Shown: positions 1 through 32,852 of the stretch, piece by piece
How positions within the stretch are numbered: position 1 is the first letter of the stretch
Layout: the number at the start of each line of letters is the position of its first letter
From: a virus
Reading direction: 5' to 3' (one strand)
DNA: 32,852 bases
IMG/VR virus record: IMGVR_UViG_3300044638_002232
Location: 1-32,852 of that record
Made by a program: the position numbers and the translations under genes
Notes under the pieces: model-generated
What the model was told of the DNA's origin: nothing
The model's input: the letters and a program-made list of their open reading frames with translations, nothing else
The model's database searches: none

Positions 1-54
1 AATGCACCATCAGGCACCGCAGGTAACGCTATATCCTTTACCCAAGCAATGACG
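1..54. repeat. Terminal direct repeat, left copy (circular overlap)
   Basis: Bases 1-54 are identical to 32797-32850. The next base differs (C at 55, T at 32851). The fibre reading frame passes through the repeat in the same phase at both ends, which is what an assembly overlap of a circular or circularly permuted genome gives. Genome length after removing the overlap is about 32796 bp. Confidence 0.9.
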
Positions 55-927
55 CTTAATGCATCCGGTAATTTATCAATAGGAAACACTAATGATACAT
101 ATAAACTTGATGTTAGTGGCCCAGGAAGGTTTGTTAGTAATATATATGTTAATAGTGCTGCATATAGTACAAATTATTTTTCATCATTAAGGTCAGATGG
201 AAGCGCAAATGGAATACTTCAGTTAGGAAATAATAATATTAACTATATTTTAGCAGGTAATACGGCAGCAGGAGGTTTCTTAGCAATTAGAGTAAATGTA
301 TCATCTGAAAATATTACATCAGGTTCTGAAGCAATGCGCATCACTTCGGGTGGCAACCTCCTTGTGGGAACTACGGTTGACAATGGTAGTAAGTTTCAGG
401 TTAGTGGTGCTGCAACTTTTAGTAGCAGTATTACTACTCAATCAAATGTAGTTTTATCAGGAGATTTAAGGTATCAATCTAATGCAGGGTTTGGAATTGT
501 ATCTCAAAATGGCAGTAGGTTAGTTGAAGTATATAATGGGTTATTTGCGGTAACCGGTGCTGGCACGTTTAGCAGTAGTGTAACGGCAGCAACATTTTAT
601 ACTCCAAATGGAGGTGACTTTGGTTGGGGAGATGGAAGTACGTTTATAGATGGTGACTCATCTAATCAATTTATAAGATTTATTATAAATTCAAGTGAAC
701 GTGCAAGATTTAATCCATCAGGCAACCTCCTTGTGGGAACTACGACTGATGTTGCATCTTCAAAAGTAACTATTTCATCAACTACTCAAGGCTTCCTACC
801 ACCTCGGATGACAAATGCCCAAAGAACGGCAATAAGCAGTCCTGCGGTCGGATTGATTGTGTATTGTACTGATATGGTTGAGGGATTGTATGTTTACAAA
901 TCCACAGGATGGACATTCGTAATTTAA
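1..927 (+). CDS. Tail fibre protein, C-terminal part (gene continues from the right end of the window)
   Basis: The frame is open from base 1 and in phase with the frame that runs off the right end, so this is the last third of a 1009-residue protein rather than a gene starting at the first ATG (base 49). It carries repeated beta-strand units of the form GNLLVGTT followed by a short segment and VSGAxTFSSS (two of them share a 24-base exact DNA repeat), as expected for a trimeric, beta-helical fibre shaft. The last 45 residues (GFLPPRMTNAQRTAISSPAV onward, ending TGWTFVI) resemble a C-terminal cap seen on many Bacteroidota phage fibre-like proteins. The role would be receptor binding at the tail tip. 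Base composition is ordinary, unlike most of the genome. The fibre call is secure as a class; receptor and fold are inferred. Confidence 0.8.
   Translation, partial: NAPSGTAGNAISFTQAMTLNASGNLSIGNTNDTYKLDVSGPGRFVSNIYVNSAAYSTNYFSSLRSDGSANGILQLGNNNINYILAGNTAAGGFLAIRVNVSSENITSGSEAMRITSGGNLLVGTTVDNGSKFQVSGAATFSSSITTQSNVVLSGDLRYQSNAGFGIVSQNGSRLVEVYNGLFAVTGAGTFSSSVTAATFYTPNGGDFGWGDGSTFIDGDSSNQFIRFIINSSERARFNPSGNLLVGTTTDVASSKVTISSTTQGFLPPRMTNAQRTAISSPAVGLIVYCTDMVEGLYVYKSTGWTFVI
352..375 (+). repeat. 24-base internal repeat of the fibre gene, copy 1
   Basis: The 24 bases beginning GGCAACCTCC and ending ACTACG occur again exactly at 721-744. Both encode GNLLVGTT of a beta-repeat. Identity at every base, including synonymous positions, points to recent duplication or gene conversion inside the fibre shaft rather than only protein-level conservation. 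Confidence 0.85.
721..744 (+). repeat. 24-base internal repeat of the fibre gene, copy 2
   Basis: Second copy of the 352-375 repeat, in the same frame, 369 bases downstream (123 codons). A shorter related unit lies near 32452-32470 in the N-terminal half. Confidence 0.85.
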
Positions 928-947
928 AAATTTAAACAAATATAAAA

Positions 948-1244
948 ATGGCAAAACAAATCTCACCTGTCAATGTATGGGTAAATGGCGAAAGCAAATC
1001 AGCAGAGTATTTTCAAGTGACTTGCATCAATGACAATTACGAAAGCAGTGCTACGAACTATTGGCAGTTGTTCACCAAGAACGTAGATGCCGAAGGTGTT
1101 GAATCTCAAGGTGAGCAAGTTGCTCAAGGTAATCTCACGATTCAGGGCGAGGACTACGTTTTGTGGGGCGATCAACCCGCAATGGCGATTAACGCTTGGA
1201 TTTACAATTGGAGTGCTGAGAAACTTAATCTCACAATTATTTAG
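948..1244 (+). CDS. Hypothetical tail/fibre-associated protein (98 aa)
   Basis: 98-residue soluble protein with no signal peptide or membrane segment. It is rich in aromatic and acidic residues and has the look of a small beta-rich domain (VNVWVNGESK, YWQLFTKN, DYVLWGDQP, INAWIYNW). It lies 20 bases after the fibre stop behind an A-rich leader. Its position between the fibre and the lysis genes suggests a fibre chaperone, fibre-tip protein or minor virion component. I recognise it only as a recurring small protein next to fibre genes in Bacteroidota phages; no function is known to me. Confidence 0.75.
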   Translation: MAKQISPVNVWVNGESKSAEYFQVTCINDNYESSATNYWQLFTKNVDAEGVESQGEQVAQGNLTIQGEDYVLWGDQPAMAINAWIYNWSAEKLNLTII

Positions 1245-1269
1245 TAAATTTGAATCTAAATTTTAAACT

Positions 1270-1401
1270 ATGACACTTACAGAACTGAAAGCAGCTGCCT
1301 ACGATTTATTGGCAAATTTGGAACACTTGCAAAAGCAACTCCAAGAGGTTAACCAAAAGATTGCAGAGGAACTCCAAAAAGAGAAGCAAGAGAATGGATA
1401 G
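1270..1401 (+). CDS. Small coiled-coil protein (43 aa)
   Basis: ATG at 1270 and stop at 1399-1401. The product is almost entirely one amphipathic helix with heptad-like spacing of Leu (LLANLEHLQKQLQEVNQKI) and an acidic/basic C-terminus. The stop overlaps the start of the next gene (ATGGATAG, 8 bases shared), so translation is probably coupled. Ordinary base composition like its neighbours. Function unknown; it might regulate or assemble with the membrane proteins that follow. Confidence 0.6.
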   Translation: MTLTELKAAAYDLLANLEHLQKQLQEVNQKIAEELQKEKQENG

Positions 1402-1552
1402 CAAAAGCGTAGGAATGTGTGTAGCGACTATACTGATTAAGGTGTGGGCAGATATTGCCCTCTCCGAGGTCGGTGTAGTCGTTGCTATTTTCGCAGGGTT
1501 AACAACCATAGTTTACAATTTAGTAAGGCTTTATAAAGAATTGAAAAAATGA
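1394..1552 (+). CDS. Small membrane protein, holin-like (52 aa)
   Basis: I choose ATG 1394 (MDSKSVGMCV) rather than the in-frame ATG at 1361, because 1361-1393 lies inside the upstream gene and the 8-base overlap at 1394 is typical of coupled phage genes. One strong transmembrane segment at about residues 20-42 (ALSEVGVVVAIFAGLTTIVY) is followed by a basic tail ending KELKK. Size, topology and position upstream of the endolysin fit a holin or holin antagonist. The stop overlaps the next start (ATGA). Confidence 0.65.
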   Translation: MDSKSVGMCVATILIKVWADIALSEVGVVVAIFAGLTTIVYNLVRLYKELKK

Positions 1553-1800
1553 TAAAAAATTTCATTTGGAGTCTTTTGGCAGAAGATGGGAAACTTAGTA
1601 GCAAACGCTTCGCAGGTATCCTATCAACCTTGTTCCTTTGCATCACCTTGCTTTGGAATAGTTTTAGCGAGGAGCATATCGCACCATCAACAATACTTGT
1701 TGAGTGCGTGACTGCGGTCGCAATAGGTGCTTTAGGTATCTCTGCTGTGCAGACAATATTTAAAAAGAAAGAAGATGGCAGTAGCGAAAAAGAAGGATAA
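1549..1800 (+). CDS. Putative holin (83 aa, two membrane segments)
   Basis: The protein begins with MIKNFIWSLLAEDGKLSSKR and has two hydrophobic segments (about residues 23-36 and 50-66), the second followed by a lysine-rich tail (FKKKEDGSSEKEG). This is the usual layout of small phage holins. ATGA overlap with the preceding gene and 26-base overlap with the next one show a tightly packed lysis operon. The holin role is inferred from topology and neighbourhood; no family match could be tested. Confidence 0.65.
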   Translation: MIKNFIWSLLAEDGKLSSKRFAGILSTLFLCITLLWNSFSEEHIAPSTILVECVTAVAIGALGISAVQTIFKKKEDGSSEKEG

Positions 1801-2053
1801 TCCAAAGGTTGCTTTAAACCCAATAACCAGCATAGTCAGCTTTGAACAGTTCAAGAAGAGTCCTGTGGCAGCTGTTGCGTTCCTGTGTATATGCGGAATG
1901 TCTTTCCTGTACTACAGGGGGGAGTCTGAGAGGGAGAAAATGTGGAATATTGTAGCGACTCAGAATGAGAAGATTAGAAAGTCTGACAGCACCTCTGCTG
2001 CTGCCTTGTCTCAAATTCAAATACTAAAGAAACTTAAGCAAATCCCTGAATGA
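1775..2053 (+). CDS. Membrane protein of the lysis region (92 aa)
   Basis: Lysine-rich N-terminus, one transmembrane helix at about residues 31-48 (PVAAVAFLCICGMSFLYYRG), then a charged helical tail (EREKMWNIVATQNEKIRK). This is the topology of an inner-membrane protein with a periplasmic coiled tail, such as an i-spanin-like or holin-accessory protein. The start lies within the C-terminal codons of the upstream holin candidate and the stop overlaps the next ATG. Function not assigned. Confidence 0.65.
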   Translation: MAVAKKKDNPKVALNPITSIVSFEQFKKSPVAAVAFLCICGMSFLYYRGESEREKMWNIVATQNEKIRKSDSTSAAALSQIQILKKLKQIPE

Positions 2054-2394
2054 TTAAGAATCTATACATAGCGTTTACAACAATAGCTTTAGGCTACCTT
2101 CTGACGAAGGAACCAGATGTTACTCCTGTAACTGAGAATATTGTTGATGAATCTTCTCTGCGTGCTGACAGCTTGAAGTCTTTCTTGACGGCTTCGGACA
2201 ACGCTATTTCCACAAAGATTGAGAAGACTGCGACTACAATAGTCAGCCTAAAGGAAGAGGTTTCTGAACTTAAGGGAGTTATAAAACAAAAAGAACTACA
2301 AATAAATGAACTCAAGGGTACTATTTCTGAGTATACTTCTAACATTGGTGACAAGTTTAGCGTACTCGCAGCATCTGAGGAAGCTGGGAAGTGA
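2050..2394 (+). CDS. Membrane-anchored coiled-coil protein, possible i-spanin (114 aa)
   Basis: A hydrophobic N-terminus (residues 4-18) can serve as signal anchor. Residues 60-100 form a likely periplasmic coiled coil (KTATTIVSLKEEVSELKGVI and on). This matches Rz-like inner-membrane spanin architecture. The last 89 bases overlap, in another frame, the start of a gene encoding an exported protein, which recalls the Rz/Rz1 arrangement. The partner lacks a clear lipobox, so the two-component spanin reading is only a suggestion. Confidence 0.65.
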   Translation: MIKNLYIAFTTIALGYLLTKEPDVTPVTENIVDESSLRADSLKSFLTASDNAISTKIEKTATTIVSLKEEVSELKGVIKQKELQINELKGTISEYTSNIGDKFSVLAASEEAGK

Positions 2395-2728
2395 CACATT
2401 TGTCGTAATGACACTTAGTCAAGGTAAGAAGATGAACGAAAACTTTACTGCTTTAAGAGATAGTGTAAGGTTTTTAGGTGTTAGGTACGACTCTGTTGTC
2501 TCAAGGTTTGTAGTAGAAAAGCGTGTATCAATAGACTCTGTAAGTATTATGACTCAAAGGTATACTCAATCAAAGGATATGCTTGATTCTCTTCAGTACA
2601 AGTTCAACTACAATAAAGCACTTATAGACGCAAGAGAGAAGGGTTGGGCAAAGGATAAATCAACATACCAATTTTTTATATTTGCACCATATGTGCTATT
2701 GTTGATTCTAAATATTATTAACTTATGA
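2306..2728 (+). CDS. Exported protein with C-terminal membrane helix (140 aa)
   Basis: A typical Sec signal sequence (residues 1-21, ending SLAYS before Q22) is followed by a charged, helical periplasmic region with repeated DSV motifs and a C-terminal hydrophobic helix (FFIFAPYVLLLILNIINL). The body spans the periplasm like a u-spanin, but no lipobox cysteine is present. It starts 89 bases inside the preceding gene, in the +1 frame, and its stop overlaps the ATG of the lipoprotein that follows. Both overlapping frames look genuine because each has a coherent topology. Confidence 0.65.
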   Translation: MNSRVLFLSILLTLVTSLAYSQHLRKLGSDTFVVMTLSQGKKMNENFTALRDSVRFLGVRYDSVVSRFVVEKRVSIDSVSIMTQRYTQSKDMLDSLQYKFNYNKALIDAREKGWAKDKSTYQFFIFAPYVLLLILNIINL

Positions 2729-3174
2729 GATACTTACTTTTACTAATTTTATTTATTGCTTGCAACCCAGTTAAGCAGGTTTTGCGTGACCAAGATAAGT
2801 TAGAGGAGGTCGCTAAAGTAGTAGTTAAGGGAGGTTGGTGCGCTAACGATACTACATTTATAACTAAGTCCGATACGCTAATAGAGCTAGATACTTTAGT
2901 ACGAATAGATACCGAAACGATTACGGAAATACTAAACGATACCGTATACGTTACTAATTGGAGAACTAGAGATATACTAAAGTCTACTACGATACACGAT
3001 ACGATTAAGTCCTTTATACTAGATAATGCTCGTATAAAGCTATTACAGGCTGATAGCGCTGCCTTAACTATAAATATGAACGAGTATAAGAGAAAGGCTG
3101 ATAGCCGATTATCTTGGCTCGTATCGCTTTTAATTATTGTTTTAGTTTATTTATATTTTAAAATAAAGAAATGA
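2725..3174 (+). CDS. Putative unimolecular spanin (u-spanin) lipoprotein (149 aa)
   Basis: Residues 1-13 are a lipoprotein signal (LLLLILFIAC, candidate lipidation Cys13 followed by Asn), residues 14-128 a beta/charged periplasmic region rich in DTL/DTV repeats, and residues 129-146 a C-terminal transmembrane helix ending FKIKK. An outer-membrane lipid anchor plus an inner-membrane helix in one chain is the definition of a u-spanin, which fuses the two membranes in the last step of lysis. It sits directly before the endolysin (4-base overlap). The TG/CA-poor signature begins inside this gene at about base 2800. The lipobox has Phe at -3, which is not ideal. Confidence 0.7.
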   Translation: MRYLLLLILFIACNPVKQVLRDQDKLEEVAKVVVKGGWCANDTTFITKSDTLIELDTLVRIDTETITEILNDTVYVTNWRTRDILKSTTIHDTIKSFILDNARIKLLQADSAALTINMNEYKRKADSRLSWLVSLLIIVLVYLYFKIKK

Positions 3175-3635
3175 AACTATCGGAACATTTAGATCTATCG
3201 GAAGTAGTAAGATCGGAATCCGCTAAGCGTAAAGGGATTTCTAATATGCCTACGTCTGAACATATAGCTAATTTTAAGCTATTAGCGGAAAAAGTATTTC
3301 AACCAATTAGGGAGCATTTCAGATGCCCTATTATTATTTCCTCCGGTTATAGGTCGAAGGAGCTTAATGCGGCGATTGGCGGCTCATTAACATCGCAACA
3401 TTGCCAGGGCGAAGCGATTGATATCGACATGGACGGCACTCCGCACGGGGTTACAAACCGTATGATATTCGATTATATAAAGGATAACCTAAGCTTCGAC
3501 CAATTAATATATGAGTTTGGGGATTCTAATAACCCGGATTGGGTGCACGTTTCCTACGAAAGTACCGGGAAGCAACGTAAACAAATTTTACGAGCTTCTA
3601 GATCTAACGGAAAAACGGTATACTCGAACTATTAA
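3171..3635 (+). CDS. Endolysin, M15-family peptidase
   Basis: 154-residue zinc peptidase of the M15 (D-Ala-D-Ala carboxypeptidase-like) family. The metal ligands are visible: His77 and Asp84 in SQHCQGEAID, and His126 in DWVHVS; Glu115 in the LIYEFGD segment is the likely catalytic acid, and the SSGYRS motif (57-62) precedes them. It would cut peptidoglycan cross-bridges or stem peptides. There is no signal peptide, so it needs the holin candidates upstream for export. It ends convergently with the minus-strand cassette, overlapping the next gene by 4 bases. Length is normal for single-domain phage M15 lysins. Confidence 0.9.
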   Translation: MKLSEHLDLSEVVRSESAKRKGISNMPTSEHIANFKLLAEKVFQPIREHFRCPIIISSGYRSKELNAAIGGSLTSQHCQGEAIDIDMDGTPHGVTNRMIFDYIKDNLSFDQLIYEFGDSNNPDWVHVSYESTGKQRKQILRASRSNGKTVYSNY

Positions 3636-3814
3636 AAGTGTGAGATTATATTTCCTAAAATACGTTTAGCGCGTTTATCTCTATCGTAAGCGGCTCGGCA
3701 CTTCTTACACTTACTTTCCCTGAGATCGGTCATTAGGGGGTTTGCCGGGAATAGTTCGCGCGGTTTAGCTACTCCGCAGTACTTACACGTTTTCAAATTC
3801 GAAATATTTGACAT
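3632..3814 (-). CDS. Small zinc-ribbon protein (60 aa)
   Basis: Two Cys pairs (CKYC at about residues 10-13 and CKKC at about 36-39) frame a short linker with the pattern AKPRELFPANP, and a basic helix follows (AAYDRDKRAKR). The same zinc knuckle is found at the N-terminus of many phage HNH nucleases, but here the catalytic HNH part is absent, so this is a stand-alone nucleic-acid or protein-binding finger. It is the last gene of the minus-strand operon and overlaps the preceding one by 32 bases. Confidence 0.7.
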   Translation of the reverse strand: MSNISNLKTCKYCGVAKPRELFPANPLMTDLRESKCKKCRAAYDRDKRAKRILGNIISHF

Positions 3815-4025
3815 CTAGTTTTTTTAGGTTTTTATATAAATATAGCTCCGCTTCCTTACGCTCTTCTAGCGTATAAAATAAGGCTATATTAATCGAAGTA
3901 GTAAAGGAGTATTGCAGCTCCCCCATTATTACCTGGTAGTTAAAATATGCCGGGTAACTACCGTAGATAAAATAGACTTTAATAGCGTAGTAGTTACTTG
4001 ATGTACGTGCCGTCAGGGTTCTCAT
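3783..4025 (-). CDS. Hypothetical protein (80 aa)
   Basis: Aromatic-rich (many Tyr and Phe), mixed alpha/beta appearance, with an acidic helix EERKEAELYLYKNLKKL near the C-terminus. No signal, membrane segment or known motif. It overlaps both neighbours by 32 bases. Coding is supported by the TG/CA-poor signature of the strand and the tight packing. Function unknown. Confidence 0.6.
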   Translation of the reverse strand: MRTLTARTSSNYYAIKVYFIYGSYPAYFNYQVIMGELQYSFTTSINIALFYTLEERKEAELYLYKNLKKLDVKYFEFENV

Positions 4026-4197
4026 TAGGATTTCTTTTATATTCGTAAAGAGGGTAGAAGCGATCGAAAGAATGCGCGTGTTGCCAAAAACCCGGGAATA
4101 GCTCGAAAAATAAACGACCGCCGAAGTAGCGCCATCTTACGTTCTTTCTAGCTTGGTTCTTCTCTATATATTCCGCTATATTATGAGTAGTTTTCAT
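3994..4197 (-). CDS. Hypothetical protein (67 aa)
   Basis: Short basic/aromatic protein with an N-terminal helix (NIAEYIEKNQARKN) and a Phe/Trp-rich middle (GRLFFELFPGFWQHAHSF). No recognisable family. The start overlaps the preceding gene's stop by 4 bases. It belongs to the early-type cassette of tiny proteins transcribed from the promoter near 6530. Confidence 0.6.
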   Translation of the reverse strand: MKTTHNIAEYIEKNQARKNVRWRYFGGRLFFELFPGFWQHAHSFDRFYPLYEYKRNPNENPDGTYIK

Positions 4198-4427
4198 ATA
4201 TTATAATAAGAGTTATAAAAGTCTTCCGCTTCGCTTAGAGCTTCTTCTTTAGATATATCTATAGTACCGTTCCAATAAGCGTCTTTTAGTTGTTCTTTCT
4301 CGAGCGCTTTCGCTTCCGCTATATCGTTCTGAGTTAGATACCCTTGCCTATGATGGTATCTTAGAGCTAACCATCCTACTGCCGTCTGAGTTGTTTCCAT
4401 TTTGGAAACTGCTGTTTGTTGTGCCAT
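4194..4427 (-). CDS. Small acidic phage protein (77 aa)
   Basis: Contains TAVGWLALRYH, a helix with ALEKEQLKDAYWNG, and an acidic end with EEALSEAEDFYNSYYN. This pattern (an ML/TAVxWL opening, an EKEQIKDA helix and a tyrosine-rich end) recurs in a very common but uncharacterised small protein of Bacteroidota phages. ATG 4427 is used here, but Met10 (4400) is an equally plausible start, since that family usually begins near METTQTAVGWL. The DNA upstream of about 4385 has ordinary composition. Confidence 0.7.
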   Translation of the reverse strand: MAQQTAVSKMETTQTAVGWLALRYHHRQGYLTQNDIAEAKALEKEQLKDAYWNGTIDISKEEALSEAEDFYNSYYNI

Positions 4428-4430
4428 AGT

Positions 4431-4616
4431 TTATAGTTTTTCTATTTCTTGTTTTACTTCTCTCCAATAAACTGCACCTTCATAATTCTGCGTTATATTC
4501 ATTATATGTCTTATCTCTTCTACTGCTATCAATACAAGTTCTTTAGCAAATGTTTTACTTACAACCTTTGACATATATGTTAAAACTAATGCTGATGCTT
4601 TTTCTTTCGGTTCCAT
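4431..4616 (-). CDS. Hypothetical protein (61 aa), similar to the 14719-14898 product
   Basis: Layout: KEKASALVLTYMSKV, then a helix with AKELVLIAVEEIRHIM, then YWREVKQEIEKL. This is a family frequent in Bacteroidota phages and unknown in function. The protein encoded at 14719-14898 has the same layout (AKECAKICVDILIEA, then LLWLEVKNKIKEI). Its DNA is rich in TG and CA, unlike most surrounding genes, which points to recent acquisition. Confidence 0.65.
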   Translation of the reverse strand: MEPKEKASALVLTYMSKVVSKTFAKELVLIAVEEIRHIMNITQNYEGAVYWREVKQEIEKL

Positions 4617-4633
4617 AGTTTATTTTTTATAGG

Positions 4634-4816
4634 TTATTTATCCTCAATATTTATATAGCCTACAATTACTCCGAACCCCGTAAATGCTGAAATAGTATAA
4701 ATAATCTCAGCCTTACCTATCGGACTCCAGTTACAGGTTATAGCTTTATAAAAGCATCTAATTTCTCCGATTAATAACAAAGCTGAAATGGTAAAAACAA
4801 TAGTAAATTTTTTCAT
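4634..4816 (-). CDS. Small membrane protein (60 aa)
   Basis: Two hydrophobic segments (about residues 3-18 and 39-54) with a short polar loop containing CNWSPIGKAE. Probably inserted in the inner membrane. It could act in superinfection exclusion or host membrane modification, but nothing specific supports that. DNA composition is ordinary, like 4431-4616, so the two probably arrived together. Confidence 0.6.
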   Translation of the reverse strand: MKKFTIVFTISALLLIGEIRCFYKAITCNWSPIGKAEIIYTISAFTGFGVIVGYINIEDK

Positions 4817-4826
4817 ATTTTATTTT

Positions 4827-5000
4827 TTAAATTATACCGTAGAGATCGTTTAGCTTACGTTCTTCGTATCGTTTTTTCTTATATACGCTTTCGCAATCCT
4901 TACAGTAGATCGCCATTTTATCTAACTTAGCGTTAGATTTATTATACTTAGATCTATCTTTTACTTCCTTACAGCGAGGGCATTGTTTTGAGTCTTTCAT
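4827..5000 (-). CDS. Small zinc-ribbon protein (57 aa)
   Basis: ATG at 5000, stop at 4827-4829. Two CxxC pairs (CPRC at residues 7-10 and CKDC at 33-36) with the spacer VKDRSKYNKSNAKLDKM, then a basic helix KKKRYEERKL. Same layout as the product of 3632-3814, so it is probably a paralogue or a fellow member of the HNH-type zinc knuckle group without a nuclease domain. The start overlaps the stop of the upstream membrane peptide (ATGA). Composition is TG/CA-poor. Confidence 0.65.
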   Translation of the reverse strand: MKDSKQCPRCKEVKDRSKYNKSNAKLDKMAIYCKDCESVYKKKRYEERKLNDLYGII

Positions 5001-5113
5001 AATTTTCGTTTAAATATAAAGTAAATTTCGTTAACGATATAGAAGCCTATCATAATAGGTAAGGCTACTAGAATAAAGTATACTACTTCTAATATTAACT
5101 TAATATTTTTCAT
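4997..5113 (-). CDS. Small single-pass membrane protein (38 aa)
   Basis: ATG at 5113 and stop at 4997-4999. Residues 4-26 form one hydrophobic helix (IKLILEVVYFILVALPIMIG) and the C-terminus is basic (FKRKL). ATGA coupling with the zinc-ribbon gene downstream and a 4-base overlap with the gene upstream show it belongs to the operon. Function unknown. Confidence 0.5.
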   Translation of the reverse strand: MKNIKLILEVVYFILVALPIMIGFYIVNEIYFIFKRKL

Positions 5114-5421
5114 CTTTCTTTTATTAAGGTTTCTACTATATCTTCTAGCTTATCTCGTTGATCCGGAGTAAGTAAAGCTATCCTATCTACTATAGCCGGG
5201 TACTGTAAAGGATCCGATAGTATCTCTACTTTAATCGCTTCTCTTACTCCTACGCCGAAGTGCGGATAGGTTATTACGTCGCGTAGAACCCAGTCTAATT
5301 TATCGCGGTAGCCTTTAAATATAATAGCTCCTCTAGTATTAGGCGCAGATCTAATAAAGTCATCTATATACTCCCTAGAGGCTCGTATATGATGGATAGC
5401 GGATATTATACTACTCCCCAT
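5110..5421 (-). CDS. Hypothetical protein (103 aa)
   Basis: Largest product of the minus-strand cassette. Mostly helical, beginning MGSSIISAIHHIRASREYID and ending with LTPDQRDKLEDIVETLIKER. No membrane segment or metal motif. It overlaps its neighbours by 11 and 4 bases. TG/CA-poor coding DNA supports long residence. Not recognised. Confidence 0.65.
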   Translation of the reverse strand: MGSSIISAIHHIRASREYIDDFIRSAPNTRGAIIFKGYRDKLDWVLRDVITYPHFGVGVREAIKVEILSDPLQYPAIVDRIALLTPDQRDKLEDIVETLIKER

Positions 5422-5596
5422 CTTCCGGAAGTATTACGGATCTAACCCAGCCATTTTTACGAAACTCCTCTACGGTTATACGTAGTATTAGTACGGCTTC
5501 TTCGCTATATATCATAGCGTCTATTAATTCTCCTAAGAGCTTATGGCGCTCGTTAGTATTTAATTCGGTCCATTTAGGCAAAAGCACTTGGGGCAT
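5411..5596 (-). CDS. Hypothetical protein (61 aa)
   Basis: Short helical acidic protein (LNTNERHKLLGELIDAMIYS, then VEEFRKNGWVRSVILPEDGE). Overlaps the next gene in the operon by 11 bases. No known motif. Confidence 0.6.
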   Translation of the reverse strand: MPQVLLPKWTELNTNERHKLLGELIDAMIYSEEAVLILRITVEEFRKNGWVRSVILPEDGE

Positions 5597-5608
5597 ATTG
5601 ATTGCGTT

Positions 5609-5794
5609 TTAATTGTTAGCGTATACTTTGATCGACAGAGCCGGCAGGTCATCCATATCGGTGGTAGGCTCCGGATCTTTTTCTTTATAGAAGTTACCGT
5701 ATTTTTCATACTGCCAAATTTCGTAAGGAGTTACCGGCAAAACTGATCCTGAAGTTGTCCTACTATCCATAATAGAGTTAATATTACTGCCCAT
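5609..5794 (-). CDS. Hypothetical protein (61 aa)
   Basis: Core PYEIWQYEKYGNF recalls an uncharacterised small family seen next to recombination genes in Bacteroidota phages. The N-terminal 20 codons (5731-5794) overlap another short frame (5731-5817) and have ordinary composition, so the true start is uncertain (Met1 or Met9). Confidence 0.55.
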   Translation of the reverse strand: MGSNINSIMDSRTTSGSVLPVTPYEIWQYEKYGNFYKEKDPEPTTDMDDLPALSIKVYANN

Positions 5795-5817
5795 CTTAGA
5801 ATTGTTTTAGGTTTCAT
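5731..5817 (-). CDS. Possible membrane peptide (28 aa)
   Basis: ATG at 5817 and stop at 5731-5733. The peptide has a basic start (MKPKTILRW), one hydrophobic helix (AVILTLLWIVG) and a polar end. It overlaps the start of the 5609-5794 frame. It could be a genuine toxin-like or regulatory membrane peptide, or a chance frame. Kept because its DNA shows the same ordinary composition along its whole length. Confidence 0.35.
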   Translation of the reverse strand: MKPKTILRWAVILTLLWIVGQLQDQFCR

Positions 5818-5821
5818 AATT

Positions 5822-5996
5822 ATTAGTTTTTTTTATCGTTATAGAACTCCGCGCAAGTATCGCATACTACTAGATCCTCCTCGGTATAAACTAGAGCGTA
5901 GGTTTCTCCGCAGTCGCATTTAGAGAACTTATTAATACATACCGGCTCTATCTCGCTAATAAATTCGGCTTCCCAGACTCTTATATATCTTTTCAT
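5822..5996 (-). pseudogene. Frameshifted zinc-ribbon protein
   Basis: From ATG 5996 the frame reads MKRYIRVWEAEFISEIEPV, then stops after two more codons. In another frame directly after this, a zinc-ribbon coding stretch continues with CINKFSKCDCGETYALVYTE, then CDTC, to a stop at 5822-5824, without any start codon of its own. Removing one base at the GGTTATG position (about 5939-5943) would join them into one 57-residue protein of the same size as the intact cassette members. This is either a true frameshift mutation, a slippage site or a sequencing/assembly indel. Confidence 0.55.
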
Positions 5997-6005
5997 ATAA
6001 TTAGT

Positions 6006-6212
6006 TTAAGGCATTACTATAATCCTAGTTATAGATTTATTTTCTTCTTTAATTTTACTTACGCAATCGGATAGCTTACCGTTAAGCATTACTACTTGAT
6101 TAGATATTTTACCGTCTACTATAGAGAAGACTTTAAGAAACCATAAGCCGGTACCTCTAGGCTTTTTATTATGAGATAACTCGTATTGTTCGGTAGCTAT
6201 TTGTACTTGCAT
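6006..6212 (-). CDS. Hypothetical protein (68 aa)
   Basis: Compact beta-rich protein beginning MQVQIATEQYEL, with the segment KKPRGTGLWFLKVFSI and a strand-turn-strand end (ITRIIVMP). The A-rich leader CGAAAAAATG precedes the start. No family recognised. Confidence 0.65.
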   Translation of the reverse strand: MQVQIATEQYELSHNKKPRGTGLWFLKVFSIVDGKISNQVVMLNGKLSDCVSKIKEENKSITRIIVMP

Positions 6213-6271
6213 TTTTTCGTATTTAGGTTATTATCTAAAGGAGGTGTAGGATGACTCGCCCCGAGAGATAA

Positions 6272-6499
6272 TTAGTTAATTAAAAAAACCTCTCCGCCTC
6301 TAAAATCGTACATTGTTCTAATTGCGTTTTTTTCTTTTAAAGAAGAGATAAGCTCCCTTACTTCTGAAAATGTAAATTTGCTATATACTACAAAATTATT
6401 TTCGTACTCGTAAGGAGCGCCGCAATGATCGTTATCTGCGCTCTTAATAAGATCTAAAATAAATTGCTCTGAATCGGTAAAGGTTTGTTTAGTGTTCAT
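6272..6499 (-). CDS. Hypothetical protein, possible winged-helix fold (75 aa)
   Basis: First gene of the minus-strand operon. I choose ATG 6499 (MNTKQTFTDSEQFILDLIKS) because the upstream in-frame ATG at 6538 lies at or before the promoter box at 6526-6533. Helix-helix then EVRELISSLKEKNAIRTMYD and a beta hairpin ending EVFLIN look like a small winged-helix or MarR-like layout, so an early transcriptional regulator is possible. That is structural intuition only. Confidence 0.65.
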   Translation of the reverse strand: MNTKQTFTDSEQFILDLIKSADNDHCGAPYEYENNFVVYSKFTFSEVRELISSLKEKNAIRTMYDFRGGEVFLIN

Positions 6500-6524
6500 T
6501 TTTTTTCGTTTTTGATTTGATAGA

Positions 6525-6559
6525 GCAAATATAGACATATATATATTACGAAAATCAAT
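6525..6559 (-). promoter_or_regulatory. Leftward Bacteroidota-type promoter
   Basis: On the minus strand TATATTTG (6533 to 6526) matches the Bacteroidota -7 consensus TAnnTTTG. A TTG at 6558-6556 lies 22 bases upstream, close to the usual -33 TTTG position. It would start transcription of the whole leftward cassette. TTTG is rare in the TG-poor backbone, which makes the match more notable. Confidence 0.65.
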
Positions 6560-6602
6560 TTTAGAAATATTTTTTAAATTATTTTTTATTTCGGGAAAAC
6601 CC

Positions 6603-6610
6603 TATATTTG
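6603..6610 (+). promoter_or_regulatory. Rightward Bacteroidota-type promoter (-7 box)
   Basis: TATATTTG followed by C is identical to the divergent leftward box at 6526-6533. The -33 element is weak (AT-rich, TTTC near 6588). It is placed 26 bases before the ATG of the small regulator at 6636 and would drive the recombination operon. The two boxes share an AT-rich stretch of about 70 bases where a regulator could act on both. Confidence 0.65.
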
Positions 6611-6635
6611 CATTTCATCAAACAATTAAAATAAA

Positions 6636-6791
6636 ATGGAACGACTTAAACCCGGGCGTAAGAAGCTACCGGAAGAACAGAAAACTAAAATGGTATCCGC
6701 CTACTTAAAGGAATCCGAAAAGAAAGCTATCGTAAAAAAATACGGATCCTTAACGAAAGCCGTAAAAGAGTTAATTATTCCTAATCTTTAA
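6636..6791 (+). CDS. Small ribbon-helix-helix-like regulator (51 aa)
   Basis: ATG 6636, stop 6789-6791. The sequence opens KPGRKKLPEEQKTKMVSAYL and continues with two short helices (ESEKKAIVKKYGSLTKAVKE). A basic arm, one beta strand and two helices is the layout of small RHH-type DNA binders, often seen as the first gene of early operons. It may repress the divergent promoters immediately upstream. Family assignment is tentative because of its size. Confidence 0.6.
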   Translation: MERLKPGRKKLPEEQKTKMVSAYLKESEKKAIVKKYGSLTKAVKELIIPNL

Positions 6792-6803
6792 AATAAAACA
6801 AGT

Positions 6804-7499
6804 ATGAATCAGATCGTAAAATCAACGACGGACGCGCTAAGTATCGGAGAAACTTTCTTTAAATCCGGGATGTTTGCCGATATTAAGAGCGCGCAGCAAG
6901 CGGTAGTTAAGATTATGGCGGGAGCCGAGATGGGTATATCTCCCTTCGCCGCAATGGGGGGGATCCATATAATTCAAGGTAAGCCTACGATAGGAGCCGG
7001 ATTAATGGCAGCCCGAGTTAAAGGCTTCGGTAAGTACGACTACCGGGTAGTAGAGCATACCGATAAAGTCTGCGCTATAGAGTTCTTAGAGAAGCTTCCG
7101 GCTAACGGATTAAAATCTCTAGGTATATCTACCTTTACGATAGAAGACGCTCGTAAAGCCGGTACTAAGAACCTAGAGAGATTCCCTAAAAATATGCTTT
7201 TCGCCCGGGCGATGTCTAACGGCGTAAAGTGGTATACTCCGGATATATACGAATCTCCCGTATACGTACCCGAAGAGATGGAAGCCGTAACCGAAGACGC
7301 TCCCTCTATCGAAGTACCTAAGAAGAAAGTACTAACGCCGGAGCAATTCGATAAACTTTGCGCCGGAATCGAAGCTAAACAACTAGCCGCCGGTACGGAT
7401 CTTAGCCTCTACGATTGGGCGCTAGAAAACGTAGAACTAAACGAAGGACAGCGCCTGCAGATCGACGTATGTAATAAACCTCAAAATTTCGTACTATGA
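6804..7499 (+). CDS. RecT-like single-strand annealing protein
   Basis: 231 residues. The N-terminal 150 residues carry the hallmark pattern of a large phage recombinase group: FFKSGMFADIKSAQQAVVKI, AGAEMGISPFAAMGGIHI, QGKPTIGAGLMAARVK, then FTIEDARKAG and FPKNMLFARAMSNGVKWY. The C-terminal 70 residues are acidic and variable. Such proteins anneal complementary single strands with a partner exonuclease, and a RecE-like nuclease gene lies just downstream, with an SSB-like gene after it. The stop overlaps the next start (ATGA). The recombinase role is well supported by context; the subfamily is uncertain. Confidence 0.75.
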   Translation: MNQIVKSTTDALSIGETFFKSGMFADIKSAQQAVVKIMAGAEMGISPFAAMGGIHIIQGKPTIGAGLMAARVKGFGKYDYRVVEHTDKVCAIEFLEKLPANGLKSLGISTFTIEDARKAGTKNLERFPKNMLFARAMSNGVKWYTPDIYESPVYVPEEMEAVTEDAPSIEVPKKKVLTPEQFDKLCAGIEAKQLAAGTDLSLYDWALENVELNEGQRLQIDVCNKPQNFVL

Positions 7500-8539
7500 A
7501 CAACCTAACCCCCCAACAAGCCGGATGGATTACACTAGCGGATATTAAAGCTACTCTATTTAAAGATCTAGAAAGAGCGGAGCTACAGGTACAAGAATAT
7601 ATTAACGGTATAGAAGGTAATCCGCTAGACGTAGTACAATCGAATATAAAGAACGCTAAGACGGTTTTAGCGGACGCTAAGGCTAAGCGCCTAGAGTTTA
7701 CTCGATTAATCGACGAGAAGCTTACCGCGCCTTCTATGCTCTACGAAAAGCGTATGCTAGATAATATAGCTACCGCTTCGACCTACGAGCTAGAGCTACG
7801 TAAACTCGAAGAGTCGCGAGTAAATAACGAGCAGGCTTTTCTTAACGAGGTATCCGCGTATCGTACGCATATCGTTAACGAGTGGTTTCGTATCGCCGCC
7901 GAGTATCGTAATAACCTAGAGAAAGGAGTACGCGAAAGCTATACGAACTGCCTACGCGATAGACACGACGTGCGCCTTATACCGGATATGGTTCGTAATA
8001 CCGGAGAGATTATAGCCGGGTTTAAATTACCCCCGTTTAATAAGTTTAACCGCGTATTAATAACGGACGGACAGGCTAAAGAAATCTACGATAGTATAGA
8101 AAAATACGATCCGTCTAGCGATCTAAAACGGATTACGGCTACTATCGAAGACGTATGGGCCACGTATCCTTTCGATCTAGCTAACGCCGAAAACGCTATT
8201 AAGGCTCTAGAAGAAGCTACCGCTAAAAAAGAAGCCGAAACGCTAAACGCTATCGCTCTAGAAGTAGCTACTAATACTCTTATAGCCCAAGCCGAAACGG
8301 TAGTAATAGATACGCCTAAAGTAAAGCGAGAGATAAAAATAATCGTAATAGAATCCGAAGAGTGGGCTAAAACTATTATACTTAACTTCGTACGCCTTCT
8401 TCCTAACCTAGCTCCGAAACTCCGCGTAAAATCTTGGGGGAAGCTATCTATAGGACAAATGGCGGAAGCTTTAAATAAGTATCTAAACGAAACCGGAGAA
8501 ACTATTAACGGCTTAAAAACGGAAGAAGTATGCAAGTAA
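7496..8539 (+). CDS. Coiled-coil protein of the recombination operon (347 aa)
   Basis: Long helical protein with predicted coiled coils at about residues 25-130 and 225-275, with many Ala, Glu and Lys, and a small C-terminal domain ending LNKYLNETGETINGLKTEEV. Proteins of this shape (DUF1351-like in my memory) often sit between a phage annealing protein and its exonuclease. It overlaps both neighbours (4 and 10 bases), so the three genes are translationally coupled. No catalytic motif is visible. Confidence 0.7.
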   Translation: MNNLTPQQAGWITLADIKATLFKDLERAELQVQEYINGIEGNPLDVVQSNIKNAKTVLADAKAKRLEFTRLIDEKLTAPSMLYEKRMLDNIATASTYELELRKLEESRVNNEQAFLNEVSAYRTHIVNEWFRIAAEYRNNLEKGVRESYTNCLRDRHDVRLIPDMVRNTGEIIAGFKLPPFNKFNRVLITDGQAKEIYDSIEKYDPSSDLKRITATIEDVWATYPFDLANAENAIKALEEATAKKEAETLNAIALEVATNTLIAQAETVVIDTPKVKREIKIIVIESEEWAKTIILNFVRLLPNLAPKLRVKSWGKLSIGQMAEALNKYLNETGETINGLKTEEVCK

Positions 8540-9120
8540 CTAACGTACAGTACTATAAAGGCTACGACTTCGAAAAGTACCAAGCCTTAGAAGGCAATTC
8601 CTATAGCTCTATTAAAGGCGGTACTTTTAAGTCTACTCCTAAAATGAGGTTAGGTACCGCCGTACATAACTTTCTACTAGAGCCGGAGAAATACGATAAT
8701 TCTAACCGCGATTTAGTTTACCCTATCGCTAACGTAGTAGCGCAGAATCTAGGAGATATACTACCCTTCCTAGATACGGAGCTATCCGTAACCTGCGATA
8801 TGTCATACGAAGGCTTTACGATGCCCTATAGAGGTCGCGTCGATATGGTACGCTGCGGTAAAGTCGTAGTAGATCTTAAAGTAAGCGAGATACCTCTAAG
8901 CCGGTCGGTAGCGTTCTTCGGATACGCTAAGCAATTAACCGGGTATTGTCTAGCTACCTCCTCCGATTACGGTATTATAATACGCGTCTGCCCTAAAACC
9001 TATAAAGTAGAAAAAACCTCTATACGTAAAGACGTAGCGTGGTGGGAGCAAAAAGTACTAACGCTAGGTATACCTAGTAATATCTATAACCATACCGGCT
9101 CTGGTCAACCGGCTTTATAA
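8530..9120 (+). CDS. RecE/RecB-like PD-(D/E)XK exonuclease
   Basis: 196 residues. The nuclease core is readable: His46 in MRLGTAVHNFLLEPEKY, Asp105 in RGRVDMV, Asp115-x-Lys117 in VVVDLKVS, and the QxxxY motif Gln135/Tyr139 in YAKQLTGYCLA. This is the order seen in phage RecE-type double-strand exonucleases that resect DNA ends for the annealing protein. It starts 10 bases inside the coiled-coil gene. The length is short, comparable to minimal phage versions. Confidence 0.8.
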   Translation: MQVTNVQYYKGYDFEKYQALEGNSYSSIKGGTFKSTPKMRLGTAVHNFLLEPEKYDNSNRDLVYPIANVVAQNLGDILPFLDTELSVTCDMSYEGFTMPYRGRVDMVRCGKVVVDLKVSEIPLSRSVAFFGYAKQLTGYCLATSSDYGIIIRVCPKTYKVEKTSIRKDVAWWEQKVLTLGIPSNIYNHTGSGQPAL

Positions 9121-9122
9121 TT

Positions 9123-9395
9123 ATGAGCACACTTTATACGGGATCTATTTGCGTATCGGATATTCCGAAAGAGAAGCTAACGCAGGCTAAAAACGGTAAG
9201 CTTTACCTAAACCTCGACCTTTGGGTTAACGACGAGAAAGACCAATACGGAAATATTGGCTCTCTATCCGTACGTCAAACTAAGGAAGCTAGAGAAGCTA
9301 AGGAGAAGAAAGTCTATATCGGTAACTTTAAACCGCTAGAAAAGACCGCTCCGGAGCCTCCTACGGCGCAAGCTTACGATGATTTACCTTTCTAA
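9123..9395 (+). CDS. SSB-like single-stranded DNA-binding protein (90 aa)
   Basis: Short beta-rich protein (LYTGSICVSDI, GKLYLNLDLWVNDEKD, KKVYIGNF) that ends in AYDDLPF. A flexible acidic tail ending DDLPF or DDIPF is the partner-binding signature of bacterial SSB proteins. The OB fold is abbreviated compared with standard SSB (90 residues against about 110 in the core). It lies 2 bases after the exonuclease gene and is the last gene before a strong terminator. Confidence 0.75.
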   Translation: MSTLYTGSICVSDIPKEKLTQAKNGKLYLNLDLWVNDEKDQYGNIGSLSVRQTKEAREAKEKKVYIGNFKPLEKTAPEPPTAQAYDDLPF

Positions 9396-9404
9396 ACTAC
9401 GAAG

Positions 9405-9436
9405 TAGGTCGGTATAGATTTACCGACCTATTTTTT
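9405..9436 (+). terminator. Rho-independent terminator
   Basis: A perfect 10-base-pair stem (TAGGTCGGTA / TACCGACCTA) with a 6-base loop is followed by six T. It closes the recombination operon and separates it from the modification genes. Confidence 0.9.
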
Positions 9437-9450
9437 AAACTAAACACAAA

Positions 9451-10086
9451 ATGAATAGATTTGACTTTAATACTATAATAAATTTCGACGATCATATAGA
9501 TAAGAGTATACCTAACTACGATTTACTTATAAGCGCGACGCAAAGTATTAGCGAGTATTTTTTTATTAAAGGCGCTAACGTCTACGACCTCGGTTGCTCT
9601 ACCGGCAAACTCCTAAAGTCTATAAAAACGACTTGTAAGAAAATAGGATACGATTACTCTACCCTACTTCCTTCTTCGACTAATAGCGAGAGATTCGAAA
9701 ACGTTAATCTTAACGAGAGCTTCGAATTAAAAAACGCTTGTCTAGTTTACTCGATCTTTACGATGCAGTTCCTAGATCCTAATAAGCGCTTAGACTATCT
9801 AAGAAATATCTACGAAGGATTAAACGAAGGAGGAGCTTTAATTATCTGCGAGAAGGTATACCAAGACTCCGGAAAATTTCAAGACATACTAGGTTTCTCC
9901 CATTACGACTATAAGCTTAATAGCTTTACTTCGGAAGAGATACTAAGTAAAGAAAGAGATCTACGGTATATAATGAAGCCTAATACCGAAATAGACCTAA
10001 GCTCTCTTATAGATAAATCCGGGTTTAAAGAAGTAACTACTTTCTGGCAGATGTTTAATTTTAAGGGTTATCTAGCAATAAAGTAA
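9451..10086 (+). CDS. CmoA-like carboxy-SAM synthase homologue
   Basis: 211 residues matching CmoA (carboxy-S-adenosyl-L-methionine synthase) over nearly its full length: INFDDHIDKSIPNYDLLI (compare E. coli PDMIQRSVPGYSNII), motif I VYDLGCSTG (44-52), the ribose-binding Asp68 in KIGYDYS, FTMQFLDP (103-110), IYEGLNEGGALIICEKV (120-136), and the end TFWQMFNFKGYLAIK. CmoA converts SAM and prephenate to Cx-SAM; E. coli Arg199, which holds the carboxylate, aligns without gaps to Glu168 here, with Arg169 next to it, so substrate binding must be tested. In bacteria the product feeds CmoB for tRNA wobble uridine, but no CmoB-like gene is present. The next gene, 5 bases downstream, is a DNA methyltransferase with a suggestive substitution. 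E. coli CmoA is longer (247). Confidence 0.8.
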   Translation: MNRFDFNTIINFDDHIDKSIPNYDLLISATQSISEYFFIKGANVYDLGCSTGKLLKSIKTTCKKIGYDYSTLLPSSTNSERFENVNLNESFELKNACLVYSIFTMQFLDPNKRLDYLRNIYEGLNEGGALIICEKVYQDSGKFQDILGFSHYDYKLNSFTSEEILSKERDLRYIMKPNTEIDLSSLIDKSGFKEVTTFWQMFNFKGYLAIK

Positions 10087-10091
10087 TTAAT

Positions 10092-11186
10092 ATGAGAAGA
10101 TTTATATACGATCTAGATTTCGTAAAGCGTCAGGAGTCTTTAAAACTATTTAACGTCGTTTCTCTTTTCGCCGGAGGAGGAGGTAGTAGTACCGGGTATA
10201 GGTTAGCCGGAGGTAATATACTAGCTATAAACGAATTTATACCTGCTGCTCAGATCGCGTACGCTAGAAACTATCCTTCTACGTATATCTTTAAAGAAGA
10301 TATACGTAAGCTAACCGGAGATATGATACTAAATAAAATAGGCTTAAATAAAGGAGAGTTAGATATACTAGACGGATCTCCGCCTTGCTCTAGCTTCTCT
10401 ACCGCCGGACTAAGAGAAGAAGGATGGGGTAGAGAAAAAAAGTACTCCGATTCCGCGCAACGTACGGACGATCTATTTTTCGAGTTCGCACGTATACTAA
10501 AGGATATACAACCTAAAGTATTTATCTGCGAAAACGTTAAAGGTATAACTCTAGGAGCCGCTAATAATTTACTAGGATCTTCGCAGATAGATATTTTCGA
10601 AGATGCTCCGGATACGATATTTAAAGCTCTAAGCGAAGCCGGTTATAAAGTACGCTTTAAAGTTCTTAACGCTAAAGATTTCGGAGTACCTCAATCGAGA
10701 GAGCGTACGATCTTTATAGGAGTTAGAAAGGATTACGATATACCTATAACGTATCCGATTAATAAAACGGATTATAAATACGTTACTACGGAAGACGCTT
10801 TTAGATATTTATTTCAGACGGAAGAAGAGATAAAAGAAACTAATATCGAGAAGTATGCGATTTACGCGCAGTCTATAATACTAGATAAAGGAGAACAGTC
10901 TAATAAATACTTTAGCTTAGTAAAGCTAGATCCTAGTTCTGTCTCGCCTTGCCTTACCGCTACCGCCGGGAGTATCGGAGCGGCTAGTGTAATACATTGG
11001 GATAACCGGAAACTAACCGTAAAGGAAGCTATACGCGTTAGTTCTTTCCCGGATGATTACTATTTAGGAGAAACCTACCAACAGAAGATAGAAAGGCTAG
11101 GGAGAGCCGTACCGCCTTTAATGATGCGCGGAGTAGCCGAGCACGTTTACAATACTATATTAAAAAAAATTAAATATGACTTATAA
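10092..11186 (+). CDS. DNA cytosine-C5 methyltransferase with Arg in motif X (candidate carboxymethyltransferase)
   Basis: 364 residues with the ordered C5-MTase motifs: I FAGGGGSSTG (26-35), IV GSPPCSSFS (95-103, catalytic Cys99), VI ENVKG (147-151, Glu147), VIII QSRERTIFIG (201-210), a target-recognition region at about 215-285, then LTVKEAIRVSSFPDDY and motif X. Motif X reads ERLGRAVPPLM: Arg338 replaces the Asn that is nearly invariant in GNxVP. An engineered basic residue at this Asn in M.MpeI permits Cx-SAM use, so with the CmoA homologue just upstream the product may be 5-carboxymethylcytosine. Target sequence unknown. The composition is that of the phage backbone. It could alternatively be an ordinary methyltransferase with a tolerated substitution. 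Confidence 0.9.
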   Translation: MRRFIYDLDFVKRQESLKLFNVVSLFAGGGGSSTGYRLAGGNILAINEFIPAAQIAYARNYPSTYIFKEDIRKLTGDMILNKIGLNKGELDILDGSPPCSSFSTAGLREEGWGREKKYSDSAQRTDDLFFEFARILKDIQPKVFICENVKGITLGAANNLLGSSQIDIFEDAPDTIFKALSEAGYKVRFKVLNAKDFGVPQSRERTIFIGVRKDYDIPITYPINKTDYKYVTTEDAFRYLFQTEEEIKETNIEKYAIYAQSIILDKGEQSNKYFSLVKLDPSSVSPCLTATAGSIGAASVIHWDNRKLTVKEAIRVSSFPDDYYLGETYQQKIERLGRAVPPLMMRGVAEHVYNTILKKIKYDL

Positions 11187-11637
11187 AGAAAGATATCAGA
11201 AAGCCCACGAAGAGTACTTTAAGATTAAATACCCTAACGCCTATAAAGACGGTTATTATTTAGATCCTAAGGTACCTAAAGTAGATAGCGCGAACGGGTT
11301 AACTACTTTTATTTGTAATTACTTAGCGTGGTTAAACCATCGAGCGACGCGTATTAACGTTTCCGGAAGACTAGTAGACGGAGTAGAGAAGCAACCTAGC
11401 GGAGCTAAAATAGGAGTAAAGAAGTGGATACCTTCATCTACCCGTAAAGGCACTGCCGATATATCCGCTACGATTAAAGGTAGATCGGTTATGCTAGAAA
11501 TTAAAGTAGGATCGGATAGACCTAGACCGGATCAGTTAACCGAACAAGCGAGAGAGCGCCGCGCCGGAGGTATATACGAGTTTATTAAAACGCCGGATGA
11601 GTTCTTCTATTTATACGATTATATAGTATCTTTATAA
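11176..11637 (+). CDS. VRR-NUC-type PD-(D/E)XK nuclease
   Basis: 153 residues. The C-terminal half carries the VRR-NUC core: WIPSSTRKGTADISATIKG (Asp95), VMLEIKVG (Glu108-x-Lys110), then RPDQLTEQARERRAGGIYEF (Gln120). Such phage enzymes are structure-specific or site-specific nucleases associated with replication and recombination intermediates. The gene overlaps the DNA methyltransferase by 11 bases, so the two are probably translated together. Whether it senses the modification state of DNA is an open question raised by the context, not shown by sequence. Confidence 0.8.
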   Translation: MTYKERYQKAHEEYFKIKYPNAYKDGYYLDPKVPKVDSANGLTTFICNYLAWLNHRATRINVSGRLVDGVEKQPSGAKIGVKKWIPSSTRKGTADISATIKGRSVMLEIKVGSDRPRPDQLTEQARERRAGGIYEFIKTPDEFFYLYDYIVSL

Positions 11638-11662
11638 GCTCTAAAAGTCAAATCACCTACGT

Positions 11663-13951
11663 ATGGACATTAAAATATTTCACGACATATTTAATATGGG
11701 GCTTACTCCTATTCCTATTAAGTGGGATACCGAAAGTAAAGACGCGCGGATATATCCGGAACATAAAACGGATATTAGAAACGGTAGCGACCGCCCCGAC
11801 CTAGACGATATTACTCGTTGGTTTAATAAGATACAAGACGCTAACGGTATGGCTCTAAAACTATACCCCCCGTATTTTATGTTCGACTTCGATCTAAAAA
11901 ACGATAAGCGTAAAAATATCTTCGACGAATTTCTTAAAACCGTACGCGCCCTAAACGAAGACGTACTACGTAAAGTATGTATCGAGTCTACTAGATCTAA
12001 CGGCTACCACGTTTACGCTAAGTATAGTAAGATAACTAATAAGCGTATGCTCGCGCTCTCCGAAGAAGGTCGGGAAGTAATAGCTATATATACCGGCGGA
12101 CTACTTAGCTTCTGCGCTCCTACCCCCGGGTACGAGTTTATCCATAACGAGTTCGACGATATCGAAGAACTAACTAGCGACGAGTTCGATACGCTATGCT
12201 CTATCGCTTCATACTTTAACGCCTATACGAAAGGCGACGAACTAACCCCGGAAGCTAAGATTATAGAGTACCCTTCCGAATACGAAGCGATAGCTTTAAA
12301 ATTCGATAGCGACGCTACCGACGACATCTTTATAGAACTTCTTAACTCCCTAGATTTATACGAAGTAAAAGATAAACGCCTATTTAGTCGTAAGAAGTTT
12401 ACTCCCTACCTTCGAAAAGGATCTAACGCGACCTACTCCGCTAAAGTCTATTTCGGTAGTAAGAAGCTTTTATTAATGTCCGCCTCCTTCGTCGACTACC
12501 CTAACTTTCATACTAAGATTAACGAAAACGATACGTCTTGGGTTCTTACTCCTACCCGGATAATATACTATAAGTCTAAACGGGATTGGCGCCTTACGAT
12601 AGATACGATAGAAATGATCTGCGCGGATAACGATATAGACCTATCTCCGAAGCTAGATATAACTAACGTAGCGATAAACGATAAAGCCGCCTTCCCGTAC
12701 GATATATTCCCGGAAGAAATACAAGGGTTTATAAGATCGCAAAGAATACAACACGAATATCTAGCCGGTTCTATTCTAGCCGCTTTATCTACCGCTATAG
12801 GAAACTCTACGATACTAAGTCCTTTCGACGGGTATATAGTTAAACCTATTCTCTATATGGCGATCGTAGCTCCTCCCGGAGCCTCTAAAACTCCGGCGCT
12901 TACTAAAGCTTTTAAACCTATCGAAGAGTACGATAACGAGCTTTATAAGAGCTACGAGCTACTTCTTAAAGATTATAACGATAGACTAGCCGAGTACGAT
13001 AAGAGTAAGAAGAAAGGAGAAGAGAAGCCTCTAAAGCCTTCTTTCCCGCAAACGATTATAAAAGACTCTACGATAGAAATGGTCGTTAAAATACTATCCT
13101 TTAATAAAGGAGGCTGCGCTCTCGTAGCGGACGAGTTAGTCGGTTTCTTAAATAGAATGAATCAATATAAATCCGGTGACGAAGTACAGAAATGGCTTTC
13201 TATGTGGTCCGGCGATTCTATACTACTACAACGTATAACGCGCGACGAGAATAAGGTAGAAGAACCGTTTTGTACTATCGTAGGAGGTATACAACCGGGC
13301 GTGCTAGAATCGCTAAGCCGGGACGATAATGCCCATAACGGGTTTTATCATAGGTTTATTTTCGTATACCCGGAGCCGCAACGTAAAACGGAGTGGGAAC
13401 AGATAACCGTACCGAAGCACGTTAACGATAGCTTTAGAAAGATATTTATAGATCTTATAAACCTCCGAAAGGAAGAGAAGGCGATATACTACCTATCGCC
13501 GGAAGCTAACGACCTATATAAATCGTGGTTTGATAATAAGAATAAAAAGTATAACGTAGCTACGAGCGACCATATTAAAGGGATTATAGCTAAATATCAG
13601 GACTACTGCCTACGCTTCGCCCTAATTATACAAGTAGCCGAAGATCTAGGTAATCGTAGCTACGAGATACGTTTAGCCTCTATAGAAAGAGCTATACGGC
13701 TTACGGAGTACTTTCTATCGAATATGCATAAAGCTTTAAAACTACTAAACCCGGATAACCCGGTAGAAGCTCTTATAGGAGTAACGGAAAAACTATATAA
13801 GCAACTCCCGGCGAACTTTACTACTAAAACGATAGTTACAATCGGAACAAGTTTAGGTATGAAAGAATCTACGGTAAAGGTATTTTTAAAGCGAAACGTC
13901 GGTAAACTCTTCGAAAAGATAGAAAGAAACACGTACGAGAAGGCTTTTTAG
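11663..13951 (+). CDS. Prim-pol / DUF3987 primase-helicase
   Basis: 762 residues. The N-terminal 200 residues resemble a bifunctional primase-polymerase domain: GLTPIPIKW, RPDLDDITRWF, the metal pair Asp75/Asp77 in FMFDFDLKN, and SNGYHVYAKYS. The C-terminal part is a DUF3987-type P-loop ATPase with Walker A PPGASKT (404-410) and Walker B ALVADELVGF (Asp490-Glu491), followed by GGIQPGVL. Together they would lay primers and unwind DNA, the only replication initiator-like protein in the genome (no DNA polymerase gene is visible, so host polymerase is needed). A repeat-rich candidate origin begins at its stop codon. Confidence 0.85.
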   Translation: MDIKIFHDIFNMGLTPIPIKWDTESKDARIYPEHKTDIRNGSDRPDLDDITRWFNKIQDANGMALKLYPPYFMFDFDLKNDKRKNIFDEFLKTVRALNEDVLRKVCIESTRSNGYHVYAKYSKITNKRMLALSEEGREVIAIYTGGLLSFCAPTPGYEFIHNEFDDIEELTSDEFDTLCSIASYFNAYTKGDELTPEAKIIEYPSEYEAIALKFDSDATDDIFIELLNSLDLYEVKDKRLFSRKKFTPYLRKGSNATYSAKVYFGSKKLLLMSASFVDYPNFHTKINENDTSWVLTPTRIIYYKSKRDWRLTIDTIEMICADNDIDLSPKLDITNVAINDKAAFPYDIFPEEIQGFIRSQRIQHEYLAGSILAALSTAIGNSTILSPFDGYIVKPILYMAIVAPPGASKTPALTKAFKPIEEYDNELYKSYELLLKDYNDRLAEYDKSKKKGEEKPLKPSFPQTIIKDSTIEMVVKILSFNKGGCALVADELVGFLNRMNQYKSGDEVQKWLSMWSGDSILLQRITRDENKVEEPFCTIVGGIQPGVLESLSRDDNAHNGFYHRFIFVYPEPQRKTEWEQITVPKHVNDSFRKIFIDLINLRKEEKAIYYLSPEANDLYKSWFDNKNKKYNVATSDHIKGIIAKYQDYCLRFALIIQVAEDLGNRSYEIRLASIERAIRLTEYFLSNMHKALKLLNPDNPVEALIGVTEKLYKQLPANFTTKTIVTIGTSLGMKESTVKVFLKRNVGKLFEKIERNTYEKAF

Positions 13952-14240
13952 TTACAAAGTTACAGCAAAGTTACAACGGCTGTAACTTTCAAACCTAGTG
14001 TAGGAGCGGGTTATAGGTCAAAGTTACAAAGTTACATACTTACTAAGAAGTAAAAAATACTTATATTATATATATATATATAATACGTATATAGGTATTT
14101 AGAGATAGAGATACCGAAAAACCTGTAACTTTGTAACTATCACTATAACTCGCTAGAAATCAATGACTTAAAAGTTACAATCGGTGTAACTATTCTGTAA
14201 CTATTGTAACTTTCGAAATATTTATCTAATTATTTATAAT
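13951..14240. other. Candidate replication origin: iterons and AT-rich core
   Basis: 290 bases without a confident gene. Six GTTACA (13951, 13959, 13970, 14023, 14031, 14174) and six TGTAAC (13981, 14124, 14132, 14185, 14196, 14205) motifs occur within 260 bases. The 14-mer GTTACAAAGTTACA is present at 13951 and 14023 and in inverted form at 14124-14137. AAAGTTACA (13967-13975) and TGTAACTTT (13981-13989) form a perfect hairpin. The inner inverted pair encloses an AT-rich stretch (about 14050-14100, with an alternating TA run). These motifs contain TG and CA, which the backbone avoids, implying selection. Position right after the primase-helicase supports an origin; a regulatory array is the alternative. 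Confidence 0.65.
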
Positions 14241-14248
14241 TTTATACT

Positions 14249-14722
14249 ACGAAAAACTCTAAAGACATAATAGCCGAGCTTTATATATCTAACGACCTAC
14301 GGGTATGTTTATCGCGTATCCGCCCGATAGATATACAGGAGGAGGTATTACAGCATACTTTCGAGGATCTCCTCTCTAAGCCGGAAGAATTTATTATAGA
14401 TCTCTATAATAGAAATAAATTAAAGGCTTACGTCGCTAAAATGCTCGTTAATATGGTCCGATGGGAAAGAGGCTCGTTTAGGAAGCTAGAGGCGAAGGAA
14501 ACGTACTTAGAATCGCTACCGGACGTAGTAGAGGAAATAGAAGTAGAGGTAATTGTAGTACCTTTACATAGAATCCATTGGTACGAAGCTAAAATACTAG
14601 AACTATACGCAGAACTAGGTACGTATCGTAAGGTAGCCGAAGCGACGGGCATACCGCATATTTCGATATACCATACGGTACAGAACGCTAGGAAGAATAT
14701 TAAAAAATTTATAGATATATGA
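14249..14722 (+). CDS. Sigma-70-like factor, start codon unclear
   Basis: From codon 14249 the frame gives about 157 residues with a region-2-like part (DIQEEVLQHTFEDLLSKPEE, NRNKLKAYVAKMLVNMVRWE) and a C-terminal region-4-like helix-turn-helix (ILELYAELGTYRKVAEATGI, then SIYHTVQNARKNIKKF). The first ATG is at 14441, which would discard most of region 2. The frame is open to 14240 but holds no ATG, GTG or TTG before 14441. The bases TTTTATACTACGAAAAAC would give ATG-ACT-ACG-AAA if one G followed 14245, so an indel is possible. Probable role: directing host RNA polymerase to the late genes downstream. Confidence 0.65.
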   Translation, partial: TKNSKDIIAELYISNDLRVCLSRIRPIDIQEEVLQHTFEDLLSKPEEFIIDLYNRNKLKAYVAKMLVNMVRWERGSFRKLEAKETYLESLPDVVEEIEVEVIVVPLHRIHWYEAKILELYAELGTYRKVAEATGIPHISIYHTVQNARKNIKKFIDI

Positions 14723-14898
14723 ACTCCCGAGATATAGCTATAGGTTTAGTAGAACGGTTCGAGGAGTACGTTCACGGGCCAGTTAGGTATAACGCTAAAG
14801 AATGCGCTAAGATCTGCGTAGATATACTTATAGAAGCTAATATATTCCCGGATAACTTATTATGGTTAGAAGTAAAAAATAAAATAAAAGAAATATGA
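14719..14898 (+). CDS. Hypothetical protein (59 aa), similar to the 4431-4616 product
   Basis: ATG at 14719, stop at 14896-14898, coupled by ATGA overlaps on both sides. A helix with YNAKECAKICVDILIEAN is followed by LLWLEVKNKIKEI, the pattern of an uncharacterised small Bacteroidota phage family. The minus-strand protein at 4431-4616 has the same layout. No function known. Confidence 0.65.
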   Translation: MNSRDIAIGLVERFEEYVHGPVRYNAKECAKICVDILIEANIFPDNLLWLEVKNKIKEI

Positions 14899-15098
14899 AA
14901 GAACTAGAGTACCTCTACGAGAGAGTAAAAATCGGAATCGATGCCCACGCTTCGGATATCGAAATAGAGAAATTTATAGCATTAGCTAAGGAGATTAACC
15001 CCGAGTTAGATTGGGCGGTTAGAGGCTGCCAATCCTGCGTTAACGAGCTAGTACGGTTCGTATTCGAAAACTATAAAAACGAAGAAAATGCCGACTAA
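14895..15098 (+). CDS. Hypothetical protein (67 aa)
   Basis: Acidic helical protein (LEYLYERVKIGIDAHASDIE, then LDWAVRGCQSCVNELVRFVF). It contains two nearby cysteines (CQSC) but no second pair. It overlaps the terminase small subunit gene by 11 bases, which suggests a link with packaging or simply operon compaction. I recall similar proteins just before terminase genes in Bacteroidota phages. Confidence 0.6.
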   Translation: MKELEYLYERVKIGIDAHASDIEIEKFIALAKEINPELDWAVRGCQSCVNELVRFVFENYKNEENAD

Positions 15099-15510
15099 GA
15101 AAGGAAGAGGAAAATATATAGAAAGCCCGGAAGTACTATGGGAGCTATTCGAGGCGTATTGTAAAGACGCTAAAAGTAAGCCGTTTATCGTTACAGATTG
15201 GGTAGGAGGAGCCGGAGTACAGGTAGATCGTAAGAAGGAAAGACCTCTAACGATGGAAGGCTTTAGTATCTTCTGTTGGGATAAGATAAGCCAGATTAAA
15301 GACTATTTCGCGAATACGGGAGGAAATTATACCGAATATTTACCTATCTGCGCGCGTATAAAGGAAGCTATACGAGAAGATCAGATAGGCGGAGGTATGG
15401 CAGGTATCTATAACCCGTCGATAACGCAGCGCCTTAACGGACTCGTAGAGAAGACTCAAACGGACGTAAAGGTAGAGCAAGGTTTATTTCCGGACGTTAA
15501 ACCTGAGTAA
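15088..15510 (+). CDS. Terminase small subunit (DNA-packaging protein)
   Basis: 140 residues. The segments ESPEVLWELFEAYCKDAKSK, ERPLTMEGFSIFCWDK, YTEYLPICARIKEAIREDQI and NPSITQRLNGLVEKTQ match the gp3-like small terminase group common in Bacteroidota phages and prophages. The role is recognition of phage DNA for packaging. A basic N-terminus (MPTKKGRGKY) precedes it. The stop is immediately adjacent to the large-subunit start (shared base at 15510). Confidence 0.8.
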   Translation: MPTKKGRGKYIESPEVLWELFEAYCKDAKSKPFIVTDWVGGAGVQVDRKKERPLTMEGFSIFCWDKISQIKDYFANTGGNYTEYLPICARIKEAIREDQIGGGMAGIYNPSITQRLNGLVEKTQTDVKVEQGLFPDVKPE

Positions 15511-16703
15511 TGGCTTTTATACGTACTACCGCTATTAATAAGATCTTAAAGCTTAGGCGCTTCGTTAGAGGCGTACAAGGTGGTACTTCTGCCGGCAAAA
15601 CGTACGCTATACTTCCTATACTAATAGACGTAGCGGCTAAATCTCCCTTTAGCGAGATATCGGTAGTAGCGGAATCGATACCGCACTTAAAGCGCGGAGC
15701 GATGAAAGACTTTAAAAAAATAATGTTCGAAACCGGGCGCTGGTTCGAAGAGCGTTGGAATGCTACCGACTTTAAATATACCTTCGCTAACGGATCTGTA
15801 ATAGAGTTCTTTTCGGCGGATAACGACGCTAAGCTAAGAGGAGCTAGAAGAGATTGGCTATATATGAACGAAAGTAATAATATGAGCTTTCACGCATATA
15901 CCGAATTAGCCTCTCGTACTAAGAAAGGCGTATACCTAGATTGGAATCCTACTAACCCGTTCTGGTTTCACGACGAACTACTAAACGATACCGACGTAGA
16001 CTTTTTAATTATTAACTACCTAGATAACGAAGCTTGCCCGGAATCCGCTTTAAACTTTATCCTAAAGGCTAAAGAGAAGGCTAGTACCGGATCAGGCTTT
16101 TGGACTAATTGGTACCGCGTCTACGGCTTAGGAGAGATCGGATCTCTAGACGGAGTAGTATTTAATAATTGGGAGCCTTGCGAGTCTATACCGAAAGAAG
16201 CCGAGTTTATAGCCTACGGATTAGACTGGGGTTTTACGAACGATCCAACGGCGCTTATAGAGGCTTATAGGTACGACGGAAAGATATACGTAAACGAGTT
16301 ACTATATCAGACTAAGCTTACTAACGGAGAGATAATAGCGCGTTTAAAAGCCTACGGAGTACATAGCTCTAGAGCTATCGTAGCAGATTCGGCGGAGCCT
16401 AAGAGTATAGCGGACGTAAGTAACGCCGGTTTCTATATCGAGGCTGCTAGGAAAGGACCAGACTCTATAAAGGCTTCTATCGATAGATTACAACAGTACG
16501 AAATTAGGGTTACGAAAAATAGCCTAAATTTGATTAAAGAACTACGGCAGTACCGTTGGGCTAAGGATAGAGAAGGAAGAGCGCTTAACGCTCCGGAAGA
16601 TATAATGAACCACGCTATAGACGCGTTAAGATATATAGGGTTAAATAAGCTTTCGCAGTTCGAGAATAGCGGTAACTACTCCTTCGCGGAAGATGACTAC
16701 TAG
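15510..16703 (+). CDS. terL: Terminase large subunit
   Basis: 397 residues. The ATPase domain shows Walker A GGTSAGKT (24-31), a coupling segment DWLYMNESNN after the LRGARR motif, and DWNPTNPFWF. The nuclease domain (from about 215) shows YGLDWGFTNDPTAL, VADSAEPKSIADV and the final metal ligand region NHAIDALRYIG. This is the PBSX-like Terminase_3 type. It drives headful or site-specific packaging with the small subunit upstream. Confidence 0.93.
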   Translation: MAFIRTTAINKILKLRRFVRGVQGGTSAGKTYAILPILIDVAAKSPFSEISVVAESIPHLKRGAMKDFKKIMFETGRWFEERWNATDFKYTFANGSVIEFFSADNDAKLRGARRDWLYMNESNNMSFHAYTELASRTKKGVYLDWNPTNPFWFHDELLNDTDVDFLIINYLDNEACPESALNFILKAKEKASTGSGFWTNWYRVYGLGEIGSLDGVVFNNWEPCESIPKEAEFIAYGLDWGFTNDPTALIEAYRYDGKIYVNELLYQTKLTNGEIIARLKAYGVHSSRAIVADSAEPKSIADVSNAGFYIEAARKGPDSIKASIDRLQQYEIRVTKNSLNLIKELRQYRWAKDREGRALNAPEDIMNHAIDALRYIGLNKLSQFENSGNYSFAEDDY

Positions 16704-16736
16704 TTTTGTGTTTAGTTAGTGATTTGACATACTACC

Positions 16737-16765
16737 CCCCGGCGTTTCTACGTTAGGGGTTTTTT
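16737..16765 (+). terminator. Probable terminator after terL
   Basis: CCCCGGCG pairs with CGTT-A-GGGG (two G-T pairs and one bulged A), loop TTTCTA, followed by six T. It is weaker than the other terminators in the window but correctly placed between terL and the tRNA-like element. Confidence 0.6.
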
Positions 16766-16769
16766 AAAA

Positions 16770-16883
16770 AGTCGGGTGGCGGAATTGGTAAACGCAGTGG
16801 TAAGCGAGGATGACCACTTTAGGTATAAGGTGGGAACGCTCTAACATCTCTAAAAAATGCAGGTTCGAATCCTGCCCCGACTA
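16770..16883 (+). tRNA. tRNA-Leu-like element with abnormal anticodon and variable region
   Basis: The acceptor arms AGTCGGG (16770-16776) and CCCGACT (16876-16882) pair perfectly, the T-arm GCAGG-TTCGAAT-CCTGC (16859-16875) is perfect, and the D-arm TGGCGGAATTGGTAAACGC is typical of class II tRNA-Leu. The next stem AGTGGT/ACCACT encloses 11 bases instead of 7, and about 40 bases lie between it and the T-arm. Total length is about 114, far above the usual 82-90, so I cannot name an anticodon. It could be a degenerate tRNA, one with an insertion, or a tRNA mimic. It is flanked by two terminators. Confidence 0.6.
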
Positions 16884-16911
16884 CTAACATAGCTCTCGCA
16901 GGCGGTTAATC

Positions 16912-16939
16912 CCCCGGTATTTCTATACTGGGGTTTTTT
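16912..16939 (+). terminator. Rho-independent terminator after the tRNA-like element
   Basis: CCCCGGTAT / ATACTGGGG forms a 9-pair stem with one G-T pair, loop TTCT, then six T. It isolates the tRNA-like element from the tail gene at 16977. Confidence 0.85.
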
Positions 16940-16976
16940 CTAGAAACAAAACTAGCAAAACGACCACTTATAGTAT

Positions 16977-17642
16977 ATGACGTTAGCGGAATATCAACGT
17001 ATAGCCGGGTTCTGGGACTCCGAAAACGACGAGGTAACTCAGATCGCGTTAATCGTCTGCGATCTCTATAACCTCTCCTACGACGAGGTTAATAATATGG
17101 AGCCTCGTAAGTTCTTAAAGCTTTCTAAGAAGGTCGAGAAGTCTTTTATAGGTATAGATAAAAAACCCTTATATAGCCGTATTAAATTAAACGTAGACGC
17201 TTTTAGTATTACGCTAGGACAGTTTATAGAAGTACAACACTTTTTAAAGTTAGGCGAAATCGATAGTATGCACCTAGTAGCAGCTTCTATATGGGAAGAT
17301 AAACGAGAGCATAAACTAAAAGCCGAGATACTCCTAAATAAAAATATACGATATGTTCTTAAAGATATTAGCGCCTTCCTTCTTTCGTTTGCTAATCTCC
17401 TTAATTCGTACAAAGGCTTATTTGAGGCGGAAGAGCAAAACCTTGAAGGCGAAGAAGACGCAAAGGTAGAAAAGCCGCATCCGTTTATAGAACAGTACGG
17501 ATGGATATACTCCGCGAAGCAAGTAGCTGAGCACGAAGGTATTACTTTAGATAAAGCTTTCGAGCTACCTGTATTACAGGCTTTTAATACTTTAGCTTAT
17601 CTTAAATCGTATCAATCGTATCAGAAATATATTAGTAAGTAA
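16977..17642 (+). CDS. Hypothetical tail-region protein (221 aa)
   Basis: Mostly helical. The C-terminal third reads HPFIEQYGWIYSAKQVAEHE followed by GITLDKAFELPVLQAFNTLA and YLKSYQSYQKY, a pattern I recall from proteins just upstream of tail genes in Bacteroidota phages, possibly tail assembly chaperones. No enzymatic motif. It is the first gene after the terminator and abuts the gp10-like gene (shared base). Confidence 0.65.
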   Translation: MTLAEYQRIAGFWDSENDEVTQIALIVCDLYNLSYDEVNNMEPRKFLKLSKKVEKSFIGIDKKPLYSRIKLNVDAFSITLGQFIEVQHFLKLGEIDSMHLVAASIWEDKREHKLKAEILLNKNIRYVLKDISAFLLSFANLLNSYKGLFEAEEQNLEGEEDAKVEKPHPFIEQYGWIYSAKQVAEHEGITLDKAFELPVLQAFNTLAYLKSYQSYQKYISK

Positions 17643-18289
17643 TGGCTAGATCTATCGTACATACCGTTTTAGAAGATACCGATATAGAACTAGCCGGAGA
17701 GGCTAGAGCGGACTATACGCCGGTAGAGTTTAGCGATACGGGTAATACGGTAATACAGTTAGCGGCTACTTATATCGAGCTTATTAACGAAGAGATAGAG
17801 AAGAAAGACGTAGCCTCCTCGGGCTATATGCAGGATAATATAACGCCTACGGATCTCGAAGTAAAAGGAGATATCTTAACCGTAGGTATTAACGCTCCTC
17901 TATACGCCTCTTACGTAGACGAAGGCGTTAACGGTTGGGCGGTTAATCGCGGATCGAGATTTAATTATAAACGCGGAGCCGGTAAAAGAAAGAAAGGAGG
18001 TAGCTCCTTCGCCTCTAGTCCTATGGTTAAATCCTTAAAGGAGTATATAAATAGAGAAGGACAAAGTGCTAGAAACGTCGGGGTAGCCGTAACCGATAGA
18101 GAAGAGAAAGGTAGAACTATGCTAGACGCTACGACTAAAGCCGCAATGTCGATGGCTTATATGATAAAACGGCAAGGTATTAAACCTCGCCACTTCTGGC
18201 GCGACGCTACTAATACATTCCTACCTATAGCCGAGAAAGAACTAGGTAAGGCGGTAAAAATAGATATAATAAATAATTTAGTACCATGA
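17642..18289 (+). CDS. HK97 gp10-like head-tail/tail completion protein
   Basis: 215 residues. The central part LTVGINAPLYASYVDEGVNG and the C-terminal GIKPRHFWRDATNTFLPIAE are the characteristic patches of gp10-like tail-completion proteins (substrate strand plus the RxFxxxA helix). An Arg/Lys-rich insertion (YKRGAGKRKKGGS) lies between them. It overlaps the next gene by 4 bases. The assignment rests on pattern only. Confidence 0.65.
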   Translation: MARSIVHTVLEDTDIELAGEARADYTPVEFSDTGNTVIQLAATYIELINEEIEKKDVASSGYMQDNITPTDLEVKGDILTVGINAPLYASYVDEGVNGWAVNRGSRFNYKRGAGKRKKGGSSFASSPMVKSLKEYINREGQSARNVGVAVTDREEKGRTMLDATTKAAMSMAYMIKRQGIKPRHFWRDATNTFLPIAEKELGKAVKIDIINNLVP

Positions 18290-19428
18290 CGTTCGAATCA
18301 ACCCCAGCTCAATACTCTTCCGTAAACGATCCTTTAGTATACGTCGTATACGACGCGCACGCCGCAGATCCTACGACATACCCTAACTATAAATACGTAG
18401 GAGAAGTATGGGTTAACGGAGTTCTAGTATTTACCGGTAAGTACTTTCCTAACCCAACTAATAATAGAGGTATAATCGATATCGGTACTATCGTACGCGA
18501 ATATATTACGCTTAACTTCTTACCTTCTCTAGGTACTTTTACCGCTATAGAGCTAGGAGAAGGAGAGTGGTCTATATCTATCGTAGTAAAGATACGAGAA
18601 GAGTATAGTGGTACCGTAGGAGCCGTAGTATTAACGGACTCTACTCGTACGTACTTTAACCATTATAACGGTCGTATAAACGACTTTACTAACTTAGGCG
18701 ATTACGACGACGACGTACTAAGTAATAGATCTAACGTAATTACTTTAACCTATACCGGATCTAATTACTTTATCTCCTACTTCGCGGAAACTACCGCTAC
18801 TTTTAACGTCGTTATAACCGGAGGTACTTCTACCCGTACTAAGACTATAACTCCCGGAGCGGCTAATACGGCTATCGTTCTAAATATATCTCCTTCGGCT
18901 ATTAACGACGAGTACCCCGGTAATTTTACTAGCGCTACTACTACTTATACGGTAGCTTTAGGTACTAAGACGTATAGAGTTAACGTAGTTTGCGAAGGAA
19001 TGTATACGAATTACTACGTACACTTTTTAAATAAGCTAGGAGCTTACGATACTTTCTTATTTAATAAAGTATCTAAAAAAACTTTCGATATAGAAAAGAA
19101 ATCATTTCAACAGTTAGGATATAGGGTTAGTTCTTCCGGCGTAGTATCGGTAGCGAGTAATAACGTACTATATCGACAGAAGACGGATTTCGCCGGTAGG
19201 TACCGCGAGAAGCTCCGTCTAAATAGCGATTGGCTTAGCGATCTAGACTACGCGTGGCTATCGGAGTTAGTCCTATCTAACGACGTTTACCTAGAAGACG
19301 AAGGCGAACTATACCCGGTAACTATTTCGGGTACTAACTACGAATTTAGAGAGCATATCGTAGACGGTTTAATTAACTTAATGATAGAAGTAGAATTTGG
19401 GGCTAGTTATAAAACGCAGTTCGCATGA
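18286..19428 (+). CDS. Tail tip/baseplate structural protein (380 aa)
   Basis: Beta-rich, Thr/Tyr-rich protein with the N-terminal patch YKYVGEVWVNGVLVFTGKYF and NRGIIDIGTIVREYI, and a C-terminal domain RYREKLRLNSDWLSDLDYAW followed by LSELVLSNDVYLEDEGELYP. Proteins of this type precede the hub-like protein in Bacteroidota siphophages and may be the distal-tail analogue. Four-base overlaps with both neighbours. Function inferred from position. Confidence 0.65.
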   Translation: MTFESTPAQYSSVNDPLVYVVYDAHAADPTTYPNYKYVGEVWVNGVLVFTGKYFPNPTNNRGIIDIGTIVREYITLNFLPSLGTFTAIELGEGEWSISIVVKIREEYSGTVGAVVLTDSTRTYFNHYNGRINDFTNLGDYDDDVLSNRSNVITLTYTGSNYFISYFAETTATFNVVITGGTSTRTKTITPGAANTAIVLNISPSAINDEYPGNFTSATTTYTVALGTKTYRVNVVCEGMYTNYYVHFLNKLGAYDTFLFNKVSKKTFDIEKKSFQQLGYRVSSSGVVSVASNNVLYRQKTDFAGRYREKLRLNSDWLSDLDYAWLSELVLSNDVYLEDEGELYPVTISGTNYEFREHIVDGLINLMIEVEFGASYKTQFA

Positions 19429-21449
19429 TAGAGCTTTACCTAGAAAATAATAAAGTAGATATTAACGAGTCCTTTAGTACGATCCTAACTCTAGCGATCG
19501 ACGATATTAAAGACTTCGGAGCTAAAAATAGTACGTTTAGTAAAACGATCTTACTACCGGGTACGAAAAATAATAATAAGCTTCTAGGTAATATATTTAG
19601 CGTTAACGCCGCTAACTCGTATAACCCGGGAGGAGATAACGTAGGTATAAACTTTAACGCCGCTATAGCCGCTAACGCTATAATCTTCGCGGATAATATG
19701 CAAGTCTTTAAAGGTATATTCCGCGTCCTAGAAGTTATTATAGACGATGGCTTTATAGAGTACGAGTGCGCAGTATTCGGAGAGCTAGGAGGCTTTATAG
19801 CCGCTCTAGGTACTAAGAAGCTAGAAGATCTAGATTTCGGTATAGCGGACATAGCGTGGACTAATACTAATATCGCTAGTAGTTGGGATTCTATAGCCGG
19901 ATCAGGCGTATACTTCCCGTTAATCGATTACGGGGTAGTATCGACTAATAAAGTAGACTTCGACTTTAAAGCATTTCGTCCGGCTCTATACGTAAAGGAA
20001 TATCTAACGAATATTATAAATACCTCCGGATATACTTGGGACTTTCCTCTACTAAGTACGGCGCTATTCGATCGTTTAGTTATACCGAATAATCAGAAGG
20101 AGTTAACTAAAAATACCTCTGACGCGTTAGTGGCTACCGCTAAAACTAAAAATTATACCTCCGCCGCCGGTAACGTAGAGTTTAATATATCTAACGCAGG
20201 TAACTTTACTATAACCGGAAGCGGTAGCGACTTTACCTATAACTCCGGTACGGCTTTCGCCGGGAGTATTGTATTAAACGTATCCGGAGTTATAAACGCT
20301 ATAAGTCCGTCTAGCGACTTTACGATACAGTTGCGTAAAAACGGTACGCCTATTTCTATCGTTACTTATACTTTACCCGGTAATAATTATAACTTTAACG
20401 CGATTCTAAACGTAGCTTCTATAGCTCTCGTTAATACCGATACTCTAGACGTAGATCTAGTAGGTAACTTTTCGGACTTAGACATAGAAGATGGTTATTT
20501 TAATATAATATCTACTACCCCTACCGATGTCGTTATTAACTACGGAGAAAATATAGTTATAAACGATACTATACCTAAAGGAATACTTCAGAAAGACTTT
20601 TTTTCTTCTATAGTTAAAATGTTTAATCTTTATATTTTCGAAGACTATACGACGGAGAAGAAGATTAAAATATCTCCTTTCGTAACTTTTTACGAAGACG
20701 CTACGGCGGTAGATTGGTCGCTTAAAGTAGATCGCTCGAAACCGATGCGGATAAAGCCAATGAGCGAACTTAACTCTAGATATTACGCCTATAAGTATAA
20801 ATCGGATAACGATTTCTACGCCGAGAATTACCGTAAAAAATATAACGAGAATTACGGAGATCTTATTTACGATAGCGAGTACGAATTTGCGAAAGAAACT
20901 ACCTCCGTAGAAGTAATATTTGCTAGCTCCGTACTTTATAAAGAATCCGGGACGGATAAAGTTTACCCGGCTATATATAAAAAGTCTAACGAGAATTTAA
21001 AAGAAGATAAGATAGATAGCGTAATTAGGATCTTACAAGCTAAGAAGATTACCGGAGTAACTACCTGGGCGCTTAAAAACGGAGGTACTACTCTAGCTTC
21101 TTATACCGCTTACGGGTACGCCGGACATTTAAACGATCCTAGTACCTCTAGCTTCGATCTAAATTTCGGCGTACCTAAAGAGATTACGTTTACGACTACT
21201 TCGTATACTCCTAATAACCTCTTTAACGTTTACTGGAGTTCCTACCTAGCCGAGATAACCGATAAAGACTCTAGACTATTAACCTCTACTATGAAATTAT
21301 CTAATAGAGATATATATAATCTAGACTTCTCGAAACTAATATGGATCGACGGAGTATTATACCGTTTAAATAAAATAGAAGACTTTAATGCTTCTAAAGA
21401 AGATACTTGTAAAGTAGAGTTAGTTAAAATTATAAATAGGATATACTAA
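19425..21449 (+). CDS. Tail hub-like/baseplate protein (674 aa)
   Basis: The N-terminus IELYLENNKVDINESFSTIL and the patch NSTFSKTILLPGTKNNNKLL (sequence motif FSKTxxLPGTxxN) are typical of the large protein located before the tape measure gene in Bacteroidota phages. Residues about 240-360 form a beta-sandwich-like, Asn/Thr-rich insertion. The C-terminal part (SELNSRYYAYKYKSDNDFYA, then LWIDGVLYRLNKIEDFNASK) probably holds the hub. No catalytic motif. It is adjacent to the tape measure (shared base). Confidence 0.65.
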   Translation: MIELYLENNKVDINESFSTILTLAIDDIKDFGAKNSTFSKTILLPGTKNNNKLLGNIFSVNAANSYNPGGDNVGINFNAAIAANAIIFADNMQVFKGIFRVLEVIIDDGFIEYECAVFGELGGFIAALGTKKLEDLDFGIADIAWTNTNIASSWDSIAGSGVYFPLIDYGVVSTNKVDFDFKAFRPALYVKEYLTNIINTSGYTWDFPLLSTALFDRLVIPNNQKELTKNTSDALVATAKTKNYTSAAGNVEFNISNAGNFTITGSGSDFTYNSGTAFAGSIVLNVSGVINAISPSSDFTIQLRKNGTPISIVTYTLPGNNYNFNAILNVASIALVNTDTLDVDLVGNFSDLDIEDGYFNIISTTPTDVVINYGENIVINDTIPKGILQKDFFSSIVKMFNLYIFEDYTTEKKIKISPFVTFYEDATAVDWSLKVDRSKPMRIKPMSELNSRYYAYKYKSDNDFYAENYRKKYNENYGDLIYDSEYEFAKETTSVEVIFASSVLYKESGTDKVYPAIYKKSNENLKEDKIDSVIRILQAKKITGVTTWALKNGGTTLASYTAYGYAGHLNDPSTSSFDLNFGVPKEITFTTTSYTPNNLFNVYWSSYLAEITDKDSRLLTSTMKLSNRDIYNLDFSKLIWIDGVLYRLNKIEDFNASKEDTCKVELVKIINRIY

Positions 21450-23185
21450 TGGCGGATATAAATATAAAAGCACAGATACAGGTAGATACCGGAGATAGCG
21501 CGAAGAAGGTAGAAGGCGTACAGAACGCGGTTAAAAATACCGGAGCCGGAGTAAAGGACGCTGGGGCGCAATTCGGTAAACTAAAAGGAGAGCTAGGCGC
21601 TCTATCTCCGGCGTTAGGTCAAGCCTCGCAGGGAGTAGGAGCGTTAACGCAGGCTTTTAATATCCTAAAGGCTAACCCTATTATAGGAGTCTTCGCTCTT
21701 ATAGCCGGGTTAGTTGTAGCGTTATTTCAGAAGTTTAAACAAATGGAAGGCGTTGCCGACTCTCTAGGTAAAGCCTTCGGTACTCTTAGCGGAGTATTTA
21801 ATACGTTTATAAACGGTATACTAACGCCTCTTATTGACGGCTTTACCTGGCTTATAGAAAACGTTACCGGCGGTTTAATTAGTGTCCTATCCGCTCTAGG
21901 AGTAACTACGGAACAGACGGCGCAACGCTTCGGAGAGATTACCGAAGCACTAGACGATTTAGAAGACGCGCAGAAAAATTCGGCTATAGCTACGGCGGAG
22001 GCTAACCGTAAACTACAAGAAGCTAGGGAGATCGCGGCGGACGCTAACGTACCTATAAAGCAAAGGATCGCGGCGCTTAAAGAAGCGGCTCGTATCGAGA
22101 AGGAAGAGAGCGATAAAGTTATAGCGATAAATCAAACTAAGGCTAGGCTCCTTCTAGAGTCTATGGCTATCGAGTTAGGAGCTAGGGCGGACGTTATTAA
22201 ATCTATTCGAGAGGGTTCTATAGAGTCGTTAAAGGCGGCTCGTTTAGAATTAATGAATATGAAGAACGTCGATAAAGAGAAGTTATCTCAAATCGACGCT
22301 ATGATTATCGCGGCGGAAGACGCTGCGGCTCAGAGCGCTAAGATCGCTAAGAAAACTCAGGGGCAGATTACTTCGATCGAGAAAGAGGAGAGCGATAAGA
22401 GAGAGGCAATAAGGAAAGCTAACGAAGAGAAGAGAAAGAAAGCTCACGAGGATGAACTTGCTAGAATAAAGAAAGAACGTGACGCGTATTTAGATAGAAT
22501 TATCGCCGGTAGGCTAGGAGAAGAAGAACAGACGGCTATAGATAACCGTCGTAAAGAATCTATAAAAACTATAGAGCCGGTCGTTAAAGGATCTATGGAG
22601 GCTAACCTGCAAGCGATCGGAGCCGTATCTAACGCTAATACGGAAGCTGCTTTAAAGAAGAAAAAACTAGATGACGAAGAAGCGGCTAACGTAGCGATGC
22701 GCGAACAATCTAAGCGCGACGCTCTTAAAGGTACCGGAGAAGCTTTAAACGCCGTAGGAGAAATAGTAGGAAAGCAAACGGTAGCCGGTAAAGCTTTAGG
22801 TACCGCTACGGCTTTAATTAATACTTTCTTAGGTATTACGGAGATCTGGAGAAATAAAACCGTAATACCGGAGCCTTTCGGTACGATCGCTAAAGTAGCG
22901 GCTACCGTTACGGCTGCGGCTTCCGGCTTCGCGGCGGTACGAGGTATAATGCGTACTAACGTACCCGGAGGCGGAGGAGGGGGAGGTCAGTCTATACCTT
23001 CGGTATCTTCGGCTACGCCTCCCGTACAGCCGCAGGCGCTAGGTATGCAGTTAAATTCCGCTAGTATTCAAGGTATCGGGAACGCCGCAGCCGGAGGAGT
23101 TAATAGGGCTTTCGTACTAGATACGGATATAAACGATAGTCAAGAAAGACAAGCTAGGCTACAGAGAGCCGCTAGGTTAGGATAA
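21449..23185 (+). CDS. Tail tape measure protein (578 aa)
   Basis: Classic features: Gln/Ala/Gly-rich N-terminus, hydrophobic segment at about residues 72-92 (NPIIGVFALIAGLVVALFQK), long coiled-coil stretch at about 165-440 rich in Ala, Glu and Lys, a second hydrophobic region (about 475-510), and a GGGGGGG hinge near 520 before a low-complexity end. It sets tail length; 578 residues imply a fairly short siphovirus tail. No muralytic domain seen. It lies between the tail genes and the prohead protease, which is unusual (see findings). Confidence 0.85.
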   Translation: MADINIKAQIQVDTGDSAKKVEGVQNAVKNTGAGVKDAGAQFGKLKGELGALSPALGQASQGVGALTQAFNILKANPIIGVFALIAGLVVALFQKFKQMEGVADSLGKAFGTLSGVFNTFINGILTPLIDGFTWLIENVTGGLISVLSALGVTTEQTAQRFGEITEALDDLEDAQKNSAIATAEANRKLQEAREIAADANVPIKQRIAALKEAARIEKEESDKVIAINQTKARLLLESMAIELGARADVIKSIREGSIESLKAARLELMNMKNVDKEKLSQIDAMIIAAEDAAAQSAKIAKKTQGQITSIEKEESDKREAIRKANEEKRKKAHEDELARIKKERDAYLDRIIAGRLGEEEQTAIDNRRKESIKTIEPVVKGSMEANLQAIGAVSNANTEAALKKKKLDDEEAANVAMREQSKRDALKGTGEALNAVGEIVGKQTVAGKALGTATALINTFLGITEIWRNKTVIPEPFGTIAKVAATVTAAASGFAAVRGIMRTNVPGGGGGGGQSIPSVSSATPPVQPQALGMQLNSASIQGIGNAAAGGVNRAFVLDTDINDSQERQARLQRAARLG

Positions 23186-23204
23186 TAAATAAAAAATATA
23201 TAAA

Positions 23205-24233
23205 ATGAAAAAATTACCGATTTACGAAATGCTAATCGACGAAAACGTAGATAGCGATATGCAAGTAGACTTTATCGCCTTAGTGGACAAGCCTGCGATT
23301 AAAAAAGACTTCCTAAAATTTAGCGAAGACTTTATAGAGCCTTCTAAAGGAGAGAGGGAAACCGAATTTATACCGCGTTGTATATCCTACGTAGTTAACG
23401 AAGGAAAGGATAACGAGCAAGCGGTAGCTATCTGCTACTCTATCTGGGAGCAACACTTCGCCGAAGAGTCCTATAACGATTATCCGGACTCCGTTAAGAA
23501 TAACGCTAAGGCGGCGTTAAAATACGCTGAAGAAAACGGATGGGGTTCTTGCGGTACTCCCGTCGGGAAAGCTAGAGCTAACCAATTGGCGAACGGCGAG
23601 AAGATCAGTATAGAAACTATAAAGCGTATGTACTCGTACCTATCTAGGCACGAAGTAGATTTAGAAAATAGTAAGGGATACGGCGATGGCTGCGGTAAAC
23701 TCATGTACGATTCCTGGGGCGGGAAGTCCGCTCTATCTTGGGCGGAGAGTAAGATAAAAAGCGTAGAGCGTAAAGCCTTCGCAATTCAAGACGAAGAGCG
23801 TAGGATTATATCTGGTCCTCTAATGGTCGCAAATCAAAAAATATACCGTAACGATCCGGAGCTAGGAGAATATGAGGTATACTTTTCTCCCGAAACGATT
23901 ACTAAGATTGCGATTAAATTAGCTAAGAAGGGATTTCACAACAACGTAAATTTGATGCATAACTCCGATATGCAGGTACCCGGAGTAACGTTATTCGAGA
24001 TATTTCAATCCGATAAGAGTAGAGGTATAATGCCTATTAAAGGCTTCGAAGATCTAGCAGACGGTAGTCTTTTCGGATCTATGTACGTCGAAAACGACGT
24101 AGCTTGGAAGTACGTTAAAGACAATTTAATTAAAGGTTTCTCCGTCGAGGGTAATTTCGGTATGAAGAAAAAAGATAAATACGATGAAATCTTTGAAAAA
24201 ATAGTTGATATCTTAAATGAAACAAACTTTTAA
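23205..24233 (+). CDS. Prohead protease (XkdF-like) with inserted domains
   Basis: 342 residues. The protease fold is split: residues 18-38 (SDMQVDFIALVDKPAIKKDF) and 190-end (RRIISGPLMVAN, likely His252 in LMHNSDM and Ser313 in KGFSVEGNF). Between them, residues about 50-190 hold two inserted modules: EFIPRCISYVVN with VAICYSIWEQ, and DSVKNNAKAALKYAEENGWG with KARANQLANGEKISIETIKR and GYGDGCGKLMYDSWGGKSAL. I recall the second as a recurrent stand-alone module in phage head proteins. It would cleave the scaffold and capsid. A-rich leader upstream. Confidence 0.8.
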   Translation: MKKLPIYEMLIDENVDSDMQVDFIALVDKPAIKKDFLKFSEDFIEPSKGERETEFIPRCISYVVNEGKDNEQAVAICYSIWEQHFAEESYNDYPDSVKNNAKAALKYAEENGWGSCGTPVGKARANQLANGEKISIETIKRMYSYLSRHEVDLENSKGYGDGCGKLMYDSWGGKSALSWAESKIKSVERKAFAIQDEERRIISGPLMVANQKIYRNDPELGEYEVYFSPETITKIAIKLAKKGFHNNVNLMHNSDMQVPGVTLFEIFQSDKSRGIMPIKGFEDLADGSLFGSMYVENDVAWKYVKDNLIKGFSVEGNFGMKKKDKYDEIFEKIVDILNETNF

Positions 24234-24244
24234 AAACTACCACT

Positions 24245-24257
24245 TAACTTAAAATAT
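24245..24257 (+). promoter_or_regulatory. Conserved leader element TAACTTAAAATAT, copy 1
   Basis: The 13-mer lies 7 bases before the ATG of the scaffold candidate. An identical copy lies 6 bases before the ATG at 26061. Both replace a Shine-Dalgarno site, as expected for a Bacteroidota host where A/T-rich leaders help translation. Its role is inferred from position and repetition. Confidence 0.45.
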
Positions 24258-24264
24258 TCTTATT

Positions 24265-24831
24265 ATGTCGACTAGAGAAGCAATCGAAACAATAAAGTCT
24301 ATGCTATTCGGTAGCATGGTTCCGCCTCAACCCGTTATCCCGGCTTCCGGAGAAATGGCTCCTAATCTTGCGCCTAAGTCCGGTGTAGAGTCAAAGTTTG
24401 AAGACTATAAACTTAAATCTGGTGCCGTAGTTTCTATCGATAAGCTCGACGTAGGCGGATCTGTAACTCTCGACGGCGCTCCGGCTCCGGACGGAATGCA
24501 CGAACTCGAAAACGGGAAAGTAATTATGGTAAGCGGCGGACTTATTACCGAAGTAAAGGAAGCTAACGGAGCGGCTCCGGTAGTAGAGGTAGAAGTAGAA
24601 GCGATGAAGAAACTCCCCGGTATGTTTAGCGCTATCGAAAACGGAGTTAACGATCTTAAAAAAGTAGTAGAAGATCAGGCTAGGACTATCGCCGTACAGC
24701 AGGAGTCTTTAAAGCAAATGTTTTCTCTCGTAGAAAAGATCGCTAATAATAGTATCGAAGCTCCGAAAGAGCAATCTAAAACATTTGAAGAGATGACTCC
24801 TCTCGAGAAGTTTCGCGCACAAAAAGGATAA
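24265..24831 (+). CDS. Probable scaffold / capsid assembly protein (188 aa)
   Basis: Residues about 45-100 form a small beta domain (YKLKSGAVVSIDKLDVGGSV, then VIMVSGGLITEVKEA). Residues 110-165 are a coiled coil (NDLKKVVEDQARTIAVQQES) and the end is acidic and basic mixed. It lies between protease and capsid genes, the usual place for a scaffold. It ends 5 bases before the small head gene. Function inferred from order and helical content. Confidence 0.65.
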   Translation: MSTREAIETIKSMLFGSMVPPQPVIPASGEMAPNLAPKSGVESKFEDYKLKSGAVVSIDKLDVGGSVTLDGAPAPDGMHELENGKVIMVSGGLITEVKEANGAAPVVEVEVEAMKKLPGMFSAIENGVNDLKKVVEDQARTIAVQQESLKQMFSLVEKIANNSIEAPKEQSKTFEEMTPLEKFRAQKG

Positions 24832-24836
24832 ATAAA

Positions 24837-25010
24837 ATGGCTTTAAAAATAAAAGACGGCGTAGAAATCTGGGCGTATGGTCCGCGATCTAATCCGTTTA
24901 CTAACGAATCAAATCTAACTCAAGATCAACTAGAGCACCTTAAAAGTAGGTTTCCGGACGATATCGAGGAAGAGAAAGAGGTTAAAATTTCAAAATCTAA
25001 AAACAAATAA
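24837..25010 (+). CDS. Small protein before the capsid gene (57 aa)
   Basis: ATG 24837, stop 25008-25010. The N-terminus GVEIWAYGPRSNPFTNESNL is followed by LTQDQLEHLKSRFPDDIEEE and a lysine-rich tail. I recall similar short proteins directly upstream of the major capsid gene in Bacteroidota phages; possibly a capsid assembly or cement factor. Two bases separate it from the capsid ATG. Confidence 0.6.
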   Translation: MALKIKDGVEIWAYGPRSNPFTNESNLTQDQLEHLKSRFPDDIEEEKEVKISKSKNK

Positions 25011-25012
25011 CA

Positions 25013-26011
25013 ATGGCAATTTCTGCAACAATCGTGGACATCAGAGGCAAAGCCTATGAGCCCATTCTCGAGGAGCTTCTGTTTGAAAACAAAACAGTTG
25101 CTGACAATTTAGTATCGTTCGAAACCGACGTTAAGAACGAAACTATCTTTACCGAAAATACTAACATTGTAAGCTTGCAAGCTTACGCCTCCGGCGCTCC
25201 AACTTCGGCTGGTACATTTACTCTCGTTGATACCGCAGTAACTCCTACTAAGGTAATGTTTTATCAAGAGTTTGATCCTAACGTACTCCGTCCTTCTCGC
25301 TTTAAGAGGTCAATGAAGCCCGGCGCTTGGGAAATTATGAGCACAGAGTTCGAGCGTACCGTTATGGCAGCTTACGGTAAAGAGGTATCTCTCGACGCGG
25401 AAACAAAGTGGTGGACCGGTATTACTTCCGCTACTAAGACAGCTATCGCCGCGCTTACCGCCGGTACCGCTAATAACCAAGTTGGAGCCGCCGAGCAAAC
25501 ATGGGCAGCAGCTCAAACGGCTACTCAGTTCGACGGAGTAGTAGCTAAGATGATTTATAACAACGCCGCACTTGGTTTACGCGTTAAGGTTGCAGGAACT
25601 ACAATCGATGCAGGAGATATCGCAGTTGAGTACGGAAAGGTTTACGCCGCTATCCCTGCGGTAGTTTTAGCTCAAACCGAAAAGCCGTATTTCTACGCTC
25701 CTTACTCTCATAAGCAGTTTATTAATATCTTTAACGTTAGCGCTACTTACCGCGATCTTTTCGCAGTAGACATTAAGGCTGATAAGTACTTCTATAACGG
25801 TATCGAAATTAAATTTGTACCGCTTCCAGAGAATTGTATTATAGCCGCTCTTCCTTCTAATCTTATCTGGTGTACCGACCTCGTAGCAGATATTAATAAA
25901 ATGGAGATTAACAAAGTAGCGAACAATAGAGAGGATATGTTTGTAAAGCATATTTTCACTATCGCGGCTCACGTAGCTCGTCAGGCTAACAACGTTCTGT
26001 ATCTCGGGTAA
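25013..26011 (+). CDS. Major capsid protein
   Basis: 332 residues. N-terminus MAISATIVDIRGKAYEPILE, then the patch FYQEFDPNVLRPSRFKRSMK, a Thr/Ala-rich middle, and YFYAPYSHKQFINIFNVSAT near residues 220-240, with VFFxYFYNGIEI-like strands after it. Length and gene order (protease, scaffold candidate, capsid) fit an HK97-fold major capsid protein. The gene relaxes the TG/CA avoidance: bases 25013-25110 are ordinary and later codons use GCA, ACA, CAA and GTT more often, consistent with selection for translation of the most abundant protein. A hairpin follows the stop. Confidence 0.8.
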   Translation: MAISATIVDIRGKAYEPILEELLFENKTVADNLVSFETDVKNETIFTENTNIVSLQAYASGAPTSAGTFTLVDTAVTPTKVMFYQEFDPNVLRPSRFKRSMKPGAWEIMSTEFERTVMAAYGKEVSLDAETKWWTGITSATKTAIAALTAGTANNQVGAAEQTWAAAQTATQFDGVVAKMIYNNAALGLRVKVAGTTIDAGDIAVEYGKVYAAIPAVVLAQTEKPYFYAPYSHKQFINIFNVSATYRDLFAVDIKADKYFYNGIEIKFVPLPENCIIAALPSNLIWCTDLVADINKMEINKVANNREDMFVKHIFTIAAHVARQANNVLYLG

Positions 26012-26019
26012 ATAACAAT

Positions 26020-26041
26020 GGGCGGATGAATTAATCCGCCC
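26020..26041 (+). other. Stem-loop after the capsid gene
   Basis: GGGCGGAT / ATCCGCCC is a perfect 8-pair stem with loop GAATTA, 8 bases after the capsid stop. It has no T-run, so it is probably an mRNA-stabilising or processing hairpin or a partial terminator that sets the ratio of capsid to downstream proteins. Confidence 0.7.
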
Positions 26042-26054
26042 TAACTTAAAATAT
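26042..26054 (+). promoter_or_regulatory. Conserved leader element TAACTTAAAATAT, copy 2
   Basis: Identical to 24245-24257, six bases before the ATG at 26061 and directly after the stem-loop. The pair suggests a shared translation signal for abundant virion proteins. Confidence 0.45.
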
Positions 26055-26060
26055 AATATT

Positions 26061-26573
26061 ATGCCTTGTGCACTAACAACCGGATATAACTTAGACTGCC
26101 GCCTTAATTACGGCGGTGTAAAAGAAATATACGTTATTGAGTTCGAAAACGTAACCTCTTTTACTCAGACCGCAGGACTAGTTACAGCTATTACTAAGGC
26201 TTCTACTAAGACATTTAAAAAGTATAATCTAATAGCGCATACCGGCGAAGGAGATGAAGCTCTAACGGCATCGCGCGAAATGGGTACGCTTAGCAATAAA
26301 CAGACTATTAAATTCCCGATTAACAATATGACTACTGCCGTAAGGAATGAGTTATTCCTACTCGCGCAGAATAGGTTAATATTTGTTATCGTAGATGAGA
26401 ATAGCGTTAATTGGATGTACGGCTCCGATTACGGATTAACGCTTACTACCGCCGCCGCTAAGACGGGTAAGGTACTAGCAGATCGTAACGGGTATGAGTT
26501 GACTTTCGAAGGTGACGAGAAGAATCTCGCATACGAAGTTAATGACGCTACTCTAGCTACTCTTCTTACATAA
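26061..26573 (+). CDS. Virion structural protein, possible tail tube (170 aa)
   Basis: Opens MPCALTTGYNLDCRLNYGGV and continues GGVKEIYVIEFENVTSFTQT, with a central KTFKKYNLIAHTGEGDEA region and an end GYELTFEGDEKNLAYEV. I recall this layout from an abundant uncharacterised virion protein of Bacteroidota phages that ends in a beta hairpin, plausibly the tail tube subunit. It has its own leader and terminator, as expected for high expression. Confidence 0.65.
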   Translation: MPCALTTGYNLDCRLNYGGVKEIYVIEFENVTSFTQTAGLVTAITKASTKTFKKYNLIAHTGEGDEALTASREMGTLSNKQTIKFPINNMTTAVRNELFLLAQNRLIFVIVDENSVNWMYGSDYGLTLTTAAAKTGKVLADRNGYELTFEGDEKNLAYEVNDATLATLLT

Positions 26574-26599
26574 CTTTTCTTCGTAGGCTTATAAATTAG

Positions 26600-26626
26600 G
26601 GGTATCGATATCGGTACCCTTTTTTT
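26600..26626 (+). terminator. Rho-independent terminator
   Basis: GGGTATCG / CGGTACCC pairs over 8 positions (one T-G pair) around a 4-base loop and is followed by seven T. It closes the capsid/structural transcript. Confidence 0.85.
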
Positions 26627-26662
26627 ATTAAACAAAATCGCGTTTTTTGCCACTATAGTATA

Positions 26663-27043
26663 ATGATCGTATATACTATAGGTCAACAGTCCGATACTTT
26701 AGTAACGCTTAACGAATCTACTACGATCGTTAACGCTTACTATCTTTTCGTATTTACTAACGTATCGACTAAGGTAGTATATAAACAGATCGTTAATAGT
26801 ACTAGCGATACGTCTAGTTATCCGGATAGAATAAATATATATAGCTTTAATACTATAACGCTTTTCGCTTCGGCGCAGGCAGGTCAATATAGCTACGAGG
26901 TTTACGAGCAGGCTAGTTCTACTAATACTAATCCTACCGGGTTAAATTTAGTAGAGTGCGGTAAAATGCTTCTAAACCCTGCGACTAATTTAATACAACA
27001 AGGATATGAACCAACGACGACATATAAAGGATACGCCGGTTAA
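26663..27043 (+). CDS. Virion-associated protein (126 aa)
   Basis: Beta-rich N-terminal domain (YLFVFTNVSTKVVYKQIVNS, YSYEVYEQ) followed by a Asn/Pro-rich tail ending NLVECGKMLL and YEPTTTYKGYAG. The repeated Tyr/Thr tail is familiar from proteins encoded before portal genes in Bacteroidota phages. Its last 38 bases overlap the portal gene. Function unknown; head decoration or connector role possible. Confidence 0.6.
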   Translation: MIVYTIGQQSDTLVTLNESTTIVNAYYLFVFTNVSTKVVYKQIVNSTSDTSSYPDRINIYSFNTITLFASAQAGQYSYEVYEQASSTNTNPTGLNLVECGKMLLNPATNLIQQGYEPTTTYKGYAG

Positions 27044-29033
27044 TTTCGAAGGCGATTTAATAGAGGTAAAGTCGCAAGACTTTGCCGATAGTCGTATACC
27101 TTTAATGCAAGAAAAACGAGGCTATGATTATATACCTTTCGGAGATCGAAACGACTACCCGACCTATCTACTTTGGTTATACAATAAATCCGCTAAACAC
27201 AACGCTATCATCAACGGTAAGTGTGTTTACATACTCGGTAATGGCTTAAAGTCCGAAGAGCCAGCCGGGGAAATATTCCTAAAGAAGGCTAACGAATCGC
27301 AATCTTGGGATCAGTTAATGAAATTAGCCTGCCTCGATATAGAGAATTTCGGAGGCGTATATTTTCAAGTTATACCTAAGTTAGCCGGAGGTTATAATTA
27401 CTACCATATCGCTTACGAGCGGATGCGTACTAACGAGTATAATAATACCTTCTACTATAAAAAAGAGTGGAATAATAATATGCTAAAACCGGAAACTAGT
27501 TACCCTAAGTTTCGTCCGGGTATAGCTGAAACCTCTATTTTTTACTATAAGGAGTATCGGTGCGGTAAAGCTCCCTACGCTCTCCCGTCTTGGGTAGCCG
27601 CTTGTAATTGGGTAGAGTCCGATATAGAAGTATCTAGGCATACTTTAACGAACGCTAAAACAGGCTTTAGCTCTTCGAAGTTTATTAACTTTTATAACGG
27701 AGAGCCGGAAGAACAGAAGAAGGCTAAGATACAAGCGCGTCTAGAAAACGCCGCTACCGGAGCCGAAGGTAAAAAGTTGTTAATAGGATTTAATAACGAT
27801 CCGGCTAAGAAGCCTACCGTAGACGATTTAGGCGCTTCGGATCTTACTAAAGAAGATTTCTCCGGAGTAGATAATCTTATAACAAATAACATCTTCTCCG
27901 GGCATAATATTACGCACCCACTCCTATTTGGTATACAGCAAGAGGGGAAGCTCGGTAATGCTAGCGAATTAAAAACGGCGTACGAAATATTTAAAAATAC
28001 GTACGTAACGCATAAGCAGAAGCAGATCGAAGAAATCGTAGGTTATTTTTCTAGCGTAGCCGGGGTAGAGGCGGAGTATAAGATTAAAGACGTAGAGCCG
28101 GTAGGAATCGAATTAGATCCGGTACAGTTTAAGGAGCTTATACCTAAAGAGTGGATACTAGAAAAGCTAGGTATAGATCCTTCGAAGTACGGAATAGAAC
28201 CTACGGCGCAAGTAGTAGGTCAGTCTTTAGGTAACGAGAAGCTAGTACAGTTATCCGGAAGGCAGCAGCAGAATCTAATGAGGATCGTCCGCTTATTTAG
28301 TCAAGGTAAGTTAACGAAGGCTCAGAGCGCGATACAGTTACAGGCTTACGGGTTTACGAACGATCAAATAAATCAGTACCTTGGGTTAGACGATAATCCT
28401 AGTACTAACGACGAAGCTTTTAATTCGGACGAAGAAGACGAGTATATAGCGGATATGTTTCTAGAGTTCGGAGAAGATCGAGCTAACTATACCGTAATTA
28501 AATCAGAAGTATATCTAGGCGATGACGAGGATATGCGTCAAACCTTCGCCGTAGTAGGAGAGTATACGGAGAGAGAGGCTAAGATCCTAGAGTTACTTAA
28601 AAAGCAGCCGGATCTAACTAACGATAAAATAGCCGAGGCTTTAAAATACGAAAAGACTATCGTAAACGATATTATAGAATCTCTTACTAAGTCCGGCGTA
28701 ATACTTCCTTTAACCGAAGGCGGTAAAGTAATCCGTAAGATAACGGAGAGGCTGCCTAAGACTGTTCTACCCGAGATTAAGGTATTATATTCCTACGAGA
28801 AGAGAAGCGACGTAGCTGGCCCCGAGCTGCTTCCTACGTCGCGTCCTTTCTGCCGTCGTATGGTATCTATTTCTAAAACGAGATTATTTACTAGGCAAGA
28901 TATACAAAGACTATCCGAAAGACTAGGATACTCCGTCTTTACTAGAGCCGGCGGTTTTTGGAATAATAACGGAGTAGTAGAGTTTCACTGCCGTCACGCG
29001 TGGATTAAAAACGTAGTTATAAAAAATAAATAG
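27006..29033 (+). CDS. Portal protein with winged-helix and MuF-like C-terminal domains (675 aa)
   Basis: Residues 1-400 look like a phage portal (YIPFGDRNDYPTYLLWLYNK, AIINGKCVYILGNGL, FSGHNITHPLLFGIQQEGKL, SELKTAYEIFKNTYV). Residues about 518-582 form a predicted winged-helix unit (EREAKILELLKKQPDLTNDK, IAEALKYEKTIVNDIIESLT). Residues 595-675 carry a MuF-like signature: GPELLPTSRPFCRRMV, LFTRQDIQRLSER, GFWNNNGVVEFHCRHAW. So portal and head-morphogenesis functions appear fused. Portal genes normally precede the capsid gene; here it follows. The portal call is by recalled patterns; the C-terminal domains are clear as separate units. Confidence 0.75.
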   Translation: MNQRRHIKDTPVNFEGDLIEVKSQDFADSRIPLMQEKRGYDYIPFGDRNDYPTYLLWLYNKSAKHNAIINGKCVYILGNGLKSEEPAGEIFLKKANESQSWDQLMKLACLDIENFGGVYFQVIPKLAGGYNYYHIAYERMRTNEYNNTFYYKKEWNNNMLKPETSYPKFRPGIAETSIFYYKEYRCGKAPYALPSWVAACNWVESDIEVSRHTLTNAKTGFSSSKFINFYNGEPEEQKKAKIQARLENAATGAEGKKLLIGFNNDPAKKPTVDDLGASDLTKEDFSGVDNLITNNIFSGHNITHPLLFGIQQEGKLGNASELKTAYEIFKNTYVTHKQKQIEEIVGYFSSVAGVEAEYKIKDVEPVGIELDPVQFKELIPKEWILEKLGIDPSKYGIEPTAQVVGQSLGNEKLVQLSGRQQQNLMRIVRLFSQGKLTKAQSAIQLQAYGFTNDQINQYLGLDDNPSTNDEAFNSDEEDEYIADMFLEFGEDRANYTVIKSEVYLGDDEDMRQTFAVVGEYTEREAKILELLKKQPDLTNDKIAEALKYEKTIVNDIIESLTKSGVILPLTEGGKVIRKITERLPKTVLPEIKVLYSYEKRSDVAGPELLPTSRPFCRRMVSISKTRLFTRQDIQRLSERLGYSVFTRAGGFWNNNGVVEFHCRHAWIKNVVIKNK

Positions 29034-29633
29034 ATGCCAACAGTTACTTATATAATCCTTCCTAGCGTCGTTAAAGAGCGTATGTCGCTACACGACAACG
29101 TAGACGATAAACTTATATACCCGGAGATTAAAGCCGTACAAGATCTTTATATTATGCCTCTCCTCGGCTCTACGCTCTATAATAAAATTCTATCGGATAT
29201 AGCCGCCGGTACGTTAGCCGGAGATTATAAAGATCTAATGGATAACTACCTAATAATGGCTATCTGTAACTACGTAATGAGCGAACTTCCCGAAGGTTTA
29301 AATTACCAGTTTTGGAATAAAGGAGTATCGCAGAAAACGGTAGATAACGCTACGCAGCCTAGTATGTCCGAAATGTATAGTATCGTAGCTAAGTATAAAT
29401 CGAGAGCGGAGCATTACGTTAACCGCGCTAGAATGTACCTAATAGAGTACGGTAACGAGAAGTTTCCGGAGTACGTAACTTTCGTAGCCGGAGTAGATAC
29501 CGTCTACCCTGATCGTACCTCTTATACGATTCCTATATACTTAGGTAACGAAACAGAAGTACCTCCGGATGATTACTCTTTAAATAAGCGACCTCCGGCA
29601 GGTTATAATAGTAACGATCCATTTTATATATGA
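29034..29633 (+). CDS. Head-tail connector (DUF6712-like, 199 aa)
   Basis: DDKLIYPEIKAVQDLYIMPL, LGSTLYNKILSDIAAGTLAG, ELPEGLNYQFWNKGVSQKTV and RAEHYVNRARMYLIEYG match a family annotated as DUF6712 in Bacteroidota phages, which behaves like the helical head-completion adaptor (gp6-like). The start abuts the portal stop. Its stop overlaps the following short gene. Confidence 0.75.
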   Translation: MPTVTYIILPSVVKERMSLHDNVDDKLIYPEIKAVQDLYIMPLLGSTLYNKILSDIAAGTLAGDYKDLMDNYLIMAICNYVMSELPEGLNYQFWNKGVSQKTVDNATQPSMSEMYSIVAKYKSRAEHYVNRARMYLIEYGNEKFPEYVTFVAGVDTVYPDRTSYTIPIYLGNETEVPPDDYSLNKRPPAGYNSNDPFYI

Positions 29634-29761
29634 GTAAAAACATAAGTAAAAAAAACCTAATAAAACTACGCCTCTTTTTAGCGACACAGGAAAAAAAGAA
29701 TGACACTAAAGGAAATTATATCAAGGTTAGAGGAGTTAGCGCTAAGCCATCGGCAGATTAA
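29630..29761 (+). CDS. Possible small basic protein (43 aa)
   Basis: ATG 29630 overlaps the connector stop (ATGA), stop at 29759-29761. Basic N-terminus (MSKNISKKNLIKLRLFLATQ) and then a frame shared with the start of the next gene for 62 bases. It may be a real short gene or only a leader frame coupling translation to the downstream gene. Confidence 0.4.
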   Translation: MSKNISKKNLIKLRLFLATQEKKNDTKGNYIKVRGVSAKPSAD

Positions 29762-30704
29762 TCATTTCTTTATCGGAGCACCCGATGAGTTTTTAGATTC
29801 TACCGACGTTACTTACCCTGCGCTATTTGCGGAATTAAAGCCGGACGGTAACGTATCTCTAACCGATAGAGTAGCTAACTATAACTTTACGTTCTATTTT
29901 TTCGATTTAATGGATACCGCTAATAAATCGTTAGCAAACGTTTGGGACGTTACGAGCGATATGTCTTCGGTAGCTCAGGACTATCTAGCGCTTCTTAAAG
30001 ACGTAGACTATACTACCTGGGAAGTAGGAGAAGAGTACGCTTTAAATATCGTAGACTATCAATTACAGGATCTAACGTGCGGAGTATCCGTAGACGTAAC
30101 TATAGGCGTACGGTTCGACGCTAACCGTTGTCAAGTACCTAGTACTTATACCTTCGAGGAGTACGCTTCGGATACGTTAACGTTAAAGCAAACCGTAGGA
30201 AGGATAGAAGCCTTAGCTACGGCGCATAAACAAATTAACCACGTATTTATAGGATCTTTCGACGAGTTCTTAGACGGAGAAGACGTAACATACCCGGCTA
30301 TGTTCGGAGAGTTAAATCAGACTAGTCGTATAAGTCTAACGGATCGTTTAGCTACGTATAGCTTTACATTCTATTTCTTCGATCTTCTAGATATAGCGGA
30401 TAGAAGTCTAGCTAACGAGTTTGAAGTTAAAAGCGATATGGCTTCTGTAGCTTTAGATTTCCTAGCAATGCTTAACTACTTCGGCTTTCAACATTCGTGG
30501 GAGATCGGTACCGATTACCCTATGCAGATAAAGGATTATCAATTACAAGACTTAACGGCTGGCGTATCGATTAAGGTAGATATATCTACTCGCTTCGACG
30601 CTAATAAATGTCAAGTACCGGTAGATCTAGGTAACTTCTTACTCTGGGATGACGGGCAGTACTTCCTTATTAATAACACAGATAAACTTATATATGCCGA
30701 ATAA
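29700..30704 (+). CDS. Tail completion-like protein with internal tandem duplication (334 aa)
   Basis: Residues 2-147 and 161-307 are two copies of one domain. Shared landmarks: SHRQINHFFIG / AHKQINHVFIG, DEFLDSTDVTYPALF / DEFLDGEDVTYPAMF, SLTDRVANYNFTFYFFDL / SLTDRLATYSFTFYFFDL, DYQLQDLT in both, and RFDANRCQVP / RFDANKCQVP. A short tail LLWDDGQYFLINN follows. Single-domain relatives are, as I recall, tail terminator-like proteins of Bacteroidota phages, so the fused dimer would build a ring from fewer chains. It overlaps the fibre gene by 11 bases. Confidence 0.7.
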   Translation: MTLKEIISRLEELALSHRQINHFFIGAPDEFLDSTDVTYPALFAELKPDGNVSLTDRVANYNFTFYFFDLMDTANKSLANVWDVTSDMSSVAQDYLALLKDVDYTTWEVGEEYALNIVDYQLQDLTCGVSVDVTIGVRFDANRCQVPSTYTFEEYASDTLTLKQTVGRIEALATAHKQINHVFIGSFDEFLDGEDVTYPAMFGELNQTSRISLTDRLATYSFTFYFFDLLDIADRSLANEFEVKSDMASVALDFLAMLNYFGFQHSWEIGTDYPMQIKDYQLQDLTAGVSIKVDISTRFDANKCQVPVDLGNFLLWDDGQYFLINNTDKLIYAE

Positions 30705-32852
30705 AAAAATTAATCAGTTAGACGTTAAGGTTGCGGTATCGACTGACTTAATGTTAGTCGGAGATCCGGTGACGGGAACCTCTTTTAAATCAACAGTCGC
30801 AACATTACCATTGGTTCCCTATACAGGCGCAACTGCAACCGTTGACTTAGGTGATAACGACTTAGAAGCGGGTTCAGTATTTGTAGAAGGTGCTTCTGGG
30901 ACAGGTGGTGCATTAAGAATAAAACAGTTTGCGAGTTCAGGTGCGAATTTAGATGGTTATTCTACAATAAGCACTTTAAATACAGGAGTATTTTATTTTA
31001 CAGCTGCTGCTACTTCGCCAAATTTTAAAAACTTTGTTTTAAACCCAAGTGGTTTAACTGATAATACTCTTAGGACATATACCTTGCCAGACCTTAGTGG
31101 TACATTGGCATTGTTGAGTGATATTACACCTGGTCTTACATCTGTTGGTCTTTCTATGCCTTCAGCATTTGCGGTTAGTAATTCACCTCTAACGAGCAAT
31201 GGAACAATAGCGGTTACGGGCGCAGGTACATCGGCACAATATATCAGAGGAGATGGTCAATTAGCTAACTTCCCTACAAATGGCGGTGGCGGTTCATCGG
31301 TTAATTATTATTTAAATGGTTCTGTAACTCAAGGAACTTTTGGAGGTGACACTTACTATGAAATGAGTAAGACGCCTGTACTTGGTGCAGGAACAGACTT
31401 TACAAGGACAAACGCACAAGGAAATGGTTATATCGCATCATTTATAACTGATGCAGGAGACCCATCGCTTTTAAGCATACCAGGAGGAAATTGGAACTTA
31501 GAGTTCTATTTCAATGCAAGTAGTAGTGGAAGTACACCTCAATTTTATGGTGAGATTTACAAGGTTGATGCATCTAACAACTTTACCCTTATCGCAAGTG
31601 CTTCGGCGAATCCCGAAACAATTAGTAGTGGAACAATAGTTGACCAATATTTTACATCTATTCCCGTTCCACAAACATCACTACTTTCAACCGATAGGTT
31701 ATCGGTTAGGATTTATGTCATTCCAAGTGGTAGAACAATAACACTACACACCGAGAATAGCAACCTTTGTGAGGTTCTTACAACCTTCTCAACTGGTTTA
31801 AATGCACTCAATGGGTTGACATCTCAAGTGCAATACTTTGCAACGGGTACAAGCGGAACAGACTTTGCAATCAGTTCAGCAACAGACACACATACTTTTA
31901 ATCTACCAATTGCATCAGCAACGAATAGGGGTGCATTGAGTTCTGCTGATTGGAGTACGTTTAATGGCAAGGTAGGCGGTAGCGGTGCAACGGGACAAGT
32001 TGCATATTGGAATGGAACGAGTAGTCAGACGGGGAGTAATAATTTGTTTTGGGATGCTGCAAATAGTAGGTTGGGGATTGGGACTAATTCTCCTGCGAAT
32101 ACCTTGCACTTGTCTGCATATAATACAACAAACTCACAAGTAAGAATAGGGTCTTTAGAATTACAATCATTTTCATTAAATAATGGTTGGTTAGGTTCTA
32201 ATATTTTTTACAATTCAGGTTTTGTTGTAAGAAATACTGGCAGAACGGGAATGTTTTATTTTTTAGATGATGAAGGTCAATTTAGAATGACAACATCATT
32301 AGCTGCTGGCACTGTAATAACTTCAACAGACACTGTCCAATTAAAAATAAATAGTTTAGGCAACTTTGCATTAGGACAAGCAATAAGTAATGATAGGAAT
32401 GTTTTTACTGGTGCAAAATTAGTTTTTTATGGCAGTACAGGAAATTTGTTGATTGGCACTACCACCGATGGCGGTCAGCGTTTGCAGGTGCAGGGTGATG
32501 CGTTTATAAAGGGGAGTGGAGCAACGAGTGCGACAAGTGCTTTGTTGGTGCAGAATAGCGGTGGGACAACAACATTAACTTTAAACAACGCAGGCAACCT
32601 CGGTTTGTCAGTTACACCGAGTGCGTGGACTTCGTATGTTGCAATGGAATTAGGTAGGGCAGGGAATAGCATATTTGGATATAATGGAGCAGAGATTGGT
32701 TTAACAAGCAATGCTTATTATAATTCAGGATGGAAATATGGCGGTACTGGTGCAGCAACTTTGTTTGGAAATTCTGCTGGTTCATTTTCTTGGTTTAATG
32801 CACCATCAGGCACCGCAGGTAACGCTATATCCTTTACCCAAGCAATGACGTT
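30694..32852 (+). CDS. Tail fibre protein, N-terminal part (runs off the right end)
   Basis: ATG at 30694 overlaps the end of the upstream gene by 11 bases, and the frame stays open to the window end. Joined at the terminal repeat (32796 to base 1) it gives a 3030-base gene of 1009 residues. The first 25-30 residues (MPNKKINQLDVKVAVSTDLM and on) are probably the part that docks on the tail and are encoded in the TG/CA-poor style of the virion genes. From about 30770 the DNA switches to ordinary composition, so the shaft and receptor-binding part look exchanged. The shaft shows low-complexity Ser/Thr/Gly/Asn beta repeats such as RLGIGTNSP and GNLLIGTTTDGG, and a typical early segment ending YTLPDLSGTLALL. 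No enzymatic domain is recognisable. Function as adhesin is inferred from repeats, size and position. Confidence 0.8.
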   Translation, partial: MPNKKINQLDVKVAVSTDLMLVGDPVTGTSFKSTVATLPLVPYTGATATVDLGDNDLEAGSVFVEGASGTGGALRIKQFASSGANLDGYSTISTLNTGVFYFTAAATSPNFKNFVLNPSGLTDNTLRTYTLPDLSGTLALLSDITPGLTSVGLSMPSAFAVSNSPLTSNGTIAVTGAGTSAQYIRGDGQLANFPTNGGGGSSVNYYLNGSVTQGTFGGDTYYEMSKTPVLGAGTDFTRTNAQGNGYIASFITDAGDPSLLSIPGGNWNLEFYFNASSSGSTPQFYGEIYKVDASNNFTLIASASANPETISSGTIVDQYFTSIPVPQTSLLSTDRLSVRIYVIPSGRTITLHTENSNLCEVLTTFSTGLNALNGLTSQVQYFATGTSGTDFAISSATDTHTFNLPIASATNRGALSSADWSTFNGKVGGSGATGQVAYWNGTSSQTGSNNLFWDAANSRLGIGTNSPANTLHLSAYNTTNSQVRIGSLELQSFSLNNGWLGSNIFYNSGFVVRNTGRTGMFYFLDDEGQFRMTTSLAAGTVITSTDTVQLKINSLGNFALGQAISNDRNVFTGAKLVFYGSTGNLLIGTTTDGGQRLQVQGDAFIKGSGATSATSALLVQNSGGTTTLTLNNAGNLGLSVTPSAWTSYVAMELGRAGNSIFGYNGAEIGLTSNAYYNSGWKYGGTGAATLFGNSAGSFSWFNAPSGTAGNAISFTQAMT
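32797..32850. repeat. Terminal direct repeat, right copy
   Basis: Exact copy of bases 1-54, inside the tail-fibre gene. It marks where the circular sequence was cut. It could instead be a real terminal redundancy, but its position in the middle of an adhesin gene and its short length favour an assembly overlap. Confidence 0.9.

Follow-up and report, generated by a model that had tools for sequence, protein, structure and literature searches.

A phage gene pair encoding a homologue of the carboxy-SAM (Cx-SAM) synthase CmoA and a C5-cytosine methyltransferase (C5-MTase) with arginine in motif X raises the question of whether the phage carboxymethylates cytosine in DNA and, if so, at which sequence. 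The preliminary description of this locus had proposed that the phage CmoA makes Cx-SAM and that the motif-X-Arg enzyme uses it to write 5-carboxymethylcytosine, a mechanism since supported by homology to a proven pair. It had also stated that no natural case was described, which is out of date, as natural DNA carboxymethylation has been reported for Synechococcus phage S-B43 and its CmoA/CmoX/CmoY system (Yang et al. 2025, Nat Commun, 7 Dec 2025; PMC12783734; PDB 8YF3). As described in that report, the phage CmoA (SpCmoA) makes Cx-SAM, SpCmoX writes 5-carboxymethylcytosine at GC, and CmoY adds glycine; Arg350 of SpCmoX contacts the cofactor carboxylate in a solved Cx-SAM-bound structure, the R350N mutant is inactive, and 5cxmdC was detected by LC-MS, with none in a delta-cmoA strain (PMC12783734). 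The same report lists 5,615 CmoX candidates from IMG/VR, UniProtKB and MGnify-derived phage sequences (PMC12783734).

The whole stretch of DNA analysed here (the window; 32,852 nucleotides) carries a two-gene cassette that is almost certainly a new member of that system, in a genome strongly depleted of the dinucleotides CA and TG. The features are as follows.

1..2500, no strand: tail-fibre/lysis module of normal composition (rho CA 1.14)
3601..30650, no strand: CA/TG-depleted core by dinucleotide composition (rho 0.34, 41 CA+TG per kb)
9451..10086, + strand: cmoA, predicted phage-type Cx-SAM synthase, 211 aa (TIGR00740, CmoA PDB entries, phrog_4752, SpCmoA tblastn)
10092..11186, + strand: cmoX, C5-cytosine carboxymethyltransferase homologue, 364 aa (PF00145, 8yf3, AF2 model)
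10377..10388, + strand: catalytic SPPC motif with Cys99, by sequence; invariant in 24 aligned homologues
10734..11003, + strand: target-recognition domain (TRD), residues ~215-304, replaced relative to the sister phage G001
11097..11117, + strand: motif X, LGRAVPP, with Arg338 where Asn is usual (aligned with GRMVPP of SpCmoX)
11176..11637, + strand: small nuclease-like gene overlapping the cmoX 3' end (phrog_93 endonuclease, 8.5e-7)
30700..32852, no strand: tail-fibre module of normal composition (rho CA 1.21)
32797..32852, no strand: terminal overlap of 56 bases with positions 1-56, 1 mismatch (comparison of the ends)

The product of 9451-10086 had been called CmoA-like from end to end, and the open reading frame, its motifs, the family profile and known structures agree on this. 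A profile search matched it to TIGR00740 over residues 4-211 of 211 (E=1.5e-32); the CmoA entries 4gek, 1im8 and 4iwn of the PDB matched at E ~1e-25 and phrog_4752 at 2.4e-53, the predicted model gave Z 27.0 over 206-208 residues against 1im8 and 4gek, and identity to the proven SpCmoA was 40.2% by tblastn. The score of 113.2 bits lies below the curated TIGR00740 cut-off of 193.3 and places the protein outside the bacterial CmoA equivalog. Since SpCmoA, a proven phage enzyme, scores 115.6 bits and likewise falls under the cut-off, such a shortfall is normal for phage CmoA, and the window gene is filed by sequence as a putative phage CmoA rather than as the TIGR00740 bacterial equivalog. A weak point had been suspected in Glu168, which takes the place of E. 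coli CmoA Arg199, a residue that we take to be a Cx-SAM contact. As the proven SpCmoA also has Glu there, Glu168 does not count against the window protein and the suspicion is removed; a K-E-x-x-L-R signature at this place is common to both phage proteins.

The cmoX gene begins after a gap of 5 bases, with cmoA upstream in the same genome. Its product matched PF00145 (E=7.4e-54) and PDB 8yf3, which is SpCmoX (E=1.3e-70), and the AF2 model agreed with 8yf3 at Z 40.6 (rmsd 1.9 over 314 residues), the next best entry reaching 32.3. Arg338 aligned with Arg350 of SpCmoX, the residue contacting the Cx-SAM carboxylate in 8YF3, which confirms 10092-11186 as the C5-MTase with Arg at the motif-X Asn position that had been claimed at the outset. 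Together, the S-B43 CmoA and CmoX are ~40-46% identical to the window homologues, with an identity of 0.18 between the two TRDs. Because the TRD differs from that of SpCmoX and GC is undepleted in the window (1.29), GC is an unlikely target for the window CmoX.

The motif-X arginine recurs among the relatives. It was present in 73/73 extracted CmoX proteins (one per locus, with duplicate loci partly removed and the window, a same-species copy and reference phages included) and in 80/80 CmoX of a separate scan that took the best 80 of 594 matches, the two sets sharing at least 4 contigs. Among these best 80, CmoA lay near CmoX at >=60 bits in 54 loci and as a weaker match (43-60 bits) in 16; the other 10 had none within flanks of <=6 kb, and 5 of these 10 loci are <7 kb.

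Thirteen CmoA loci without a clear CmoX were examined for other C5-MTases, with the result that 4 held divergent enzymes, 2 were Staphylococcus phages with Gly, and 7 had none in the fragment; for one of these 7, L037, a CmoX is located elsewhere on the same contig, G013. The divergent enzymes (L031:8224-9171, L032:1370-2332, L039:1859-2923 and L046:549-1550) are 24-29% identical to SpCmoX and have a motif-X Arg by eye and no SPPC, with PCQ in L031 and L032, and the published filter of SPPC and R350 would overlook them. In the Staphylococcus phages (L007:6488-7495 and L008:6648-7646) the C5-MTase near CmoA has Gly at motif X (GGVIN) and may hold Cx-SAM differently. Moraxella phage Mcat8 (L003, 15779-17486) encodes a CmoX 52% identical to that of the window, with GRMVAP, and directly downstream a divergent CmoA (74.8 bits); both are annotated as hypothetical, and the phage has no CA/TG purge.

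The terminal overlap of the window indicates that the 32.9-kb genome is essentially complete. The sister G001 (32,875 bases, with an exact 127-base terminal repeat) is colinear with it and carries both CmoA and CmoX; amino acid identity is 80.7% over 20 orthologues and reaches 97% among the structural proteins. G002 and G003 have little in common with the window beyond the cassette (for G003, also a distant terminase and a tail-fibre piece), and the cassette therefore moves as two genes. Another colinear sister, G008 (L217+L218), has orthologous structural proteins 51-89% identical to those of the window and carries at the cassette locus (25671-26333) an N6/N4 amino-MTase (PF01555) instead of CmoA/CmoX; between G008 and the window this is an exchangeable modification locus. 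The 11176-11637 gene is kept in G001, with CmoX, and in G008, without it. Its product, which we take by eye to be VRR-NUC-like, had no Pfam match at gathering level, and a Vsr-like repair nuclease was rejected on that resemblance. At 16770-16883 on the + strand the window has a tRNA-like element of 114 nt (Rfam, 45.6 bits) with an enlarged anticodon region, which ARAGORN did not call.

No CmoY was found in the window by tblastn with 4 ligase queries (E<=0.01), nor any match to PF00733, a profile that also misses the G014 ligase. A CmoY-like ligase is present in G013, G014 and G015 and was absent from the window, G001, G002, G003, G011, G012 and G021. With no detectable CmoY, the likely end product is 5-carboxymethylcytosine, either left as it is or converted to a derivative by an unrecognised enzyme. 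The host is probably a member of the Bacteroidota, since the terminase relatives in cellular genomes are mostly from this phylum (75/80 among the best 80 of 141, identity <=49%). Nine such cellular genomes had 0 CmoA above the profile cut-off, under which phage CmoA also falls, and 8 of them had weaker matches, a result that does no more than fit a phage supplying its own CmoA. Two Flavobacterium genomes gave CmoA-profile matches of 64-70 bits, and the 3.6-kb loci of these matches gave no CmoA/CmoX match except a weak one to SpCmoA (E 4e-4).

The CA/TG purge spans about 27 kb of the window, and in the core (3601-30650) CG has a rho of 1.69 and TA of 1.44. Under a null model preserving the proteins and the codon usage, observed/expected CA/TG at codon junctions was 0.13 in the window vs 0.89 in the colinear G001; 80 terminase-related background loci had a mean rho CA of 1.10 (sd 0.11, range 0.85-1.63). 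Over 18,210 aligned bases, avoidable CA/TG fell from 1517 in G001 to 372 in the window (0.245) and was lower in 16/16 flanking contexts (0.05-0.44 of G001). Residues that force CA/TG are also fewer in the window, Gln falling from 212 to 160, Met from 149 to 118, His from 82 to 65 and Cys from 54 to 43, and the count of Trp is 66 in both. Of the CA/TG that remain, ~650 lie in the two tail-module ends, and the core holds 1106. The normal composition of these ends marks a mosaic boundary and suggests recent exchange and slow purging.

Several causes of the purge were considered and rejected. An assembly artefact does not account for the purge being present also in four further contigs of this species (G004, G005, L108 and L112, rho 0.28-0.48). 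Avoidance at the RNA level does not agree with CA and TG falling alike on the coding strand and is further countered by the minus-strand gene block 3632-6538, which is depleted too (rho 0.51). Host codon usage was dismissed because colinear sisters differ and because codon-internal and junction positions are both affected.

The comparison of window and G001 sets the purge beside the TRD. Identity between their CmoX proteins is 0.88 over residues 1-223, 0.35 over 224-303 and 0.79 over 304-360, so that the catalytic half is shared and the TRD is not, and junction CA/TG differs as given above. In G008, with the amino-MTase locus, CA is normal (1.09) and AG/CT is purged (0.42). In the separate scan, with the window and its same-species copy left out, 6 loci had a TRD score >=200 to the window and 5 of them (L383, L384, L386, L387 and L388) were CA/TG-purged (0.14-0.33), as was 1 among 145 other loci, L411. 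The Fisher test of 5/6 vs 1/145 gave p 6e-8 with related loci counted separately; after merging at 90% CmoX identity the groups stood at 3/4 vs 1/86 (p 1e-4), and at 70% identity at 1/2 vs 1/42 (p 0.09). The phages behind the five purged loci are related, with 67-99.8% nucleotide identity over the stretches they share, and form three lineages of one related group; the support for a link between TRD and purge is therefore moderate. A distant terminase (44-50%) is common to the window and 4/5 of this group, whose catalytic halves are 0.57-0.59 identical to that of the window, below the 0.88 of G001. The CA/TG minimum was 0.76 in 80 terminase loci and 1.01 in 79 gp23 loci, none reaching 0.14-0.33. 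The exceptional L411:6001-7338 encodes a CmoX whose single catalytic domain carries two TRD/motif-X units in tandem; its contig is depleted of CA/TG (0.22) and, to a lesser degree, of CC/GG (0.67).

Phages with other CmoX types were also compared. As a calibration on a known target, 14 loci with a CmoX >=85% identical to the GC-specific SpCmoX had GC at 0.20-0.38, and 79 cyanophage gp23 loci, unscreened for CmoX, had a median of 0.82 and a minimum of 0.41. Some other CmoX contigs are depleted of different C-containing pairs, at 0.49 for AC/GT (G013), 0.41 for GA/TC (L035), and 0.62 and 0.66 for CC/GG (G001 and G011). A strong dinucleotide purge was found in 34% of 32 CmoX TRD-cluster representatives vs 17% of 47 background loci (p 1.7e-5 in a Mann-Whitney test of the lowest z, the genomes being of mixed GC content and relatedness). 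L396, with a similar TRD (score 202), is unpurged at CA/TG 1.09; G002, G003, G012 and G021 have no strong dinucleotide purge, G002 and G003 avoiding CAG/CTG; and the rank correlation of TRD score with CA over 152 loci is weak (-0.22). Because of L396, the unpurged TRD types and purged phages in which no C5-MTase was found, we infer with moderate strength that CmoX specificity can be read from the purge.

Purges of other kinds were seen in passing. Synechococcus phage S-SSM7 (L117) has GC at 0.54 at junctions and no C5-MTase was found in its genome; GC avoidance in cyanophages extends beyond CmoX carriers. Among the terminase relatives, AG/CT is 0.31-0.58 in L195 (0.31), L161, L169 and L165, in whose fragments an MTase was looked for and none found, and CG is 0.04 in L168. 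A G008-type MTase occurs without an AG/CT purge in L162 and L124, so the test of AG/CT purge against MTase is mixed.

Two alternatives to a selective purge by a carboxymethylating enzyme can be given little weight. That CmoX is a conventional 5mC methyltransferase using SAM, with CmoA serving something else, is scarcely credible: the fold is general to C5-MTases and the CmoX activity is a prediction, but the proven homologue accepts only Cx-SAM (PMC12783734) and the divergent CmoA-linked MTases also have, by eye, an Arg in the corresponding position. The preliminary description had allowed that motif-X-Arg enzymes might occur mostly without CmoA; this does not hold, as all 80 homologues have the arginine and 54-70 of these CmoX loci have a CmoA nearby (best 80 of 594). 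A very improbable alternative is that CA/TG were lost by plain mutation, carboxymethylated C in CA being deaminated and then copied as T, in the way that methylated CpG decays. Mutations are known to concentrate at modified cytosines, and TA, a direct product, is enriched (junction 1.85). The codon positions nevertheless argue against simple C-to-T decay, which was set aside on the codon-class comparison with G001. The amino-acid-changing classes, NCA codons (0.21 of G001) and T-G junctions (0.19), fall as much as the mostly silent ones, C-A junctions (0.15) and CTG/TTG/GTG (15/87 = 0.17); third-position A has given way to T, G and C, and CG is enriched as much as TA. As the four codon classes fall alike, selection rather than decay is favoured. 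Between the window and G004 there are 376 isolated differences, of which 57 alter CA/TG content, and these fit either mutation or selection.

A more serious alternative, although still an unlikely one, accepts the gene pair as real and holds that CA/TG avoidance is imposed by the host through CA-keyed restriction or a DNA-level defence, the TRD being a second answer to it or unrelated. CmoX does block the restriction enzyme HhaI in vitro, according to the S-B43 report (PMC12783734). Related phages without CmoX in their available sequence also avoid one dinucleotide (G008, L195 and L168, at the values given above), and most CmoX TRD types are unpurged. However, every CA context is depleted, whereas restriction sites usually comprise at least four bases; the CA/TG left in the tail ends and the core are tolerated, unlike the sites of a cutting enzyme; and among the sisters the avoided pair tracks the modification gene and not kinship. 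We prefer, at a probability of about 0.62, the reading that CmoX targets CA and that the genome avoids the target of its own enzyme. By homology to the S-B43 enzymes, CmoA would convert SAM and prephenate to Cx-SAM, and CmoX would transfer the carboxymethyl group to cytosine C5, with Arg338 holding the cofactor carboxylate. The TRD, exchanged relative to the close sister, would most likely recognise CA (complement TG), and since that exchange selection would have removed most CA/TG except in the recently exchanged tail-fibre module, presumably through a selective cost for each modified site. Avoiding the site of one's own enzyme is not obviously useful. A speculative and rather doubtful suggestion is that a CA-specific CmoX acts mainly on host DNA, where carboxymethylation of the numerous chromosomal CA sites would cripple transcription or mark the chromosome for phage nucleases, with the CA/TG-purged phage largely exempt; the missing dinucleotide of a phage genome would then reveal the specificity of its modification enzyme.

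With natural DNA carboxymethylation already published, the pair alone is another member. New here is the 32.9-kb genome, nearly complete and probably from a phage of Bacteroidota, which has CmoA and CmoX and no detectable CmoY. Possibly new as well is the genome-scale trace, in which two phage groups sharing a CmoX TRD type are both purged of one dinucleotide, and phages with the one CmoX of known target (GC) are purged of that target. If the preferred reading is right, genome composition could reveal the specificity of some phage modification enzymes that are still uncharacterised, and the question is raised of why a virus avoids the site that its own enzyme modifies, for which the window, G001, L383 and L396 provide natural enzyme sets for probing the relation of TRD and avoidance.

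In the open-licence PMC literature, preprints being outside this scope, nothing relevant beyond the S-B43 paper and no report of phage CA/TG depletion was found. The bacterial CmoA/CmoB pathway of tRNA cmo5U formation resembles the window cassette in its CmoA homologue and Cx-SAM cofactor; the target here would instead be DNA, and the absence of a CmoB-like enzyme, remarked on earlier, was upheld by a profile search for PF08003 in the window and the sister G001 (0/2). M.MpeI N374K, an engineered carboxymethyltransferase acting mainly at CG (as cited in PMC12783734), likewise has a basic motif-X residue that lets a C5-MTase use Cx-SAM, but it is a laboratory mutant, whereas the window CmoX is a natural phage gene. 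Avoidance of restriction-modification recognition sites, as described for genomes (e.g. PMC4687349), is similar in that a short DNA motif is under-represented; in the window the motif is a non-palindromic dinucleotide, depleted in every context and associated with a phage-encoded modification enzyme. The closest counterpart is the S-B43 system, with which the window shares a phage CmoA and an adjoining C5-transferase of the same fold (Z 40.6) with SPPC and a motif-X Arg. It differs in being a two-gene cassette with no CmoY detected, where S-B43 has CmoY, in belonging to an unrelated phage of 33 kb, probably of Bacteroidota, and in having a TRD only 18% identical within a genome purged of CA/TG rather than GC.

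Follow-up and report, generated by a model that had tools for sequence, protein, structure and literature searches.

What does a dense array of short repeats do directly behind a viral primase–helicase gene? The question is raised by the IMG/VR record IMGVR_UViG_3300044638_002232, the whole of which (32,852 nt) was analyzed and is called the window. A sequence-only reading had proposed 13951–14210 as a candidate iteron-type origin of replication tied to a DUF3987 primase–helicase. This proposal is supported, since across relatives the array follows the gene and its letters co-vary with the predicted DNA-reading helix of the protein, as expected of a Rep–ori pair. Replication of the phage very probably starts at 13951–14210, with the 762-residue product of the gene just upstream as the phage's own initiator.

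The repeat array and the predicted initiator

The features of the locus are the following, in coordinates of the window.

11663–13951, plus strand: proposed initiator gene, encoding a 762-aa DUF3987 protein (Pfam, AlphaFold model, and PDB fold matches)
13778–13942, plus strand: C-terminal winged helix-turn-helix, residues 706–760, proposed iteron reader (model of residues 690–762)
13835–13840, plus strand: thirteenth GTTACA, inside the 3' end of the DUF3987 gene
13865–13897, plus strand: predicted recognition helix, residues 735–745 (secondary structure; co-variation with the repeat unit)
13880–13882, plus strand: codon of recognition-helix residue 740
13892–13894, plus strand: codon of Arg744 in the recognition helix
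13951–13986: left outer group, iterons 13951+, 13959+, 13970+, and 13981−, of which the last two form the hairpin
14023–14036, plus strand: left inner pair, the 14-mer GTTACAAAGTTACA, sites 14023+ and 14031+
14051–14100: AT-rich core, proposed melting site (from sequence; an AT core lies between the groups in most relatives)
14124–14137, minus strand: right inner pair, the inverted 14-mer, sites 14124− and 14132−
14174–14210: right outer group, iterons 14174+, 14185−, 14196−, and 14205−

All twelve GTTACA/TGTAAC hexamers originally reported within 260 bases were found again. They are arranged in a mirror plan of two six-site groups that flank the AT-rich core, which, as described, contains an alternating TA run (approximately 14051–14100). 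The 14-mer occurs in direct orientation at 13951 and 14023 and inverted at 14124–14137, with no further copy in the record. The perfect 9-bp hairpin at 13967–13989 (AAAGTTACA-ACGGC-TGTAACTTT) is likewise present and consists of two head-to-head iterons, its stem varying with the repeat unit among lineages. An intrinsic terminator was considered for this hairpin and rejected, no terminator-like site being found. In the whole window GTTACA occurs 24 times, compared with 11.7 ± 3.3 times in dinucleotide shuffles; 12 of the 24 are packed into the 260 bases, and outside the array the frequency is close to chance. When 652 windows of 300 bases were scored for repeats by a Poisson model, the strongest signal, a log10P of −20.4, fell directly behind the gene, and the runner-up reached −6.2. 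Hence, the array lies far beyond chance. The GC-skew profile, named earlier as a check of the origin, runs without a clear switch at the array.

The only significant Pfam domain of the 762-aa protein is DUF3987 (PF13148; 206 bits, cut-off 27). A sequence search of the PDB with the protein gave nothing useful, and the useful matches came from fold comparison only. The AlphaFold model has a pLDDT of 80 and a pTM of 0.52, the latter making the arrangement of the domains in the full-length model uncertain. At the N terminus, the best fold match is the primase–polymerase of pRN1 (3m1m and 1rni, E down to 2.4e-6, Foldseek), and the AEP residues D75, D77, and H116 are invariant across 20 relatives. 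The model further matches MCM replicative helicases in the PDB over approximately 400 columns, and the Walker-type residues K409, D490, and E491 are conserved. Modeled alone, the last 73 residues (690–762) adopt a winged helix-turn-helix (pLDDT 85); the corresponding PDB fold matches are weak (best E 0.06), many of them being winged-helix regulators and one the WH domain of MCM8. The protein is thus predicted to combine a primase–polymerase fold, an MCM-like helicase, and a C-terminal winged helix. From the fold, it would act as a helicase and assemble into a hexamer. No characterized DUF3987 protein was found in the literature, nor a publication connecting DUF3987 with iterons, in a search whose coverage mostly excluded subscription journals.

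Co-variation of array and predicted recognition helix across relatives

The widest scan of viral contigs yielded 49 loci, from which 31 lineages with an unambiguous repeat unit were retained, the window among them. Units and register were assigned by hand from consensus words. In all 31, an array of short repeats lies directly behind the DUF3987 gene. The earlier suggestion to look beside DUF3987 genes in relatives was borne out, as in 31 of 34 lineages no cluster of repeats anywhere in the locus scores above the array at this place. Of the three exceptions, L055 and L071 carry their arrays farther downstream behind inserted genes, and L041 has degenerate copies only. The proposal had also been made to depend on the repeats being present in close relatives; herein, the GTTACA array is kept at 84–100% identity. 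More distant relatives keep the place, the spacing, and the AT core with a different repeat unit, namely GTAACA, GTCACA, GTTGCA, GTTTCA/GATTCA, TATGCA, TGTGCA, ATAACA, ATTACA, GTAAAA, GTCAAA, GTAAGG, or AAACGA. On a tree built from the rest of the protein, the 31 lineages show 14 units and at least 16 unit switches. The layout (+++- / ++ / AT core / -- / +---) and the 8-bp tandem spacing are kept across units in most lineages. Site numbers vary, with 8 + 6 in the TATGCA lineages and far more sites to the left of the core than to the right in the GTAAAA clade. The genes behind the array also vary by lineage (nuclease-like, SNF2-like, HTH), and the array stays with the DUF3987 gene.

Beyond these lineages, a genome scan gave one distant bacterial match that has neither this C-terminal domain nor a repeat array, annotated phages and plasmids contributed distant relatives only (up to approximately 31% identity), and further single-protein scans returned no new lineages. 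Short repeats are also seen at the gene ends of relatives with approximately 30% identity (gut phages L093 and L094, Bacteroides plasmids L095 and L096) and of a more distant Bartonella plasmid protein (L098, 25.7%). These repeats behind distant DUF3987/YfjI-family genes are of CTGCA, CTGAA, CGACA, and CCTTCA types. Because of them, a gene followed by a downstream array may be the general plan of DUF3987 helicases.

Residue 744 lies near the end of the predicted recognition helix. Every one of the 24 lineages whose unit has C at place 5 carries Arg there, compared with none of the seven that lack this C. In the alignment of the 31 lineages, this is the sole column of 818 that is split perfectly by place 5. 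The count covers relatives in which the column is safely alignable, leaving out the far ones at approximately 30% identity. On the helicase tree, residue 744 has switched at least three times. Shared ancestry among lineages calls for caution in reading this co-variation; against it stand two sister pairs that switched on their own. One is formed by L060 (GTCACA, R744) and L050 (GTAAGG, S744), the other by L065 (GTTACA, R744) and L070 (GTAAAA, N744). L065 and L070 are 97.3% identical over residues 1–695, 77.6% in the C-terminal domain, and 54% in the recognition helix. Their non-coding stretches still align, and each of the 16 repeats of L065 stands opposite a GTAAA-type repeat of L070, in register; the module was therefore not exchanged as a block. 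At sites approximately 119, 234, and 242 bases behind the stop, L065 reads GTAACA or GTAACC in place of GTTACA; these three odd repeats may be left over from a stepwise change between GTAAAA and GTTACA.

One helical turn before residue 744, Ser740 accompanies G at place 4 in each of the five lineages that have this G, which belong to two separate clades, and is found in one further lineage apart from them. No comparable position in the recognition helix emerged for places 2 and 3. As an out-of-sample check, C at place 5 was expected in L071, in L055, and in L057, a near twin of L055, since all of them have Arg744. When their displaced arrays were located, the units were GTTACA in L055 and GTATCA in L071, both with the predicted C. 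The array, its layout, its linkage to the gene, and the co-variation are direct readings of the sequences, and the co-variation strongly supports the proposal that the C-terminal domain would set iteron specificity. A specific pairing of reader and repeat is proposed, in which residue 744 goes with place 5 and residue 740 with place 4. With somewhat less than even confidence, this can be extended to a readable initiator–origin code, whereby few changes in the recognition helix (744 reading place 5, 740 reading place 4) accompany the rewriting of a dozen or more repeats, singly, in register, and without a module swap. The rewriting may be driven by escape from origin-targeting elements, as a gene lying between initiator and array in L055/L057 (described below) would suggest.

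From these features we infer binding, ring loading, melting, and origin activity as follows. The C-terminal winged helix of each subunit would bind one GTTACA iteron, and subunits would collect on the iterons on either side of the AT core to form two facing MCM-like helicase rings. The rings would melt the core at 14051–14100 and load onto the single strands, where the N-terminal primase–polymerase domain would prime and two forks would leave. In related phages, the unit would be rewritten site by site with the layout kept and the recognition helix changing alongside. Six sites per side are suggestive of one site per hexamer subunit in the window's own clade; one hexamer per side as a general rule was dropped, given that site numbers differ between clades.

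Comparison with known origins and alternative roles

The closest plan is found in PICI and SaPI elements. The C-terminal domain of SaPI Rep recognizes iterons located immediately behind its gene, to which the protein apparently binds as two hexamers (PMC7581432), and PICI origins contain two sets of iterons on either side of an AT-rich region, an organization said to be absent from every other known bacterial replicon (PMC6092414). As proposed for the window, the origin of these systems (SaPI Rep, Pri-Rep, and Cch2 of SCCmec) lies immediately 3' of the gene of the initiator helicase, and the C-terminal domain reads the DNA (PMC6092414, PMC7581432). The known cases are self-loading ring helicases; here, ring loading would be predicted from the fold match to MCM and the conserved Walker-type residues. 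With its position directly 3' of the initiator gene and its 6 + 6 sites around the core at 14051–14100, the array appears to work like a Rep–iteron origin of the PICI/SaPI type. It falls outside that class of elements, however, because it belongs to a phage with terminase genes of its own and because the architecture of the initiator is another one, a DUF3987 protein with an AEP primase–polymerase fold and an MCM-like helicase. Unlike a helper-dependent satellite, the window encodes both terminase subunits; further structural genes are suggested by gene order and ORF reading. The proposed origin plan is known from PICI/SaPI; it occurs here in a full phage with a different type of initiator.

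Other systems share single traits. The pRN1 protein ORF904 has a C-terminal winged helix, as is predicted for the window protein, for which it is also the best N-terminal fold match. Replication of pRN1 is proposed to start in non-coding DNA that immediately follows the gene and could fold into a large stem-loop (PMC4234260), features shared by the region behind the window gene. pRN1 differs in its SF3 helicase domain, in an origin described as being without iteron structure, and in its archaeal host (PMC4234260). The window region does have stem-loop potential, yet it is built of iterons. The alpha protein of phage P4 follows a similar plan, being a single polypeptide that contains primase, helicase, and winged helix and binds origin repeats (PMC4234260), but its primase is of the bacterial Toprim type and P4 is a satellite. 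For RepA and the origin of PLE, together with the ICP1 nuclease Odn, DNA-binding domain and origin similarly co-vary, with specificity switched repeatedly (PMC7145576, PMC8263062). PLE, in contrast, uses a RepA_N initiator without predicted helicase or primase activity and long semi-palindromic iterons, and it switches by module swap, whereas here the repeats have changed where they stand, between spacers that are kept. Iteron plasmids of the Rep_3/RepE-like class are set apart by the Pfam result, DUF3987 being the one significant domain, and by the predicted helicase fold.

Could the fold of the region matter instead of its letters? The 267-base strand folds at −50 kcal/mol, compared with −20 for shuffles (z −9), which would fit a large stem-loop or cruciform as the functional element, with the repeats as mere arms and the protein reading the fold. 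The N-terminal match to ORF904 of pRN1 points the same way, its proposed origin being a stem-loop just downstream of orf904 (PMC4234260), and several lineages fold clearly better in native form than after shuffling of the spacers around fixed iterons. However, such spacer-only shuffles fold nearly as well in 6 of 18 lineages (z −0.3 to −1.9), where the pairing thus stems from the mirror-placed iterons, and degenerate iterons beyond the strict unit inflate the scores of the remaining lineages. A stem-loop alone would also leave the same-strand tandems at 8-bp spacing and the link to residue 744 unexplained. This explanation is considered unlikely, and a pure hairpin origin was rejected, as the pairing is often iteron symmetry.

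Winged helices are common in repressors, and in some lineages a DNA-binding HTH or sigma-like gene comes next, as might be expected if the array served as an operator or regulatory hub, where the initiator or some other protein would control transcription of the neighbors, with no origin involved. The sites lie behind the gene and not before it, though, GTTACA elsewhere in the window is near chance, and promoter-like sites are at shuffle level, which makes this role very improbable. Least probable is a role in packaging, as a cos/pac signal for the small terminase, whose gene lies approximately 900 bases downstream at 15088–15510: the letters of the repeats co-vary with the winged helix of the DUF3987 protein. 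Both roles are further made unlikely by the relatives, in which the next gene changes between lineages (nuclease-like, SNF2-like, or HTH) and the repeats follow the initiator.

Read as a Rep–iteron origin, the locus gives the widespread DUF3987 a predicted function, that of a replication initiator with its origin directly behind the gene. The origin plan of satellite islands would then also hold for ordinary phages whose initiator joins an archaeal-type primase to an MCM-like helicase. The lineages also offer a natural experiment in which an initiator and its numerous binding sites appear to shift specificity together, with single residues pinpointed.

Neighboring genes and sequence composition

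The genes near the initiator encode a RecT-like annealing protein, a methyltransferase-like protein, and the terminase subunits, the closest terminase matches being Flavobacterium phages (51%). In L055 (4054–4617, minus strand), and also in L057, a gene is inserted between initiator and array. Its product combines a MUG113-type domain, which we take to be GIY-YIG-like, with a C-terminal winged helix related to that of the initiator (hhalign probability 92, E 6.6e-7; BLASTP E 1e-5). This fusion is reminiscent of Odn, the origin-directed (origin-cutting) nuclease of phage ICP1 (PMC8263062).

The backbone was described as shunning CA and TG, and this holds, with odds of 0.47 in the whole window and of 0.2–0.4 across most of 6–24 kb. 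The depletion is strong from approximately 4000 to 30000, weak at 30001–32000, and absent at 1–2000, the odds at the left end being normal (1.18); CG and TA are in surplus. The initiator gene contains 32 CA, compared with 132 in the 84%-identical L036. Relative to L036, CA was lost through several kinds of change, with the differences mostly at third codon positions. The bias looks like avoidance of CA/TG and not like one type of mutation. Behind the array, conservation of the HTH/sigma-like gene at 14249–14722 extends upstream past the first ATG (14441), and L036 starts it with GTG where the window has ACG at the matching place. The ACG is either a non-standard start or the mark of a shortened protein, and the change is perhaps a side effect of TG avoidance.
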